Positions 1-64,000 of a stretch of DNA of 64,000 bases are shown one piece after another. The position numbers were made by a program, and so were the translations under genes. This DNA comes from Phytoactinopolyspora mesophila (GTDB lineage Bacteria; Actinomycetota; Actinomycetes; Jiangellales; Jiangellaceae). The stretch covers positions 310,001 to 374,000 of the forward strand of contig NZ_WLZY01000001.1 in the NCBI RefSeq assembly GCF_010122465.1. The letters run 5' to 3'. Under the pieces are notes generated by a model. The model searched no databases, was not told the origin of the DNA, and saw only the letters and a list, made by a program, of their open reading frames with translations. Position 1 is the stretch's first letter; each line of letters starts with the position of its first letter.

Positions 1-1
1 G

Positions 2-1663
2 CTGGACGCGGCTGAGGCTGTCTTCGACGAGGCCCTCGATGTAGATGCCTCGCTGGTGGGTGATGACGACCTGGTGGAGGTTCTCGCTCGGTGTCACGCG
101 CTGGCTGCCCGCCAGGGCGAGCTGTTTCTCCGGGTGCTCGCCGAGGTCGACACTCGGGATCTCGGTCGCCGCCTCGGCGCGTCCTCCACGACCGCCTGGG
201 TGCGTGATGCCCTGAACATCCGTCCCGGGGTGGCGAAGTCCTCGGTGGATCTGGCCCATCGGCTCACGCCCCCGGTCGAGGCTGACGACTACGCCGCCAC
301 CCCCGACGCCGGCGCGCGGCGCGGGGCGATGCCGGCCACCCGTGCAGGCCTGGCTGCTGGGGAGGTGTCGCTGGACCACGCGACCGTGATCGCCAAAACC
401 ATGGCCCAGCTGCCCACGGACATCAGCGCCGAGGACGCGGCCCGCGCTGAGGCCGATCTGGCCGCGTTCGCCACAGAGCACGACCCGGCCACGCTGCAGC
501 GCCTGGCCACTCACCTGCTGCACGTGCTGTCCACCGACAGCCTCGAAAACCGTGAAGAACGTGCCCAGCGCAAACGCCGCCTGCGCCTCATCGACAATGG
601 TGACGGCACTGTGCGCATCACCGGCCTACTGTCCACCGAGGGCGCCGCCACCGTGCGCACCGCTCTCGACCCGCTCGCAGCGCCCCAGCCCGGCGAGAAC
701 GGCGAACGTGACCCCCGCGCACCCGACCAACGCCTCGCCGACGCACTCGTCGAGCTCTGCCAACGCCACCTGCAAGCCGGCACCCTGCCCACCAACCACG
801 GCCACGCACCCCAGCTCCTCCTGCTCGCCGAACTGTCCACCCTGCTCGGCACCACCGGCACCGGTCCCGCCGCGGCGGCCTGCGCCCAGACAGATCCAAG
901 CGGCGAGAACACTACCGAGGCCACATGCACCACCGGCGCCAGCTGCGCCGGCCAGCAGCACCGCAGCAACCAGGATCACCGGGACGACAAGAGCGACGGC
1001 CGCGGCAACGGTGACGGTATCCACACCGGTATCCCCGGCAGGCAACCCGAACCCGACCCGGGGTCTGCCGGCTGCGGTCACACCGCCCGTTCACCCAGAC
1101 CGGCGCGGCAATGGCTGCGAGATACGTGGGCCCAACGCTTCGGCGTCGCGCCGGCAGAACTCGGCTGGGGTGGCCCCATCTCCACCGAGACACTGCGGCG
1201 CATCACCTGCGACGCCAGCATCACCCCGGTGCTCGTGGGTCCACACGGTGTCCCCCTACGAGTCGGGCGCGCCGAGCGCATCGTCACGCCCGGCATCTGG
1301 ACCGCGCTCGTAGCCCGCGACCGCGGCTGCGCGTTCCCCACCTGTACCCGGCCACCGGCGTGGTGTCAGGCACACCACATCCGGCATTGGTCTGATGGTG
1401 GTGGTACCGATCTGGAGAACATGGTGCTGTTGTGTGCGCACCACCACCGGGTGATTCACCACGGCGGCTGGGACGTCCACATCGGACCGGACGGACACCC
1501 CGTGTTCGTGCCACCGCCCTGGATAGACCCAGACCGAACCCCCAGGCGCAACACCCGGCCCCGCCATGACCACCAGCCGCCGCCATCCGGTGAACACCCA
1601 GGCGAAAGCGACGGGCAACGCACTCGGCGACACCGAATGCGGCCACCACCACCGGACACCTGA
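2..1663 (+). CDS. DUF222 / HNH endonuclease-like protein, 5' end outside window
   Basis: The frame is open to the left edge, so the true start probably lies just outside; the first internal start codon is GTG at 56. The N-terminal half is the all-helical DUF222 domain common in actinobacterial genomes. A Gly/Asp/His-rich low-complexity linker follows at about 905-1100. The C-terminus is a typical HNH nuclease fold: CAFPTC, then QAHHIRHW, then NMVLLCAHHHRVIH, which give the zinc-binding cysteines and catalytic histidines. Members of this family are numerous paralogs, are sometimes linked to mobile DNA and mostly have no proven role. The fold call is firm; the biological role is unknown. Confidence 0.85.
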   Translation: MDAAEAVFDEALDVDASLVGDDDLVEVLARCHALAARQGELFLRVLAEVDTRDLGRRLGASSTTAWVRDALNIRPGVAKSSVDLAHRLTPPVEADDYAATPDAGARRGAMPATRAGLAAGEVSLDHATVIAKTMAQLPTDISAEDAARAEADLAAFATEHDPATLQRLATHLLHVLSTDSLENREERAQRKRRLRLIDNGDGTVRITGLLSTEGAATVRTALDPLAAPQPGENGERDPRAPDQRLADALVELCQRHLQAGTLPTNHGHAPQLLLLAELSTLLGTTGTGPAAAACAQTDPSGENTTEATCTTGASCAGQQHRSNQDHRDDKSDGRGNGDGIHTGIPGRQPEPDPGSAGCGHTARSPRPARQWLRDTWAQRFGVAPAELGWGGPISTETLRRITCDASITPVLVGPHGVPLRVGRAERIVTPGIWTALVARDRGCAFPTCTRPPAWCQAHHIRHWSDGGGTDLENMVLLCAHHHRVIHHGGWDVHIGPDGHPVFVPPPWIDPDRTPRRNTRPRHDHQPPPSGEHPGESDGQRTRRHRMRPPPPDT

Positions 1664-1712
1664 CACCTCAGCCCGTCCGTGTTCGGTCGGTGGGGGTGCT
1701 CGGCGGCCTTCT

Positions 1713-3101
1713 TCACGCATGGGTGTCGGCGGTGACGACACGGCGAACTGTACAGGCAAGCGATGCCGCTGCCAGTGCGGTGAGCATTAGGGCGATCGCG
1801 GCGGCACCGTGACCGGCGCCGCCGGCGATGGCTCGTCCGAGAATGGCGGCGGTGAGTGTGGACATGGTGGCGGTGGCGATCGCCTCGATCAGGATCTCCA
1901 AGGCGGCCGCCTTCGCGGGGGAGACGTCGTCCACTTCCTGGGGTATGTCGACGATGTGGTTGATCGTGTCGAGGTAGGTCAGTCCCATTCCGACACTCGC
2001 TAAGGTCCAGCCGAACAGGACGATCTGCACTGGCACGGTGATCCCGTCTATGAGCAGGACGGCTCCCGTCGCGACCATCCCGGTGACAAGGAACGACGCG
2101 CCGAGCGTCGAACGCCGCACGTAGGCCCGGGCGGCCTGGGCCGGCCACTTCGCCACCGCCAGGCCCGCGAATGCCCAGCCGAGACCGCCACCTGCCAGGA
2201 CCACGCCCACCTCGCGGGCAGTGCCGTCGAGCAGGTCGTGAACGATGATCGCGATGATCGCCCCGCATCCGAAGTACGCGGCTGTCAGCAGGCCCATCGT
2301 CGCAAGAGCAGCAGGGCGCCCGGGGCGCGCGGTCAGGGTCCCGCTGGGCAGTAGGCGTCGTGCGGCGAACAAGGTAGCAGCTATGCCGACCCCACCCACG
2401 GCGACGGCCACACTCGTCGGCAGTGTCTGCAACCCGACCAGGGACAGCAACGCCACACCACCGGTGAGGATGAAAGCCGACCCGATCGCGAGGCGTTCCT
2501 CACCCCCGGGATTCAGGGTTCCCCGCAACTGGCGGGCGATAATGACACGCGCGATCACGAGCAATGGAAGGTAGAGCACCAGCGCCCACCGCCAGCTCAG
2601 CACCGACGCTACCCACGCCGCGTACATGGGGCCGACGAACGAGGTGATGACCCACATCACGTTGTACCCGGCGAGCACAGCGCGTCGCCATCCGGTCGGA
2701 AGCACCGTGACGATCGCGGCCAGCGACACCGACGCCAGCGCACCGGCCGCGAGTCCAGAACACGCCCGACCGAGGACGAAGACACCTACGGACGGGGCCA
2801 GTGCGGCGACCACGCCACCCGCCACGCTGAGCAACGTCAGGTGCAGCAACAGCCGGTCCACCGCGAAGCGCTGGAGCAGGTACGGGCCGAGCGGCAATGT
2901 CAAGAACATCGCGATCTCGGCCGCCCCCGTCATGACGCCGTAGAACTCGTGCGCGTCAAGATCGGCGCCGACCAGCGGGATCACCGTACGCAGCAGAAAC
3001 GTCTGCATCCCCGCAATGAACTCCACCATGAGAAGCGCGCCGGCCAGGAGGCCGTACCTGACCGCCCGCCCCTCGCCCACACCAGCACGCTGCCCAGTCA
3101 T
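1713..3101 (-). CDS. MFS transporter
   Basis: A 462-residue polytopic membrane protein with about 12 hydrophobic segments and the short Arg-rich cytoplasmic loops usual in the major facilitator superfamily, for example RRAVLAGYNVMWV after a central charged stretch. It begins with ATG at 3101 after a hydrophilic N-terminus of about 15 residues. It is probably a proton-driven drug or metabolite exporter of the inner membrane; the substrate cannot be read from the sequence. It is convergent with the HNH gene and has no close operon partner. Confidence 0.75.
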   Translation of the reverse strand: MTGQRAGVGEGRAVRYGLLAGALLMVEFIAGMQTFLLRTVIPLVGADLDAHEFYGVMTGAAEIAMFLTLPLGPYLLQRFAVDRLLLHLTLLSVAGGVVAALAPSVGVFVLGRACSGLAAGALASVSLAAIVTVLPTGWRRAVLAGYNVMWVITSFVGPMYAAWVASVLSWRWALVLYLPLLVIARVIIARQLRGTLNPGGEERLAIGSAFILTGGVALLSLVGLQTLPTSVAVAVGGVGIAATLFAARRLLPSGTLTARPGRPAALATMGLLTAAYFGCGAIIAIIVHDLLDGTAREVGVVLAGGGLGWAFAGLAVAKWPAQAARAYVRRSTLGASFLVTGMVATGAVLLIDGITVPVQIVLFGWTLASVGMGLTYLDTINHIVDIPQEVDDVSPAKAAALEILIEAIATATMSTLTAAILGRAIAGGAGHGAAAIALMLTALAAASLACTVRRVVTADTHA

Positions 3102-3342
3102 GGCTCACACCCCGGCTCGCGTCGGTAAGGACCGGAACTTCCCGAGCGCACCACCCGTGGCAGTGGGGGAGTGTGCGCCCCGCGATCTGGTCCGACGCCG
3201 AGCGTGGCAGGTGAATTCAGTGCGAAGTAGCTGACCGAGACCACCTCGATTGCACCTTGGCCGTCACGAAAAGGCCACAGCATAAGGTCAAATTCGAGTA
3301 GAGAAAACCGCCCGCCGGAAATCGTGTCCGGGGGCGCTTCCT

Positions 3343-3396
3343 GGCCTCACGTAACGCTTCGGGCGGTTCGACGACGGCCAAGCGTTACGTGAGGCC
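3343..3396. repeat. Perfect 17-bp inverted repeat with 20-nt spacer
   Basis: The left arm GGCCTCACGTAACGCTT (3343-3359) is the exact reverse complement of 3380-3396. The 20-nt spacer is GC-rich. There is no T-run after either arm, so it is not a classic intrinsic terminator. It could be an operator, a REP-like element or an RNA hairpin in the 3' UTR of the hemerythrin mRNA. Confidence 0.7.
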
Positions 3397-3421
3397 ACGA
3401 ACCTTCGGCGCAGGCAGATCG

Positions 3422-3452
3422 CGCGCAGCGCCAGGTGGCCGAGCGCTGCGCG
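3422..3452 (-). terminator. Candidate hairpin terminator of the hemerythrin gene
   Basis: CGCGCAGCGC (3422-3431) pairs perfectly with 3443-3452 across an 11-nt loop. It sits about 45 nt after the hemerythrin stop codon on the minus strand. There is no U-tract, which is common for actinobacterial terminators. The role is inferred from position. Confidence 0.4.
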
Positions 3453-3497
3453 GCGACATGTGCACTCTTGCTTGTCGTGCCACGGCGCTGGAGCGGG

Positions 3498-4052
3498 CTA
3501 TTGGTTGTCGAGCTTCGCCGCGATTTCGTCTTTGGTCATTGAACTGGTGCCGGTGACGCCGACATTCTGCGCTTGCTGGGCTAGTTCTTCTCTGGTTGCC
3601 TGGCCCGGCTGTCCGCCCAGGTGCTTGGAGCGTTCCTGAAGGAAGGCTTTGCCGAGTTCGTGGCGGCGTTGATCGGACAGCCGCTCCCGCATGCCGGGCA
3701 GGACGGTTTGTTCCTCTTCTTCGACGTGATGGTTCACATCTTCGACCAGCTGGTTGAACAGTTGCTCGAATTTGGAGGAGTCGGTCTCCAGTTCTTGCAG
3801 CTGCGTGAGCACTTGCTCGGCTTCCTGATGTTCTTCCTGGCTGTGGGCGACCTCGTCGTGCTCATCCGCCTCGTCGCGTGCCGCGGGATAGACGTGGAGC
3901 TCTTCGGCCCGGCTGTGCGCGATCAGCAACGCTGTCACTACGGGAAGGAACAGCGGCCTCTTGTCGGGATCGGCCTGCATCTGCTCGAACAGACGCTCTA
4001 CTTCACGGTGGTCCTGCATGATCAAATCAACGACGTCCAGCCGCGCGCTCAT
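3498..4052 (-). CDS. Hemerythrin HHE-domain protein
   Basis: A 184-residue protein whose first about 130 residues form a hemerythrin four-helix bundle. The expected metal-binding His/Glu pattern is present: IMQDHREVE near the start, LLIAHSRAEELHVYP, SQEEHQEAE and NHHVEEEEQTVLP. Such proteins bind a di-iron centre and sense or scavenge oxygen, NO or peroxide. The C-terminal tail (TREELAQQAQNVGV to DEIAAKL) resembles a SAP/Rho-N-like small nucleic-acid-binding motif, as in other actinobacterial HHE proteins. ATG at 4052 is preferred over GTG at 4058 because AGGAGG lies 5 nt before it. It is divergent from the B12 photoreceptor operon. Confidence 0.85.
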   Translation of the reverse strand: MSARLDVVDLIMQDHREVERLFEQMQADPDKRPLFLPVVTALLIAHSRAEELHVYPAARDEADEHDEVAHSQEEHQEAEQVLTQLQELETDSSKFEQLFNQLVEDVNHHVEEEEQTVLPGMRERLSDQRRHELGKAFLQERSKHLGGQPGQATREELAQQAQNVGVTGTSSMTKDEIAAKLDNQ

Positions 4053-4298
4053 CAGCACCTCCTATTTCGATGCGATGGCGATACCCCTGCGGCAACGAGC
4101 CAAACGGCGCACCGCATGGCTACTTTCCCGGTGCTCGGAGCGCAGGGCTGGCCGCTGCTGTTGACCGTGGACCGCACGTGTCACGGATTTCACGACGAGC
4201 TCGTCGCGGCCCCCTTCTCCGTCCGCTCGGTCGCGTCTAGATCGCCTTGTTAGCGAGCTGAGTAGTGTGCGCAAAAATTTAGTGCTAAAACTGGTTAC

Positions 4299-5159
4299 AT
4301 GGCGAACGCGCCTTCGTCGGAAGACGAACAGCTGATCGATCTCGGGGAGACAGCACGACGTTTGGGCGTGCATTACATGACCGCGTACCGCTATGTGCGC
4401 ACCGGGCGCTTACCGGCTGCGCAGCGTGATGGCCGGTGGCGGGTGGACCCCGCGGAGCTCGGCAAGCTCCGCCCAGGTCCGGCGGAGAGTGGGGCGCGAC
4501 GTGGGCACGGGCGGCCAAAGGCTCGGCGGGGCGTATTGCGGGCACGGTTGCTTGCCGGTGACGAGCCTGGCGCGTGGCGGATCGTCGAAACACTGCTGGC
4601 TTCCGGTGCCGAACCAAGCGCCATTCTGGTCGACGTGCTGGCCGGGGCGTTGCGTGACATAGGTGATGGGTGGGAGCACGGCGAGTTGACGGTCGGCGAT
4701 GAGCACCGTGCGACGGCCGTCGGCATACGGCTGGTGGGGCGGCTGGGTGCCACCTCGACCTGGCGCGGCCGTCGGCGGGGGACGGTCGTGCTCGCCGGGG
4801 CGCCACACGACGCACATGCCCTACCCAGCGCCATCGTCGCAACGGTGCTGAGGAGCAGCGGATATGACGTGGTGGAGTTCGGCGGCGACACCCCAGCCGA
4901 AGTGGTCGCCAGCGCCGCGGCGGCAGTGGGTCCAGGGTTGCGCGCCGTCGGCATCAGTGTCGGAGCCCGGCAGCGGTTCGACGACGTCGCCGGTGTGGCC
5001 GATCTCGTACGTCAGATGGTCCCGGGGATCCCGGTGCTGGTCGGCGGCCCAGCGGTGAAGTCGGCAGCCGTGGCGTCCGATCTGGGCGCCGACGGATGGG
5101 CCGCCGACGCCTTCGGGGTCGTGGACGTCCTCGCAGAGCTTCGGCAGGTCCAGAGATGA
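4299..5159 (+). CDS. CarH-like adenosylcobalamin photoreceptor / transcription repressor
   Basis: A 286-residue protein with three parts. An excisionase/MerR-like helix-turn-helix covers about residues 12-58 (IDLGETARRLGVHYMTAYRY). A helical cap domain follows, then a B12-binding Rossmann domain. The photoreceptor signature W-x9-EH is intact at W125 and E135-H136, and H173 in DAHALP aligns with the lower axial cobalt ligand of CarH. The GG-DTP loop near EFGGDTPAEV is also present. Known CarH/LitR proteins bind DNA in the dark as AdoB12-bound tetramers and fall apart in light. The gene leads a four-gene operon whose next member is photolyase (ATGA overlap), so light induction of DNA repair is the natural reading. 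No clear ribosome site precedes ATG 4299, so the mRNA may be nearly leaderless. Family assignment is strong; the regulon is inferred. Confidence 0.85.
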   Translation: MANAPSSEDEQLIDLGETARRLGVHYMTAYRYVRTGRLPAAQRDGRWRVDPAELGKLRPGPAESGARRGHGRPKARRGVLRARLLAGDEPGAWRIVETLLASGAEPSAILVDVLAGALRDIGDGWEHGELTVGDEHRATAVGIRLVGRLGATSTWRGRRRGTVVLAGAPHDAHALPSAIVATVLRSSGYDVVEFGGDTPAEVVASAAAAVGPGLRAVGISVGARQRFDDVAGVADLVRQMVPGIPVLVGGPAVKSAAVASDLGADGWAADAFGVVDVLAELRQVQR

Positions 5160-6514
5160 CCGTAGTTGTCTTGTTCACCCGTGACCTCCGCGTCTACGAT
5201 CAACCCGTTCTCTCTCGGGCATGCCGCGAGTACCAATCGGTAGTCCCGTTGTTCGTCGTCGATGAGCGGATCCGGCGCTCGGCACCCGCTTCGCCGAATC
5301 GAGCCGAGTTCCTCGCGGCAGCGCTCGCCGACCTACGCTCGTCGCTCCGTACGCTCGGCGCTGACCTGGTGATACGTCGCGGTGACGTGATCGCCGAGAC
5401 GCTGCGAGTCGTCGCCGCGGTCGGTGCGTCGGCCGTTTTCGTCACAGCTGACGTCAGCGGATATGCCCAGGCGCGCGCACGGCTGCTGCTCCGGGAGAGT
5501 GCACAGGCCGGAATCAGAGTCGAATTCGGCCCTGGGGTGACCGTGGTCCCGGCCGGCGAACTCACCCCGGCCGGCGGCGACCACTACCGGGTCTTCACCC
5601 CCTACTTCCGGGCCTGGCAGCAAACCCGCTGGCGCCACGTCGTACCGGCGCCGCCGAGGGTGCCCTTCCGGCAGGATGTCGAGGCCGGGCCGCTTCCCGC
5701 CGCCGACGACATCGTGGCCGGTCAGCGCTCGCCGGTGTTGCCGGAGGGCGGGGAGAGCGCCGGCCTGCGCGCGTTGGAGAAGGCCGTCCGGGTCGCACGC
5801 CTCGGCGGCCAGGACCGGGACGACCTCGCGGCGGATCAGACCACGCGCTTGAGCCCTTACCTGCATTTCGGTTGCCTGTCGGCGCTGCACGTTGCCCGGC
5901 GGTTCGAGAACGTGGATCCCGACGTCGTTCGCCAACTCGCCTGGCGCGACTTCATGCATCAGGTGACCATGGCGTTCCCCGACATGCCGACGCATGACTA
6001 TCGTCCACGTGACATCGCCTGGCGCGACGACTCAGATGCGCTGACCGCCTGGCAGGAGGGCCGCACCGGTATGCCCATCGTCGACGCCGGCATGCGGCAA
6101 CTCCTGGCCGAAGGCTGGATGCACAACCGGGCACGGTTGATCACCGCATCCTTTCTGACCAAGACGCTCAGGGTGGACTGGCGTCACGGAGCCGCGCATT
6201 TCGCGCGCTGGCTGGTTGACGGCGACATCGCGAACAACGCCGGTGGCTGGCAATGGATGGCCGGCACCGGCAACGACACCCGACCGAACCGGGTCCTCAA
6301 CCCGATCCGGCAAGCACGCCGTTTCGACCCCACCGGCGTTTACGTCCGGCGCTACGTCCCCGAGCTGGCGGACGTCGCCGGCGCGGACGTCCACGAGCCG
6401 TGGCGGCTCCCCGAACGGAGCCGGGCCCGGCTGGAATACCCACCGCCGCTGATCGAGCCCGCCGGTGCGCCCCGCGGGCATTCGGCTCAGCCACCCTTGT
6501 GGAGCGCCGAATGA
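5156..6514 (+). CDS. phr: Deoxyribodipyrimidine photolyase (cryptochrome/photolyase family)
   Basis: A 452-residue flavoprotein. The N-terminal alpha/beta antenna domain begins VVLFTRDLRVYDQPVL, typical of class I photolyases. The FAD-binding domain contains LAWRDFMHQ, GMPIVDAGMRQL, GWMHNRARLI and ANNAGGWQWMAGTG, including the conserved Trp and Asn positions needed for flavin photochemistry. It uses blue light to split cyclobutane pyrimidine dimers. ATG at 5156 was chosen because it overlaps the stop of the photoreceptor gene (ATGA); an in-frame extension to 5096 would run into that gene. The 3' end also overlaps the next gene by ATGA, indicating tight translational coupling. Confidence 0.93.
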   Translation: MTVVVLFTRDLRVYDQPVLSRACREYQSVVPLFVVDERIRRSAPASPNRAEFLAAALADLRSSLRTLGADLVIRRGDVIAETLRVVAAVGASAVFVTADVSGYAQARARLLLRESAQAGIRVEFGPGVTVVPAGELTPAGGDHYRVFTPYFRAWQQTRWRHVVPAPPRVPFRQDVEAGPLPAADDIVAGQRSPVLPEGGESAGLRALEKAVRVARLGGQDRDDLAADQTTRLSPYLHFGCLSALHVARRFENVDPDVVRQLAWRDFMHQVTMAFPDMPTHDYRPRDIAWRDDSDALTAWQEGRTGMPIVDAGMRQLLAEGWMHNRARLITASFLTKTLRVDWRHGAAHFARWLVDGDIANNAGGWQWMAGTGNDTRPNRVLNPIRQARRFDPTGVYVRRYVPELADVAGADVHEPWRLPERSRARLEYPPPLIEPAGAPRGHSAQPPLWSAE

Positions 6515-8598
6515 AACAGACGATGCGTCGCCACCGGGCCGCCCGCTGGCTGTTGCCCGCGCTGGTAGCGCTTGTGTGGATCGCGCTCGGCGGACTACTG
6601 GGTCCGTACACCGGCAAGCTCGGCGACGTGCAGACCAACGACAACGCGGCCTTCCTGCCCAGTGACGCGGAGTCCACCCAGGTCTGGCGGCTTCAGCAAG
6701 AAATCGCGGGCCAGGACTCCGTCCCGGCGATCATCGTGGTGGAGTACAACGACGCGGAAGCTGACGGCGCGGATCTCGAGACCTTTACCGCCGACGTCCT
6801 CAGCCTCCCCGGCGTCGTCGGCATTCCCGGACCCGCGGTCCCGTCGGCCGACGGCGAGGCGGCGCAGATCGTCGTTCAGATCGACGGCGCACGAGACGCC
6901 GACGCGGGTGCCGTCGTGGAAGAGATCCGCGCCGCCGCCGGGCAGGTTTCCGGTGACGTGTATGTCACCGGCCCGGCCGGGTTCGCCGCCGATCTCGGCG
7001 AGGCATTCGGTGACATCGATGGGCTACTGCTGTGGGTGGCCGTGTCGGCGGTGCTCGTGATCCTGCTCGTCGTCTACCGCAGCCCGTTGCTGCCATTCAT
7101 CGTTCTCACCTCGGCGTTGCTCGCGCTCTCAGCGGCCGCGGCTGCGGTCTATTGGCTCGCTGACCGTGAGCTCTTGACGCTGAACGGTCAGAGCCAAGGC
7201 ATCATGTTCATCCTGGTTGTGGGGGCGGCGACCGACTATGCGCTGTTACTGGTATCGCGGTTCCGGGAGGAGCTGCGTGAGCAAGGTTCCCGGTTCGCGG
7301 CCATGCGCGCGGCGATACGAGGTGCGCTGCCGGCCATCGTGGCATCCGGGGGCACGGTCATTCTCGGCGTGTTGTGCCTGCTCGTCAGCGAGCTCAACTC
7401 GAACCGCGATCTGGGACCGGTTGCCGCGATCGGAATCGCGATGTCTATGGCGGCGTCACTGACCTTCCTGCCGGCGATGCTGCTGCTGTTGGGCCGGGCG
7501 GCGTTCTGGCCGTTCCGGCCCCGGCACGGCTCGAGCGCCCCGGAGCGGTCGGGTGCGTGGAGTCGCGTCGCATCGTTGGTCGCCCGCCGTTCTCGCCCGG
7601 TCTGGATCGCCACGGCGCTGGGCCTGGCGATGCTGGCGGTCTTCGTGCCCAGGCTCGACGCGGACGGTGTCGCCCAGACTGATCTGTTCCAGACCGATGT
7701 CGAGTCGGTCGCGGGCCAGGAGGTACTGGCCAGACACTTTCCCGGAGGTTCGGGAAACCCTGTGACGGTGGCCGGCCCGCAGGATGACATCGAGCGGATG
7801 ATCGCGGTCATGGAAGCCGATCCAGGGATCACTGACGCCGACGTCCTCGCCGACGGCGCGCCGGGCGGCGACGAGTCGTCCCCGGCAGTCAGCGACGGTC
7901 AGGTCATCGTCCTCGGCACTCTCGGCGACGCGCCGGACAGCGACGGGGCGAAAGACACGGTTCAGCGGCTACGCGCCGACCTGGCCGAGACCGTGCCGGA
8001 AGCGCTGGTCGGCGGGGAGACAGCTGTCCAGGTGGACACCGATGCGGCATCGGTGCGGGACCGCCAGCTGATCATCCCGCTGGTGCTGGCAGTGGTATTC
8101 GTGGTGCTCGCGATCCTGCTGCGGGCGCTGATCGCGCCGGCCGTGTTGTTGCTGGCGAATGTGTTGTCGTTCTTCGCGACGCTGGGGGTAGCGGCGCTGG
8201 TGTTCGAGTTCGTCTTCGGGTTCGACGGGATCGATCCCGCGGTGCCGCTCTTCGGCTTCGTGTTCTTGATCGCACTCGGGATCGACTATTCGATCTTCCT
8301 GACGACGCGAGTGCGTGAGGAGGCAGGGGCGATCGGCACCCGGCCCGGCATCAGTCGCGGGCTGACGGTGACCGGAGGCGTCATCACCAGTGCCGGGGTG
8401 GTGCTGGCGGCCACCTTCTCGGCGCTGGCCGTGGTGCCGATCTCGTTCCTGATCCAGATCGCGTTCATCGTGGCCTTCGGTGTGCTGCTGGACACCTTCG
8501 TGGTGCGCTCGCTGCTGGTGCCTGCTCTGGCCTACGACATCGGGTCCCGAGTCTGGTGGCCTGGTCACCGCGTCGAGAAGGAGGAACTGTCACCATGA
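6511..8598 (+). CDS. MMPL-family RND transporter
   Basis: A 695-residue membrane protein built as two repeats, each an N-terminal transmembrane helix, an extracytoplasmic domain and a bundle of about five helices. Conserved RND/MMPL stretches are visible: ILVVGAATDYALLLVSRFREEL in the first half and IALGIDYSIFLTTRVREE in the second. Each carries the Asp-Tyr pair that relays protons. These proteins export lipids, siderophores, pigments or other hydrophobic compounds. ATG 6511 overlaps the photolyase stop (ATGA); the open frame further upstream lies inside phr and is not used. Membership in a light-controlled operon suggests export of a photoprotective or membrane lipid product, but that is inference. 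Confidence 0.88.
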   Translation: MKQTMRRHRAARWLLPALVALVWIALGGLLGPYTGKLGDVQTNDNAAFLPSDAESTQVWRLQQEIAGQDSVPAIIVVEYNDAEADGADLETFTADVLSLPGVVGIPGPAVPSADGEAAQIVVQIDGARDADAGAVVEEIRAAAGQVSGDVYVTGPAGFAADLGEAFGDIDGLLLWVAVSAVLVILLVVYRSPLLPFIVLTSALLALSAAAAAVYWLADRELLTLNGQSQGIMFILVVGAATDYALLLVSRFREELREQGSRFAAMRAAIRGALPAIVASGGTVILGVLCLLVSELNSNRDLGPVAAIGIAMSMAASLTFLPAMLLLLGRAAFWPFRPRHGSSAPERSGAWSRVASLVARRSRPVWIATALGLAMLAVFVPRLDADGVAQTDLFQTDVESVAGQEVLARHFPGGSGNPVTVAGPQDDIERMIAVMEADPGITDADVLADGAPGGDESSPAVSDGQVIVLGTLGDAPDSDGAKDTVQRLRADLAETVPEALVGGETAVQVDTDAASVRDRQLIIPLVLAVVFVVLAILLRALIAPAVLLLANVLSFFATLGVAALVFEFVFGFDGIDPAVPLFGFVFLIALGIDYSIFLTTRVREEAGAIGTRPGISRGLTVTGGVITSAGVVLAATFSALAVVPISFLIQIAFIVAFGVLLDTFVVRSLLVPALAYDIGSRVWWPGHRVEKEELSP

Positions 8599-9941
8599 CA
8601 TTCACCTATCAGAGTGAGGTGCCTGCCTCGATCGACGAGGTGTTCGCCTGGCATGAGCGGCCCGGCGCGATCAGCCGGCTGCTCCCTCCGTGGCAGCCGG
8701 TACGGGTGGTGCGTGAAGCCGCCTCCGTGCGTGACGGCGTCGCCGTGATCGGTCTTCCTGGCGGTCTGAGGTGGCGGGCGCAACACGTCGCAGCTGAGTT
8801 CGACCGCCCCCACCGGTTCGTCGACGAGCTGGTCACAACCCGACTGCCCATCGCCCCGCCGTGGCGGCACGTGCACGAATTCGAAGACCTCGGCGAAGGC
8901 GGCACCAGAGTTGTCGACCGGGTCGACACGCGAGCGCCGCGGTCGATGCTGACCTCCATGTTCCGTTACCGCCACGACCAGCTGGCTGCGGATTTGAAGG
9001 CGCACCAGCACTCGCGCCAGTGGGCACCCCGTCCGCTCACGTTCGCCGTCACCGGCTCGTCCGGCCTGGTGGGCTCCGCCTTGTCGGCGTTCTTGAGCAC
9101 CGGTGGCCATTCCGTGGTGCGCCTGGTCCGGTACCGGCCCCGAAACGAGAGCGAACGGCACTGGAATCCGGGTGCGCCGGACCCGGCCGCGTTCGCCGGC
9201 GTCGACGTTGTCATCCATCTGGCCGGCGCGTCGATCGCCGGCCGGTTCACCGAGGCACACAAGCGGGCCATTCGCGAGAGCCGGCTGGAGCCGACCAGGC
9301 TGCTTGCCGAAGCCGCGGCCCGGGCACCGCACGGTCCCGGAACCCTGATCACGGCGTCGGCGGTCGGCTACTACGGGCCGGACAACGCCGATACGATCCT
9401 GACCGAAAGCACCGACAGCGGCGCAGGATTCCTCGCCGGTGTGGTGCTCGCCTGGGAGGCCGCGACCCGGCCGGCACAGGCGGCGGGGCTGCGCGTCGTC
9501 AACGTGCGCACCGGCCTCGTGCTGACTCCGGCCGGAGGTCTGCTGCGGCTACAGCGGCCCCTGTTCGCCGCGGGCCTCGGCGGCCGGCTGGGCACCGGCG
9601 AGCAGTGGATGGCCTGGATCGGCATCGACGATCTAGTGGACGTCTATCTGCGTGCGTCCCTCGACGAGACCCTGAGCGGCCCGGTGAATGCCGTGGCGCC
9701 CGAACCGGTCACCAACGACGAGTACAGCCGGACGCTGGCACACGTGCTGGGTCGCCCGGCGATTCTGCCGGTGCCGTCGCTGGGACCGCGCGTGCTCCTC
9801 GGTGAACACGGCGCGCGGGAGCTGGCCGGAGCCAGCCAGCGCGCGGTTCCGGCCCGGTTGACCGCGGCCGGTCACACGTTTCGGCATGCCACTGTCGAAA
9901 CGGCCCTGCGCCATCTCCTGGGCCGTGCGGTCCCCGCGTGA
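8595..9941 (+). CDS. TIGR01777-type SDR epimerase with N-terminal SRPBCC domain
   Basis: A 448-residue two-domain protein. Residues 1 to about 145 form an SRPBCC/cyclase-dehydrase-like fold (TYQSEVPASIDEVFAWHERP to HDQLAADLKAHQ). Residues from about 148 are an atypical short-chain dehydrogenase with the NAD(P)-binding motif AVTGSSGLVGSAL, then VVIHLAGASI, TASAVGYYG and a C-terminal VPARLTAAGHTFRH typical of the TIGR01777 (YfcH-like) family. The substrate of this family is not established; the SRPBCC part could present a hydrophobic ligand. ATG 8595 overlaps the MMPL stop by ATGA, making it the last gene of the light operon. Confidence 0.85.
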   Translation: MTFTYQSEVPASIDEVFAWHERPGAISRLLPPWQPVRVVREAASVRDGVAVIGLPGGLRWRAQHVAAEFDRPHRFVDELVTTRLPIAPPWRHVHEFEDLGEGGTRVVDRVDTRAPRSMLTSMFRYRHDQLAADLKAHQHSRQWAPRPLTFAVTGSSGLVGSALSAFLSTGGHSVVRLVRYRPRNESERHWNPGAPDPAAFAGVDVVIHLAGASIAGRFTEAHKRAIRESRLEPTRLLAEAAARAPHGPGTLITASAVGYYGPDNADTILTESTDSGAGFLAGVVLAWEAATRPAQAAGLRVVNVRTGLVLTPAGGLLRLQRPLFAAGLGGRLGTGEQWMAWIGIDDLVDVYLRASLDETLSGPVNAVAPEPVTNDEYSRTLAHVLGRPAILPVPSLGPRVLLGEHGARELAGASQRAVPARLTAAGHTFRHATVETALRHLLGRAVPA

Positions 9942-9973
9942 CTGTGCCAGGAGTTCGCGCGCGACGAGCGCCG

Positions 9974-10201
9974 TCAGGTAGGCAGCTCGATCAGCATGAT
10001 CGGGTCGGTGGTCGGCTGTTCGGAGCCGCCCTCCGGCTCGATGGTCACGCCGAGGTGGTCGGCGTCTTCGAGGCCCACAGCGGTGAACGGCCCGAGCTCG
10101 CCGTCGTCGGTGTCACCGAGGACACCCGCGGGCCGGGCGCCCTCGCTGTCGATGAACCGGATTGGAGCGAGTCCTTGGCTGTTACCCTTCGTGATACTCA
10201 A
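9974..10201 (-). pseudogene. Remnant of an anti-sigma-K factor (RskA C-terminal part)
   Basis: The 75 codons match only the last part of the extracytoplasmic domain of RskA-type anti-sigma factors: GARPAGVLGD and then GVTIEPEGGSEQPTTDP close to the C-terminus. The N-terminal sigma-binding domain and membrane helix are missing, and no ECF sigma gene lies nearby. The reading frame upstream dissolves into the spacer before the amidohydrolase gene. It is best read as a decayed or deleted gene; recognition rests on motif memory, not alignment. Confidence 0.55.
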
Positions 10202-10282
10202 GTTGCGTCCAACCTCGGCTATCGAGCCACGGCTGCGATGGTGAAGAGGTGAGCGTTGCGAGGACGGCGGCGGCGGTGGCCA

Positions 10283-11332
10283 TCACGGATCCAGGTGGAA
10301 GACTCGCTCCGCGTTGCCCTGGAAGAAGGCTTTCTTGTCCTCCAGTTTCCACGGCAGCGAGTCGTAGGTCGCCACCTCCTCGGGAGCCCATTGATAGGGG
10401 TAGTCCCACGAGAACATCAGGTGGTCGATCCCTACGACCTCGCGAACGAACTCGATCGCCGGGTGCCAGGCCATCCCGCTGGTGGTGTAGTACACGTTGT
10501 GCCGCAGATAGTCGCTCACGGGGCTTCGCAGCGGTTTCAAGGCGTCGTATCGCTGTGACTTCACGGCGGCGCCGTGCATGAAGTCGAGGCGCCACATCCA
10601 GATCGGCAGCGCCTCGCCGAGGTGTCCGACCACGATCTTCAGCCTGGGGTAGCGGTCGAAGACACCCGCGGTGATCAGTCGCAGCAGATGCAGGCCGGTC
10701 TCGACCGAGAACCCGTAGACCGCGCCGTCGAGGCCGGCCTCGATGAAGGGCTCGGCCATGCGCGGGATCGGTGTGTTGGGATGCAGATAGATCGGAGTGT
10801 CGAGCGCCTCTGCTGCCTCGAAGATGGGGGAGTACTTCTCGGCGTCAAGGTATTCGCCCTGGACATGGGAGTTGAGGATCACCCCCTTGAAACCGAGTTC
10901 GTCGTGTCCGCGCCGGATCTCTTCCGCGGCGGCGGTGGGGTCCTGAGGTGCGATGGCGGTCAGCGCCTCGAACCGGTGGGGGTGCTGGGCGACGACGTCA
11001 CGCAGCTCATCGTTGATCTCGATGGTCAACGGCACCGCGACCTCTCCGCGCAGGATCTGGGTGCCGGGGGTGGTGGTGGACAGGATCATCACGTCGACGC
11101 CGGCCTCGTCCATGGCGGCGATCCGCTCCTCGTCCGCCTCGACGATTCGCGCCGCGAGCGTAGAGGCGCGCTCGGTTGAGCCGAGGTAGTAGCCCCACAG
11201 GCTACGGAACCCAGGGTCGGTGATCGAGCCGGACGCCAACTCGCGCCGATAGATCTCCAGCATCCGCTGGGAGGCCCACGCCTCCTCGGTGGCGATGCGC
11301 TTGTAGTCGCTCGAGAATGCGAGCACGGTCAT
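10283..11332 (-). CDS. Amidohydrolase-2 family metal-dependent hydrolase/decarboxylase
   Basis: A 349-residue TIM-barrel protein of the ACMSD / gamma-resorcylate decarboxylase branch. The N-terminal metal motif is ATEEAW in place of xHxH, as in many members. Later motifs are GVILNSHVQGEYL, PIYLHPNTP, LKIVVGHLGEALP and HLMFSWDYPYQW, supplying the metal-binding histidines and aspartate. Such enzymes decarboxylate aromatic acids or hydrolyse small ring compounds without oxidation. It is the last gene of an operon with an ABC importer (39 bp after the binding-protein gene), so it probably acts on the imported compound. The exact substrate is unknown. Confidence 0.82.
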   Translation of the reverse strand: MTVLAFSSDYKRIATEEAWASQRMLEIYRRELASGSITDPGFRSLWGYYLGSTERASTLAARIVEADEERIAAMDEAGVDVMILSTTTPGTQILRGEVAVPLTIEINDELRDVVAQHPHRFEALTAIAPQDPTAAAEEIRRGHDELGFKGVILNSHVQGEYLDAEKYSPIFEAAEALDTPIYLHPNTPIPRMAEPFIEAGLDGAVYGFSVETGLHLLRLITAGVFDRYPRLKIVVGHLGEALPIWMWRLDFMHGAAVKSQRYDALKPLRSPVSDYLRHNVYYTTSGMAWHPAIEFVREVVGIDHLMFSWDYPYQWAPEEVATYDSLPWKLEDKKAFFQGNAERVFHLDP

Positions 11333-11371
11333 GTGTTCATCTCTCTTTTCGTCGTGCGTTGGGGTTCGGGA

Positions 11372-12454
11372 TTAGAGATCGGACTCGTCCCAGTCGTTCA
11401 TCATGTCGACCAGTTCGTCCGTGTAGAGGTCGTCGGCATCGACGTCGCCTTGGATCTGCCCGGACTCGACCATGTAGTCGAGGAAGACCTGCCACGTGCC
11501 GTCCTCATGGGATCCCCACTGGCTCGCTCCCGGTTCGAGGGAATAGGAGCCCTCCATCCGGCGCTGGAGGATGCTCAAGTCGTTCGCCAGCGCTTCGTCG
11601 TCGGAAACTTCCGCTGACTTGGTCGCCGGATCGAATTGCCAAAGCAGCCTCACGCACTCCTCGGGATCCCGTTCGCAGGATGCGACGCCTTTGAACACCG
11701 CCCGGCCGATGGCCGCGAAGAGTTCGGGCTCGTCCTCCAGCCGTTCCGGCAGTGCCATGAGACCGCCAGCGTTGAGCGTAGAGACCACGTCCGACTCCAG
11801 CACTTCCACCTCGATGCCGGCGTTCAGCATCGTTTGGTACTGCGAGTCGAAGGTCGACAGCGCGTCCACCGTGTCCGATCCCAGCGCCGCGATCGCTTGG
11901 GGTCCGGCACCGATCTCGATGAACTGCAGGGACTCGGGGTCGACGCCAGCCTCGGCGGCGATCGCCTTGGCGACGTACACGCCGTTGGAGGCGAGGCTCA
12001 CCACGCCGACCCGTGCGTCCTCCAGATCCGCCGCTGTCTGCACCGCACCGCCTTCGAAGGTGGCGACGCCGAAGTGCGAGCGGCGGAAGAGCATGGCGTA
12101 GTACTCCGCTGTGAACTCTTCGTTCTCGTGTCCGATCACCACGGGTTCCGGCGCCGCGATCGCCACGTCGGCAGCGCCTTGTTGCAGCTGGGTGGCTGAG
12201 GTGGCGCCCCCCGGGAAGTTGACCCACTCGACGGTGAGCCCCTCGTCCTCGAAGTACCCCAGCTCGTCCGCCGCCGCCAAGGGCGCATAGCTAGAGGACC
12301 ATGCGGCTTGGGTGACGGCGAACGTGATAGAGCGGAGATCATCGTCGCCGCCCTCGCCGGGGATGCCGCACGCAACGGTGATCATGGCGATGGCCATGGA
12401 CGTGGTGGCGCCGGCAATGACGCGTCGCCTGGACGCTCTGTTGGGGTTTCGCAC
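11372..12454 (-). CDS. ABC importer substrate-binding lipoprotein (NMT1/SsuA-like)
   Basis: A 360-residue protein with a Tat/Sec-like signal (NRASRRRVIAGATTSMAIAM) ending in the lipobox ITVACG, so a membrane-anchored lipoprotein. The mature part has the NMT1/THI5-like fold seen in taurine, sulfonate, thiamine-precursor and aromatic acid importers (SYAPLAAADELGYFEDEGL, VEWVNFPGG). GTG at 12454 is chosen over an upstream ATG at 12538 because GAAGGAG precedes it by 5 nt and the signal peptide then starts correctly. It is third in the operon ATPase, permease, binding protein, amidohydrolase. The ligand is unknown; an aromatic carboxylate fits the neighbouring decarboxylase-like enzyme. Confidence 0.85.
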   Translation of the reverse strand: MRNPNRASRRRVIAGATTSMAIAMITVACGIPGEGGDDDLRSITFAVTQAAWSSSYAPLAAADELGYFEDEGLTVEWVNFPGGATSATQLQQGAADVAIAAPEPVVIGHENEEFTAEYYAMLFRRSHFGVATFEGGAVQTAADLEDARVGVVSLASNGVYVAKAIAAEAGVDPESLQFIEIGAGPQAIAALGSDTVDALSTFDSQYQTMLNAGIEVEVLESDVVSTLNAGGLMALPERLEDEPELFAAIGRAVFKGVASCERDPEECVRLLWQFDPATKSAEVSDDEALANDLSILQRRMEGSYSLEPGASQWGSHEDGTWQVFLDYMVESGQIQGDVDADDLYTDELVDMMNDWDESDL

Positions 12455-12537
12455 CTTGGCTCCTTCGCTCGGTATGGCGGTCGCCGCGTGGACGACGCGT
12501 GGGGTCTGCCGGGCTCGCCGCCAGCATCCGGTCGGCA

Positions 12538-13395
12538 CTAAGACCCCGAGATGGCATCAAGCCCTTTGCCCTGCCAGAAGACGACCTTCGCGCCCACCCA
12601 ACTGATGAGGGAGGTCAGTGTCATGCCGATGACGGAGAGAATGACGAGGACCGCGAAAGTCGTGGCGACGTTGAGGTTCGTAGAAGAAAGCTGGATCATG
12701 TAGCCGAGGCCGGCCTGAGCTCCGACGAACTCCGCGACGATCGCACCGATGATGGAGAACGTCACCGCGATCTTGAGGCCGGCGAAGAAATACGGCAGCG
12801 CCGTGGGCATCTGCAACATCCGGAATGTCTGCCACTTCGTGGCTCCCAGACCTCGGAACATCTCCATTCGGTCGCGATCCGCCGACTGAATGCCGGTGAT
12901 GAGGTTGATCAGAAGCGGGAAGAACGCCAACAGGGCGGTCGTCACCACCTTCGAGGTCATCCCGAACCCGAACCACGTCAGCAGCAACGGCGCGAGGGCG
13001 ACCTTCGGTACGGCTTGGAGCGCGACGATCAGCGGCATACAGGCGCGCTCGACGAGCTCCCATCGGGTGACCAAGGCAGCGACGAGCGTGGCGAACACAA
13101 TGGCCAGGCAGAAGCCGAGCAGCACCTCCTGCAGCGTGACCCAGGTGTGCATCACGAGCACACCGCTCGTGATGCCGTTGACCAGGGCGGTGACGACCTC
13201 ATTCGGCGGGGGGAGGACGTAGCGGGGAACGTCGAGCAGACGGACGCTCGCCGCCCAGCCGGCGAGGAGGATCGCCACGAGTCCGAGGAAGGGACCCGCC
13301 CGGCTCACCAGATCCCCAATGGCGGCGATGCCACGGCCGTTGCGCGACGTCTCGTCGGTGCCGGAGACAGTCTGCTCCTGGAGGGCCGGCATCAC
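12538..13395 (-). CDS. ABC importer permease (SsuC/TauC-like)
   Basis: A 285-residue inner-membrane protein with about six hydrophobic helices and the BPD_transp_1 EAA loop (FRGLGATKWQTFRMLQMPTALPYFFAGLKIA), which docks onto the ATPase. It starts at GTG 13395, overlapping the TGA of the ATPase gene (GTGA), with an adjacent ATG at 13392. It forms the channel of the importer with the neighbouring ATPase and lipoprotein. Confidence 0.88.
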   Translation of the reverse strand: MMPALQEQTVSGTDETSRNGRGIAAIGDLVSRAGPFLGLVAILLAGWAASVRLLDVPRYVLPPPNEVVTALVNGITSGVLVMHTWVTLQEVLLGFCLAIVFATLVAALVTRWELVERACMPLIVALQAVPKVALAPLLLTWFGFGMTSKVVTTALLAFFPLLINLITGIQSADRDRMEMFRGLGATKWQTFRMLQMPTALPYFFAGLKIAVTFSIIGAIVAEFVGAQAGLGYMIQLSSTNLNVATTFAVLVILSVIGMTLTSLISWVGAKVVFWQGKGLDAISGS

Positions 13396-14189
13396 GCGAC
13401 CGCCTTGGTGTGTTTGCCCAGGTGCTCGTCGAGGATGGTGCGCACCCCGCTGGCGTACTGTCCGAAGCGTTCCGAGTTCACGTCCTCCAGGGTCCGTGGC
13501 CGCGGCAGGTCCACCGGCAGCACCTGAGCTACGCGGCCGGGACGTGGCGTCATCACCACGACGCGGTCGGCGAGCAGGACCGACTCCGCGATGCTGTGCG
13601 TGACGAAGGCGATGGTCGTCCGGAACTCCTCGTGGATGCGCAGGAGTTCGACGGTGAGCGCGTCACGCGTCATCGCGTCGAGTGCGCCGAACGGCTCGTC
13701 CATCAACAGGATCTCAGGGTCCTGGATAAGTGCCCGAGCGATTCCCACACGTTGTTGCATGCCGCCAGACAGCTGATGCGGATAGCTCTGCGCGAAGCTG
13801 TCGAGGCCGAGCACCGTGAGAAGCTCTCTGGCGCGCTCACGGTAGGGCGCCAGCTTGGCCCGGCGCACCCGGATCGGGACCAGCACGTTCTCGATGACAT
13901 TCTTCCACGGCAACAGCAAGGGCTGCTGGTACACGATGCCGATCCGGTGGCTCGGGCCGGTGTGTCTTTGACCCGCCAGCAGCATCTCGCCTTCGGTCGG
14001 CATGTGCAGACCGCCGAGCAGGCGGAGCAGCGTACTTTTTCCACACCCGGAGGGGCCGACGAGGGTGACTACCTCGCCTTCGGCGATATCCAAAGAGATG
14101 TCGGTCAGCGCCTGGACCGGTGTGCCCTTCTTCGCCTGGTATGTCTTGCTCACACCGCGTAACGACACGAGGGGACGTGCTGGATCCAC
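13392..14189 (-). CDS. ABC importer ATP-binding protein (SsuB/TauB-like)
   Basis: A 265-residue ATPase with Walker A GPSGCGKST, the signature LSGGMQQRV, Walker B ILLMDEPFGALD and an H-loop in FVTHSIAESV. This pattern is typical of nitrate/sulfonate/taurine importers. GTG 14189 is preceded by GGGAGG at a good distance. It is the first gene of the minus-strand operon, 19 bp from the nearer of two identical 14-bp palindromes that separate it from the divergent MarR gene. Confidence 0.9.
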   Translation of the reverse strand: MDPARPLVSLRGVSKTYQAKKGTPVQALTDISLDIAEGEVVTLVGPSGCGKSTLLRLLGGLHMPTEGEMLLAGQRHTGPSHRIGIVYQQPLLLPWKNVIENVLVPIRVRRAKLAPYRERARELLTVLGLDSFAQSYPHQLSGGMQQRVGIARALIQDPEILLMDEPFGALDAMTRDALTVELLRIHEEFRTTIAFVTHSIAESVLLADRVVVMTPRPGRVAQVLPVDLPRPRTLEDVNSERFGQYASGVRTILDEHLGKHTKAVA

Positions 14190-14207
14190 AATGATCCTCC
14201 CGATACT

Positions 14208-14221
14208 GTTGCTATAGCAAC
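14208..14221. promoter_or_regulatory. Palindromic operator copy 1 (MarR candidate site)
   Basis: GTTGCTATAGCAAC is a perfect 14-bp palindrome, repeated identically 29 bp away. It lies 18 bp upstream of the ABC ATPase start codon. Its core CTATAG could overlap a -10 box, which suits repression. MarR binding is inferred from the divergent layout. Confidence 0.7.
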
Positions 14222-14236
14222 TGATGGAGAACCCAT

Positions 14237-14250
14237 GTTGCTATAGCAAC
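14237..14250. promoter_or_regulatory. Palindromic operator copy 2 (MarR candidate site)
   Basis: This is the second identical copy of GTTGCTATAGCAAC, ending 19 bp before the TTG start of the MarR gene. The start-to-start distance of 29 bp puts the two sites on nearly the same DNA face. One site per promoter fits joint control of both genes. Confidence 0.7.
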
Positions 14251-14269
14251 TAATGAGAGGGCAAGGGTC

Positions 14270-14809
14270 TTGGGTGAGCTTCCTGAGAAAAGGGCGGAGG
14301 GGACCGACGAGCCCGCGCTCATGCGTGAGCCACTGTCCGACGTCATGACAATCGGCACATACGTGCCGAGCGCTGTCGTCGTCATCTCCAACTCGTTCGC
14401 GCACGGCGGTTCGACCGTCTACCACAAACGCTTCGGGATTCGCGTCAATGACTGGCGGATCCTCAACGCGCTCGCCATCGCGCCGGGCCGTAACGCCAAG
14501 CAGCTGACCGAGGTCCTGCGGCTCGACAAAGCGGTCATCTCACGCTGCGTCGCTGAGCTCACGCGACTCGGCCTTATCGGTAGCGAACCTGAAGGTGTCG
14601 CGCGACGGCTCTACCTCACCGAACGCGGCGTCGCTGTTCATCAGGGCGTCTTGCCCCTTTCCCGCCAGCGGGAGCGCATGCTGACGGCGGGCTTCAGCGA
14701 GGAGGAACGGGCTCAGCTGCTCTCCTTCTTGCAGCGTATGGTCGCCAACCTTGAGGATCTCAAGGAGGTCGATGCCGCGCTCGCCGCCGGAGCGCAATCC
14801 GGCGAGTGA
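14270..14809 (+). CDS. MarR-family transcription regulator
   Basis: A 179-residue winged-helix protein: DWRILNALAIAPGRNAKQLTEVLRLDKAVISRCVAELTRLGLI forms the helix-turn-helix, followed by the wing (EGVARRLYLTERG) and a dimerisation helix. Such proteins repress adjacent catabolic or transport genes and let go on binding an aromatic acid or similar ligand. The start is uncertain: TTG 14270 follows GAGAGGG, and an internal ATG lies at 14321. It is divergent from the ABC/amidohydrolase operon and is the likely ligand sensor for it. Confidence 0.88.
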   Translation: MGELPEKRAEGTDEPALMREPLSDVMTIGTYVPSAVVVISNSFAHGGSTVYHKRFGIRVNDWRILNALAIAPGRNAKQLTEVLRLDKAVISRCVAELTRLGLIGSEPEGVARRLYLTERGVAVHQGVLPLSRQRERMLTAGFSEEERAQLLSFLQRMVANLEDLKEVDAALAAGAQSGE

Positions 14810-15014
14810 ATCGTGGCCGATGTCTGGGCGCGGAAAGGCCGTCATCGCCGGTGCGACATCCAGTTCCAAGCCGCCTACAGGCGTTGGGGTCGGGCATCGG
14901 CCGCAAACAGCCAATCCGTCCGTGGGTACACGGTGCGCCAAGGCACGTCCCCACGGACACGCCGGAGTCGCCGTCGACGCTCATGGCGAGGGTGCCGATG
15001 CGCGTGGCTGCGCG

Positions 15015-15190
15015 CTAGTCCCAGCGCTGTTGGGCGAGGAGTAGGGCGAGCCGTTAGAAGAGCCCCGTACGGGATGGGCTCGTTGAGCGGGAATGTCAAC
15101 GTGCCGTTGCCGGACTTGTAAGGCGCGATTTGTCGTTTAAGTGCCTCGTCCGCCTTCATTGCCCGGATCGGTCCCTTGAGCGCTGCTCGC
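15015..15190 (-). pseudogene. Frameshifted C-terminal fragment of a DUF1801 (YdhG-like) gene
   Basis: On the minus strand the sequence reads ADEALKRQIAPYKSG and NGTLTFPLNEPIPYG, the hallmark C-terminal region of DUF1801 proteins. A shift of frame then gives LALLLAQQRWD followed by TAG at 15015-15017, the normal family ending. The N-terminal two thirds are not recognisable upstream. The flanking 14810-15014 and 15191-15354 hold no other gene; a 9-bp inverted repeat (14918-14926 with 14950-14958) may end the MarR transcript. Confidence 0.55.
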
Positions 15191-15354
15191 TGTTCTTTAC
15201 ATCGTGGCCGACCGCACTGTTTTGCCCTGTATCGTCGCTCATGCTGGCGTGAATCTCGTGATCGAGCCGTGGTTGATCCTGGCGGCTGTGTCAGGAGCAT
15301 CGACCGCGGGCCGCTCGTGACCAAGCTACCGGCGGCGAACTATTGGAGAACGCG

Positions 15355-15741
15355 ATGGGCCTGCGCACTAGGAACTATGCGCTGAAAACCGTGACGGTTG
15401 CCACTTGTCTGGCGATGTGGTCGTTTTTGCTGAGTGGCCATCGTTGGGCGACCGTTCCTGGGGCTTGGCCGTGGGAAGAATACCTGCTGGCCGACATCGT
15501 GGCAGGTCTGTTTGCCTTGGCGATGCTCGTCGTTGTTAGAGCGGTCGAGGGAAGTCTGATCTGGGCGCTATCTATTTTCGTACCTTTCTGGGGCTTGTTC
15601 ATCTCCGTGCGGGCATTCTGGCTCATTGGAGATGTGCCGTTCGGGCGCCCCTTGCCGAGACCCTGGACGACGGGAAGAGCCGTCAAATCGAGTAGCGATG
15701 AGGACGTTGCCCAGCCAGGCGCGTCAGACGAGATCACATGA
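15355..15741 (+). CDS. Small membrane protein of unknown function
   Basis: A 128-residue protein with three predicted transmembrane helices: one near residues 10-27, one near 44-62 and one near 68-90 (WALSIFVPFWGLFISV). A polar Pro/Ser/Asp-rich tail follows. ATG 15355 is preceded by GGAGA at a proper distance. I do not recognise a family. It stands alone between the DUF1801 remnant and a methyltransferase gene of opposite direction. Confidence 0.6.
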   Translation: MGLRTRNYALKTVTVATCLAMWSFLLSGHRWATVPGAWPWEEYLLADIVAGLFALAMLVVVRAVEGSLIWALSIFVPFWGLFISVRAFWLIGDVPFGRPLPRPWTTGRAVKSSSDEDVAQPGASDEIT

Positions 15742-15829
15742 GCGCATCGGGCAGCAAAAGCACCAGCTGGAACGACGGCGACGTCTTCCCTGGCTGCACG
15801 AGCCTGAGCGTCACTGCGCGGTGCCGAGG

Positions 15830-16366
15830 TCAACGGGAGGCTGGCGCATGATCGATCCCAGGTGGAAACGACGCGATGATCGCGTAGGCACCCTCGGTGG
15901 TTTCGGTCCGGATATCTTGAATGCCGTATGCATCGAGAGAGGCGACGATGGGGTCCACGACCTTCTCCGCTGGGCCGTCGTAGATCATCCAGAGTTGCCC
16001 ACCAGCGTGCAGGCTTGCGGCGACGTGTGGCAGGGCGACGCCGGGACGGGTCCAGAAGGTGTTGACGCGGATGCTGAATGCCCGGTCGAAGCTACCTGGC
16101 GAGACCGGCTGTTTCTCGATGTCACGAGTTGAGATCCGGACTCGTCCGGCGTTGATCGCGGCCTGATTGACGACACGCGCGCGAGCGACCGCCTTCTCCG
16201 ACCGATCGATTGCGGTGATCCTGGCGCCGGGCGCGCGCATCGTGGCGGCGAGGATCGCTTGTCCGGTCCCGCAGCCGATCTCGAGCAGTTCTTCATCCGG
16301 CTGCGGGTTGAGTAAGGCGACCGCGGCGTCGATCCGGCGCGAGATGCTCTGCATGACAGCCGACAC
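15830..16366 (-). CDS. SAM-dependent methyltransferase (class I)
   Basis: A 178-residue Rossmann-fold methyltransferase. The SAM-binding motif I is LLEIGCGTGQAI and the acidic end of beta-2 is ITAIDRSEKAV. After that come FDRAFSIRVNTFW and a typical GGQLWMIYDGP strand. The family is Methyltransf_25/ubiE-like; the substrate is not predictable. The start is GTG 16366, or ATG 16354 four codons later. It is shorter than most relatives but the fold core is complete. Confidence 0.78.
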   Translation of the reverse strand: MSAVMQSISRRIDAAVALLNPQPDEELLEIGCGTGQAILAATMRAPGARITAIDRSEKAVARARVVNQAAINAGRVRISTRDIEKQPVSPGSFDRAFSIRVNTFWTRPGVALPHVAASLHAGGQLWMIYDGPAEKVVDPIVASLDAYGIQDIRTETTEGAYAIIASFPPGIDHAPASR

Positions 16367-16715
16367 TACGGGTCGGGTCGAAGCCCAGCGTCGAATGCCA
16401 CACCGGCGAGGCCGCCCGCCGGTGGGAAAGGCAACCCTGACGGCTGGTCAACCTCGAAGACGATCCGTACGAACTTGTCAACATGGCTCACGATCCCGCA
16501 TGCCACGTGCTCCGTGCCAGGTTGACGGTGCAATTGACATGACGCAATATTATGAGAGGTTTGTGCACATTTACGTACGTAAGTCTCCGGTTCTCCTCCT
16601 TTGAGTGTTGCCTTTTCGTGAATCTCTGCTTCAGTTGGTTCAAGCATGCTTTGCGCCCGGCTTACGCGCCAGGACGTGACCCATGGGGGAATCTGAAAAA
16701 GAAGGGCCCATTTCC
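16367..16715. other. Long leader/promoter region of the DUF3494 surface protein
   Basis: No convincing gene is present. A -35-like TTGACA lies at 16534-16539 and another, TTGACG, at 16522-16527. AT-rich DNA around 16546-16553 (TATTAT at 16548) could hold a -10, though spacings are not ideal. A perfect palindrome TTACGTACGTAA occupies 16571-16582. The predicted untranslated leader is over 100 nt, longer than usual here, so regulation at RNA level is possible. Confidence 0.4.
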
Positions 16716-17990
16716 ATGGCCGATACATCCACTCGTCGATTTCGACGCGCAACGTTTGCAGGATTGGTAGCACTAGGGGTTGCGAGTCTTGTCGCCGTTC
16801 CTTTGATCTTCAATGAGAGCGTCGCGAGCGCCGCTGATGCTCCGGTGGGTTTGGGCACCGCCGGCGACTTCTCGGTCCTGGCCGGTTCCACGGTCACCAA
16901 TACCGGCCCGAGTTTGTTGGAGCAGAATCTCGGAGTGCACCCGGGTAATACTGCGCCGGGCTTCCCGCCCGGAGAGGTCGAAGGGGAGACGCATCTGGCC
17001 GACGAGGTAGCGCTGCAGGCGAAGGACGATTTGACGGTCGCCTACAACAACGCGGCCGGTCGGACGCCTTTCACCAATCTGCCGTCGGAGTTGGGCGGCA
17101 CAACGCTCCTGCCCGGGGTCTACCGGATTTCGGCCGCACAGCTGACCGGGCAGTTGACTCTGGACGCTGAGGGTGACCCGGAGGCGGTGTTCATCTTCCA
17201 AGTCGACAGCACGCTGGTCACGGCATCGAACAGCAGTGTGATCCTGGTAAACGGGGCGTCGCCGTGCAACGTGTTCTGGCAGGTGGGCAGTTCGGCGACG
17301 ATCGGTACCGATACCACCTTCATCGGCACGATCATGGCTATGGCCTCGATCACTATGCAGACCGGAGCGACCTTGGAGGGTCGGGCGCTGGCTCGGACCG
17401 GTGCCGTCACCCTCGATACCAACACCATCACCGACGACGGCTGCGAGCACGGCCCGCCAGATGGTGATGAGAACGGGACCGAGGACGGGACTGAGAACGG
17501 GACCGAGGACGGAACTGAGGACGGGACCGAGGACGGGACCGAGGACGGGACCGAGGACGGGACCGAGGACGGAACCGAGGACGGAACCGAGGACGGGACC
17601 GAGGACGGGACCGAGGACGGGACCGAGGACGGAACCGAGGACGGAACCGAGGACGGGACCGAGGACGGGACCGAGGACGGAACCGAGGACGGGACCGAGG
17701 ACGGGACTGAAGACGGAACTGAAGACGGAACTGAAGACGGGACCGAGGACGGGACCGAGGACGGGACCGAGGACGGGACCGAGGACGGAACCGAGGACGG
17801 AACCGAAGACGGGACCGAGGATGGGACCGAGGACGGAACCGAGGACGGAACCGAAAACGGAACCGAGAACGGAACCGATCTGCCGGACACCGGCAGTGGT
17901 GCAATATCGGTCCTGACTGGGGTGGGCGCGCTTCTGGTCACGATGGCCGGAGGGCTACTCCTGTACCTTCAGCGGCTGAGGCGTACATGA
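16716..17990 (+). CDS. Cell-wall-anchored DUF3494 (ice-binding-like) surface protein
   Basis: A 424-residue secreted protein. The signal peptide carries RRFRR, a hydrophobic core and the cleavage-like ASAADAP. The DUF3494 beta-helix domain spans about residues 42-245 (LGTAGDFSVLAGSTVTNTGPS, LPGVYRISAAQLTGQLTLD, NVFWQVGSSATIGTDTTFIGTIMAM). A 34-unit Glu-Asp/Asn-Gly-Thr linker follows, then the sortase signal LPDTG, a membrane helix and an RLRRT tail. DUF3494 domains bind ice in some bacteria and serve as adhesins in others. The acidic repeat probably acts as a stalk through the peptidoglycan. ATG 16716 gives the best signal peptide; ATG 16683 is an alternative. Confidence 0.88.
   Translation: MADTSTRRFRRATFAGLVALGVASLVAVPLIFNESVASAADAPVGLGTAGDFSVLAGSTVTNTGPSLLEQNLGVHPGNTAPGFPPGEVEGETHLADEVALQAKDDLTVAYNNAAGRTPFTNLPSELGGTTLLPGVYRISAAQLTGQLTLDAEGDPEAVFIFQVDSTLVTASNSSVILVNGASPCNVFWQVGSSATIGTDTTFIGTIMAMASITMQTGATLEGRALARTGAVTLDTNTITDDGCEHGPPDGDENGTEDGTENGTEDGTEDGTEDGTEDGTEDGTEDGTEDGTEDGTEDGTEDGTEDGTEDGTEDGTEDGTEDGTEDGTEDGTEDGTEDGTEDGTEDGTEDGTEDGTEDGTEDGTEDGTEDGTEDGTEDGTENGTENGTDLPDTGSGAISVLTGVGALLVTMAGGLLLYLQRLRRT
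17469..17876 (+). repeat. 34 tandem copies of a 12-bp unit (Glu-Asp/Asn-Gly-Thr)
   Basis: Exactly 408 bp in phase with the reading frame, with consensus GAGGACGGGACC. Variants are mainly synonymous (GGA for GGG, ACT for ACC, GAA for GAG) plus Asp/Asn swaps at both ends. Variants cluster in blocks, which suggests growth by slipped-strand or unequal exchange. Copy number is likely to vary between strains. Confidence 0.95.
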
Positions 17991-18093
17991 AACTCCGCTG
18001 AGCCGTTGCCGAGATGGTCCGCGGCGGCACCCCGATCTGATTCGTCGATCGTTACTGAACACGTTGCGGATGGTTAGGGCGTAGTCTCGAAGA

Positions 18094-18252
18094 ATGTTGA
18101 CACTCGTGATCGTGCTGCTCGCCATCTGGCTGATCCTCTCGATCGTTGGGTTCGCGATCGAAGGCATCTTCTGGCTCGGCATCGTCGGAATAGTCCTGTT
18201 CGTGGCTACGGCGCTCATCGGATGGGTCAGGCGCAACGTCAACAAGACGTAG
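18094..18252 (+). CDS. Small two-helix hydrophobic membrane protein
   Basis: A 52-codon frame beginning MLTLVIVLLAIWLIL and ending RRNVNKT. It consists of two transmembrane helices and a short basic tail, with positive charge only at the C-terminus. Small proteins of this layout are widespread in actinobacteria and have no known role. It starts at ATG 18094 and ends at TAG just before the 40-bp hairpin repeat. Confidence 0.65.
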   Translation: MLTLVIVLLAIWLILSIVGFAIEGIFWLGIVGIVLFVATALIGWVRRNVNKT

Positions 18253-18336
18253 TTGTCGCCCGGCGATCGCCGAGCCCGAGGCCACGCGCTGGTGGTTCGG
18301 CAAGTTCCGGCCACCTGTCGGTTCTCAGCGCGAACA

Positions 18337-18376
18337 TACCGACATCGCGGGGGTTATCGCCCCCGCGATGTCGGTA
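18337..18376. repeat. 40-bp palindromic repeat, copy 1 (perfect hairpin)
   Basis: TACCGACATCGCGGGGG (18337-18353) is exactly complementary to 18360-18376 around the 6-nt loop TTATCG. It lies between two convergent genes, so it may act as a bidirectional terminator. Two further 40-bp relatives occur at 51469 and 52965. Confidence 0.85.
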
Positions 18377-18396
18377 GATCACTCGTCCGTTCGCGA

Positions 18397-20643
18397 CTAC
18401 GCCGGATCGGTCTCCCAGGGGCCCCATGGGCTCGTCCCCGGTTCCTGGTTGCGTGTCCACCAGCGAGCGGTGTACCGCACGTCGTCATGGAGGACGACGT
18501 CACCGGTGTCAAACACCCGCGAAGGTGTCCACAGCGCCGTCCCATCCGGTGCCGCGGCGACCTCCTGCCACGGCCCGTGCGGATCGCCCGGCTCCTGCCC
18601 GCGCGTCCACCACGACGCCTTGAAGTCCGCACCCTGGTGGTTGACCATGTCACCGGCCACGTATACCTGCGCCGGATCCCATGCCGGCCACTCCGGTTCC
18701 AGGTCGCCGGTCCGCTCCAGTACCACGTCGTCGAACGTGCCCCAGGCGCCGCCGGACAGCGTGAACGTGGCCGCTACCGTAGCCGTGCCGTCATCCTCGA
18801 CGACGATGTCCTCGACCGTTGTTGTCCGCCACGTCCTCCAGCCGTCCAGCAGCAGATCCGCGTCGTACGTCCCGGCGGATGTCGTCGCGGTGAGCCGCCG
18901 CTCGTCGGTCTGCGGGCTGTCCCCACCCTGGGTGGTGGCTGAGAGCCGGTATGTGCCGGCCGTCAAACCCTCGATCTGCTGACTCACGGTGAACTCGTAC
19001 GGTTCGGGCGCCCAGAACTGCACCGCGCGTGTGCCGTCAGCCGCGTCGTTCGTCGTCGTGATCGCCGCGCCCGCCCCGCTGATCGTCCACATGCTCGTGT
19101 CCGAGTCCTCGAAACTCCCGTTGACCACGTAATTGACCGGCTGGACCACAACCTCCGCGGTGACCTCGATATCGGACTCGGTCAGCCCGCGCACCTCGTA
19201 CGTTCCCGGTCCGTCGATCGCGGCGACGTCGTCGTCGTTCCATGTCACGGCGTGCTGATCCACCGAGCCGTCGTTGTAGGTCACCCGCACCGTCGATGGC
19301 AGAGCGATCTCGTCGCCGTGGACGACAACCAGCTCGGGTGACTCGACACGCACAACTTCCAGCGGCGCGACGGCCCCGGTGTACACGTACCGGAAGACCT
19401 GCAGAGACTCCAGGGGATGCCCCTCGAAGTCGAACAGCGCCTGGTTCTCCCAGGCTGAACCACCGTAGTACTCGCCCGCGTCGTCCGGGTCGTACTCGGC
19501 CGCGTAGCTGGTCGCCCAGCCGGAGCCGTACGTCTCCCAGAGCACCCAGTTCTGCTCGATCTGCTCGGGCGGCCCCACCGGCAGCCACGCTGGCTCCCAG
19601 TAGTAGACGCCGAGTCCGGCGTCTCCGAGATCGTTCACGGCGGCGATGACGTCGCGCAGCGCGTCGGCCTGGCCCTGGGGGCTCACCGAATACCGGTCAT
19701 GTCCGGGATCGGAGCCGATGATGTTCCCGGTGCCGTCACCGTCCTCGAGGGTGTAGGCCCACGAGGTCTCCGTGACGATGATCTTCTTGTCGTACGTCTC
19801 CGCGACGTGTGAGAGCACGTCGGTGAGGTTTTCCAGCGTGCCGTGCCAGAACGCGTAGTACGAGCTGGCGAAGACGTCGTAGTCGACGCCGTGCTGATCG
19901 AGTTGCGCGGCGTACTCGGCGAAGGTGCCTGCGCGCTCGGGGTTGGTGAAGTGCAGTGCGACGAGCGCGTCCGGGAACACCTCTCGCACCGCGGCGCTTC
20001 CGGCCGAGAACATCCGGGCCCGGTCCGGCCAGGCGCTCACCCCGGAGACGGCGTGGTTCGTCTCGTTGCCCACCTGGACCATGCGCACGTCCACACCGGC
20101 GTCCCGGAAGTCCTCGAGCGCATCCCGGGTGAACTCGCCCAGTGCGTCGACCTTGTCGTCAACGGTCATGCCCTCCCAGGCCTTGGGCGGGAACTGCTTG
20201 CCGGGGTCTGCCCAGAAGTCGGAGTAGTGGAAGTTGACCAGGACGCTCATACCGTGGGCGGTGGCTCGCTGCCCGATCTCGACCGCCCGGGAGACGTCGA
20301 CATTGCCACCTCCGTACCCGCGGCCCTCCGAATCCCACGGATCGTTCCACACCCGGATCCGGATGTCGGTGATTCCCGCGTCGGCGAGCACAGCGAACAG
20401 ATCCGCCTCGTTGCCGGCGGTGTCGTAAAAGGTCACCCCGCTCTCCTCGAGTGAGAGCACCATCGAGATGTCGGCGCCGTGGATGAAATCCTCGGGCAGA
20501 TCCTCCACCTTCTCGACGAAGATCCCCGCCTCGACCGGTCCGTCATCGTCTGTGGCGGCTGCCGTTGGAGTGCCGAGAAGCAGTGCTCCGACCGTGGCCA
20601 GGCCGATCAGGCCACGAGCGCCAGATCGTTGATGCGATGCCAT
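18397..20643 (-). CDS. Secreted arabinogalactan endo-beta-1,4-galactanase (GH53), multimodular
   Basis: A 748-residue secreted enzyme. After a signal peptide (cleavage near TAAAT) comes a GH53 catalytic barrel at about residues 45-390. The acid/base Glu is at 194 (QVGNETN) and the nucleophile Glu at 292 (IIVTETSWAY). Next are a bacterial Ig-like domain (SPELVVVHGDEIALP), a CBM61-like beta-sandwich starting NYVVNGSFEDSDTSMW, and two short aromatic CBM5/12-like modules (ASWWTRGQEPG, ARWWTRNQEPG). It cleaves beta-1,4-galactan side chains of pectin outside the cell. It is the last gene of the galactan operon, 78 bp after the permease gene. Confidence 0.92.
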   Translation of the reverse strand: MASHQRSGARGLIGLATVGALLLGTPTAAATDDDGPVEAGIFVEKVEDLPEDFIHGADISMVLSLEESGVTFYDTAGNEADLFAVLADAGITDIRIRVWNDPWDSEGRGYGGGNVDVSRAVEIGQRATAHGMSVLVNFHYSDFWADPGKQFPPKAWEGMTVDDKVDALGEFTRDALEDFRDAGVDVRMVQVGNETNHAVSGVSAWPDRARMFSAGSAAVREVFPDALVALHFTNPERAGTFAEYAAQLDQHGVDYDVFASSYYAFWHGTLENLTDVLSHVAETYDKKIIVTETSWAYTLEDGDGTGNIIGSDPGHDRYSVSPQGQADALRDVIAAVNDLGDAGLGVYYWEPAWLPVGPPEQIEQNWVLWETYGSGWATSYAAEYDPDDAGEYYGGSAWENQALFDFEGHPLESLQVFRYVYTGAVAPLEVVRVESPELVVVHGDEIALPSTVRVTYNDGSVDQHAVTWNDDDVAAIDGPGTYEVRGLTESDIEVTAEVVVQPVNYVVNGSFEDSDTSMWTISGAGAAITTTNDAADGTRAVQFWAPEPYEFTVSQQIEGLTAGTYRLSATTQGGDSPQTDERRLTATTSAGTYDADLLLDGWRTWRTTTVEDIVVEDDGTATVAATFTLSGGAWGTFDDVVLERTGDLEPEWPAWDPAQVYVAGDMVNHQGADFKASWWTRGQEPGDPHGPWQEVAAAPDGTALWTPSRVFDTGDVVLHDDVRYTARWWTRNQEPGTSPWGPWETDPA

Positions 20644-20721
20644 AAAAGTGCCTCATTTCCTCGTGATCGAGTTCGACTGAGACGCGATCCGGTGTTCGTC
20701 GTCCTCCTTCCCAGTCACGGG

Positions 20722-21624
20722 CTAACCCTTGACCGACCCTGCGGTCAGTCCACCGACGATGTACTTCTGCAGGAACAGGAACAGCGCGAGGATCGGCAGG
20801 CTGGCGATCACCGCGCCGGCGGCGAACAACCCCCAATTCGCATTGAGCTGGTCGGAGACCCATGCGTACATGCCGACCGCGAGAGTCCAGTTGCGTTCGG
20901 AGGTGAGGATGATGCGGGCCAGGATGAAGTCGCCGAAGGGGCCGACGAACGACAGCAGCGCGACAACGGCCAGGATGGGCGTAACGAGACGCACGATGAT
21001 CGTCCAGTAGGTCTGGGCATGGGTGGCGCCGTCGATCTTGGCCGCTTCGTCGATCTCCCGCGGGATCGTGTTGAAGAACCCGTACATGAGGAACGTGTTG
21101 GTGCCGAGCGCGCCACCGAGGTACACGCAGATCAGCGCGAGCTTCGAGTTCAGGCCGAGGACGGGCACGACGTTCCCGAGCGCCAGCAGCAGCAGGAAGA
21201 TCGAGATGAACGCCAGCATCTGCGGGAACATCTGGATGATGAGCAACGCGGTCAGTCCACCGCGGCGGCCGGTGAACCGGAACCGGGAGAACGCGTAGGC
21301 GGCGGCCGCCCCCATGAGTACCGAGCCGACCGCCGTCGACCCCGCGATGATGAGCGTGTTGGCCATCCACCTCCAGAACTGGGTTTCGCCCAGGGCGGTG
21401 ACGTTCGCCGTCGAGACCGAGCGGAACAGCTCCGTTGACCCGGTCAGCGTCCCGGACGACGCGACGGCCGCTGAGAGCACGTAGGCCAGCGGAAACGCCG
21501 CGTAGAACACGAGCAGTATCGCGACCGGGTATTTCCATGCCACGTCCACCAGCCAGCGTCGCCTCCGGCCGGGTGCGGGCCGGGCAGCAACTCGAGCGGG
21601 TGCTGCCTGTGTCGTCGTGGCCAT
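20722..21624 (-). CDS. Sugar ABC importer permease, MalG/GanQ type
   Basis: A 300-residue permease of the CUT1 family with about six helices and the EAA loop EAAKIDGATHAQTYWTIIVRL. ATG 21624 overlaps the stop of the upstream permease gene (ATGA); the open frame further upstream is an artefact of that gene. Together with the MalF-like protein it forms the channel for galacto-oligosaccharides, by context with GH53 and GH42. The CUT1 ATPase is not encoded here and is probably the shared MsiK/MalK-type protein made elsewhere. Confidence 0.88.
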   Translation of the reverse strand: MATTTQAAPARVAARPAPGRRRRWLVDVAWKYPVAILLVFYAAFPLAYVLSAAVASSGTLTGSTELFRSVSTANVTALGETQFWRWMANTLIIAGSTAVGSVLMGAAAAYAFSRFRFTGRRGGLTALLIIQMFPQMLAFISIFLLLLALGNVVPVLGLNSKLALICVYLGGALGTNTFLMYGFFNTIPREIDEAAKIDGATHAQTYWTIIVRLVTPILAVVALLSFVGPFGDFILARIILTSERNWTLAVGMYAWVSDQLNANWGLFAAGAVIASLPILALFLFLQKYIVGGLTAGSVKG

Positions 21625-23264
21625 CACAGGATCTCCTCGAGTTTGCGGGTACGCCGGAACGCGAAGGCGGAGATCACACCGACGACGAGGAACACGATGA
21701 TCGACAGCGCGCTGGCCAGACCGTAGTCGGCGCGGCCACCGGCGACGCCGGAGATCTGGTAGATCATCGTGATGAGGATGTCGGTGTGCCCGAGTACGGC
21801 GGACGTGTCGGTGAAACGGGGCCTGCCTTCGGTGAGCATGTAGATGATCGTGAAGTTGTTGAAGTTGAACGCGAACGCCGCGATGATCAGCGGCGCCGTC
21901 GAGATGAGCAGCAGCGGCGGCGTGATCGTGGTCCAGGTCCGCCATCGACTGGCGCCGTCGATTCGGGCCGCCTCGAGCACGTCATTCGGCAGTGACTGCA
22001 AAGCACCGGTACAGACAAGGAACCAATAGGGGAAACTCAGCCACAGGTTCACGAGGATGATCGCGAGCTTGGCAAGCCACGGATCGCTCAACCACTCGAT
22101 CCGCGCGCCGAAGAAGAACAGGTTATTGATGATCCCGTAGTCGGGATTGGCATTGAGCATCCCGCGCCACAACAGCGCGGACAGAAACGCGGGGAAGGCA
22201 TACGGCAGGATGAACAACATCCGCATCACCTTGCGCCCGCGGATACGGGCGTCGTTGAACACCACCGCCATCCACAGGCCCATGAGGAAACTCGTCGCGA
22301 CGGTCAGGATGGCGAACGCGAAGGTCCACGCGGTGATACGCCAGAACGGCCCGGCGTAGTTGGTGTCGGTGAACCCGCGCACGAAGTTGTCGAACCCGAC
22401 GTAGACCTGCCAGCCGACGGGAAGCGCCGATCCGTCGTCAGCGACGAACCTCCCGTCGTCGCGCGCTACGTAGACGACGCCCGTCTCGGTGTCGGTGAGC
22501 GTATCGGCCTGGGGATCCCAGTCGAGCGTGGATTGATAGACGGTGCCGCGAGTGCCTTCGCGGGTGCGGATCGAGCCGTCATCGCTGTCGTCGGACACCG
22601 GCACCCGCAGGTCGAGGACCTGTTGCTGCAGGCTTTGGTCGCCCAGCAGCGTGGCCCGGTCGACCACGTCCCAGCCTGGGACGGCGGTGACGCTGTCACC
22701 ATCGACGGTTGCCTGCGGCTCGGCGGCCAGGGCGGTCTCGGCGTCTCCGACCAGCACCTGGCCGTCGGCGAGAAGCGCGAATCCGATCTCGCCGTCGCGT
22801 TGCAGGACCGTCAGTGGATATGTCTCGGCGCCTTCGACCGCGCGTTCGTTCTGGATGAGCAGGGCGTCGACGGCCTGCTCCTGGGTGCTGTTGTGGCCCG
22901 TTCCGTAGTTCGTCATGGCCACGTTGAAGGTGTAGGCCATGGTGAACAGCTGGAAGATCAGGAGGAACGCCAGACCCGGGAAAAGGTACTTGGACGGCAG
23001 CGAACGTTTGCTGAAGTACACCCAGTTGGCTGCCACGGTGAGGGCAAGTGTGCCGGCGAGAATGCCCCACGAGCCTTCGACGTAGGCGGACCACACGATC
23101 GCCAGTCCGACCGCGTTGATGGCCGCCATGATCACGAGCTTGACGACAAACCCCCAGCCGGTGCCGTGCCAGGCACGCGCGTGTGATTCGCCGGGCCGGC
23201 GCCGCGCCGGCCCAGGCGTGCCGGCACTGGACGGCGAGGACGCGAGGGGCTCGTCGGTGGGCAT
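21624..23264 (-). CDS. Sugar ABC importer permease, MalF/GanP type
   Basis: A 546-residue permease, longer than typical CUT1 permeases. The extra length is N-terminal helices plus an extracytoplasmic insert of about 180 residues, as in MalF (NYGTGHNSTQEQAVDALLI to VGWQVYVGFDNFVRGF). The EAA loop is LEAARIDGASRWRTWTTITPPLL. ATG 23264 follows AGGAGG closely; the open frame upstream of it runs through the spacer and is rejected. It pairs with the MalG-like permease. Confidence 0.88.
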   Translation of the reverse strand: MPTDEPLASSPSSAGTPGPARRRPGESHARAWHGTGWGFVVKLVIMAAINAVGLAIVWSAYVEGSWGILAGTLALTVAANWVYFSKRSLPSKYLFPGLAFLLIFQLFTMAYTFNVAMTNYGTGHNSTQEQAVDALLIQNERAVEGAETYPLTVLQRDGEIGFALLADGQVLVGDAETALAAEPQATVDGDSVTAVPGWDVVDRATLLGDQSLQQQVLDLRVPVSDDSDDGSIRTREGTRGTVYQSTLDWDPQADTLTDTETGVVYVARDDGRFVADDGSALPVGWQVYVGFDNFVRGFTDTNYAGPFWRITAWTFAFAILTVATSFLMGLWMAVVFNDARIRGRKVMRMLFILPYAFPAFLSALLWRGMLNANPDYGIINNLFFFGARIEWLSDPWLAKLAIILVNLWLSFPYWFLVCTGALQSLPNDVLEAARIDGASRWRTWTTITPPLLLISTAPLIIAAFAFNFNNFTIIYMLTEGRPRFTDTSAVLGHTDILITMIYQISGVAGGRADYGLASALSIIVFLVVGVISAFAFRRTRKLEEIL

Positions 23265-23347
23265 CGTTGCCTCCTGTCGCGGGTTGACACGGGTGGAACG
23301 GCGGGGGAGCCAGCGGGGCAGCAGCCGGCGCCCCCACCTGAAAAGGG

Positions 23348-24643
23348 TCAGCCGCCGAGGGTGGCCTCGATATCGGCCAGCATCTTCTCCCAGGCCGCCT
23401 CCGGCTCGGCCGAACCGGAGATGATCGCCGACTGCGCGGCGTTCCAGTGCTCCCAGACGTCGGCCATCTCTGGGATGGACGGCATCGGGGCGCCGTTCTG
23501 GGCCGCCGCGAGGAAACCGGCGACGACTGGGTCGTCGGCCACGTCCTGGGCCACGGCGCTCATCGCCGGGATGCGGGGGTCGGCGTCGTGCAGCGCACGC
23601 ATGGCCTCCGGCGTCGCGACGTAGTTGGTGAGGAAGTCGGCCGCCAATAGCGCGTTGTCGCTCTGCGCCGACACGAAGAAGCCCTGCACACCCACAAACG
23701 GGGCTGCGGTCTCTCCGCCAGCGGATGGAATCGGGTCGACCGTCACCTCGATGCCCGCGTCCACAAACGTTGCGATCGCCCACGGGCCTGCCACGGTGTA
23801 CGGCGCGTTGCCGTCGGCGAACTCCTGGTCCGCGATGTCGATCGTCCAGTCGGTGCTGAACAGCCCGGTCCCGCTCATGCCGTTCTCGCCGAGCCACTCG
23901 GCGAACTCGAAACCGGCGTCCCCGCCCATGCCGATGTCGTTCGTGTAGGACCCGTCCGGGTTCTGGACGAAGACCGGAGCGCCGAAGGACGTCTGGAAGG
24001 CGTAGTAGGTGTAGGCGTCCCCGGTGGTGCCGTTCGTGTTGATCACGAACGGCAGGGAGGTCCCGATCGCCTGTCCCTCGTCGATCATCTCGTCGAACGT
24101 CTCGGGGGTCGGGTCCGGCGCCAGCTCGACGTTGCGTACCAACCCGACGCTCTCGAGGGCGTACGGCAGGCCGTACAACTGACCGTCGTAGGTGAGCGCC
24201 TCAATCGCGACGTCTTCGAACTCATCGGCCGTGGCACCGAGATCGACGGAGTCCACGACGCCGTTGATGATCAGCGAGCCGAGCCAGTCGTGCGCGCCGA
24301 CCGTGATGTCCGGGCCCTCACCTGTCGGCACTTGTGCGAGGAAGTCCGCCCGGATGTCCTCGAAGTTCTTCTGGACGAGCTCGACGGTCACGCCGGTCTC
24401 GTCGGTGAACGCCTCGGCTGCCGTGGCGACCGCGGGCTCGCGGTTCTCGTCGACCCAGATGGTCAGTGAACCGGATGCAGCCGGAGCGTTGTCGGTCTCG
24501 TCGTCCGGCTCGTCATCGCCGGATTCCGCGGCGGCATCCTCGGTGGGTGCGGCCGCGGCGCCGTCCGCATCGTCTCCACCGCCGCACGCGGCCAAGAGGA
24601 CAACGGCCGCGACGGGCGCGAGCCACATCGTTGTGTTCCGCAT
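23348..24643 (-). CDS. Sugar ABC importer binding lipoprotein (MalE/GanS type)
   Basis: A 431-residue lipoprotein with signal peptide and lipobox LLAACGGG. An acidic linker follows and then the SBP_bac_1 fold (LTIWVDENREPAVATAAEAF, GPDITVGAHDWLGSLI, YTVAGPWAIATFVDAG). It captures oligosaccharide outside the membrane. By position between GH42 and permease genes its ligand should be galactan-derived oligomers. Confidence 0.9.
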   Translation of the reverse strand: MRNTTMWLAPVAAVVLLAACGGGDDADGAAAAPTEDAAAESGDDEPDDETDNAPAASGSLTIWVDENREPAVATAAEAFTDETGVTVELVQKNFEDIRADFLAQVPTGEGPDITVGAHDWLGSLIINGVVDSVDLGATADEFEDVAIEALTYDGQLYGLPYALESVGLVRNVELAPDPTPETFDEMIDEGQAIGTSLPFVINTNGTTGDAYTYYAFQTSFGAPVFVQNPDGSYTNDIGMGGDAGFEFAEWLGENGMSGTGLFSTDWTIDIADQEFADGNAPYTVAGPWAIATFVDAGIEVTVDPIPSAGGETAAPFVGVQGFFVSAQSDNALLAADFLTNYVATPEAMRALHDADPRIPAMSAVAQDVADDPVVAGFLAAAQNGAPMPSIPEMADVWEHWNAAQSAIISGSAEPEAAWEKMLADIEATLGG

Positions 24644-24759
24644 GGCATTACCTTTCTGATCGTGTGCCGCGGCGCGCGCGTCTGGAATTGCGGTGCTGCG
24701 ACCCGGTGGGTGCTGATGAACGTGAGGTGATGGACGGTTGGTGGGGTTACTCGGCGTGC

Positions 24760-26814
24760 TCAGGCGCGGTGATCACCTCGGACCCGTCGTTCCGCGGAGG
24801 TGCGCACCACGGCCACACCGCCCGCAGGGAGGCCGAGGCGCCCGGTGACTCGCTCTCCGCTGAGTAGCTCCACTCCATCGGCGAGCTGAACCTTGACGTC
24901 GTGTTCGCCATGGTTGATCGCCACGTGGTAATCCGCCTCAGGGCCGTTCCGGACCACGACCTCGACGTCGTCCGGCAGGTCGGGCCGGCGCACCCCGGCG
25001 TCCTGATACACCGCTCGCAGGACTGGTGCGAGGGCGTCGATATCCAGACGTGTCGACACGTACCAGGCGGTGCCGCCGCCGAATGCGTGCCGCGTGATCG
25101 CGGGGCTACCGGCGGCGGGACCGTCCAGGTGGCTCGCCACCACCTCGGCGCCTTCGAGCGCGAGGTCCTCCTGCGACGTATCGGCGGCGACCTCACCCGC
25201 GTCGCCGAGAACGCCGTCCGCCCAGGCGACGCGGGTCTCGGTCCCGGAACGCAGCGGCAGGAACTCATGAACGAGCAGGCCGAGCACGTCGCGCAGCGGA
25301 GCTCCGAAACCCCCGGGATGGACGGCGTCGTGTTCGTCGACGACGGCGGAGAAGAACGAGACCAACAGGGTGCCGCCGCCGGCGACATAACGGCGTAGGT
25401 TCTCCGCCGACTCCGACGTGAGCAAATACGACGCGGGGGCCACCACGAGGCGATATCGCGACAGGTCCGCCGACGGGTGGGCGAAGTCGGTGGTCACCCC
25501 GTCGCGCCATAGCCGCTCGTAATAGGCGCGAACCCGTTCGCGGTGTCGTACGTCGACAGACGGGCGCCACTCGAGGTCCTGGGCCCAGAACGACTCGGTG
25601 TCCCACAATAGGGCCACCTCGGCAGCCACGGTGGAGCCCTGGAGCTCGGCAAGGTTCGATACATCCCGGCCGAGTTCGCGGACCTCTCGCCAGATCCGTG
25701 AACCGGTGCCGGCATGGGGGAGCATCGCCGAGTGGAACTTCTCCGCGCCGCGGCGTGAGGCACGCCACTGGAAGAACGCGATCACATCGGCGCCCCGGGC
25801 CAGGTGGCCGAGGGAGTTGCGGGCCATTTCGCCCGGGCGCTTGGCGACATTGCGGGGTTGCCAGTTCACCGCCGACGTGGAGTGTTCCATCAGGATCCAC
25901 GGCCGTCCGCCGGCCACCGAGCGGGTGAGGTCAGCGGCGAGCGACAGCCCGACGTGCCCACGTTCGTCGGCGGCCGTGAGGTAGTGGTCGTTCGAGACGA
26001 TGTCGACCTCGTGCGCCCACGCCCACAGGTCGGTGGTGGGGCACTCGTTGGCCATGAAGTTCGTCGTGATGGGCTGTTGCGCGTGTTCGCGAATGGCGTC
26101 TCGCTCGGCGATGTAGCACGCCCGTAGCTGGTGGTCGGTGAACCGGGCGAAGTCGAGGCTCTGTGCGGGATTGGCCACGGACGGCGTCGCCGCCGGAGCG
26201 CCGACGTGTTCCCAATCGCCGTAGGACTGGCCCCAGAAGGCCGTGCCCCAGGCGTCGTTGAGTGCGTCGAGGGTGCGGTACCGGTCCCGGAGCCACTCGC
26301 GAAACGCGCCGACCGCCGCCTCGGAGTAGTCCTGCCCGACCGGAGCGCCGTACTCGTTGTGCACATGCCACATCACCACGGCCGGATGGTCGGCATACCT
26401 GCTGGCGAGCGCCGAGGCCACTCGCACAGCGGCGGCCCGGTAGGCGGATGAGCTGGGGGAGGCCATGCCGCGGGAACCGAACCCGAGGATGGTGCCGTCG
26501 CGGGTGACGACGCGAGCGTCCGGATAGGCGGCGAAGAACCAGGCTGGGGGAGAAGCGGTGGGGGTCGCGAGGTCAACGGCGATGCCGTGGCCGTGCAGCA
26601 GGTCGAGGAGGTCGTCGAGCCACGCGAAGTTGTACTCGCCCTCGCGTGGCTCCAGCAGGGCCCAGGAGAAGATCCCGACGCTGACGAAGTTCACCCCGGC
26701 CTCGCGCATGAGAGCGACGTCCTCGTCCCATGTCTCGCGTGGCCATTGTTCAGGGTTGTAGTCCCCGCCGTAGCCGATCCGTCGACCGGTCGGCCAAGCG
26801 CTTCTATCCGCCAT
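24760..26814 (-). CDS. Beta-galactosidase, GH42
   Basis: A 684-residue cytoplasmic enzyme with no signal peptide. The N-terminal GH42 barrel starts GYGGDYNPEQWPRETW. The acid/base Glu is at 154 (WHVHNEYG) and the nucleophile Glu at 310 (WILMEHSTSAVNW). The trimerisation and beta domains follow. It hydrolyses terminal beta-galactosyl bonds in imported galacto-oligosaccharides. ATG 26814 is preceded by GGAG and a 4-nt gap; an upstream start at 26868 would overlap the operator. It leads the galactan operon. Confidence 0.93.
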   Translation of the reverse strand: MADRSAWPTGRRIGYGGDYNPEQWPRETWDEDVALMREAGVNFVSVGIFSWALLEPREGEYNFAWLDDLLDLLHGHGIAVDLATPTASPPAWFFAAYPDARVVTRDGTILGFGSRGMASPSSSAYRAAAVRVASALASRYADHPAVVMWHVHNEYGAPVGQDYSEAAVGAFREWLRDRYRTLDALNDAWGTAFWGQSYGDWEHVGAPAATPSVANPAQSLDFARFTDHQLRACYIAERDAIREHAQQPITTNFMANECPTTDLWAWAHEVDIVSNDHYLTAADERGHVGLSLAADLTRSVAGGRPWILMEHSTSAVNWQPRNVAKRPGEMARNSLGHLARGADVIAFFQWRASRRGAEKFHSAMLPHAGTGSRIWREVRELGRDVSNLAELQGSTVAAEVALLWDTESFWAQDLEWRPSVDVRHRERVRAYYERLWRDGVTTDFAHPSADLSRYRLVVAPASYLLTSESAENLRRYVAGGGTLLVSFFSAVVDEHDAVHPGGFGAPLRDVLGLLVHEFLPLRSGTETRVAWADGVLGDAGEVAADTSQEDLALEGAEVVASHLDGPAAGSPAITRHAFGGGTAWYVSTRLDIDALAPVLRAVYQDAGVRRPDLPDDVEVVVRNGPEADYHVAINHGEHDVKVQLADGVELLSGERVTGRLGLPAGGVAVVRTSAERRVRGDHRA

Positions 26815-26836
26815 GACACTCCATTGGATCTCTTCG

Positions 26837-26854
26837 ACTGTGCACGGTCCCAGT
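26837..26854. promoter_or_regulatory. LacI-type operator candidate O1
   Basis: ACTGTGCACGGTCCCAGT has half-sites ACTGTG and CCCAGT, one mismatch from a perfect 18-bp palindrome. It lies 22 bp upstream of the GH42 start. Its 13-bp core ACTGTGCACGGTC reappears in reverse orientation in O2. Confidence 0.65.
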
Positions 26855-26923
26855 CCTGAATTTCGCAAAGTCTAGGCATTTAGTCGGCCGGGTCCACAAG
26901 AGATCGAGACACGCCGTTATTCG

Positions 26924-26941
26924 ACTGTGACCGTGCACAGT
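26924..26941. promoter_or_regulatory. LacI-type operator candidate O2
   Basis: ACTGTGACCGTGCACAGT has perfect half-sites ACTGTG and CACAGT around a 6-bp centre. It ends 8 bp before the lacI-family GTG start and is 87 bp from O1. Paired sites permit looping and autoregulation. Confidence 0.7.
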
Positions 26942-26949
26942 ATGGAGGC

Positions 26950-27981
26950 GTGAGTACAGTCAGTCCTGTGACATCCGAGACGGAACGCCGTCGTCCGACC
27001 ATCCGAGACGTCGCCGCGGCCGCGGGCGTCTCTCGTGGGACGGTCTCCCGCGTCATCAACGGCGGGCATTGGGTGTCTCCCGACGCGCGGCGGGCGGTGG
27101 ATCAAGCGATACTCGCGACTGGCTACCGCGTCAATCACCATGCCCGCAGCCTGGTCACCGGGCGCGCGAACTCACTTGCCTTCCTGCTCACCGAGCCGCA
27201 GCAGAGGCTGTTCGCCGATCCGACGTTCGCGACCCTGCTGCGGGGCGCGGCCGCGGCGCTCGATGCGCGCTCGATGACCCTCGTTCTGCTCGTCGCGGGC
27301 AACGAGGCCGAGCGCGCGAACGTCATCAAGTACGTCACCGCAGGTCACGTCGATGGTGTGCTGCTGATCTCCACGCACGAGAACGAACCGCTCATCGCCT
27401 CACTGCTGGCCGAAGACATACCGGCCGTCGCGTGCGGAATACCACTCGGATACTCGGACCGGGTGGCTTCGGTCTCGGTCGACGAGGCCGGCGGAGCCCG
27501 GGCGATGGTCCGGCACCTGCGCTCGTCCGGGCGAGGACGCATCGCGACCATCGCGGGCCCGCTGGACACCCCGGGTGGGAGGTACCGGCTCGCGGGCTAC
27601 CGGGAAGAGCTGGGCGAGCGTTTCGACGAACGCCTCGTCGCCCACGGCGACTACAGCGCGGAGTCGGGCGCCGTCGCCATGGCCGAGCTTCTGGACCGTG
27701 AACCCGACATCGACGCGGTGTTCGCCGCCTCCGACCTCATGGCCTCCGGTGCGCTCACCACCCTGCGCAAACGCGGCCGACGGGTACCTGATGACGTAGC
27801 CGTCGCCGGATTCGACGACTCCGGCCTGGCCGCGACACTCGACCCTCCACTGACAACGATGCACCAGCCGTTCGACCGCATCAGCGCCGAGATGGTGGCT
27901 GTGCTGCTGGACATCATCGACGGCGCGCCGCGCAGGTCGGTGACGCTACCGGCCGAGCTGGTGGTGCGCACGAGCACCTGA
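26950..27981 (+). CDS. LacI-family transcription regulator of the galactan operon
   Basis: A 343-residue repressor. The helix-turn-helix and hinge are at about residues 15-70 (TIRDVAAAAGVSRGTVSRVI), followed by a periplasmic-binding-protein-like effector domain ending in DPPLTTMHQPFDRI. The likely inducer is galactose, galactobiose or a related sugar. The start is unsure: GTG 26950 is only 1 nt after GGAGG, and GTG 26968 is 19 nt away. It is divergent from GH42, with an operator near each start. Confidence 0.9.
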   Translation: MSTVSPVTSETERRRPTIRDVAAAAGVSRGTVSRVINGGHWVSPDARRAVDQAILATGYRVNHHARSLVTGRANSLAFLLTEPQQRLFADPTFATLLRGAAAALDARSMTLVLLVAGNEAERANVIKYVTAGHVDGVLLISTHENEPLIASLLAEDIPAVACGIPLGYSDRVASVSVDEAGGARAMVRHLRSSGRGRIATIAGPLDTPGGRYRLAGYREELGERFDERLVAHGDYSAESGAVAMAELLDREPDIDAVFAASDLMASGALTTLRKRGRRVPDDVAVAGFDDSGLAATLDPPLTTMHQPFDRISAEMVAVLLDIIDGAPRRSVTLPAELVVRTST

Positions 27982-28086
27982 GGTCAGCCGTGCCGTTCCA
28001 CTGAGCGTGTACACCGGGCGAGGCGGCATGATTAGATCTTGACCGGCGACGCTCATGTTCACGCCGAGACGAGTGAAAGCGGGCGA

Positions 28087-28869
28087 ATGGATCTGGAACG
28101 GCTGGCCATCCTCTCCGACGTGCATGGCAACGTCACCGCGTACCGGTCCGTGCTGGCCGACATAGCCGCCCGCGGCATCACCACCGTGCTGAATCTGGGC
28201 GATGTCGTCGGCAAGGGGCCGCGCGGCTCAGAGTGCGTCCGGATCAGCCGGGAGCGCTGCACGGTCACAGTCCGCGGCAACTGGGACGACTCCCTGCCGG
28301 GCAAGGCCGGGTCAAGCGACCATGCGGTGCGGTGGTGGCACGACGAGCTGACTGAGGACGATCGGCAGTGGCTGCGGACCTTGCCTTTGGTGCATCACGT
28401 CGAGCTGAGCGGCCGGCGTGTGCGGTTGTTCCATGCCTCGGCAGAGAGCGTCCACACGCGGGTGCATTTCCAGCACACCGAAGAGCAGTTCGCGGGAATG
28501 TTCGCGACGACGGAGCTCACCGGTGACGGGCCGACACCGTCCGTCGTCGGATACGGCGACATTCATGACGCCTACCTGGAGGTTTCCAACGGGCAGACGT
28601 TGTTCAACGTCGGCAGCGTCGGCAACTCTCTCGACGAGTCGACCGCGTCGTATGTGATTGTTGAGGGCGTTGCCGGCGGTGACTCGACGGATCCGTTCGG
28701 TTTGCAGTTCGTCCGGGTGCCGTACGACATCGAGGCGGAGATCGCCGCCGCTGCCGACCTGGGTATGCCGGGTCTGGAGGCGTATGCGGTGGAGCTACGT
28801 ACCGCCGTGTATCGCGGTCTTCACGACAGGCTCGGCCTGACGCTCGCCGGAACCGCCCCGGCAGGGTAG
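28087..28869 (+). CDS. Calcineurin-like metallophosphoesterase
   Basis: A 260-residue protein with all metallophosphoesterase motifs: ILSDVHGN, LGDVVGKGP, VRGNWDD, and later VGYGDIHDAY and NVGSVGNSLD. It resembles the YfcE/MJ0936 group of phosphodiesterases. ATG 28087 is favoured because the conserved domain starts four residues later; a TTG at 28039 would add 16 residues. The substrate is unknown. Confidence 0.82.
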   Translation: MDLERLAILSDVHGNVTAYRSVLADIAARGITTVLNLGDVVGKGPRGSECVRISRERCTVTVRGNWDDSLPGKAGSSDHAVRWWHDELTEDDRQWLRTLPLVHHVELSGRRVRLFHASAESVHTRVHFQHTEEQFAGMFATTELTGDGPTPSVVGYGDIHDAYLEVSNGQTLFNVGSVGNSLDESTASYVIVEGVAGGDSTDPFGLQFVRVPYDIEAEIAAAADLGMPGLEAYAVELRTAVYRGLHDRLGLTLAGTAPAG

Positions 28870-29022
28870 CCGGCGCGCCGCAGGGCAGCAAGGTCTCCTG
28901 TTCACGAGAGTTCGCACGAAAGCGAGGGCCCAGCGAAGGCCGACCACTATGACAGTTTCGCGGAGAGCTACTCGAAGGAGAACGAGTCGAGTCTCCTGAA
29001 CGCCTACTACGAGCGGCCGGCG

Positions 29023-29634
29023 ATGATCGATCTTGCCGGGGACGTCAACGGTCATCGGGTTCTCGATGCTGGGTGTGGCTCCGGGCCCCTGTCCGCGTCG
29101 CTGCGCGCGAAAGGTGCCGTCGTGACCGGCTTCGACGCCAGTTCGGCGATGGTCGAGCTGGCGCGGCAGAGACTGGGTGAGGACGCGGACCTGCACGTGG
29201 CCGACCTCAGCAAGCCGTTACCTTTCGCCGACGGTGTGTTCGACGACGTCGTGGCATCCCTCGTTCTGCACTACCTGCGGGACTGGACGGCACCCCTCGC
29301 TGAGCTGCGGCGCGTTCTGAAGCCAGGTGGCCGGCTCATCCTGTCCGTGAACCACCCCACCGTCTACAAGCTGACCTACCCGGGCGCCGACTATTTCACC
29401 ATCACGCAGTATTCGGAGGAGTACACCTTCGGCGATGGCCAGAACGCGGTGCTGACGTTCTGGCATCGACCGTTGCACGCCATGACGGACGCGTTCACCG
29501 ACGCGGGCTTCGGCATCTCGGTCATCAGTGAACCGCCTTACGCCCCCGACACGCCGCGTGAGCTCCTCCCGCCCCACCTGACTGACCGGACGGCGTTCTT
29601 GTGCTTCATCTTCTTCGTGCTCGAAGCACGCTGA
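29023..29634 (+). CDS. SAM-dependent methyltransferase with unclear start
   Basis: A class I methyltransferase with motif I VLDAGCGSGPL, acidic end VTGFDASSAMV and post-I VASLVLHYLRDW. The annotated ATG 29023 leaves out residues that look like the normal family N-terminus: HYDSFAESYSKENES and NAYYERPAM are encoded in the same frame at about 28945-29022. That upstream frame holds no ATG, GTG or TTG before the TAG at 28867. A GTT at 28900 after AAGG is the only place where a start would fit. The gene may have lost its start codon or use a weak one. Confidence 0.65.
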   Translation: MIDLAGDVNGHRVLDAGCGSGPLSASLRAKGAVVTGFDASSAMVELARQRLGEDADLHVADLSKPLPFADGVFDDVVASLVLHYLRDWTAPLAELRRVLKPGGRLILSVNHPTVYKLTYPGADYFTITQYSEEYTFGDGQNAVLTFWHRPLHAMTDAFTDAGFGISVISEPPYAPDTPRELLPPHLTDRTAFLCFIFFVLEAR

Positions 29635-29712
29635 GTTCCCGTTCCACCTGCCGCGGCCCAAAGGTGTGCTGCTGGGGTTGCTGAGGGGTATCACCTTGGG
29701 TAGCATCATGGT

Positions 29713-29934
29713 ATGAAGATGAGTGTGAGTCTTGCGGAGGAGGACGTCGAGTTCCTCGATCGTTACAGTCGTGATCATGGCATTGGTTCGCGTTCGGCGG
29801 CGCTGGCCAGAGCGGTGAAGTTGCTGCGGGCATCACAGTTGGGTCCGGCCTACGCCGATGCGTGGCGTGAGTGGGAAGCCTCCGGTGAGGCTGATATGTG
29901 GGAGTCGACCGCAGCTGATGGACTGGCGTCGTAG
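29713..29934 (+). CDS. Ribbon-helix-helix antitoxin (MazE-like)
   Basis: A 73-residue protein beginning MKMSVSLAEEDVEFLDRY, the beta-strand and helix of a ribbon-helix-helix DNA-binding domain. It ends in an acidic, Trp-containing tail (WREWEASGEADMWES) that would cover the toxin. ATG 29713 or 29719 can serve as start. Its stop codon abuts the toxin start with no spacer, so translation is coupled. Confidence 0.8.
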   Translation: MKMSVSLAEEDVEFLDRYSRDHGIGSRSAALARAVKLLRASQLGPAYADAWREWEASGEADMWESTAADGLAS

Positions 29935-30282
29935 ATGCTTCGTGGCGACATCTACTTGGCCGATCTTGATCCCGCACAAGGCTCGGAGGCCGACAAACGT
30001 CGTCCCGTCGTGATTGTCAGCAACGACGGCGCCAATACGACGGCCTCGATGATGCAGCGAGGCGTGGTCACGGTGGTGCCTGTGACGTCGAACGTTGCCC
30101 GCGTGTATCCGTTTCAGGTGCTGCTGCCGGCCGCGGAGGTGGGCCTAGATCGTGACTCGAAGGCCCAAGCTGAACAGGTGCGGTCGATCACGGTGAGTCG
30201 CCTGGGCGAGCAGGTTGGCCTGCTGACAGCCAGTTTGAGCGAGAAACTGGACGACGCGCTCCGCCTTCATCTCAGTATCTAG
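29935..30282 (+). CDS. MazF/PemK-family endoribonuclease toxin
   Basis: A 115-residue MazF-fold protein with MLRGDIYLADLDPAQGSE, RRPVVIVSND, VTVVPVTSN and AEQVRSITVSRLG, which include the conserved Arg and Ser/Thr positions of the RNase site. MazF toxins cut single-stranded RNA and halt growth until neutralised. ATG 29935 directly follows the antitoxin TAG. The pair is complete and looks functional. Confidence 0.88.
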   Translation: MLRGDIYLADLDPAQGSEADKRRPVVIVSNDGANTTASMMQRGVVTVVPVTSNVARVYPFQVLLPAAEVGLDRDSKAQAEQVRSITVSRLGEQVGLLTASLSEKLDDALRLHLSI

Positions 30283-30384
30283 GCGCCGCGACCGGGCCTC
30301 GCGCCGGCGCACCAGCCGCATCCAGCGAGCGCGGCTCAAGACGAGGGTGGTGCGGGAGTGGCGGATGAATGATGTCGGTCATGG

Positions 30385-30525
30385 ATGGAGGCGGCCGCAG
30401 ACGTTGCGTTTCCCATCCTCCTGCTGCTGATTCTGTGGGGCTACATCGCGATCGCAGTGGTGAACTCGTTGGTCATCGCCGCCACCGAGCTGACCGCGCG
30501 AAAGGCCATGCGGGCGCGGGCTTGA
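30385..30525 (+). CDS. Very small single-helix membrane protein (tentative)
   Basis: A 46-codon frame beginning MEAAADVAFPILLLLILWGY, with one clear transmembrane helix followed by a basic tail (RKAMRARA). No good ribosome site is visible and I know of no family. It is kept because the hydrophobic segment followed by basic residues is hard to obtain by chance in GC-rich DNA. Confidence 0.35.
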   Translation: MEAAADVAFPILLLLILWGYIAIAVVNSLVIAATELTARKAMRARA

Positions 30526-30592
30526 AGGCGGGCGAGCCGGCAATCCCGAGCCGTCCCATCCGGACAACCGGACGTGGGGCAGACTGAGTGGA

Positions 30593-31582
30593 ATGAGCGA
30601 TGTGCCGACCGCTGCTGCGCGGGAGATGTCCAGGGCCGCAGCGGCCTTCCTCGACTCGCTCGATGCCGGGCAGCGGCGGCTGGCATGGGCGCCTTTCGAC
30701 GCGGCTGACCGCACCGAGTTCACGTACCTGCCGGGGCCGCGTCCCGGCCTGGCGTTGAGCGAGATCTCGGAGCGGCAGCACGAGCTGGCCATGCGACTGC
30801 TGGCGACCGGACTTTCCTCACGTGGGCTGGCTGACGCGAAAGCGATCATGCAACTGGAGGACACGCTGGCCGCACTGGAGCGAGCGGTAGGGCGGCCAGG
30901 CTGGCAACGCCGCAACAGCGCGTACTACTGGTTTCGCGTTCTGGGCACACCAGGCGGAGCAGAGCCGTGGATGTGGAAAGCCGGAGGTCACCACCTCGCG
31001 GTCCACATGACCGTCGTCGGTTCTGACGTTGCCGGAACACCACAGTTCTTCGGCGCCAATCCGGCCCGGGTGCCCGACGGTCATGCCCAGGCGGGGACGA
31101 GAACACTGCCAGGTGAGGAAGACCTGGGCCGTGCGCTGGTGACGTCGCTCCCGGCCGAGCAACAAGAGATCGCCGTGGTGTCGGGGGAGGCGCCTGCGGA
31201 CATCCTGACCCGGCACGACCCGGTCGCCGACGCCAGCCGAATCGCGCCGGGTCTGCTTGCCGGCGATATGGACGGCGAGCACCGTGAGCTTCTCGAGCAG
31301 CTGGTCCGCCGTTACGTCGAGCGTGTCACCCCGGCAGCGGCCGCTCCGGCATGGGCGGACATCAAAAGGGCCGGCTTGGAGCGCGTCTCATTTCGGTGGG
31401 CCGGGCCCACGGCTGCCGGCCCCGGCAACGGGCACTATTACGCCGTTCTGGGGCCGACGTTCCTGTTGGAGTATGACAACACCCAGGCCGACGCCAACCA
31501 CATCCACACGGTCTGGCGTGATCTGCGCCGAGACTGGGGCGAAGACCTGCTGGCGCGGCACTACGCGGCGCACCAGGTCTAG
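30593..31582 (+). CDS. DUF3500 family protein
   Basis: A 329-residue soluble protein. The family hallmarks are visible: FLDSLDAGQRRLAWAPF near the N-terminus, YWFRVLGTPGGAEPWMWKAGGHHLAVHM in the centre and FLLEYDNTQADANHIHTVWRD at the end. The function of DUF3500 is not established; a secreted or cytoplasmic role cannot be decided, as there is no signal peptide. The TAG stop is the first part of a repeat flank (TAGTGGTC) preceding the 67-bp element. Confidence 0.8.
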   Translation: MSDVPTAAAREMSRAAAAFLDSLDAGQRRLAWAPFDAADRTEFTYLPGPRPGLALSEISERQHELAMRLLATGLSSRGLADAKAIMQLEDTLAALERAVGRPGWQRRNSAYYWFRVLGTPGGAEPWMWKAGGHHLAVHMTVVGSDVAGTPQFFGANPARVPDGHAQAGTRTLPGEEDLGRALVTSLPAEQQEIAVVSGEAPADILTRHDPVADASRIAPGLLAGDMDGEHRELLEQLVRRYVERVTPAAAAPAWADIKRAGLERVSFRWAGPTAAGPGNGHYYAVLGPTFLLEYDNTQADANHIHTVWRDLRRDWGEDLLARHYAAHQV

Positions 31583-31590
31583 TGGTCTTT

Positions 31591-31657
31591 CTTCGATACC
31601 GCCGCCGTCAGGTGGATCGTTTCAATCAGGTCGATCGTGTCGCTCTTGGTATCGAAG
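31591..31657. repeat. 67-bp TIR element, copy A
   Basis: It begins with CTTCGATACC and ends with GGTATCGAAG, a perfect 10-bp terminal inverted repeat. It sits 8 bp after the DUF3500 stop and between convergent genes. Copies B and C have the same length and similar interiors. Confidence 0.85.
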
Positions 31658-31687
31658 TTGTCTCGAACCCGAGCCCGAGATCATCCG

Positions 31688-32344
31688 CTAGGCGTTGTCG
31701 GCGACGCGGTTCTCCCACGCCCATGCGGCGATCCCGACTCTGTTGCGCACGCCGAGCTTGTTCTGGATGGCGGACAGGTGGCTCTTGACGGTGCTGAGCG
31801 AGATGAACAGGTCCGCGGCGATTTCCTGGTTGGTTCGGCCTCTGGCAACGGCTCGGACGACTTCAGTCTCCCGTTCGGATAGCGACGCGACGGGCCGGGT
31901 GGTGGTTGGCGCGCCGGAAGGCGTGAGGTGGCGCAGTAGACGGATGGTTATCGACGGTGAGATCAGGGCGTCTCCGTTGCTGGCGGCCCGGACGGCTTCC
32001 ACGAGGAGGTTGGGACCGGCGTCTTTGAGGATGAAGCCGACGGCGCCTCCGCGCAGTGCGCCGTATACGTACTCGTCGAGGTCGAAGGTGGTGACAACGA
32101 CGACGTTGAGCGGGGTGGGGACGTCGGGCCCGGCTAGGGCACGGGTCACTGCGATGCCATCGAGGCGGGGCATCCGGATGTCGACGAGACACACGTCGGG
32201 ACGGAGGCGTCGCGCCAACGAGACGGCTTCGGCGCCGTCGGTCGCCTCCGCGATCACATCAATGTCCGGCTGCGCTTCGAGGATGAGGCGCAGGCCACCG
32301 CGGACCATGGCTTGGTCATCGGCGATGAGGGCGGTGATGGTCAT
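31688..32344 (-). CDS. NarL/LuxR-type response regulator
   Basis: A 218-residue regulator. The receiver domain has the acidic pair at ADDQ and the phosphorylated Asp55 in CLVDIRMP. The C-terminal LuxR helix-turn-helix is LSERETEVVRAVARGRTNQEIA to STVKSHLSAIQNKLG. ATG 32344 overlaps the kinase stop by ATGA. It is the partner of the upstream histidine kinase and probably controls the divergent ABC-2 exporter. Confidence 0.92.
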   Translation of the reverse strand: MTITALIADDQAMVRGGLRLILEAQPDIDVIAEATDGAEAVSLARRLRPDVCLVDIRMPRLDGIAVTRALAGPDVPTPLNVVVVTTFDLDEYVYGALRGGAVGFILKDAGPNLLVEAVRAASNGDALISPSITIRLLRHLTPSGAPTTTRPVASLSERETEVVRAVARGRTNQEIAADLFISLSTVKSHLSAIQNKLGVRNRVGIAAWAWENRVADNA

Positions 32345-33495
32345 CGTGCCTCCGGGGGAGGGGCGGGCAAATTGGCCAGCACCGACCATCCTGTTACCGC
32401 GCGTGGGCCCGCTTGCAGCGAGCCGCCAAGGGCCTCTACCCGCTCGCGCATCCCGATCAGGCCGAACCCGTCACGATGGTGATGACGGGCCGAGACTGAT
32501 GGCGCGTCGTCGACGACCTCAACGGTGATGGTCTGATGATCCTGGGTGATACTGACCGCCACCGAACTGGCGTCCGGCGCATGCCGGGCGACGTTCGTCA
32601 GCGACTCTTGCACGATCCGGTAAACGGTGCTGGTCAGCTCGGGTGTCCACGGCGGTTCGCCGTCGGGCGCGTGCAAATGCACCTTGGGTCCGTGACTGTT
32701 GAAGCGATTGACCAGGTCTTCCAGCTGTTCCGGTACGGATGTGGTCGGGGCGGCGTCATCCGCATCGCGCAGTAGGCCAACCACCCGGCGCATCGCTGCC
32801 AGCGCTTCGCTGCCGCTCACCTCGATGCCTGCGAAGGAGTCGGCCAGCGTCGTACGTGGTTGTGTGTGTGCGACGAGCTGAGCGGCTTGAGACTGGAGCA
32901 CGATCCCGGTGATGTGGTGGGCAACGACGTCGTGTAGTTCCCTGGCGAGCTCAAGGCGTTCGTCGCGGCGGATCACATCGATGGTGGCCTGGCGGCGGGT
33001 ATCCAACAGCCGCAGGCCCAGCCCGGCGGCGATGGCGGTGAGCCAGGCCGCGCCGTTCAGCACCGTCACGTTCGGTATGGCGGAAGAAGCTGAAGGGAAG
33101 GCGATCCAGCTTGCGGCGACGAGTACGAAGCCGGCGGCCGTCACAACACCGGCCGGACGAGTGGGCAGCTTGCGGATCGCTGAGCCGACGAGCACGGACA
33201 ACGCCAACGCGGTGGCCGGGCCGGGCTCGGCGGGCAAATCGGCCACCCAGGCGACCAGCATGGCCGTTGCCGCGATGGCCAGTCCCGCGGATGCCGCGAG
33301 TGTCAGATGACGCCGGCGGACAAGTGCGACGACGGACGCGGCCGCGCCGGTGGCGAACCCGAACTGCCAGGAGGTATCTCCCCAGCTGGCCGCGATGGCC
33401 GCAGCATGACCGACGAGTGCAATGGCGAATATGACGCCCAGCCCGGCATCAATGGCTACGTCGACTCTTACGGTCGGTCGGTGTCGAAGGTTCAC
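32341..33495 (-). CDS. Sensor histidine kinase (HisKA_3)
   Basis: A 384-residue membrane kinase. About five hydrophobic helices occupy residues 10-165, followed by the HisKA_3 dimerisation helix with phospho-acceptor His188 (LARELHDVVAHHITG) and an HATPase domain (NVARHAPDASSV, GFGLIGMRERVEALGG). The architecture matches actinobacterial DesK-like kinases that sense membrane or cell-wall stress. It overlaps the response regulator gene. A truncated paralog of its membrane part is encoded just upstream. Confidence 0.9.
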   Translation of the reverse strand: MNLRHRPTVRVDVAIDAGLGVIFAIALVGHAAAIAASWGDTSWQFGFATGAAASVVALVRRRHLTLAASAGLAIAATAMLVAWVADLPAEPGPATALALSVLVGSAIRKLPTRPAGVVTAAGFVLVAASWIAFPSASSAIPNVTVLNGAAWLTAIAAGLGLRLLDTRRQATIDVIRRDERLELARELHDVVAHHITGIVLQSQAAQLVAHTQPRTTLADSFAGIEVSGSEALAAMRRVVGLLRDADDAAPTTSVPEQLEDLVNRFNSHGPKVHLHAPDGEPPWTPELTSTVYRIVQESLTNVARHAPDASSVAVSITQDHQTITVEVVDDAPSVSARHHHRDGFGLIGMRERVEALGGSLQAGPRAVTGWSVLANLPAPPPEAR

Positions 33496-33557
33496 AGCTG
33501 CTCAGATTACGGTAGGACGCTCAGGTGTCATCGCTACGACATCCCATCTGGCCAGGA

Positions 33558-34067
33558 TCAACGTGGGTTGTGGGCGGCGTCGAGTTGAATGTCGAGTAGC
33601 CGCAGACGTAACCCGACGGCGACCGCGGCCACCAGACTCACAGTGTGGAATAGCGTGACCGACGTGAGGCCACCGGACAGCCAGGCACCCGTGACAACCG
33701 CGATGCCCGCGGCTGCAATGGTGCCCGCCCGGCCGGCGGAAAGTGTCCTGATCGCCGATCCCACGAGGACGGCAAGGGCCAGCGCCGCCACCGGACCGGG
33801 CTCCTGCGGCAGTTCGGCGAGGGAGGAAACGAGGATGGCCAGTGCCGCCACACCCAACCCCACGGCCGTCGTCCACAGGCGATCGATACGGCGCGCCAGC
33901 GCGGCCAGGGACAGCGCCACACCGACGAGACAATTGAACAGCCAAGAGTTGCCTCCCCAGCTGTCCATGAGCATGTATGCGGTGAAGGCGAGCCCGGCGG
34001 CGAAGACGATGCCGAGTCCGGCGTCCGCCGCGATCGTGGCTACTGAAGAAGGCTGATTCGTCGTCAT
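33558..34067 (-). CDS. Stand-alone copy of the kinase membrane sensor domain
   Basis: A 169-residue membrane protein that aligns by eye along its whole length with the first about 170 residues of the adjacent histidine kinase. For example it has PGPVAALALAVLVGSAIR where the kinase has PGPATALALSVLVGSAIR, and GLRLRLLD where the kinase has GLGLRLLD. It stops exactly where the dimerisation helix should begin, so no catalytic part exists. ATG 34067 is the natural start. It is either a truncated duplicate or a modulator that pairs with the kinase sensor domain. Confidence 0.72.
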   Translation of the reverse strand: MTTNQPSSVATIAADAGLGIVFAAGLAFTAYMLMDSWGGNSWLFNCLVGVALSLAALARRIDRLWTTAVGLGVAALAILVSSLAELPQEPGPVAALALAVLVGSAIRTLSAGRAGTIAAAGIAVVTGAWLSGGLTSVTLFHTVSLVAAVAVGLRLRLLDIQLDAAHNPR

Positions 34068-34110
34068 GTGATGCAGGCTAGGAAGCCCGTATCGCACCCG
34101 GCACCAGCCG

Positions 34111-34143
34111 AAAGTACGGTCCTCGGGCGGTGAACCGTACTTT
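34111..34143. promoter_or_regulatory. Inverted repeat, candidate response-regulator operator
   Basis: AAAGTACGGT (34111-34120) is the exact reverse complement of ACCGTACTTT (34134-34143), separated by 13 bp. It lies between the divergent sensor-copy gene and the exporter ATPase gene. The layout suits a dimeric NarL-type regulator. Confidence 0.55.
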
Positions 34144-34185
34144 GGGCTGATGATGGCGCCAAGGTCGGCGCCACACGATGAATCC

Positions 34186-35103
34186 ATGCTTCATGACGAT
34201 TCCTCTCTACTGCTCAAGACCGAGCGCCTGAGCAAGCGCTATGGCAGGCGGCTTGCCCTGACTGATTGCGGTCTGGAGATTCCGCGCGGCCGGATCATCG
34301 GCCTGGTCGGCCCAAACGGGGCGGGCAAGTCGACACTGTTGCAGCTGGCCTGTGGCTTGATTTCGCCGACGTCGGGCACCATCGAGGTGTTCGGCGCTCC
34401 ACCGGCGGCGGACGCGGCCCACCTGGCCAAGGTCGGCTTTGTCGCCCAGGACACACCCGTCTATGCCGGGTTGACCGTGGCCGACCACCTGCGTATGGGC
34501 GCCCGGCTCAATCCGAGGTGGGATGCTGGTCTGGCGCATCGGCGGATCGATCAGGTCGGCCTGAGTCTCCGCCAGCGAGCTGGCCGGCTTTCCGGAGGCC
34601 AGCGCGCCCAACTGGCTTTGACGGTTGCTGCCGCGAAGCGGCCTGAACTGCTGATCTTCGACGAACCGGCCGCCGCGCTCGACCCGCTCGCCCGCAGCGG
34701 GTTCTTACAGAATCTGACTGAGTTTGTGGCCGAGCTGGGAGCCAGCGCCGTGTTGTCGTCTCATCTGCTCTCCGACGTCGAACGGGTCTGCGACTACTTG
34801 ATCGTGCTGTGTGACGCCCGTGTGCAGGTCGCTGGCGACGTGGATGAACTGCTGGTCACGCATGGCCGTCTGGCCGCACCCCGCGACGCGCTCGACCGGC
34901 TACCCGCGGGAATCGAGATCATCCACCCAGGCAACGATGGTCGGCACAGCAGGGCCGTTGTGCGTGCGGACGCTCCGCTTGACCATGTCCCCGGGACGGT
35001 AGAGAAGGTCGAGCTCGAGGAATTGGTGCTCAGTTACATGGCCCGCGCGGCCAGTGAGCCGACGGCTCGTGCGGTGACCACAGCAGGGGAGGTCCTGCGA
35101 TGA
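34186..35103 (+). CDS. ABC exporter ATP-binding protein
   Basis: A 305-residue ATPase with Walker A GPNGAGKST, signature LSGGQRAQLAL, Walker B LLIFDEPAAALDP and H-loop SSHLLSD. The C-terminal extension is typical of ABC-2 drug or lantibiotic exporters. ATG 34186 is chosen because it leaves room for a promoter after the inverted repeat; ATG 34150 is possible. It is coupled to the permease gene by an ATGA overlap. Confidence 0.88.
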   Translation: MLHDDSSLLLKTERLSKRYGRRLALTDCGLEIPRGRIIGLVGPNGAGKSTLLQLACGLISPTSGTIEVFGAPPAADAAHLAKVGFVAQDTPVYAGLTVADHLRMGARLNPRWDAGLAHRRIDQVGLSLRQRAGRLSGGQRAQLALTVAAAKRPELLIFDEPAAALDPLARSGFLQNLTEFVAELGASAVLSSHLLSDVERVCDYLIVLCDARVQVAGDVDELLVTHGRLAAPRDALDRLPAGIEIIHPGNDGRHSRAVVRADAPLDHVPGTVEKVELEELVLSYMARAASEPTARAVTTAGEVLR

Positions 35104-36113
35104 TGTGGCTGGCGTGGCGGCAGTTCCGCGTCCACCTGATTGTTGGCGCTGCGAGTCTGTCGGTGATCGCGGTCTACCTGGTGACTCTGGGCACGCAGAT
35201 CCGCGACACATACGACGGATACCTAGTGCAGTGTGAGAGCCGGGGCAACTGTGCGGAGCTGATGAGCCAGTTTCACCGTGAGTTCCGGGATCTGCTCCTC
35301 TTCCTGAACGGCGGCCTGCTCTTCCTGCTTCCTGCCGTCCTCGGGCTGTTCTGGGGTGCACCGCTGATCGCTCGTGAACTCGAAAACGGCACACACCGGC
35401 TGGCCTGGAACCAGAGCGTGACCCGCCGCCGGTGGTTCGCGGTCAAGCTTCTGGTGGTCGGCCTCGCTACCCTTGCCGTTTCTGGGCTGGTCAGCGCCCT
35501 ACTGACCTGGGCAGCCAGCCCGGTTGATGACGTGGCGGGCGATCGGTTCACGGCCCTGGTGTTCGGCGCACGTGACATCGTCCCTGTGGCTTACGCGGTC
35601 TTCGCCGTCATACTCGGCGTTGTTCTCGGGATATTGGTCCGGCGCACTTTGGCCGCGATGGCGCTGACTCTCTTGATCTTCGTCGTGGTTCAGGTTGTCA
35701 CGCCGAACATGGTGCGGCCACACATGATGGCGCCGGTGACGTTGAGCAAGCCGATGACTGCCGAGGCGATCATCGAGGGCGGCGCCCACTCGCAGGGTCT
35801 TGGTGGTCTCAGGAATGAGCCCACCGTCAAGGGGGTGACGATTCCCGATGCGTGGGTCACCTCTCACAGCGAGCTGCGCACCTCCGACGGCCAGCCGCTG
35901 GACATGGACCGGTTCGACGAGTGCTTGAGCACGGGCAACGAGTTCGACGACGCCGCGCATTGCCTGGGCGACCTCGACCTGCATGTCGAGGTGGCATATC
36001 AGCCGAATGATCGCTACTGGTCATTTCAGTGGATCGAGTCGGCGATCTTCTTCGCGCTGAGCGCTGCGTTGGCTGGCATCGGAGCGTGGCGGATCCGCCG
36101 GAACGTCACCTAG
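35100..36113 (+). CDS. ABC-2 type permease
   Basis: A 337-residue membrane protein with about six helices, one near residues 13-32 and a large extracytoplasmic region of about 100 residues between the last two helices. It starts within the ATGA overlap at 35100. With the preceding ATPase it makes an export pump probably controlled by the nearby two-component system. Its stop TAG lies in the conserved flank of repeat copy B. Confidence 0.82.
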   Translation: MMWLAWRQFRVHLIVGAASLSVIAVYLVTLGTQIRDTYDGYLVQCESRGNCAELMSQFHREFRDLLLFLNGGLLFLLPAVLGLFWGAPLIARELENGTHRLAWNQSVTRRRWFAVKLLVVGLATLAVSGLVSALLTWAASPVDDVAGDRFTALVFGARDIVPVAYAVFAVILGVVLGILVRRTLAAMALTLLIFVVVQVVTPNMVRPHMMAPVTLSKPMTAEAIIEGGAHSQGLGGLRNEPTVKGVTIPDAWVTSHSELRTSDGQPLDMDRFDECLSTGNEFDDAAHCLGDLDLHVEVAYQPNDRYWSFQWIESAIFFALSAALAGIGAWRIRRNVT

Positions 36114-36121
36114 CGGCCCTA

Positions 36122-36188
36122 CTTCGATACCGCCACCGTCAGGTGAATCGTTGCAACGAGGCAATTCGTGTCGGTCTTGGTATCGAAG
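36122..36188. repeat. 67-bp TIR element, copy B
   Basis: It has the same CTTCGATACC / GGTATCGAAG ends and 67-bp length as copy A. It is 8 bp after the ABC-2 permease stop and between convergent genes. The preceding bases CGGAACGTCACCTAG recur before copy C. Confidence 0.85.
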
Positions 36189-36226
36189 CTATCCGGCACC
36201 GCAATCCGGCGTCCCCGAAGGTCACG

Positions 36227-37219
36227 TCACTGCGGTCGGAGACCGTAAGTGCGAGGACTACGGCACAGGGCGTCGCCCGCGAGCGTCCGCGCATAGACGA
36301 CGCGGCGGCCTTCGCGCCAGCGCGTCACGAGCCCGGCCCGGCGCAGCACCGACAGGTGGTCGCTGATCCCGCCGGCGCTGACGTTCATCCGCCCTGCAAG
36401 GTCGAGGGTCGCGGCCGGGCGGTCCAGCTCTTGCAGGATGCGCGCCCGGCGCCGACCTATCAATGACTCCAGGGCTTCGTCGTGTGCGCCGGCAGGCTCC
36501 CAGAGGTCACCGATCCCTCTGGGCGGGTAGACCAGTGCCGGGTCCCAGGGCGGGTCGGTCCGCGGCCAGACCCGCGGCCACGTGAACGCCGACGGGATGA
36601 CCAGCAATCCCCGCCCGGCAAGGTCCACGTCGCCCGTCTTCACCGTCGCCGTGACAGTGAGCCGGTCCACGTCCCAGCGCACCGACGGATGCAAATCGGC
36701 GAAGGCCGCGCGTGAGCCCACCGAGACGAGGTTTCGGGCACGCGCGGCGAGTTCGGCTTCGAGGAGCGCCGAGATCGTGGCCCACCGGGGTTCCAAGACG
36801 GCGGCCCATAGCGCCCGCATCTGCTCCACCAGCACGGCGAGCGCCCGGGCCGGGTCCTCCACGAACGGCAGCGCGGCGGCCGGCAGGTCGTGGTCGTAGC
36901 GCTGCGTGATCTCGGCGGCGACCCGCTCCGGGGGTGTCGCGGCGACCCGGGCAAGCTCGGCCTCGATCGGCGGATGCGGCTCCCGTGGCGGCGGGCTGAC
37001 GAACACCGGCCAGTACGGTCCGCCGAAAGGGGTGGCGGCGGCGAGCAGCGACAGGTCGAGCTCCCGTATCCGCGGCAGCGCCCATACCGACCAGCGCCGG
37101 TGCACCGTGTACTGATCGGGCAGCCGCAGGACGTAGAAGGCGCCGATCAGGTCCATGAGCGGTGCGATGGCGAACCGGGTCCGCAGCACGTCGTCCTGGC
37201 CGAAGTAGTACCGGATCAC
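36227..37219 (-). CDS. ArsR-like winged-helix regulator with DUF5937 domain
   Basis: A 330-residue protein. The long N-terminal part begins MIRYYFGQDDVLRTRFAIAPL, typical of DUF5937. The C-terminal winged helix reads LIGRRRARILQELDRPAATLDLAGRM and GGISDHLSVLRRAGLVTRWREGRRVVY, as in ArsR proteins. No cysteine metal site is evident. The target and ligand are unknown. It faces the exporter operon, with repeat copy B between the two 3' ends. Confidence 0.8.
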   Translation of the reverse strand: MIRYYFGQDDVLRTRFAIAPLMDLIGAFYVLRLPDQYTVHRRWSVWALPRIRELDLSLLAAATPFGGPYWPVFVSPPPREPHPPIEAELARVAATPPERVAAEITQRYDHDLPAAALPFVEDPARALAVLVEQMRALWAAVLEPRWATISALLEAELAARARNLVSVGSRAAFADLHPSVRWDVDRLTVTATVKTGDVDLAGRGLLVIPSAFTWPRVWPRTDPPWDPALVYPPRGIGDLWEPAGAHDEALESLIGRRRARILQELDRPAATLDLAGRMNVSAGGISDHLSVLRRAGLVTRWREGRRVVYARTLAGDALCRSPRTYGLRPQ

Positions 37220-37385
37220 GGATTCAGCCTAGGCCGAATCTCTGGGTCCGGTGGCGGCACAGGCCTAGAAATGACACATGACCGAAGACGCGCCGCGATG
37301 GCGCGCAGGATCGTCGTCGCCGCATTCGGCCCGGTCGATGGCTGCGGGCGGCGCGCCTCTACATCCATGACGAGGAGGAGCGGCA

Positions 37386-37928
37386 GTGGGAACAGTCTTC
37401 ATTCACGCGACCGTAACGCTGGACGGATTCATCGCGGATAGTAATGGTGGCGTCGACTGGATGTTTGATTTCGAGGGCGTCGACGAAGACGCGGAAATCA
37501 TCAACAAAGTGATCGAAGAAATTGGGGCGATCGTCGGCGGTGCCAATAAGACGCAAACCATCGAAGAAGGCGAAGTGCCGTATGGTGGCATGATAAAAGC
37601 ACCGGTGTACCTCATGACCCACGAGGCCCATGAACCCATTGAAAAAGACGGTATAACATACTCGTTTGTCGTTGACGACATCGCGCAAGCGGTCGAGGCC
37701 GCTAGAGTCGATGCTGGTGACAAAAGTGTCAGTCTGCTGGGCGGCAGCATATCCAGGCAGTGCTTGAAGCTGGGGTTGGTGGACGAAATCCAGCTCCACG
37801 TCGTACCGCTGTTGCTCGGCGATGGAATCTCACTGTTTGGTGGACTGGGCGAACGTATTACCCTGGAGCGCATCCAAACGGCCGCCTACGCGGATGGCAC
37901 GCATATGCGCTACCGTGTCGTGCGCTGA
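37386..37928 (+). CDS. Dihydrofolate-reductase-like (RibD C-terminal fold) protein
   Basis: A 180-residue protein with the family start FIHATVTLDGFIADSNGGVDW and end VDEIQLHVVPLLLGDGISLFGG. It binds NADPH in related proteins, but a specific reaction is not known for this group. GTG 37386 is preceded by GAGGAGGAG. Codons here are visibly richer in A/T at third positions than in neighbouring genes, which suggests recent transfer. Confidence 0.85.
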   Translation: MGTVFIHATVTLDGFIADSNGGVDWMFDFEGVDEDAEIINKVIEEIGAIVGGANKTQTIEEGEVPYGGMIKAPVYLMTHEAHEPIEKDGITYSFVVDDIAQAVEAARVDAGDKSVSLLGGSISRQCLKLGLVDEIQLHVVPLLLGDGISLFGGLGERITLERIQTAAYADGTHMRYRVVR

Positions 37929-37997
37929 ATCGGCAACCGATCCTTTATTCGGTACATTGCGTCACGTCCGCCGTCGGAACGTCACCTAGTGGCCCTA

Positions 37998-38064
37998 CTT
38001 CGATACCGCCATCGTCAGGTGGATCGTTTCAGCGGGGCAGTTCGTGTCGCTCTTGGTATCGAAG
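37998..38064. repeat. 67-bp TIR element, copy C
   Basis: It has identical 10-bp ends and the same length as copies A and B. It is preceded at 37975 by CGGAACGTCACCTAG, the exact 3' coding end of the ABC-2 permease seen before copy B. This shows that the B region, including a piece of the gene, was copied here. Confidence 0.85.
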
Positions 38065-38204
38065 TTGTCCGGGACGAGAACGGAGGTCGAGAAAACCAGT
38101 GTGATCTTCGAGGGCTGGCGGATAGGCTCTGACGTCAGCCGCCTGCGTACGGCCCGCGGCGGACTTTCTTGACCGCAAACCGACTGACGCGCAGGAGTGA
38201 AGAC

Positions 38205-38798
38205 GTGCCTTTCGAGAACCTGCAATCCGATGTCCCTGAAGGTCTGACGACGGACGGCTTCACACTCCGGCCGATCGTGGCGGCTGACGCCGAGATGGAC
38301 TACGCGGCCGTGATGGAGAGCAGGGAATACCTGCGCACATGGGAGCAGTCGAGCTGGCCCGAAGACGACTTCACCGTGGCTGCCAACCGGGAGGACCTGG
38401 AGAAGCTCGAGCAGCGGCACGCCAACCGCCAGGCCTTCACCTACACGGTGCTGAACCCGGCTGAAACGCAGTGTCTTGGCTGCGTCTACATCATGTCGAC
38501 CGACGCGAAGATGTTCACCGGGGCACGCATCAGTCCGGTCGCGGACCACAAGTGGGAAGATTACGAGGCCGCGGTCTATTTCTGGGTTCGCAAGTCGCAC
38601 CTGGCCACAGCCATGGATCGCGAGTTACTTGACTCTCTTCGGACGTGGCTCGCGCAGGCCTGGAACTTCAGGGGCCATCTCATCGTCACCAACGAACAGT
38701 TCATTCAACAGGTCGACATGATCCGAGAGACTGACCTTCAGCTGCGTTTCGAGGTCGAGGAAGCCGGCAAGCCGGGCCGGTATCTCGCCTACGAGTAG
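38205..38798 (+). CDS. GNAT-like N-acetyltransferase
   Basis: A 197-residue protein related to the RimJ/RimL GNAT group: it begins FTLRPIVAADAEMDYAAVM, then TYTVLNPAETQCLGCVYI and AVYFWVRKSHLATAMDRELLDSLRTWL. The acetyl-CoA loop is not the canonical form, so the call is moderate. GTG 38205 follows AGGAG with a 7-nt gap. The neighbouring genes give no clue to the substrate. Confidence 0.65.
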   Translation: MPFENLQSDVPEGLTTDGFTLRPIVAADAEMDYAAVMESREYLRTWEQSSWPEDDFTVAANREDLEKLEQRHANRQAFTYTVLNPAETQCLGCVYIMSTDAKMFTGARISPVADHKWEDYEAAVYFWVRKSHLATAMDRELLDSLRTWLAQAWNFRGHLIVTNEQFIQQVDMIRETDLQLRFEVEEAGKPGRYLAYE

Positions 38799-38886
38799 AC
38801 GATCGCCCAGGTTGGCCGCCCAGATCAGATGGAGCGCCGGCCACGGGATGAACTGGTACGCCGCGCCGCTCCCTCGAATACCGGCA

Positions 38887-39789
38887 TCAGGTGTAGGTGG
38901 CGGCTAGGCGTGCCAGCGTACTGCGCCCTAGGTGTGCCATCACCGGATTCGTGTCGTTGTAGTACCAGACGAGACCGATCGCTTGTTGAAGTGCCCACGC
39001 CGCGCCGCGGTCCCATTCGATGTCGCCGCAGGCCAGTTCGGTTCGGAGCACCTCGCGCGCCGGAGCGTCAAGTAGATGCCAGCCGGCGACCAGGTCGAGT
39101 GCAGGGTCGGCCGGACCGAAGCCGCCTCCGTCCAGGATCCCAGCCAGCCGGCCGTTGCTGGCCAGTATGTTGCCCGGGATCAGATCGGTGTGGCTCATCA
39201 CGTCAGTGGTGGGACGAGGCAGGGTGCGTAGCTGGGCCCAGATGCGGCGCAATGGAGGCACGTCGAGCAGTGGTTCCGAACGTTCGAAGCATGTCTCGAC
39301 CCAGGCATCGTGGTCTGGCAGCTCCCCACCTCGGCCGGTGCCGGTGAAGAAACGCCCGCGGGTGTCGACGGCACGCAGCCGGCCGATCAGCCCGGCCAGG
39401 TCCTCGGCGAACGCCGTTGATCCGGCCACCGACGTCGGGGTGGCTACCTCGCCCGGAATCCAGGTCTGCACGGCCCACGGCAGCGGGTAGCCGTGCCCTG
39501 GGCGGCCTAGCGCCTTCGGGCGCGGGGCCGGGACGCCGGCATGATCAGCCAGCTCGGCCAGCACGGTGGCTTCACGGCGAAGTTCTGTTTCTACGTGCTC
39601 CGGATCGCGGGTGCGCAGCGGGAATCTGGCGACGAGTGACTCACCGAGCCGGAACAAGGCGTTGACCGTTCCGGCGGTGGCGATCCGGCGGACCGGCAGA
39701 GTCCGCCACCGCGGAAACTGAACGTTGATCAGAGCATTGACGATGGTGACGTCCAACTCCAGCTGGTCATCATGCATCGCACGCGTCAC
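38887..39789 (-). CDS. Aminoglycoside phosphotransferase (APH) family kinase
   Basis: A 300-residue kinase-like protein. The ATP-binding lobe has TAGTVNALFRLGESLVARFP. The catalytic loop is MSHTDLIPGNILA and the metal-binding Asp lies in LAGILDGGGFGPADPALDL. Many such proteins phosphorylate antibiotics, but others act on metabolites, so resistance should not be assumed. GTG 39789 or ATG 39777 may be the start. It is divergent from the cupin gene. Confidence 0.82.
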   Translation of the reverse strand: MTRAMHDDQLELDVTIVNALINVQFPRWRTLPVRRIATAGTVNALFRLGESLVARFPLRTRDPEHVETELRREATVLAELADHAGVPAPRPKALGRPGHGYPLPWAVQTWIPGEVATPTSVAGSTAFAEDLAGLIGRLRAVDTRGRFFTGTGRGGELPDHDAWVETCFERSEPLLDVPPLRRIWAQLRTLPRPTTDVMSHTDLIPGNILASNGRLAGILDGGGFGPADPALDLVAGWHLLDAPAREVLRTELACGDIEWDRGAAWALQQAIGLVWYYNDTNPVMAHLGRSTLARLAATYT

Positions 39790-39861
39790 CGGGCCAGACT
39801 AGCCGAGCTCGAACAGCCGTCATGGGTGAAGGCCGTGTTCGTGCGTGCGTACGATCAGGCC

Positions 39862-40230
39862 ATGGTCAGATTCATAGACGAACCTCAACGGGTTCCGGTT
39901 CCTGGTGGCAAGGTGATCGACGAGTTCGTCGGCCGGGTGTCGACCGGAACCGACCGTGTGTCGGTAGCCCGGATGAAGGCCCCTGCCGGCTGGGACGAGC
40001 CGGCCCAGACGCCGGAGTTCGACGAGGTCACCCTGGTGCTGGACGGCAGCCTCGTCGTGGAGCATGACGGCACGTCCACAGAGGTTGCGGCCGGTCAGGC
40101 GATTCTTACACCAGCGGGGGAGACCGTGCGGTACGTCGCGGGGCCGTCTGGCGCGGAGTATGTCGCCGTTTGTGTTCCGGCGTTCGGTCCTGAGATGGCG
40201 CACCGCGAGGACGAATCAGCCGGGGGCTGA
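39862..40230 (+). CDS. Small cupin-domain protein
   Basis: A 122-residue single-domain beta-barrel with the cupin pattern PEFDEVTLVLDGSLVVEHDG followed by AAGQAILTPAGETVRYVAG. Of the usual metal ligands only part are present (Glu in FDEV; no clear His pair), so metal binding is doubtful. ATG 39862 matches the family start. The function is unknown. Confidence 0.72.
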   Translation: MVRFIDEPQRVPVPGGKVIDEFVGRVSTGTDRVSVARMKAPAGWDEPAQTPEFDEVTLVLDGSLVVEHDGTSTEVAAGQAILTPAGETVRYVAGPSGAEYVAVCVPAFGPEMAHREDESAGG

Positions 40231-40412
40231 GTCGGGGTTGGTCCCGAGGGTTGGGCGGCAGGCGTAGTCGACAGACGGGCGTCGACGCCGTTGCACGGCA
40301 CGCGGTGAGTACAAGTGAACTTAAGTACAAGCGGTGATTTGTGTTATGGTGGGCGACCAGCTGAAGGAACGCACCCACCACCACCGTGCTCAGTAGTCAG
40401 GGGAGTGCCGCG

Positions 40413-40754
40413 ATGGCCCAGCAGGCGTTGTTGGCCGACCGTATCCGGGCCGCGCTGGCGGACGAACCGTCTGTCCGTGAGGTCCCGATGTTCGGCGGTC
40501 TGTCGTTCATGGTGAACGAGAAGATGGTGGTTGCCGTACACACGGACGGCGACCTCCTGGTCCGCGTCGATCCTGAGCGCAACGGTGAGTTCCTCGAGAT
40601 TGCCGGGGCTCGACCCGCCGAGATGGGCGCTGGCCGGGGAATGGGGCCAGGCTGGATCAGCGTTGCCCAGAAGGCGCTGGGCACTGACACCGAACTGTCC
40701 TTCTGGGTCGGCGTGGCCCGGGAATACAACACGCGCGTACGCGGGGGGTCGTGA
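40413..40754 (+). CDS. TfoX N-terminal domain protein
   Basis: A 113-residue protein with the TfoX-N core REVPMFGGLSFMVNEKMVVAV and LLVRVDPERNGEF. Stand-alone TfoX-N proteins are common in actinobacteria and do not imply natural competence. ATG 40413 follows GGGGAG. Upstream, two direct AGTACAAG repeats (40308 and 40324) could be a regulator site. Its stop overlaps the DUF2461 gene. Confidence 0.8.
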   Translation: MAQQALLADRIRAALADEPSVREVPMFGGLSFMVNEKMVVAVHTDGDLLVRVDPERNGEFLEIAGARPAEMGAGRGMGPGWISVAQKALGTDTELSFWVGVAREYNTRVRGGS

Positions 40755-41476
40755 TGACGGCGTTCGGTGGTTTCCCGCGCGAGTTGTTCAGCTTCTTCGA
40801 CGGCCTGAGTCACGACAACTCCAGGACTTACTGGAATGCCAACAAGGCCATCTGGCAGGAGTGCGTCCGTGACCCGATGCAGGCACTGCTGGATGAGCTG
40901 GCGGCTGAGTTCGGCCCGTTGCGGATGTTCCGGCCCAACCGCGACGTGCGCTTCTCCGCGGACAAGTCTCCATACAAGCTGTGGGCGGGAGCCACGAGCG
41001 AGGCGCGTGCTGTGGGAGGCATTGGCTACTACCTCAGTGTCTCCGCGTCGCAGCTGGTCACCGGGTACGGCGCGATGGCGATGGCACCCGATCAGCTGCG
41101 GCGGTACCGTGGTGCGATCGACGACGACAGCACGGGACGCGAGTTCGAAGAACTCCTCACCACGCTTGCCGATCGCTCCCTGCCGGTAACCCCGGGCGCG
41201 CAACCGCCGCTCAAGGTTGGACCCCGTGGATATCCCGCGACACATCCCCGGTCCGAGCTGCTCCGCTGGAAAGGTGCCGCCGTGGTCCAGGAGTACAAGA
41301 AGGCCGACTGGATGTACACGCCGGTCGTGCTCGACACGATCCGAGGCGTCTGGCGCGGTGTTCAACCCCTGAAGGAGTGGCTCGACACTCGGGTCGCCGT
41401 CGACTCCGAGCCCGGCAGCAGAGCGTCGGCCGGAACCAGTAGCGGACACCGTGACGTGTCTCAGCCGGGGCGGTAG
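40751..41476 (+). CDS. DUF2461 (TIGR02453) family protein
   Basis: A 241-residue protein beginning FGGFPRELFSFFDGLSHDNSRTYW, with RMFRPNRDVRFSADKSPYK and GGIGYYLSVSASQLVTGYG, all strong marks of DUF2461. The function is unknown. It overlaps the TfoX-N gene (GTGA at 40751), so the two are co-translated. The last about 15 residues look unrelated to the family and overlap the remnant of an ABC gene on the other strand. Confidence 0.85.
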   Translation: MMTAFGGFPRELFSFFDGLSHDNSRTYWNANKAIWQECVRDPMQALLDELAAEFGPLRMFRPNRDVRFSADKSPYKLWAGATSEARAVGGIGYYLSVSASQLVTGYGAMAMAPDQLRRYRGAIDDDSTGREFEELLTTLADRSLPVTPGAQPPLKVGPRGYPATHPRSELLRWKGAAVVQEYKKADWMYTPVVLDTIRGVWRGVQPLKEWLDTRVAVDSEPGSRASAGTSSGHRDVSQPGR

Positions 41477-41640
41477 TACACGGCCAGGGGATGAGCCGGA
41501 TGGTCGATGATCTCGACCGGGGTGTCGAAGACGTCTGAGAGCACCTGCGGCGTCATGACCTCAAGTGGAGATCCGACGTACCTGATCCGGCCATCGGTCA
41601 CGGCCACGATCCGGTCGGCGTACGCCGCGGCGAACGCCGA
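41461..41640 (-). pseudogene. C-terminal remnant of a siderophore-type ABC ATPase (FecE-like)
   Basis: Sixty codons on the minus strand read SAFAAAYADRIVAVTDGRIR, then VGSPLEVMTPQVLSDVFDTPVE and a normal end LAVYYRPG with TGA at 41461. This is the usual end of Fe3+-siderophore importer ATPases after the H-loop. An in-frame TGA at 41641-41643 precedes it, and the Walker motifs are absent. The breakpoint lies 54 bp before jetA, so the gene was probably cut when the Wadjet cassette arrived. Confidence 0.7.
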
Positions 41641-41694
41641 TCACGCGCCGCGGCACCACTCGTTTCTGTCGGCGGCCTGTGATACGCATAGCGC

Positions 41695-43302
41695 GTGACG
41701 GTCGACAACCGTAAGCATGCACAGAGTGAGTCCGGAACGGACAGCCGGTTCGGCGTATTCGCACACCTGCGGTCCGAGCACAGCGACGTGTACCGGCGGA
41801 TCATGTGTGTCTTCGTCACGGCCAAGGAACGTTTCCACGTGCACCTGCGCCCGGCAGATGTGTACTCGGAGATGCTGGTCGACGGCGGCCCTGTCATCGA
41901 GCTGGACGACATCGGGCAGAAGCTTGAAAGCCTCGAAGGCTGGGGCAACGTACGCTCTGACCCGGACACCAGCCGGGTCACCGCGGTGGAGGACTTCTAT
42001 CGCAGGCGGCTGCTGTACCAGCTCACGCATGCCGGCGACGCTGCGGAGCGTGCACTGCGAACCTTTGACGAGGCATTGGGCCGGCGCGGGGCGCTGCAGG
42101 CAGTGGCGCTTGCCGACATCGAGCTTGGATTGCGTGAGCTCATCGCGCTCGCCGCGGACGATCACCCTGACCTGGGCAAGCTGCGGAACGCGCTGAACGG
42201 TCTCACGGCGCGCTTCACCGACCTGGCCGAAAACGCTAGCGCGTTCATGTCGTCGCTGCAGCGCAGCATCGACCTGCAAGGGGCCAGTGAGGAAGCGTTC
42301 GTTGCGTACAAGGACAAGCTTGTCGAGTATCTCGAACGGTTCATCCAGGACCTCGTCACCGTCGGCGCGAGCATCGCCGGCCTGATCAAGGACATCGATG
42401 GGGAACGAATCGACCACCTGCTGGGCATGGTCGCCTCGGAAGAAGCGGCAGACGAGGCGCCTGATCCCGACGACCCGCAGGCGGAACTGGCACGCAAAAA
42501 CGCCCATGAGCGGTGGCGCAACCGGTGGTATGGCCTCACGTCGTGGTTCGTCTCCGCCGACAGCCGAGACAGTCAGGCCAAGCTTCTCCGCACCCGGGCG
42601 CTCGCCGCGATACCGGCGCTGCTGGACGTGGTCCGCGAGGTCAACGACCGCAGGGCTGGGCGTTCGGACCGGTCAGCCGACTTCCTGACCCTGGCGCGCT
42701 GGTTTGCTCTCGCCCCTGCGGACGGTGACCGGCACCGGCTGTGGCACTCGGCGTTCGGTCTGGGCTCTGCCCGTCACCTCACCGTCGACCCCGACACCCT
42801 GGCCCGATGGGACGCCGACGTCGCCACCGTGGGTACGCCGTGGAGCGAGGCGCAGCCGGTGATGGTCTCGCCACAGTTGCGTAAGACAGGAAGCTACGAG
42901 CGCCGTGGCAAACCCAACCAGGTCACCGACCGCAGCGAGTACAAGGCCATGCTCGCGGCCAGTGCGGCGGAGGAAGCCGAGCAGACCGCCCGCGCCCGCC
43001 AGGCTGTACTCACCAGCGGTCCGGTGTACCTTTCCCAAATCACCGAACTTGAGCGGCCCGCGTTCCAACTGTTCCTAACCCTGCTCGGCGACGCGCTGGC
43101 GGCCCGGGTGCCGGGCCAAGAGTCGGCGGAGGTCACCGTCGGCGACGGAAGCTTGCGCATCCGGCTGCAGGCACTGCCGGATGCGCAGATTGTCGAGATT
43201 CCCAGTACCGATGGCGTGCTGCGCGGCCCGGACCACATCGTCGAGATCGTCGACGCTGCCGCCGACCCGGCACGCGCCGGTACGGAGAGTGGGGCGGCAT
43301 GA
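41695..43302 (+). CDS. jetA: Wadjet JetA (DUF2397, kleisin-like)
   Basis: A 535-residue protein of the TIGR02677/DUF2397 family. It is rich in long helices, with winged-helix-like N- and C-terminal parts, as expected for a kleisin subunit that bridges the JetC SMC dimer. The N-terminus FGVFAHLRSEHSDVYRRIMCVFVTAKERF is typical. GTG 41695 starts the operon; its stop overlaps the jetB start (ATGA). In Wadjet the JetABC complex extrudes DNA loops and the JetD nuclease cuts small circular DNA. Family calls rest on recognition of the four-gene set. Confidence 0.88.
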   Translation: MTVDNRKHAQSESGTDSRFGVFAHLRSEHSDVYRRIMCVFVTAKERFHVHLRPADVYSEMLVDGGPVIELDDIGQKLESLEGWGNVRSDPDTSRVTAVEDFYRRRLLYQLTHAGDAAERALRTFDEALGRRGALQAVALADIELGLRELIALAADDHPDLGKLRNALNGLTARFTDLAENASAFMSSLQRSIDLQGASEEAFVAYKDKLVEYLERFIQDLVTVGASIAGLIKDIDGERIDHLLGMVASEEAADEAPDPDDPQAELARKNAHERWRNRWYGLTSWFVSADSRDSQAKLLRTRALAAIPALLDVVREVNDRRAGRSDRSADFLTLARWFALAPADGDRHRLWHSAFGLGSARHLTVDPDTLARWDADVATVGTPWSEAQPVMVSPQLRKTGSYERRGKPNQVTDRSEYKAMLAASAAEEAEQTARARQAVLTSGPVYLSQITELERPAFQLFLTLLGDALAARVPGQESAEVTVGDGSLRIRLQALPDAQIVEIPSTDGVLRGPDHIVEIVDAAADPARAGTESGAA

Positions 43303-44471
43303 CCGATGGCCCCTCGGAGCAGCAGCAGCGCGCCACCCGCATCCTGCTCAAGAAGCCGTTGCTGCGTGCCGTCGAAGTCGACGCATTCCGTGCCGTACGC
43401 CCGCACGTCCCGCAGCTTCGTACGTGGTTCGAGCTCAACACCGGCTGGCGCCTGCATGCGGACTCCGACGTGATCCGCCTGCTCAAGGAGCCGTCCGCTC
43501 CGGACGACCCCACCAGGCCGGCGGTGGATCCGCGCAGCAAGGCGGCGTTCAGCCGTCGCCGCTACATCCTTTTCTGCCTGGCGCTTGCTGCGCTGGAGCG
43601 AGCCGATGCGCAGATTCCCCTCGGCCGCCTGGCCGAGCAGGTGATGCTTCTGGCACATAGCCCCGTCCTGGAAGGCAGCGGCGTAGAGTTCACCCTGGCG
43701 GGCCGGGAACAGAAAGCCGATCTCGTGGCTGCGGTCCGGCTACTGTTGGAGCTCGGCGTGCTCACGCGGGTGGCCGGAGACGAGGAAGACTACCTACGCG
43801 ACACCGGTGACGTGCTCTACGACATCTCCCGCCGGGTCCTGTCCCAACTGCTGGCATCGCGGCGCGGACCGTCCACCATCGACGCACCGACACTGGACCA
43901 GCAACTTGCCGCCTTGTCCGCGCCCGACATGTTCGACTCACATGACATGCGCAACCGGCGCATCCGGCACCGTCTGACCCGCCGCCTCCTTGACGATCCG
44001 GTGCTCTATTTCGACGAGCTGGACGAGCACGAAGCGGAGTACCTTCGGAGCCAGCGGTCCGCGATCATCCGGCGGATCAGCGAGCAGACCGGGCTGGTGG
44101 GGGAGATCCGCGGTGAAGGCATCGCCATGGTCGACCCCGACGACGACCTCACCGACGTCAAGATGCCCGACACCGGCACCGGCGGGCACGTCACCCTGCT
44201 GCTAGCCGAGGCCCTGGCGGCCGAGCCAGACCGGGTGCACTCCATGGCAGAACTGCACGAGCGAACCCGTAGACTCGTCCAGGCGCACAAGGGCTATTGG
44301 CGCAAAACCGCCCAAGAGCCAGGCGCTGAGGTCGCTCTGGCTGGCACCGCAGTGGGCCGACTGGAAGCCTTGCGGCTGGCCGAACGGCGCGAGGATGGTG
44401 TGCGTGCGCTGCCCGCCCTCGCCCGGTTCGCCGTGGCTGAGCCGGTTGTTCGCGGCGCCGGACCCAGCTAG
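43299..44471 (+). CDS. jetB: Wadjet JetB (DUF2398, KITE-like)
   Basis: A 390-residue protein of the TIGR02678/DUF2398 family. The motifs RATRILLKKPLLRAVEVDAFRAV, RRRYILFCLALAALERADAQI and a winged-helix C-terminus (GGHVTLLLAEALAAEP) fit the family. It corresponds to the KITE subunit of MukBEF-like complexes. It overlaps jetA by ATGA and ends 13 bp before jetC. Confidence 0.88.
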   Translation: MTDGPSEQQQRATRILLKKPLLRAVEVDAFRAVRPHVPQLRTWFELNTGWRLHADSDVIRLLKEPSAPDDPTRPAVDPRSKAAFSRRRYILFCLALAALERADAQIPLGRLAEQVMLLAHSPVLEGSGVEFTLAGREQKADLVAAVRLLLELGVLTRVAGDEEDYLRDTGDVLYDISRRVLSQLLASRRGPSTIDAPTLDQQLAALSAPDMFDSHDMRNRRIRHRLTRRLLDDPVLYFDELDEHEAEYLRSQRSAIIRRISEQTGLVGEIRGEGIAMVDPDDDLTDVKMPDTGTGGHVTLLLAEALAAEPDRVHSMAELHERTRRLVQAHKGYWRKTAQEPGAEVALAGTAVGRLEALRLAERREDGVRALPALARFAVAEPVVRGAGPS

Positions 44472-44484
44472 CAGGAGGTTGTCG

Positions 44485-47400
44485 ATGAGCACAGCAATCG
44501 AGCTGCCGGCGCCCTCGTCGAGCCGCTGGCAGCCGCTACGGCTCGGCTTGATCGACCTGTTCTACTACGACGACGAGGTGTTCCCGTTCGTCGACGGCCG
44601 GCTGTTGCTGCGGGGCAACAACGGCACCGGCAAGTCGAAGGTCCTGGCACTCACTCTGCCGTTCCTGCTGGACGCGGACCTGTCCGCTCGACGGGTGGAA
44701 CCTGACGCCGACCCGAACAAGCGGATGGAATGGAACCTGCTTCTCGGCGGGGCACACCCCAACCAGGAGCGGCTCGGCTACGCGTGGCTGGAGTTCGGCT
44801 GCGTCGGAGCGGACGGCAGCCCGCTGTTCTGCACCCTGGGCGCGGGGTTGAAGGCGGTCGCCGGGCGAGGCATGGTCAAGCACTGGTTCTTCGTCACCAG
44901 TCAACGCGTGGGGGACGACCTCGCCTTGCTCGACTCCACCCGCACGGCGCTGAGCCGGGAGCGGCTGAGCGAGGCGCTGGACACGCACGGGCGCATCTAC
45001 GACGCCAAGCGCGACTATCGGCGCGCCGTCGACGAGAACCTGTTCGGCCTCGGCGAGCGCCGCTACGACGCCCTGGTCGACCTGCTCGTCCAGCTTCGTC
45101 AGCCGCAGCTGTCCAAGCGGCCCAGCGAGCGTGCGCTCTCCGATGCCCTCACCGAGTCACTCCCTCCCGTCCGGGCTGACCTCATCGATTACGTCGCCGA
45201 AGGCTTTCGTGGCCTGGATGAGGAGCGCGAGCAGCTTGAGCAACTGTCCGACACCGCGCGGTCGGCAGAAGCGTTCCTGGAGCATTACCGCCGGTACGCC
45301 CAGGTGATCAGTCGGCGCCGCGCGCAGGGCCCCCGGCAAGCACAGGCCACCTTCGAACATCTCGGCCGCGAGCTGCTCCGCGCTCAGGAAGCGTTACACG
45401 AGCAGGACGAAGCGGCGACCGCCGCCGGTCAGCAGGTTGCCACGCTGCGACAGCAGCTCTTGTCACTGGAAGCGGAATGGGAGGCACTGCTCGAAGGCGA
45501 GCACGCCGAGGCCGAGGCGCAGCTAAGTGCTGCCGAGCGGGAGAAGTCGGCCGCACAAGACCGGGCACGGGACACGGCCGAGGTCCTGGAGAGCGCAACG
45601 CGTGAGCTGGTCACGGCGGACGAGGTCGTGGAAGCGGTACGGGCGGATGCCGAGTCCGCTGCCGAACAGCGCGAGACGGCGGGCGCCCAGGCAACCGAGG
45701 CTGCCGGGACGGCCGGCGTCGCCACCGAGCACGCCGGGGCCGTCGCTGACGTCGACGTCGCCGTCGATGCCGCCAAACAGGCGACCCACGACGTGGTCCA
45801 GCGACGACGGCGCGCGATAACGCGGGTGCGCGATCTGATGACTGCCGCGGAGAAGTCCGACCAGGAGCTGGCCGCGGCGCAGCGCTGGCTGGATGAGATG
45901 GCCGCGTTGCTTGACCGCCGGCTGGCCCGGCAAAACGAAGCCGACGCGGCAGCCACCCGTGCCGGCGAAGAGTTGGTCGCCCAGGTCAGATCACATTTGC
46001 AAGCGCTGGTCGAGGTGCAGATCGGCGATGTCGTGCCGGTGCTCGACGCCCTGCAGGAGTGGGGCACCACGCTTGAAGGCGCGAACCCGGCTGCGGCTGC
46101 GCTGGCCGAGGCGGCACAACGAGTACGTGACGAGATCGCCGAGACGCGTGCCCGCGGGAGGGCGCGTGACGGCGAGCTCGAGGCGCACGCGGACGAGCTC
46201 GAGCAGGAGATCGCCGACCTGGAGCAGGGTCGATCCCAGCCGCCACCGGCCCGGCACACACGGAACGACGACATGCCCGGGGTCCCGCTGTGGCGCTCGA
46301 TCGACTTCGCCGAGACGACCAGCCCGGGGGAGCGGGCGGGATTCGAAGCGGCCCTCGAGGCGGCTGGGTTGCTCGACGCGCACATCCTGCCTGGTGGCGA
46401 GGTGCGCTCACCCGCCGACGGTGAGCTCCTCCTCGAACCACGCCCGGTGGACGGAGCCTCAGACGACGCGTCGGCTCCCCAGCCGGTCACTTTGGCCGGC
46501 GTGCTGCGCCCGGAGCTCCCGCCCGACGCCGCCGGCGTGCGAGTGAGCGATGTCAACGCCGTGCTGCGCAGCGTCGGCGTACGTCCGGCCTCCGGCGGCT
46601 CACGCAGGGTGGCCGACGAGGCGCCAGCCTGGGTGTCGGCGGACGGGCGGTTCCAGCTCGGCGTCGTCACGGGGGCGTGGTCCAAAACGGAGGCGTCGTA
46701 CATCGGTGAGGGGGCCCGCGAGGCCGCGCGGCAACGGCGGATGGCCGAGGCCCGGGCCGAGCTGGAGGCTGTCCGGATCGAGCGTGCCGAGGTGGCCCGG
46801 CTGCTGGACCAGCTCGAGGAGCGAGCACGCCGGGTGCAGCGGGAGGTCGACGAGCTGCCCAGCGACTCCGCGCTGCGGGACTCGTACGCCGATGTGAAGT
46901 CCGCACACGATGGCGTGGTCGAGGCAACCGGTCAACGCGATGGGGCCGTGGCGGCCGTCGACGAAGCACGAGCGAAGGCGCAGCGCGACGCCGCGGAACT
47001 CGCAGAGACAGCGGCCACGCTGGACCTGCCCACGACCCGTGCGGACCTCGAGGAGGTGAGCTCCGCCGTCAACACCTACGCGGCGGCCCTGGCCAGCTTG
47101 TGGCACGCGGTCGACGTGGCAGCGCGGGAGGCCCGGCGGCTGGCTGCGGCTGAGACCACCCGCCTCGAGACGGCGAAACGGCATGCCAGCGCCGGGCAAC
47201 GCAAGCAGCGCAGCGACGACGAGCTGGCCGCGGCTGAGACGCGGTATCAGACGCTGGAGAGCACTGTCGGCGCCGACGTCCGTGAATTCCAGCAACGCAG
47301 GTTGACGGTGAAGCGGAACAAGCAAGAGACCGAAGCGCAGCTGGAGAGTGCGCGTGAGCACCTCACACAGGTGCGGGAGAAGTTGGCCACCATGCGAGAG

Positions 47401-48600
47401 CAGGAGCGCCAGCTCTCCGAACAGCAGCACGATGCCGACAACGATCGAAGCCAGGCCATAGCGGCGCTGCGCCGCACCACGAGCCGGGGCGTGCTCGGAG
47501 TTGCGTGTCCCACGTTGACGGTGCCTGACCCCGACGAGGAATGGAGCATCGCCCAGGCCGTCGCGCTCGCGCGGACCGTCGAGCAGGAGCTGTCCGAGAT
47601 CGAGGCCGACGACGCAGCGTACGAGCGTGTGTATGCACGGCTGGGGCCGGAGGTCACCGCGTTGCAGACGGCGCTGAGCCGGCACGGGCACAGCGCGGTC
47701 GGCGATCCGAACGACGACGGCTACACCGTGTCGGTCTTGTTCGGTGGCCGCCAGGTGCCCGTGCCTGAGCTCGTCGTCATGCTCCGGGAGGACATTGAGG
47801 CGCGGGAACGCCTCCTCGGGGCTCGAGAGCGTGAGATCATCGAGAACCATTTGGTCACTGAGGTCGGTGCGAACCTTGCGGACCTGGTCGCCGAAGCCGA
47901 GGCCCAGGTTCGTGCCCTAAATGAGGAGCTTTCGGAGCGCCCGACATCTACCGGGATGAAGCTGCGTGTCGTCTGGCGGCTCCGCCGGGACGGCCCGGCC
48001 GGCTTGCCCGAGGCGCGCCGTCGTCTGTTGCAGCTCGCGGATGCGTGGAGTGCGGAGGACCGTCGCGAGATCGGCGGGTTCTTGCAGGCGCAGATCAACG
48101 ACGAGCGCGACCACGACGAGACAGGCACCTGGCATGAACATCTGGAACGCGCCCTCGACTACCGCTCGTGGCACGAGTTCACCGTCGAGCGCTACCAGAA
48201 CGGGGCATGGCGCTCTGCCTCCGGCCCCGCATCCGGCGGAGAGCGGGTCCTGGCTGCGAGCATTCCGCTGTTCGCGGCCGCGTCGTCGCACTACCGGACG
48301 GCAACCAAGCCACACGCTGCGCGGCTGGTCACGCTGGACGAGGCATTCGCCGGGGTCGACGACGACTCGCGTGCCAAGTCGCTCGGCCTGCTTCGTGCTT
48401 TCGACCTGGACGTGGTGATGACCAGCGAGCGCGAGTGGGGCTGTTACCCAGAGGTCCCGGGCCTGTCGATCGCACAGCTGTCCCGGGTTGAGGGCATCCC
48501 AGCGGTGCTGGTTACCTTGTGGGAGTGGGACGGCCTGACCCGTACGAGGGTAGAACGTGATAGCGATCCCGAACCTGCCGCCGGGAGTCTGTGGACGTGA
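44485..48600 (+). CDS. jetC: Wadjet JetC (SMC/MukB-like ATPase)
   Basis: A 1371-residue SMC-type protein of the TIGR02680 family. Walker A GNNGTGKS is at residues 44-51. Two long coiled-coil arms rich in Glu, Ala and Arg flank a hinge-like globular part in the middle. The ABC signature SGGER begins near residue 1250 and Walker B LVTLDEAFAGVD near 1281. All ATPase motifs are intact. It is the DNA-loop-extruding motor. ATG 44485 is preceded by AGGAGG with a 6-nt gap; an upstream in-frame start at 44395 lies within jetB and is rejected. Confidence 0.93.
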   Translation: MSTAIELPAPSSSRWQPLRLGLIDLFYYDDEVFPFVDGRLLLRGNNGTGKSKVLALTLPFLLDADLSARRVEPDADPNKRMEWNLLLGGAHPNQERLGYAWLEFGCVGADGSPLFCTLGAGLKAVAGRGMVKHWFFVTSQRVGDDLALLDSTRTALSRERLSEALDTHGRIYDAKRDYRRAVDENLFGLGERRYDALVDLLVQLRQPQLSKRPSERALSDALTESLPPVRADLIDYVAEGFRGLDEEREQLEQLSDTARSAEAFLEHYRRYAQVISRRRAQGPRQAQATFEHLGRELLRAQEALHEQDEAATAAGQQVATLRQQLLSLEAEWEALLEGEHAEAEAQLSAAEREKSAAQDRARDTAEVLESATRELVTADEVVEAVRADAESAAEQRETAGAQATEAAGTAGVATEHAGAVADVDVAVDAAKQATHDVVQRRRRAITRVRDLMTAAEKSDQELAAAQRWLDEMAALLDRRLARQNEADAAATRAGEELVAQVRSHLQALVEVQIGDVVPVLDALQEWGTTLEGANPAAAALAEAAQRVRDEIAETRARGRARDGELEAHADELEQEIADLEQGRSQPPPARHTRNDDMPGVPLWRSIDFAETTSPGERAGFEAALEAAGLLDAHILPGGEVRSPADGELLLEPRPVDGASDDASAPQPVTLAGVLRPELPPDAAGVRVSDVNAVLRSVGVRPASGGSRRVADEAPAWVSADGRFQLGVVTGAWSKTEASYIGEGAREAARQRRMAEARAELEAVRIERAEVARLLDQLEERARRVQREVDELPSDSALRDSYADVKSAHDGVVEATGQRDGAVAAVDEARAKAQRDAAELAETAATLDLPTTRADLEEVSSAVNTYAAALASLWHAVDVAAREARRLAAAETTRLETAKRHASAGQRKQRSDDELAAAETRYQTLESTVGADVREFQQRRLTVKRNKQETEAQLESAREHLTQVREKLATMREQERQLSEQQHDADNDRSQAIAALRRTTSRGVLGVACPTLTVPDPDEEWSIAQAVALARTVEQELSEIEADDAAYERVYARLGPEVTALQTALSRHGHSAVGDPNDDGYTVSVLFGGRQVPVPELVVMLREDIEARERLLGAREREIIENHLVTEVGANLADLVAEAEAQVRALNEELSERPTSTGMKLRVVWRLRRDGPAGLPEARRRLLQLADAWSAEDRREIGGFLQAQINDERDHDETGTWHEHLERALDYRSWHEFTVERYQNGAWRSASGPASGGERVLAASIPLFAAASSHYRTATKPHAARLVTLDEAFAGVDDDSRAKSLGLLRAFDLDVVMTSEREWGCYPEVPGLSIAQLSRVEGIPAVLVTLWEWDGLTRTRVERDSDPEPAAGSLWT

Positions 48601-48645
48601 TCTCGAGATCAGACAGCAGGACACAGGCCACGGCGCTGTTTGGTC

Positions 48646-50082
48646 ATGGTGCCGAGTACCCGGAAATACAGCCTGTGGGATGCGATGACGACCGGTGATC
48701 TCGAACGGCTGCGGCGACTACTCGGTGTGCCCGAGACGGAATGGATCGTTGACCGGGCGCGAACTCGTCTGGCCAAGGGTACGGCGCTGGATGGCAGCAT
48801 CACGCTGTCGCGCGCATCCGATCCGCAGCGTGCCGCCGCCGGTCGGCTCCTCGGCCGCTCGGTGGGCCAGGGCCGCTCGGTGACTGTGTCTCTAGGTCAG
48901 CTGGACCAGGTCCTGCGTACATCGGGCGCCTGGCCGGAAGGGCTCGCGGCGGCCGTGGTTGCGTTGAAGGGCCCGGTCGATGATCCCGCTGAACGGCAGG
49001 CGCTGCGCGACGCTTGGCGCGCGGTGGACTACCGGCTGGTCGAGCTTGCCGCCGAGCGGCTCGAGCTGAAGGAGTGGGTTCAACGTGTGCGTTCTCGTGG
49101 CCATCTCAAACGCATCGCAGGCAACGCCGAGGACGCGTTGGCGCTGGTGGATGACCTCACGGCGGTAGTGCGGGCGCTGCCAACCGAGGGCGAGTCATTA
49201 GCCGGCTTCGCCGCCCGTGTCTTGCATCGGGCTCACGCGCTCGACGCCGGCACCGCGCTGGGAAACCTGGCCGCCGACGCGGCGGGCGTGATCGGTACCA
49301 GTGCGTGGGCGGGTGAGACTGGTGAGCCGGTGTTGTTCGAGTCGGAACTCTTCGGAATCGTCACCCACAGTCCGGTCGACAGCAGGTTGGAGTCGTCGGT
49401 TCCCGTGACGACTGCCGCTGCCGCAGCGGGAAAATCAGGCGTTCGACGCGGTACGGCAGCGTGGCGAAGATACGCGTGGGCATCGGTGGGCGTGCTCGTC
49501 GACGACTTGTCGTCGTCGGTGCTCACGCTTGGTCTGCCGGGTGGAACGTCCTCTCCCACGGCGTATGCGCTCGCGCAGCTGTCTGGGGCTGGCCAACCTG
49601 TCGTCCTGACTCTTCGTCAGGTGATGGCCGATGATCCCGGTGTCATCCCGTCTGTGGTCTATGTATGTGAGAATCCCGCTGTCGTGTCGGCCGCCGCCGA
49701 CCAGCTGGGTTCGGCGTCGTCGCCGGTCGTGTGCGTCGGTGGACAGCCCGGCTCCGCGGCCGTTGCTCTCCTGAATCAATTGGGAGAATGCGGAGCCGCG
49801 TTGCGCTATCACGGTGACTTCGACTGGGGCGGGATCAGTATCGCTCGCACAATGACGTCGCAGGTGGGGTGGGAGCCGTGGCGATTTCGTGCTGCCGACT
49901 ACATGAGCGCACTGGAAGGGATCGAGCGCACCGGTTGTCGCCTGGAGAAGCTGGCGGAGCCCCACGGAGGGGTACCTGGCACGCCGTGGGACCCTGAACT
50001 ATCGACGACGATGGCCCACCATGGTCTTCGCATCGAGGAAGAATTCGTGCTCGACGACCTGCTCCGTGACCTGGCCGACTGA
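48646..50082 (+). CDS. jetD: Wadjet JetD (DUF3323/DUF2399, Toprim nuclease)
   Basis: A 478-residue protein of the TIGR02679 family. The N-terminal domain (LRRLLGVPETEWIVDRARTRL) matches DUF3323. The C-terminal part is a Toprim-like nuclease with the catalytic Glu in VYVCENPAVV and the DxD pair in YHGDFDWGGISIA. In Wadjet it cuts plasmid DNA bent by the stalled SMC motor. The start is uncertain: ATG 48646 or 48685, with no strong ribosome site. It is 45 bp after jetC and ends the operon. Confidence 0.9.
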   Translation: MVPSTRKYSLWDAMTTGDLERLRRLLGVPETEWIVDRARTRLAKGTALDGSITLSRASDPQRAAAGRLLGRSVGQGRSVTVSLGQLDQVLRTSGAWPEGLAAAVVALKGPVDDPAERQALRDAWRAVDYRLVELAAERLELKEWVQRVRSRGHLKRIAGNAEDALALVDDLTAVVRALPTEGESLAGFAARVLHRAHALDAGTALGNLAADAAGVIGTSAWAGETGEPVLFESELFGIVTHSPVDSRLESSVPVTTAAAAAGKSGVRRGTAAWRRYAWASVGVLVDDLSSSVLTLGLPGGTSSPTAYALAQLSGAGQPVVLTLRQVMADDPGVIPSVVYVCENPAVVSAAADQLGSASSPVVCVGGQPGSAAVALLNQLGECGAALRYHGDFDWGGISIARTMTSQVGWEPWRFRAADYMSALEGIERTGCRLEKLAEPHGGVPGTPWDPELSTTMAHHGLRIEEEFVLDDLLRDLAD

Positions 50083-50099
50083 CGCGAGAGGGTAGACAC

Positions 50100-50678
50100 G
50101 TGAATTTTGCTGTGAGCCCCGCAACGCTGGAGCGGTTCAACGACGTCTCGGCCATGCTCGGGCCGAAGAATCCCAGCTCGTCGGTGTGCTGGTGCCTGAG
50201 TCACCGGCTCGACTCGAAGACCAATCGGGAACTCGTCGGACCTGCCCGCGGCGAATACGTCAGGGAGCTGTGCTCTCGTGAGATCGCACCCGGTGTCTTG
50301 GCCTACGAGGATGACGAGGTCGTCGGCTGGGCCGCGGTCGCACCTCGGTCAGAACTGCCTTTCGCCCGGTCGAGGAAGATCCCGCATGTTGATCAGCTGC
50401 CGGTCTGGTCGGTGTGGTGCATCCGGGTGCGCCCTGGCCACAGAGGCAAAGGCGTCTCTCATGCGCTTCTCCAGGGTGCTGTCGCGTTCGCGCGCTCGCA
50501 TGGCGCACCTGCGATCGAGGGGTACCCGGTCGACAACGAAGGGAAGAAGGTCGACACCACGATGGCGTACGTGGGCACCCGCACGCTCTTCGAGCGAGCG
50601 GGTTTCATCAAGGCCGCTGACACAGACTCGGTCTCCGGCGGCTTCCCGCGTGTCCTCATGCGCTTGGACCTGCAATGA
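50100..50678 (+). CDS. GNAT N-acetyltransferase
   Basis: A 192-residue acetyltransferase with the acetyl-CoA loop RPGHRGKGVSHALLQGA and the strands VVGWAAVAPRSELPFA and WSVWCIRVRP. GTG 50100 follows GAGAGGG. It lies 17 bp after jetD in the same direction, so it may share the transcript, but such enzymes are not known parts of Wadjet. Confidence 0.85.
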   Translation: MNFAVSPATLERFNDVSAMLGPKNPSSSVCWCLSHRLDSKTNRELVGPARGEYVRELCSREIAPGVLAYEDDEVVGWAAVAPRSELPFARSRKIPHVDQLPVWSVWCIRVRPGHRGKGVSHALLQGAVAFARSHGAPAIEGYPVDNEGKKVDTTMAYVGTRTLFERAGFIKAADTDSVSGGFPRVLMRLDLQ

Positions 50679-50731
50679 GGTGACTCCGACGGGAAGCGGA
50701 TGGTGGCGAAAAGATCGGTTAGCGTTGCCGA

Positions 50732-51466
50732 ATGGCCCCAGACCCATATGGCGACCGCGAACTGGTCGCGCTCTACGACATCGACAACCCCGGCGGAGCA
50801 GACCACGACTATTACCGGGCGCTGGCCGACGAGATCGGCGCCCGGTCCATTCTTGATCTGGGCTGCGGCACGGGTCTGCTGACTCGCTCGTTCGTCCGGC
50901 CGGACCGGACAGTAGTCGGGATCGACCCGAGTGCCACGATGCTGGACTGGGCGCGCCGACAGCCTGGGGCGGACGCGGTGAGGTGGATCCTGGGCACCGC
51001 TGCGGCCATCGAGCCTGACGCATCGGTGGATCTTGCGGTCTGCACCGGCAACGCGATCATGCATGTTTCTTCCGAGGAGCTTCCGGCAACGCTGCGCAAC
51101 ATTGCGACCGCACTGCGGCCTGGTGGAACGTTCAGCTTCGAGTCCCGCAACCCTGGCTTCCGGGAGTGGGAAACCTGGACACGTGCGGCCACCTATGGGG
51201 AGCGAGACACCGACCTCGGCCGGCTACGTGAGTGGCTCGACGTCACCGAGGTGGCCGACGGCCGGGTGGTGTTCGATGCCCACAACGTGCTGCCGGACGG
51301 AGAGGTGCGCATCTACACGTCGGTGCTGTACTTCCGCGGCGCCGACGAGTTCGCGGACGCGCTACGCGAAGCCGGGTTCGACGACGTCACCATCTCCGGC
51401 GGCTGGCGTGGTGAACCCGTCACCACTGACTCACCCGTCCTCGTGGTGCGTGCGTCCACCCGTTGA
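50732..51466 (+). CDS. SAM-dependent methyltransferase
   Basis: A 244-residue class I methyltransferase: N-terminus ALYDIDNPGGADHDYYRALA, motif I ILDLGCGTGLLTRSF, acidic end VVGIDPSATML, then VDLAVCTGNAIMHV. It is of the Methyltransf_25 type with unknown substrate. It ends two bases before the second 40-bp palindromic repeat. Confidence 0.85.
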   Translation: MAPDPYGDRELVALYDIDNPGGADHDYYRALADEIGARSILDLGCGTGLLTRSFVRPDRTVVGIDPSATMLDWARRQPGADAVRWILGTAAAIEPDASVDLAVCTGNAIMHVSSEELPATLRNIATALRPGGTFSFESRNPGFREWETWTRAATYGERDTDLGRLREWLDVTEVADGRVVFDAHNVLPDGEVRIYTSVLYFRGADEFADALREAGFDDVTISGGWRGEPVTTDSPVLVVRASTR

Positions 51467-51468
51467 TC

Positions 51469-51508
51469 TACCGACATTGCGGTCACCAGAACCACCAGGA
51501 TGTAGGTA
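51469..51508. repeat. 40-bp palindromic repeat, copy 2 (degenerate)
   Basis: It starts TACCGACATTGCGG and ends GGATGTAGGTA, 40 bp in total as in the other copies. The outer arms pair with one mismatch; the interior has decayed. It lies between convergent genes. Confidence 0.65.
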
Positions 51509-51537
51509 CATTCTCGAGCTCCTGGCGCTCGCGTTGA

Positions 51538-52254
51538 TCACTGGATGAGCGCGGCTCCACGTATCGCGACGTTGATACCGAGGATCAGCAGGAGCAGCGA
51601 GATCGTGCCGGCGCTGTGTTTCATCAGCCATGCCCTCATGCGCTCCAGTTTCGCGTTTACCCGGGTGCCAGCTGCTCGCCTGACTGTCAGGAGGACTGCG
51701 GCGGGAACCGCCATGACGACGACATATCCCGCCAGCACCGACACGCGCACTACGCCGGACACGTCGGCGGACGCGATGATGCCGATCGCGGCCAGGTAGG
51801 GCACCATCGTCGCGACTTCGAGCGCACCCGCCCCGAGCGCGAGGGCAATCGTTGAGCGGGCGCGTGGAGGGCGGGCGCTGATCCGTTCGGTCCATGGGCG
51901 TGTGTCGCCTTCACCGCGAGCCGCACGTATCCGTTCCCGGCGTTTCGGTTCGATGGCGAAGCTGACGACGATGAGCGAGATCCCGATGGCGAGGACGACG
52001 TAGCCGCCTTCGGTGGTCGTGGTGAGGAAGTTGAAGATGCGCTCCCCGGCGGCGTCGATGGCGTACCGGGCGCCGAGCATGAGAACGGCGCCGACGGCGA
52101 AATAGAACCCGGACAGCGCGGCTAGATACAGGATGACGTTCGACGCCGATCGGCGTGAATCGAGCATCAGCCACAGCGGCACGACGAGGGTGCCGATGCT
52201 GGTGCTGTCGATCAGTGCGATGACCGCAAGCGTGGCGATCGTGGTGATGTCCAT
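51538..52254 (-). CDS. SfLAP/GAP-like integral membrane protein
   Basis: A 238-residue membrane protein with about six helices: DITTIATLAVIALIDSTSIGTL opens it and AGTISLLLLILGINVAIRG closes it. The pattern matches the sulfolipid-1-addressing protein (GAP) family of mycobacteria and relatives, which help move lipids or lipid-linked compounds. ATG 52254 follows GAGGGG. It is divergent from a TetR gene across a perfect 30-bp palindrome and is the likely target of that repressor. Confidence 0.75.
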   Translation of the reverse strand: MDITTIATLAVIALIDSTSIGTLVVPLWLMLDSRRSASNVILYLAALSGFYFAVGAVLMLGARYAIDAAGERIFNFLTTTTEGGYVVLAIGISLIVVSFAIEPKRRERIRAARGEGDTRPWTERISARPPRARSTIALALGAGALEVATMVPYLAAIGIIASADVSGVVRVSVLAGYVVVMAVPAAVLLTVRRAAGTRVNAKLERMRAWLMKHSAGTISLLLLILGINVAIRGAALIQ

Positions 52255-52291
52255 GGAGATTCGCCCCTCGATTTCGGCGACCCGGCTCGCG

Positions 52292-52321
52292 GCCAAGTTA
52301 GCACGATCGTGCTAACTTGGC
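52292..52321. promoter_or_regulatory. Perfect 30-bp palindrome, TetR operator candidate
   Basis: The half-site GCCAAGTTAGCACGA is followed directly by its exact reverse complement. It lies between the divergent SfLAP-like and TetR genes and ends 3 bp before the TetR start codon. Length and symmetry suit two TetR dimers or one extended site. Confidence 0.85.
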
Positions 52322-52324
52322 TGA

Positions 52325-52987
52325 GTGACGCGTGCGGAACGGCGACAGCAACGACGTGAAGAGATCGCCCGCGCGGCCTGGACAGTCCTCATGCGCGACG
52401 GTGTACGCGGAGCGTCGGTGCGCGCTGTGCTCGCCGAAGCGCAGATGACGTCGGGGGCGATGCGGTACTACTTTCGCAACCACGACGAACTACTCATCTT
52501 CGCTGCTCAACACGTGCTCGAACAATCCACGGAGAGAATCCGGCGACGCCTTGCCGATCAGGAACTGACCGGTAAAGAACGCGTTGGGGCAGTTCTCGCC
52601 GAGATATTGCCGCTGGATGCCAAGAGGGCCACGGAGATCACCGTGTTCGTTCGCCTCGCGGAGATCGACGACGAGGCCGGGCGCGGCGCGCAGCTCCGTC
52701 GCAGCGCCTACGAAGGATGCCGCTCACTGGCTGAATTCGCCGTCACCGAACTCGCCAGGACCGCCGGGGCAGATCTACCGGCAGAGCTCAAGGATCAGAT
52801 CATCGAACGATTCCACCTGACCCTCGACGGGCTTGCCTACCAGTGTGTGCTCAACCCCGGCCTCCTGGCGTTCGAGGATGTCGCCGCTCGGCTCGCCGGA
52901 CTGCTCGACCATCTGGAGGAAGAAACGAACCGAGGAGCATCTCAAGCGGGCGGATCCGTGGATGTACCGACATCGTGGTGGCCATGA
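52325..52987 (+). CDS. TetR/AcrR-family repressor
   Basis: A 220-residue repressor with the TetR helix-turn-helix: RREEIARAAWTVLMRDGVRGASVRAV, then MTSGAMRYYFRNHDELL. The ligand domain is the TetR_C_6 type (FHLTLDGLAYQCVLNPGLL). GTG 52325 lies 3 bp after the palindrome, leaving no room for a ribosome site, so the mRNA is probably leaderless. The last nine codons and the stop come from, or adjoin, the third 40-bp repeat. Confidence 0.9.
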   Translation: MTRAERRQQRREEIARAAWTVLMRDGVRGASVRAVLAEAQMTSGAMRYYFRNHDELLIFAAQHVLEQSTERIRRRLADQELTGKERVGAVLAEILPLDAKRATEITVFVRLAEIDDEAGRGAQLRRSAYEGCRSLAEFAVTELARTAGADLPAELKDQIIERFHLTLDGLAYQCVLNPGLLAFEDVAARLAGLLDHLEEETNRGASQAGGSVDVPTSWWP

Positions 52988-53004
52988 CCCCCGCGATGTC
53001 GGTA
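52965..53004. repeat. 40-bp palindromic repeat, copy 3, overlapping the TetR stop
   Basis: It begins TACCGACATCG and ends CGATGTCGGTA, a perfect 11-bp terminal inverted repeat. The interior reads like copy 1 in reverse complement (CGCGGGGGTCATGG). The TGA of the TetR gene (52985-52987) lies in its centre. Confidence 0.8.
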
Positions 53005-53089
53005 TTTCCACGCCGGCCGGCGCCCGCGCGCACGGTTCGCGATGGTCGATGCAGACTAGAGTGAGGCTGAGCGCTGCTAGGAGACGGAC

Positions 53090-54724
53090 GTGCATGAGAC
53101 GCTGAGCGCAGCTCGAGAAGCCCATCGCCGACGTGACTGGCAGGCTGCCCGAGACAGCTTCACGGAGGCCGCCGCCGTCGAGCCGCTGTCGGCCGACGAC
53201 GCCTTCGCGCTCGCCGACGCGGCCTGGTGGCTCGGCCTGGTCGATGAGTCGTTGGCGGCGGGGGAGCAGGCGTACCGCCGCTATCTCGACGGAGACCGGC
53301 CCGGGCGCGCCGCGATGGCAGCGATTCACATCGCCGTCGATCTGTTATTGCGCGGGGACGGCGTCCTCGGGTCCGGGTGGCTGCGCCGGGCTCAGCGGCT
53401 CTTGGAAGATCAGTCCGAAGCGCCAGAGCACGGCTACCTGATGTACCTGACCCAGGTCGAGGCGGGTATGGGCGGCCCGGCCTACGACGAGGTGGCGGCC
53501 GCGGCCGCCCGGGTCGGTGTGTTGGGTCGTGAGCATGGCGATCCGAACCTCGTCGCGTTGGGCATCCTCGGGGAAGGCCGGGCCCTGCTCAAACAAGGCC
53601 GGATGGCGGAAGGGTTCGCGCTGCTCGACGAGGCCATGGTGGCTGTGCTCACCGAAGACCTGAGTTCGGAGTGGGCGGGCAACATCTACTGTCACCTCAT
53701 GGCGGCGTGCCACGAGCTGGGGGACGTGCGGCGGGCCGTGGCATGGACTCGAGCGACCAAGGAGTGGCTGCAGACGTTACCCGCCGCGGTGTTGTTCACT
53801 GGTATCTGCCGGGTGCACCGGTCGCAGGTGCTGCAGGCGACTGGAGGCTGGGAAGAGGCCGAAGCGGAAGCGGCGCGGGTCTGCGAGGATCTCGAGCACA
53901 TCCATGTGGCCAGCGCAGCCGAGGCGCACTACCAGGTGGCGGAGCTTTGCCGGCTTCGGGGCTTCTTCGACGATGCCGAGGACGCCTACGAGCAGGCACG
54001 GGCACGTGGGCGCGACCCGCAGCCCGGCTTGGCGTTGCTGCACCTGGCCCGCGGGAGGCCGAAGCTGGCTGCCTCGGCCCTGGAAGCTTCGCTGGCCGGG
54101 ACCGACGACCCGTTGAGACGATTGCCCCTTCGCGCCGCCCAGGTGGAGATCGCGTTGCAGGCCGGGGATTTCGAGCTCGCGGGGCAGGCATGCGACGAGG
54201 TCGCCGCCATCGCTGATCGGTTCGGCTGTGACGGGTTCGTCGCGACCTCGCAGACCAGCCGCGCCGCCTGCTTGCTCGCATCGGGGCAGGCGGAGCCGGC
54301 GCTGGCGCTGCTTCGCACCGCGTGTCGCACGTGGCGCGAGCTCGGGTTGCCCTACGACGCCGCTCGGGCAGGGGTCCTGCTGGCCCGCGCGTGTGCGGCG
54401 GCGGGGGACCGGGACGGTGCGGCGCGAGAGCTCGAGGCGGCCAGGAAACTGTTCGACCGGTTGGGTGCCGTCGGCGACGTCAAGATTGTCGACGGTCTGC
54501 GCGGACATACCCGCAGTGACGTCGGGCTGACAGCTCGAGAGATCGAGGTGCTGGCCGAGGTCGCGGCCGGCCGCACCAACCGCCAGATCGCCGACCGGTT
54601 CGTGATCAGCGAGCGGACGGTAGAGCGTCACCTGTCGAACATCTTCGTGAAGCTGGACTGCGGTTCGCGGACGGCGGCTGCCGCCTACGCCCATGAGCAG
54701 GGCTTGGTGCCTCGCGCCGAGTAA
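53090..54724 (+). CDS. LuxR-family regulator with TPR repeats
   Basis: A 544-residue protein. Residues 1-460 are helical TPR-like repeats (AREAHRRRDWQAARDSFTEAAAVEPLSADDAFALADAAW and similar units). The C-terminal LuxR domain is LTAREIEVLAEVAAGRTNRQIA, then SERTVERHLSNIFVKL. It lacks the ATPase domain of full LAL regulators. GTG 53090 is preceded by AGGAG. It is probably an activator of the following oxidoreductase and methyltransferase genes; the ligand is unknown. Confidence 0.88.
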   Translation: MHETLSAAREAHRRRDWQAARDSFTEAAAVEPLSADDAFALADAAWWLGLVDESLAAGEQAYRRYLDGDRPGRAAMAAIHIAVDLLLRGDGVLGSGWLRRAQRLLEDQSEAPEHGYLMYLTQVEAGMGGPAYDEVAAAAARVGVLGREHGDPNLVALGILGEGRALLKQGRMAEGFALLDEAMVAVLTEDLSSEWAGNIYCHLMAACHELGDVRRAVAWTRATKEWLQTLPAAVLFTGICRVHRSQVLQATGGWEEAEAEAARVCEDLEHIHVASAAEAHYQVAELCRLRGFFDDAEDAYEQARARGRDPQPGLALLHLARGRPKLAASALEASLAGTDDPLRRLPLRAAQVEIALQAGDFELAGQACDEVAAIADRFGCDGFVATSQTSRAACLLASGQAEPALALLRTACRTWRELGLPYDAARAGVLLARACAAAGDRDGAARELEAARKLFDRLGAVGDVKIVDGLRGHTRSDVGLTAREIEVLAEVAAGRTNRQIADRFVISERTVERHLSNIFVKLDCGSRTAAAAYAHEQGLVPRAE

Positions 54725-54879
54725 CAGCGCCGCGCCGAGGCCCCGGACGGTGATAGCGCGACCGCGACGTGTGTGGGTGGTTCCACGTATATGGACGGTC
54801 GCGGTTGGGTGCTAAACCCGATGAGCCGCAAAGGTATCCCCTCGTAGCGTCGACGCATCGACAGCGAGGGGAGAAGCAC

Positions 54880-56241
54880 ATGACCATCGACCTGCACGAA
54901 CGCCTCCGGGGCGACATCATCGAGAAGGACGACGAACGCTACGACGACGCTCGTAAGCTCTACAACGGGATGATCGACAAGCGCCCGCGCACCATAGTGC
55001 GGTGCACGAGCGTCGCCGACGTCATCAACGCGGTTTGTTACGCCCGCGACCTCCACATCCCGATTGCGATCCGAGGCGGCGGCCATAACGGCGCGGGGTT
55101 CGCCACCTGCGACGACGGGGTGGTCATCGACCTGTCACCGATGAAGGGTGTCCACGTCGATCCCCACGAACGCACCGTCCGGGCCGAGCCCGGCTGCACT
55201 CAGGGCGACGTCGATTACGTCACCCACGCCTTCGGGCTGGCTGTTCCCGCTGGCATCGTGTCCTCGACCGGCGTCGCGGGGCTGACGCTGGGTGGCGGGC
55301 ACGGCTACCTCTCGCGACAGCATGGATTGACCATCGACAACCTGCTCGAGGCCGACGTCGTTCTCGCTGACGGACGGTTCGTGACCGCCAGCGAGAGTCA
55401 GCACCCCGACCTGTTCTGGGCGTTGCGTGGCGGAGGCGGGAATTTCGGTGTGGTGACCAGCTTCCGGTACCGGTTGCATCCCGTCACGTCCGTGTACGGC
55501 GGGCCGATCTTCTTTGACATCTCCGACGCTCGTGAGGTCATGCGCTGGTACCGGGAGTTCCTGCCCCAGGCGCCCAAGCGTTTCTCGCCGTTTCTCGGCC
55601 TGAAGAAGGTGCCGTCTGTGGAGGCGTTCCCCAAGGAGTTGTGGGGGCGTCAGATCTGTGCGCTCGTCTGCTGCTTCGACGGTTCCGCGGACGAGGCCGA
55701 GCAAGTGATGCGGCCACTTCGAGCAGAGTTGCCAGCTCCGCTGCTCGACGGGTGTACGACCATGCCGTACCCGCACCTGCAGCGCATGTTCGACCCCCTG
55801 CTGCCGCCGGGCTTGCAGTGGTACTGGAAAGGCGACGTCGTGCGTGAGCTTCCTGACGAGGCCATTGACGTTCACCTCGAACACGCGGCGCAGGCGCCGA
55901 GTGAGCTCTCCCTGATGCACCTCTACCCGATCGACGGCGCGGTGCACGACGTCAGCGTCGCGGATACCGCATGGCAGTTCCGGGATGCGACCTGGTCGAT
56001 GGTGATCGCGGGGATCGATCCGGATCCGGCGCGGGCCGGGGCGCTGACGTCATGGGCGCGGAACTACTGGGAAGCCGTCCATCCATACACGGCGGGAGGC
56101 GCGTACGTGAATTTCATGATGGACGAGGGCCCGGACCGCATCCGCGCCACATACGGGGAGAACTATGCCCGCCTGGTCGAGGTCAAACGGGTCTATGACC
56201 CGGCGAACACGTTCCACCTCAACCAGAACATCCAGGTGTGA
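54880..56241 (+). CDS. FAD-linked oxidoreductase of the BBE family
   Basis: A 453-residue flavoenzyme. The FAD-binding-4 domain has RGGGHNGAGF with His69, the usual site of covalent FAD attachment. The second cysteine seen in bicovalent members is absent (GIVSSTGVAGLTLGGGHG). The C-terminal BBE motif is YARLVEVKRVYDPANTFHLNQNI. It oxidises an alcohol, sugar or alkaloid-like substrate with O2. ATG 54880 follows GAGGGGAG; an in-frame extension upstream to 54769 is rejected. No secretion signal is seen. Confidence 0.9.
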   Translation: MTIDLHERLRGDIIEKDDERYDDARKLYNGMIDKRPRTIVRCTSVADVINAVCYARDLHIPIAIRGGGHNGAGFATCDDGVVIDLSPMKGVHVDPHERTVRAEPGCTQGDVDYVTHAFGLAVPAGIVSSTGVAGLTLGGGHGYLSRQHGLTIDNLLEADVVLADGRFVTASESQHPDLFWALRGGGGNFGVVTSFRYRLHPVTSVYGGPIFFDISDAREVMRWYREFLPQAPKRFSPFLGLKKVPSVEAFPKELWGRQICALVCCFDGSADEAEQVMRPLRAELPAPLLDGCTTMPYPHLQRMFDPLLPPGLQWYWKGDVVRELPDEAIDVHLEHAAQAPSELSLMHLYPIDGAVHDVSVADTAWQFRDATWSMVIAGIDPDPARAGALTSWARNYWEAVHPYTAGGAYVNFMMDEGPDRIRATYGENYARLVEVKRVYDPANTFHLNQNIQV

Positions 56242-56258
56242 CACATCGAGACGGCGGA

Positions 56259-56276
56259 GCCTGCGGGACCGCAGGC
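56259..56276. terminator. Short intercistronic hairpin
   Basis: GCCTGCGG and CCGCAGGC flank GA, giving a compact hairpin in the 61-bp gap between the oxidoreductase and methyltransferase genes. It has no T-run. It might stabilise the upstream mRNA or lower read-through; the role is uncertain. Confidence 0.35.
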
Positions 56277-56302
56277 CCCACGTGTAGTAGGAGGTCTTGG
56301 AA

Positions 56303-57409
56303 ATGAGCGCACCGACGACGACCAACACCCAGACGACGACCGGGGCGCCGCCCGCGCGCGCAGCCGATCCCGAGCGCCTGCAAGCTTTCATCGAGCGCTT
56401 CGCTGCCGATCAAGCGGCGACGATGCACGCCGCGACCCTCGTCGTAGGCGACCGGCTGGGACTCTTCGCGCGACTGGCGGCTATCGGTCCTTGCTCGGCC
56501 CAGGAGCTGGCCGCCGCGACGGAGTGTCATCCCCGGCTCGTACGTGAATGGCTCTCGGCTCAGGTCGCCAGCGCCTACTGCGAACACGACGCGCAGACTG
56601 ACACCTTCTGGCTGACACCCGAACAGACGGCGTGCCTCGCTGATGCGACGAGCCCGACCTATCTACCCGGCGGAACGATAGCCGCGAACTCCAACCACCA
56701 GGACGTCGACCGGGTGGCGCAGGCTTTCCGTGGGGACGGCGGGATCGGCTGGGGCGAGCACCACCCGCACCTGTTCCTTGGAACCCAGCGGTTCTTCGGG
56801 CCGGTCTACCGCGGCAATCTCGTCCAGCACTGGATCCCCGCGCTCGAAGGAGTGCACGAGAAGCTCGTGGCGGGCGGCCGGGTCGCGGATCTCGGCTGTG
56901 GGCACGGGGTCGCGCTGATCCTGCTGGCCGAGGCCTACCCGGAGTCGGCCTTCGCCGGCTTCGACTCACACGCCGGCTCGATCGAGGCCGCTCGGGAAGC
57001 TGCCGCTGAAGCTGGTGTGAGTGACCGAGTGACCTTCGAGGTGGCCGGTGTTGAGGACTTCGGCGGTGCGGATTACGACCTCATCTGCGTGTTCAACGCC
57101 CTGCACGAGTGGGGCGACCCGGTCGGCGCTGCCCGCCGGATCCGCGATGCGCTGGCGCCCGACGGGACGTGGATGTTCACCGAACCGCGGACGGACGAGG
57201 AGCTCACAGAGAGTGTGCGGGCACGGACGTTCTTCTCCGTGTCGACATTCGTGTGTACTCCGAGTGCGCTGGCTCAGGGGGCCGGCGACGCGCTCGGAGC
57301 CCAGGCCGGTGAGTCGCGCCTGCGGCAGGTCACCGAGCAAGCCGGGTTCACCCGGTTCCGCCGCGCCACGGAGACCCCGTCGTTCATGGTGCTCGAAGCC
57401 CGTCCGTAG
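56303..57409 (+). CDS. Winged-helix/SAM-dependent methyltransferase (Rv2258c-like)
   Basis: A 368-residue protein. The N-terminal winged helix for dimerisation and substrate binding covers about residues 25-100 (TLVVGDRLGLFARLAAIGPCSAQELAAA). The methyltransferase domain has RVADLGCGHGVALILLAEAYP and FAGFDSHAGSIEAARE. This layout resembles O-methyltransferases of small-molecule pathways. ATG 56303 is 8 nt from GGAGG; a TTG at 56297 is too close. It is probably co-transcribed with the FAD oxidoreductase. Confidence 0.85.
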   Translation: MSAPTTTNTQTTTGAPPARAADPERLQAFIERFAADQAATMHAATLVVGDRLGLFARLAAIGPCSAQELAAATECHPRLVREWLSAQVASAYCEHDAQTDTFWLTPEQTACLADATSPTYLPGGTIAANSNHQDVDRVAQAFRGDGGIGWGEHHPHLFLGTQRFFGPVYRGNLVQHWIPALEGVHEKLVAGGRVADLGCGHGVALILLAEAYPESAFAGFDSHAGSIEAAREAAAEAGVSDRVTFEVAGVEDFGGADYDLICVFNALHEWGDPVGAARRIRDALAPDGTWMFTEPRTDEELTESVRARTFFSVSTFVCTPSALAQGAGDALGAQAGESRLRQVTEQAGFTRFRRATETPSFMVLEARP

Positions 57410-57480
57410 CGGCGGAGCCGAATGAATGGGCCCGGATCGTTGGTGCACCGGCTGACAGGGGCGGTCGATGTGGTACGTGA

Positions 57481-57690
57481 TTACACGTTCCACGCTGCGT
57501 GCTCGTCTTGCTCTTCTGGTATCAGCAGCCAGCCGGCCGCGTATGCCACTACCGCGGTGCCCAATGTGAAGACAGCGAGCACCACGGCACCCAGGCGCAC
57601 GAGAGTGGCGTCGATCTTGAAGTAGTCGGCGATGGCGGCGCATACTCCGGCGAGCATCCGGCCGCTGCGGGGACGGGTGAGTTTTCTCAT
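57481..57690 (-). CDS. PspC-domain small membrane protein
   Basis: A 69-residue protein: KLTRPRSGRMLAGVCAAIADYF is the PspC signature, followed by one transmembrane helix (LGAVVLAVFTLGTAVVAYAAGWLL) and IPEE. Such proteins sense or buffer envelope stress. ATG 57690 is the start. It stands alone, downstream of the sugar importer genes on the same strand. Confidence 0.9.
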   Translation of the reverse strand: MRKLTRPRSGRMLAGVCAAIADYFKIDATLVRLGAVVLAVFTLGTAVVAYAAGWLLIPEEQDEHAAWNV

Positions 57691-57804
57691 GCCTCCAGCA
57701 TGACTCGGATGGCCGCCTCCGCGCCTCGGGAAGTCACCTGATTGATCCCTGACTCCCGGTCGGGATTCCTGGGGGTCGCCGTGTTGCCGAGCTGGTCCGG
57801 TGTC

Positions 57805-58704
57805 CTATTCCTTGACCGCCCCCGAGGTCAGTCCCTGCACGATCCACTTGCTCGCCAGTGCGAACAGCACCATGGTCGGCAGGATGGTGAGCACCGCGGC
57901 CGCGGACATCGACCCCCAGTTGATGTTGAACGTCGAGATGAACCCGTTCAGCGCTGCGGGGATGGTCCGGTTCTGCTCGGAATGCATGAGCACAACCGAG
58001 AGGAACAGCTCGTTCCATGAATTGACGAAGTTGAAGATGAACGCCGCGATGATGCCCGGGGTCATCACCGGCACAAGCACACGGAAAAGCGCCCCCAGGC
58101 GAGAGCAACCGTCGATCATCGCTGCCTCTTCCAGCGCGTCCGGCACGTTCTCGAAGAAGCCGCGCAGCATTACCGTCGAGAACGGGATGGAGATGGCGAT
58201 GTAGACCAGGATCAGGCCGAACTTGTGGTCGACCATCCCGAGGTCGGACATCATCGAATACAACGGACCCAAGGCGATGAACGCGGGGATCATCTGGGTG
58301 AGCAGAAAGGCGATCATCACCGCGCCTTTACTGCGGAACTCGAACCGCGCGAGCACATAAGCGCTGAACAGCGCGATAAGCGTCGCCGTCGCTCCGGCCA
58401 CCAGCGCCACCAGCGCGGAGTTGCTGAGGAACACCCCGAAGTTGCTGTGGGAGAACAGGCCGCGGTAGTTGTCGATGGACGGCTCGCTCGGCCAGTACTC
58501 GAGCGGGAACCGGTTGATCGATCCCGGCGCCTTGAACGATGTGACGGTGATCCAATACAGCGGGAAGAGGGTGAACACGAGCCACAGGCCGAGGCCGGCC
58601 ACCCGGACTACGCCACCGACGGTGACCCTGCGCCTGGGCTGACCGCCGCGGTCCGGCTCGATCGCCGGCGTCGCCGCGGGCCGTTCGGAGAGCATGGCGG
58701 TCAT
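57805..58704 (-). CDS. CUT1 ABC importer permease, MalG-like
   Basis: A 299-residue permease with about six helices and the EAA loop LEEAAMIDGCSRLGALFRVLVPVM. ATG 58704 overlaps the stop of the partner permease gene (ATGA). It is the last gene of the aminotransferase/importer operon. No ATPase gene is nearby, so a shared MsiK-type ATPase is expected. Confidence 0.88.
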   Translation of the reverse strand: MTAMLSERPAATPAIEPDRGGQPRRRVTVGGVVRVAGLGLWLVFTLFPLYWITVTSFKAPGSINRFPLEYWPSEPSIDNYRGLFSHSNFGVFLSNSALVALVAGATATLIALFSAYVLARFEFRSKGAVMIAFLLTQMIPAFIALGPLYSMMSDLGMVDHKFGLILVYIAISIPFSTVMLRGFFENVPDALEEAAMIDGCSRLGALFRVLVPVMTPGIIAAFIFNFVNSWNELFLSVVLMHSEQNRTIPAALNGFISTFNINWGSMSAAAVLTILPTMVLFALASKWIVQGLTSGAVKE

Positions 58705-59651
58705 CGGCTCGACCTCCGCATCGCGACGAGGTAGAACGTGCAGAAGACACATAGGAATGCGACGACGAACAGCCCTATGGCGCTCGCGAGCCCGTAGTTT
58801 CCTTGCTGCGTGTAGTTGATCATCCAGGTCGTGACGATGTGGGTCTGGTTGGCCGGTCCGCCGCCGGTCATGGCGTAGATGATGTCGGGGAAGTTGAAGA
58901 TCCAGATCACCCGCAGCAGTACGACGAGGTACAAGGTCATGGAGATATACGGGATGATGATCGAGAACAGTTGCCGCACCTTTCCGGCGCCGTCGATGCT
59001 CGCGGCTTCCAGCATCTCGTCCGGAACGGACTGCAGCGCGGCGAGGATCATGATGGCGAAGAAGGTGACGCCGTACCAGATGTTCGCGACGATCACCGAG
59101 AACATCGCCAGTCCCGCGCTGGCGAGCCACGCTACCGGAGTGTCGATGATCCCGACCTTCATGAGCAGGTCATTGATCACGCCGAACTCGGCGTTGAACA
59201 TCCACCGGAACAACATGCCGATCAGGAAGCCGGACACCGCCCAAGGGAAGAACACGAGTGCCTGGTAGACGCCGCGGAAGCGGAACCGTTTACGTAGCGC
59301 CAGAGCGATCGCGAAGCCGATCACGAACTGCGGCACCAGTGACCCGATCACCCACAGCGCGGAGTTGGCCACCACCGTCGGGAAGACGGGGTCGCTCAAG
59401 ATCGTCCTGAAGTTCTGCAGACCGACGAACGGCGTGCTGGTCAGATCCCACAGGTTCCAGTCGAGGAACGCCATCCGCGCACCCTGCAGCATCGGGTAGT
59501 ACGTGAACCAGCACACAAAAACGATCGCCGGTGCGAGGAAGGCGAGGATGGTCAGCGCGTGCCGGCGACCGAATGCCGCCCGGCGCGCGCCGGAGGCGCC
59601 CCGTCCCGCGTGTGCGGCGGGGCGCCTCCGGCCGGAGGTCACTGCGCTCAC
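58701..59651 (-). CDS. CUT1 ABC importer permease, MalF-like
   Basis: A 316-residue permease with about six helices and the EAA loop MLEAASIDGAGKVRQLFSIIIPYI. GTG 59651 is placed 5 bp after the binding-protein stop; GTG 59642 is an alternative. The N-terminal 30 residues are Arg/Ala-rich and cytoplasmic. Confidence 0.86.
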   Translation of the reverse strand: MSAVTSGRRRPAAHAGRGASGARRAAFGRRHALTILAFLAPAIVFVCWFTYYPMLQGARMAFLDWNLWDLTSTPFVGLQNFRTILSDPVFPTVVANSALWVIGSLVPQFVIGFAIALALRKRFRFRGVYQALVFFPWAVSGFLIGMLFRWMFNAEFGVINDLLMKVGIIDTPVAWLASAGLAMFSVIVANIWYGVTFFAIMILAALQSVPDEMLEAASIDGAGKVRQLFSIIIPYISMTLYLVVLLRVIWIFNFPDIIYAMTGGGPANQTHIVTTWMINYTQQGNYGLASAIGLFVVAFLCVFCTFYLVAMRRSSR

Positions 59652-59656
59652 GCGGG

Positions 59657-60985
59657 TTACCCCTCGGACGCGTATTTCTCGGTCCAGAACGTGTCCCACG
59701 ACTCGAGCAGCTCGGCAGTGGTCATATTGCCGAGCAACACGTTCTGGATCTCCTGATCGGACTTCTGGATCCACTCGGTCCACCAGCTCACCCCGCGCGG
59801 CTGGGCGACGTTGACGTAGGTGTCCGGGTTCTCCGTCATCGTGACGTAGCTGGTCCACGGCCCTTCGGCGTAGAACTCGTCGTCAGCGGCGGCGGCGATG
59901 ATCGGTACGAGGCTGTTGGCCTGGGCGAACTCAGTGGCGGGTCCTTCCGATGCGAGGAATTGCACCAGTGCGGCCGCCTCGTCCTTGTGCTCGCTGGCCT
60001 CGGTGACCCCCCACCCGGCGACGGCGAGCGGTTGTGCGGCCTTGCCGGACGGCCCGGTGAGCAGGGGAGCGGTGTCCCACTGCTCGGCGGTGAGCGTGGT
60101 GGATTCCTGCACCGTCGCGATCACCTCCGGGTCTTGCAGCAGGAACGCCGTTGAGCCGTTGGTGAAGCCTTCGACCATCTCGGGGTATCCCCAGGACACC
60201 GCCGACGGCGGCGACGCATCCTCGAACAACGCGAAGTAGTGGTCGAGTGCCTCTTGCGCCTCGTCCGCGGCGAAGATCGTCCTGCCGTCGTTCAACAGGA
60301 AGGCGTTCTCGGTGTCGAGATCGTCGATCACGTAGGCCTCGATGGCGACGACGACGTTGCTGTTCGCGTTCTGGCCGCCCCGGAACGCGTAGCCATAGGT
60401 GTTGTTCGCCGGGTCCTGGATCGCCGACGCCTGCTCGAGCAAGTCCTCCCAGCTCTGCGGCGGGCCGTCGAATCCCGCTTCTTCGACCAGGTCGGTGCGG
60501 TAGAACAGCGACAGGCCATAGAAGCCGTAGGGGACGAAGTAGCTGGCCCCGTCGCCTTCGGCCACGGCGCGGGCATTCTCCGTGAGCGCGTCCAGACCGT
60601 CCCACTCGGCGAGCTCGTCGCTGAGGTCGTACAGCCAGCCGTTGTTCGAGAACGGGCCGACCGTGATGTCGCGCACCTCTAGCACGTCGACGCCGGAGCC
60701 GGACTGCAGCATCTGCTGAATCGTCCGGTCGGCCTGCTCGGTCGGCGGCGACACGAGCTCGACGTTGATGCCGGGGTTCTCGGCCTCGAACTCGTCGAGC
60801 AGGCCCCGGATGAGCTCGGTGCGTGCGGGGTTGGTGAGGCTCTCGACCATCTGCAGGGTCACCTCACCGTCCTGTGATCCGTTCGAGCTGGTTCCATCCG
60901 AATCGGATCCGCCGGAGCAGGCGGTGACCGCCAGGAGAACGGCGATACCCATCCCGGCGGTGGTGGTCAGTCTGGTGCTTTTCAC
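59657..60985 (-). CDS. CUT1 ABC importer binding lipoprotein
   Basis: A 442-residue lipoprotein with signal peptide and lipobox LLAVTACSGG. The SBP_bac_1 fold (ELIRGLLDEFEAENPGINVELV, ASYFVPYGFYGLSLFYRTDL, GSTAFLLQDPEVIATVQES) indicates a sugar-type ligand. GTG 60985 gives a proper signal peptide; the longer frame to 61081 overlaps the aminotransferase gene. The ligand is unknown. Confidence 0.87.
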   Translation of the reverse strand: MKSTRLTTTAGMGIAVLLAVTACSGGSDSDGTSSNGSQDGEVTLQMVESLTNPARTELIRGLLDEFEAENPGINVELVSPPTEQADRTIQQMLQSGSGVDVLEVRDITVGPFSNNGWLYDLSDELAEWDGLDALTENARAVAEGDGASYFVPYGFYGLSLFYRTDLVEEAGFDGPPQSWEDLLEQASAIQDPANNTYGYAFRGGQNANSNVVVAIEAYVIDDLDTENAFLLNDGRTIFAADEAQEALDHYFALFEDASPPSAVSWGYPEMVEGFTNGSTAFLLQDPEVIATVQESTTLTAEQWDTAPLLTGPSGKAAQPLAVAGWGVTEASEHKDEAAALVQFLASEGPATEFAQANSLVPIIAAAADDEFYAEGPWTSYVTMTENPDTYVNVAQPRGVSWWTEWIQKSDQEIQNVLLGNMTTAELLESWDTFWTEKYASEG

Positions 60986-61011
60986 GGTGCGCCTGCCTTT
61001 CTGGACAGTTG

Positions 61012-62256
61012 TCACGTCGTGGAAGGGGTCGGAGGGTTCGTGGGTCGTTGCGAGGCGAACTCGACGATGAGCGGCACACACCGCTCGACGAACGCGTCGA
61101 AGTCCGATGACTCGGTGTAGAGGTGGACGGACAAACGTAGGTACCCGACGTCGTCGAAGCTGGTGAACGCCGTCTCGACGCCGGTTCGGTCGAGTATTTG
61201 CATCCGCAGGTCGTCCGCCTCTTCTCTGGTTCGGGCGAGACCGTCGGGCAGCCGGATCAGCCGCATCGACGGCGTCGGCATCGGTAGCTCGACGGACGCT
61301 GACGACGTGACATGCGGCTGCAAGGCGGTGCTGATCACGGCGGCTCCGTGATCGGCGAGTTCAGCCATCACCTGGCGAGTGCGTGCCCAGCCGTACTCAC
61401 GCTCGATGAAATCGACCGCACGAGGCGCCGCCAGGTAGCTCGTCGCGTCGATGGTGCCTTGAACATCGAAGCGGGCCGGGAATGGATCCTCGGCGGCCCA
61501 CGAGTCGATGAGAGGCCACAGCTCTTGCCGGTCGACGGCGCTGGTGGCGAGCAGCGCGGCGCCTCGCGGTGCGCATGGCCACTTGTGCAGGTTGCCGAAC
61601 CACCAGTCGCCACCGGCTTCAGACACCGGATGCTCGATCAGGCCTGGCGCATGCGCACCGTCGACCAGCACACGTGCGCCGCGGGAGTGGGCAACCTCGG
61701 TGATGCGCTTCGTCGGGAGCCCACGGGCCGTGGGGGAGGTGATCTGGTCGACGACGACTAGCCGGGTGCGATCACCGATCGCCTCCTCGAATCTCTCGAC
61801 GATCTCGTCCTCGCCGTCGAGGAGCGGGAGGTGGATCGCTCGCAACCGAGCACCGAACCGCCTGGCGAGTCGCCGCGCCCCCATGGTGACCGCGCCGTAT
61901 CCGTGGTCAGTCACGAGGATCTCGTCGTCCGGCTGCAGCCGGAGGCTGTTGAAGACAACCGTCGCGGCGGCCGACGCGTTGGGCACGAAGGCGAGGTCAC
62001 CGGCTGCTGCCCCCACAAAGGGAGCGATCTGCTCGCGAGCTTGGGCAACGTACTCGCCGATCCGGGGAAACCAGCTCACCGGACTGCGGTCGGCCTTTTT
62101 CCGCAACTGCTCGTGGTACTCCACCACCTGGGTGGGCACCGCGCCGAAGGAGCCGTGGTTGAGGTGGACGAGGTCAGGGTCGAGCGGCCATGCCTCACGC
62201 GCACGCCCCGAGCTCGCCAGTCGCACGACCGACGGGATGAGGCCGGGGTGTTCCAT
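61012..62256 (-). CDS. Class V aminotransferase (isopenicillin-N epimerase-like)
   Basis: A 414-residue PLP enzyme. It begins VHLNHGSFGAVPTQV, then NASAAATVVFNSL, the Asp in VLVDGAHAPGLIEHP, and the Schiff-base Lys in GNLHKWPCAPRG. The closest family is the isopenicillin-N-epimerase/cysteine-desulfurase-like group, which racemises or cleaves amino acids. ATG 62256 follows AAGGAG closely. It leads an operon with a sugar-type importer and is divergent from a GntR gene, so the imported compound may contain an amino group. Confidence 0.85.
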   Translation of the reverse strand: MEHPGLIPSVVRLASSGRAREAWPLDPDLVHLNHGSFGAVPTQVVEYHEQLRKKADRSPVSWFPRIGEYVAQAREQIAPFVGAAAGDLAFVPNASAAATVVFNSLRLQPDDEILVTDHGYGAVTMGARRLARRFGARLRAIHLPLLDGEDEIVERFEEAIGDRTRLVVVDQITSPTARGLPTKRITEVAHSRGARVLVDGAHAPGLIEHPVSEAGGDWWFGNLHKWPCAPRGAALLATSAVDRQELWPLIDSWAAEDPFPARFDVQGTIDATSYLAAPRAVDFIEREYGWARTRQVMAELADHGAAVISTALQPHVTSSASVELPMPTPSMRLIRLPDGLARTREEADDLRMQILDRTGVETAFTSFDDVGYLRLSVHLYTESSDFDAFVERCVPLIVEFASQRPTNPPTPSTT

Positions 62257-62295
62257 GGATCTCCTTGGGACCGGGCGGGGACGCATTCTCGGGTA

Positions 62296-62308
62296 GTCGT
62301 TCGACAAC
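62296..62308. promoter_or_regulatory. GntR operator candidate 1
   Basis: GTCGTTCGACAAC has half-sites GTCGT and ACAAC around TCG, one mismatch from full symmetry. It is 39 bp upstream of the aminotransferase start. It resembles the second site 63 bp away. Confidence 0.5.
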
Positions 62309-62358
62309 AATGCCACGATGACGCGATAACGCCCCACATTCCATGAGAGAATGAGCAA

Positions 62359-62371
62359 GTTGTCAAACAAC
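62359..62371. promoter_or_regulatory. GntR operator candidate 2
   Basis: GTTGTCAAACAAC is symmetric around CAA and extends to AAGTTGT / ACAACTT (62357-62373). The form matches known operators of FadR/FCD-type GntR proteins. It is 50 bp upstream of the gntR-family start. Confidence 0.6.
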
Positions 62372-62423
62372 TTTGATGGCGTGGAAACATACCACGTACT
62401 GTTGTGCCGCGAAAGGGGGCCTC

Positions 62424-63110
62424 ATGAGTGCGGTCGAGACGGCCCTGCACGGCCTGCGATCGATCATCGCCGACGGAACGCTCGGCCCTGGGGACAAGCT
62501 GCCCAGCGAGGGTGAGCTGTGCGAGAAGCTGGGTGTGTCGCGGGGATCGCTGCGAGAGGCGATCCGGATGCTGTCCGCCCTGGGGGTTCTCGATACGCGG
62601 CACGGGTCGGGAAGCTACGTGGGTGAGCTCAAGGCGGCGGACGTGATCCAGAGTCTGTCGCTGACCGTCGGCCTGTTGCCACTCGAAGCTGTTCTGGAGC
62701 TGTATGAGCTGCGTCGCGCTCTCGAGGCGCACGCGGCGTCGATGGCTGCCGCACGGGTGGACAACGACACCATCGTCGAGCTGTCGGCCGTGCTGGATGA
62801 GCTTGAGGCAACGACCGACGACGACGAGCAGTCGCGACTGGATCACGCGTTCCACATGCGCATCGTTGAGTTGGGTGGAAACCAGGCTTTCGCCGCCTTG
62901 CTCTCCGTGCTCCGTTCGCGTTCACGCGCCTACCGGATTTTCCGCACGGCGGACGCCAGTGAGATCAAGCGGCTTTCCGACTCCGGGCATCGGGCCATCC
63001 TGCGTGCACTCGAGACTCGTGACCCGGCCGCGGCCGCGGCGGCGGCAGCCACACATGTGGCGCAGACGGAGGTTTGGCTGCGCAAACACCGCCCACCCGC
63101 GGAGGGGTGA
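62424..63110 (+). CDS. GntR-family regulator, FadR/FCD type
   Basis: A 228-residue regulator. The winged helix is LPSEGELCEKLGVSRGSLREAIRMLSALGVLDTRHGSGSYV. The FCD ligand domain has LYELRRALEAHAASMAA, DHAFHMRIVELGGN and SGHRAILRAL, with the Asp/His residues that usually bind a metal and an organic acid. ATG 62424 follows GAAAGGGGG. It probably represses the divergent aminotransferase/importer operon. Confidence 0.9.
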   Translation: MSAVETALHGLRSIIADGTLGPGDKLPSEGELCEKLGVSRGSLREAIRMLSALGVLDTRHGSGSYVGELKAADVIQSLSLTVGLLPLEAVLELYELRRALEAHAASMAAARVDNDTIVELSAVLDELEATTDDDEQSRLDHAFHMRIVELGGNQAFAALLSVLRSRSRAYRIFRTADASEIKRLSDSGHRAILRALETRDPAAAAAAAATHVAQTEVWLRKHRPPAEG

Positions 63111-63126
63111 CCATGGCGGGGTGCGC

Positions 63127-63999
63127 TCAGAGGCGTAGTTCCCAGTACTGGCCCACCAGGTCGTGGCCGAAACTCCGGTGTGGTTCTTCCTCGACCAGCC
63201 GGAAACCGGTCTTGATGTAGAGATGCCGCGCCGCTGTGAGCACATCGTTGGTCCAAAGAACCAGAGACTTATACCTGGCCGAGCGGGCGAACCGGACACA
63301 CTCGTCCACGAGCCGGCCGCCGACGCCGTCGCCCCGCGCCCACGGCTCGACCAGCAGCAGCCGGAGTTGTGCGGTGTGGTCGTTCTTGCGAACACAAAAC
63401 ACGCAACCAGCCGGTTTGCCGTCGACCTCGGCGATCCAAGCTTGTTCGCGCGCCGGGTCGTGGTCCCGGCCGTAGTCGGCGACAATCTGAGCGACAAGCG
63501 CCTCGAACGCCTGACCCCAGCCGTACTCGTCGGCGTAGAGGCGGCCGTGTCGTTGGACGACCCAGCCGAGGTCGCCGGGGCGTAACCCACGGATCACGAT
63601 GGTTCGCGGCGCAGGCCGTGCGCTGAGGAGTCGCTCCGCGGTCTCGAATGCGTTCACCAGGTGCCGCTGATCGTCGTTGCTGAGCTGTTCGAGCAAGCGG
63701 GCCGCCTGCTGTTCGGAGCGGGCGTTGAGGGTGGCGAACGCGTCACGGCCGGTGGCGGTCAGAGACGCCACCTGCTTGCGGGCGTCGAGCTCGGAAACGC
63801 TGCGTTCCACCAACCCTTTCTTCTCCAGCCTGCCCAGAACGCGACTGAGGTGGCCGGGATCGATGTGCATCGCGGCGCGCACCGCGGTGATCTCGGCGAG
63901 GCCGTCATGTTGGGCCAGCTCGAAGATGACACGTGCCTCGGTGACGCTGAACCTGGACTGAAGTAGACCTTGGTCGAGCAGGCCCATGTGTGCGGTGAA
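63127..63999 (-). CDS. MarR-GNAT fusion protein, 5' end outside window
   Basis: The frame is open to the right edge (FTAH precedes the first internal ATG at 63987), so the start lies outside. The N-terminal MarR winged helix contains SVTEARVIFELAQ and MHIDPGHLSRVLGRLEKKGLV. The C-terminal GNAT domain from about residue 130 contains LRLLLVEPWARGDGVGGRLVDECVRFA, the acetyl-CoA loop. Such two-domain proteins are common in actinobacteria and their acetylation target is unknown. Confidence 0.85.
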   Translation of the reverse strand, partial: FTAHMGLLDQGLLQSRFSVTEARVIFELAQHDGLAEITAVRAAMHIDPGHLSRVLGRLEKKGLVERSVSELDARKQVASLTATGRDAFATLNARSEQQAARLLEQLSNDDQRHLVNAFETAERLLSARPAPRTIVIRGLRPGDLGWVVQRHGRLYADEYGWGQAFEALVAQIVADYGRDHDPAREQAWIAEVDGKPAGCVFCVRKNDHTAQLRLLLVEPWARGDGVGGRLVDECVRFARSARYKSLVLWTNDVLTAARHLYIKTGFRLVEEEPHRSFGHDLVGQYWELRL

Positions 64000-64000
64000 G

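What the first reader, a model, noticed from the sequence alone, without database searches (positions are those of the whole stretch)
41695..50082. Complete four-gene Wadjet (jetABCD) anti-plasmid system
DUF2397, DUF2398, an SMC-like ATPase with intact Walker A (GNNGTGKS), signature (SGGER) and Walker B, and a DUF2399/Toprim protein with DFDWGG lie in order with ATGA or short-gap junctions. This matches the set I know as type II Wadjet, which cleaves small circular DNA. It is the most coherent defence locus in the window and looks functional. The type number is from memory.
Basis: partly seen in the sequence, partly recalled or inferred. Interest (0 to 1): 0.72.

Follow-up and report, generated by a model that had tools for sequence, protein, structure and literature searches.

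The report
Ordinary type II Wadjet plasmid-defence operon
This is a complete, intact-looking copy of a known bacterial defence system (type II Wadjet) that is thought to reel in and cut small circular DNA such as plasmids; it is a new member of a known kind, patchily gained and lost among its relatives.

Summary
Window 41695-50082 (+) carries four co-directional genes whose best matches by far are JetA2, JetB2, JetC2 and JetD2 (PADLOC). They exceed the cut-offs of TIGR02677/02678/02680/02679 and of the expected Pfam families, and keep the near-invariant ATPase (JetC) and Toprim (JetD) residues of 73-82 homologues. JetA, B and C match the solved type II complex (PDB 9qe0) by sequence; the AlphaFold model of JetD best matches the solved type I nuclease MksG and topoisomerase VI-A. 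'Type II Wadjet, looks functional' is supported, though activity was not tested. Corrections: jetC starts at 44485 behind an AGGAGG; jetD most likely at 48685. Additions: a 44-residue, predicted-disordered JetD insert; a TGTGATAC element before jetA shared with the nearest relative; a truncated ABC-ATPase gene 57 bp before jetA, marking a recombination edge. The operon groups with Haloactinopolyspora alba and a Deinococcota MAG, apart from three other copies in the family. Five of 22 held genomes of the order have full-length jetA; two keep only fragments. Ordinary, low interest.

The parts
41695..43302 (+). jetA (kleisin-like subunit, DUF2397/TIGR02677), 535 aa, GTG start
   Evidence: PADLOC JetA2 E 6.8e-185; TIGR02677 510 bits, cut-off 166; JetA chain 9qe0_E, profile E 1.8e-44
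43299..44471 (+). jetB (KITE-like subunit, DUF2398/TIGR02678), 390 aa, ATGA overlap with jetA
   Evidence: PADLOC JetB2 E 5.4e-131; TIGR02678 333 bits, cut-off 125; JetB chain 9qe0_D, profile E 1e-5
44485..48600 (+). jetC (SMC-like ATPase, TIGR02680), 1371 aa; Walker A 44614-44637, signature SGGER 48232-48246, Walker B from 48325
   Evidence: PADLOC JetC2 1368 bits against JetC1 53 bits; TIGR02680 1157 bits, cut-off 463; JetC chain 9qe0_A E 7e-81; motifs; AGGAGG ahead of the start
48685..50082 (+). jetD (Toprim nuclease subunit, DUF3323+DUF2399/TIGR02679); listed frame opens at TTG 48640, ATG 48685 preferred
   Evidence: PADLOC JetD2 E 2e-119; TIGR02679 283 bits, cut-off 196; AlphaFold model pLDDT 88.8 matches MksG nuclease 8b7f and topo VI-A 1d3y; start context shared with H. 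alba
49663..49677 (+). Toprim glutamate motif VCENP in JetD
   Evidence: near-invariant in 82 sequences; position
49810..49833 (+). Toprim acidic motif HGDFDWGG in JetD
   Evidence: near-invariant in 82 sequences; position
50032..50043 (+). C-terminal IEEE of JetD; two of the glutamates near-invariant, possible counterpart of the catalytic glutamates proposed for JetD/MksG
   Evidence: E467 and E468 near-invariant; proposal for type I in PMC10123090; the correspondence is inferred
49306..49437 (+). 44-residue insert in JetD before the Toprim part, absent from most relatives, predicted disordered
   Evidence: alignment of JetD homologues; pLDDT below 50 at model residues 213-250
41678..41685 (+). 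TGTGATAC, extended -10-like element 9 nt before the jetA start; suggests a leaderless transcript
   Evidence: same 8-mer 10 nt before the jetA ATG of Haloactinopolyspora alba L002; disrupted in the decayed G002 locus; promoter role inferred
41470..41637 (-). last 56 residues of an iron/siderophore-type ABC ATPase gene, truncated; left recombination edge of the operon
   Evidence: 88% identical to the C-terminus of an intact gene in congener G004; the other listed matches in the own genome are at most 46% identical

Best explanation
A complete chromosomal type II Wadjet operon. JetC dimerises and, with JetA (kleisin) and JetB (KITE), forms a two-motor SMC complex that loads on DNA and extrudes loops using ATP. 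On a small circular molecule the two motors run into each other once the whole circle is reeled in; the stalled complex presents bent DNA to a JetD dimer, whose Toprim site cuts both strands. Small plasmids are lost, while the large chromosome is spared because extrusion is not completed. Shown here: family membership, intact near-invariant motifs, operon structure, homology to the solved type II complex, JetD fold. Inferred from studied homologues: loop extrusion, cleavage, size sensing, expression in this host.
For: Type II models win for all four proteins; TIGR02677-02680 above curated cut-offs; expected Pfam families; JetA/B/C match PDB 9qe0, and the type II complex nvJET cleaves circular DNA (PMC12647877); JetD model matches the type I nuclease MksG 8b7f and topo VI-A 1d3y; near-invariant residues kept; same gene order in relatives; mechanism reviewed in PMC10586767; deletion of a native jetABCD raised conjugation by about five orders of magnitude in Clostridium cellulovorans (PMC12287153; Wadjet type of that system not checked here).
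Against: No activity data for this locus. JetD, the cutting subunit, is its most diverged part (55% identity to the nearest relative against 62-75% for A, B, C) and carries an unusual insert. The sequence profile of JetD finds no related solved structure, and the fold match has a low whole-chain TM-score (0.35), as expected if the domains are placed differently. Expression in this host is unproven.
Confidence: 0.93

Rival explanations
1. An intact-looking but silent or defective type II Wadjet locus: not expressed, or JetD impaired by its insert, on the way to the decay seen in relatives.
For: A decayed remnant exists in congener G002 and a jetD fragment in G013; JetD is the most diverged subunit and has an extra 44 residues; a recombination edge lies 57 bp from the jetA start.
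Against: No frameshift or stop in 8.4 kb; near-invariant residues kept; the insert lies in a poorly conserved, predicted-disordered stretch and a Trueperaceae homologue has a shorter extension there; promoter-like element shared with H. alba.
Confidence: 0.1
2. A condensin-like chromosome organiser (MukBEF/MksBEF-like) rather than a defence system.
For: JetABC subunits resemble MukBEF, and an MksBEF complex without JetD acts in chromosome organisation (PMC10586767).
Against: A nuclease gene of the type II JetD family is part of the operon and keeps its near-invariant residues; the distribution is patchy, five full-length jetA among 22 genomes of the order, unlike a housekeeping condensin.
Confidence: 0.03

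Closest known systems
Type II Wadjet of Neobacillus vireti LMG 21834 (nvJET; PDB 9qe0/9qe1 by my reading)
   Same: JetA, JetB, JetC homologous by sequence; same four-subunit set; JetC is 1371 residues in both
   Different: JetB match is weak and partial (E 1e-5); no solved JetD was found by sequence profile; different phylum
   Same: Same gene order; JetA 75, B 69, C 62, D 55% identity; TGTGATAC element before jetA and jetD start context
   Different: No 44-residue JetD insert; only the operon itself aligns with the window, so it lies at a different site
MksG/JetD of type I Wadjet (C. glutamicum MksBEFG, PDB 8b7f)
   Same: Fold of JetD: N-terminal domain plus Toprim
   Different: Type I; no sequence-level match; JetC2 far outscores JetC1 for the partner ATPase

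Membership tests
Wadjet type II | JetA of the DUF2397 family | tested here: met
   JetA2 E 6.8e-185; PF09660; TIGR02677
Wadjet type II | JetB of the DUF2398 family | tested here: met
   JetB2 E 5.4e-131; PF09661; TIGR02678
Wadjet type II | JetC, SMC-like ATPase of the type II subfamily, with intact Walker A, signature and Walker B | tested here: met
   JetC2 1368 bits, JetC1 53 bits; motifs; conservation over 73 sequences
Wadjet type II | JetD with DUF3323 and DUF2399/Toprim and intact acidic residues | tested here: met
   JetD2 E 2e-119; both Pfam domains; E344, D393, D395, E467, E468 near-invariant; fold
Wadjet type II | Four genes together in the order A-B-C-D | tested here: met
   same order in relatives
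Wadjet type II | Restriction of small circular DNA | not testable with these tools
   needs transformation or in vitro cleavage
Wadjet type I or III | Best match to type I or III models | tested here: not met
   JetC1 53 bits, JetD3 17 bits, no type I or III JetA or JetB listed

The most novel reading that the evidence does not exclude
The disordered insert in the nuclease subunit (present in shorter form in the related Trueperaceae copy) is a regulatory tether that changes how this branch of type II Wadjet activates JetD, giving a different size threshold or control from nvJET.
Probability: 0.05. Interest if true: 0.35.

Novelty: new member of a known kind. Interest (0 to 1): 0.14.

Why it matters
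It adds a well-preserved actinobacterial example of a defence system whose structure and mechanism are already known. Practical use: a host carrying it may resist transformation with small plasmids, which matters for anyone trying to engineer it. The decayed remnant in a congener and the patchy distribution fit the usual gain-and-loss pattern of defence genes.

Tried and rejected
Single-sequence and profile searches of JetD against solved-structure sequences gave nothing useful (the weak cellobiohydrolase matches are chance). No shared word of 9 or more bases between the two edges of the operon was found, so no target-site duplication supports a simple insertion. Congener G004 was examined as a possible empty site: the ABC-ATPase, acetyltransferase and cupin genes that flank the window operon lie on one contig there, but in another order and spacing, so it is not a clean empty site. 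Among listed own-genome matches to the ABC ATPase only the 56-residue remnant is closely related (list truncated). A papers search for DUF2397 with DUF2398 found none.

Full report
Check of the observation. The region 41695-50082 on the + strand holds four open frames without internal stops. Profile searches give, in order, JetA2, JetB2, JetC2 and JetD2 of PADLOC as best matches (E 6.8e-185, 5.4e-131, 0 and 2e-119), the Pfam families DUF2397, DUF2398, SbcC_Walker_B, and DUF3323 plus DUF2399, and TIGR02677, TIGR02678, TIGR02680 and TIGR02679, all above their curated cut-offs. Type I and III models score far lower (JetC1 53 bits against JetC2 1368; JetD3 17 against JetD2 398).

Gene starts. jetA and jetB overlap as ATGA. 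The listed frame of jetC opens inside jetB, but ATG 44485 follows an AGGAGG at normal spacing and is the better start. For jetD the listed frame opens at TTG 48640; ATG 48685 sits in the same sequence context (TGTGGGAT, then ATGAC) as the start in Haloactinopolyspora alba and is preferred. The jetA start GTG 41695 is supported by TGTGATAC nine bases upstream, which recurs ten bases before the jetA ATG of H. alba and is disrupted in the decayed copy of G002. A promoter and a leaderless transcript are inferences.

Integrity. In an alignment of 73 JetC sequences the residues of GNNGTGKS, SGGER and the Walker B segment are near-invariant and present in the window; in 82 JetD sequences the same holds for CENP, HGDFDWGG and two glutamates near the C-terminus. 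The window departs from columns conserved at 95% or more at 13 positions in JetC, 2 in JetD, 7 in JetA and 6 in JetB, none of them in these motifs.

Structure. JetC, JetA and JetB match chains of PDB 9qe0 named JetC, JetA and JetB (E 7e-81, 1.8e-44 and 1e-5). That 9qe0 is the Neobacillus vireti type II complex is my reading from the molecule names and the structure paper cited in PMC12647877; the tool did not print the organism. That the N. vireti complex is type II and cleaves circular DNA is from PMC12647877. The AlphaFold model of JetD (mean pLDDT 88.8) has as best solved match the C. glutamicum nuclease 8b7f, then topoisomerase VI-A 1d3y, in line with the Toprim nuclease fold described for type I (PMC10123090). 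Whole-chain TM-scores are low (0.35 for the best), so the match speaks for the fold of the parts, not for one rigid arrangement.

JetD insert. Residues 223-266 of the listed frame are gaps in most relatives; the model gives pLDDT below 50 across most of this stretch. A Trueperaceae homologue has a shorter extension at the same place. It is most likely a variable linker.

Relatives. A genome-contig scan found 242 stretches encoding relatives of JetD; the best 80 are mostly Actinomycetota. In a tree of JetA+B+C from 66 loci the window groups with H. alba and a Trueperaceae (Deinococcota) MAG with SH-aLRT 100, while the copies of three other genomes of the family (G010, G017, G018) fall in a different clade (quick method, midpoint root). 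This points to separate acquisitions. H. alba is Jiangellaceae and its contig length equals that of G005 C2, so the window most likely comes from that family; the genus was not determined. Of 22 genomes of the order, five including this one have a full-length DUF2397 gene. The congener G002 keeps only jetA residues 18-168 followed by two JetD pieces in different frames, without the DFDWGG stretch; G013 keeps a 43-position match to the DUF2399 end, not examined further.

Neighbourhood. Left of jetA lie a TfoX_N-domain gene and a DUF2461 gene, then the truncated C-terminus of an ABC ATPase on the - strand, ending at 41637, 57 bp before jetA. Right of jetD are a GNAT acetyltransferase and a methyltransferase gene. 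In congener G004 the ABC ATPase is intact and lies 14 kb from the GNAT gene, in the other order. The operon therefore sits at a recombined site, but no target duplication was identified: the edges share no word of nine or more bases. Mobile-element genes were not searched for across the window. The GC content of the operon (68.3%) is close to that of the window (66.5%).

Mechanism and verdict. The best explanation is a working type II Wadjet, by the total-extrusion model reviewed in PMC10586767. Membership is shown by sequence; function is inferred. It is a new member of a known kind and of low interest.

Noticed in passing
window 41470-41637 (-): Truncated C-terminus of an ABC ATPase gene; the intact gene exists in a congener (G004 C23, L090).
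   Followed up: partly
L082 / G002:C10:188949-189770: Decayed jetABCD in a congener: start of jetA joined to two out-of-frame pieces of jetD.
   Followed up: partly
window 16683-17990 (+): Ice-binding-like domain protein (PF11999, E 1.7e-63).
   Followed up: no
window 56-1663 (+): DUF222 plus HNH endonuclease domain protein.
   Followed up: no
window 5096-8598 (+): DNA photolyase gene followed by an MMPL-family gene, the listed frames overlapping.
   Followed up: no
window 18397-26868 (-): Glycosyl hydrolase family 53 and family 42 genes around an ABC permease gene; looks like a galactan or galactoside utilisation cluster.
   Followed up: no
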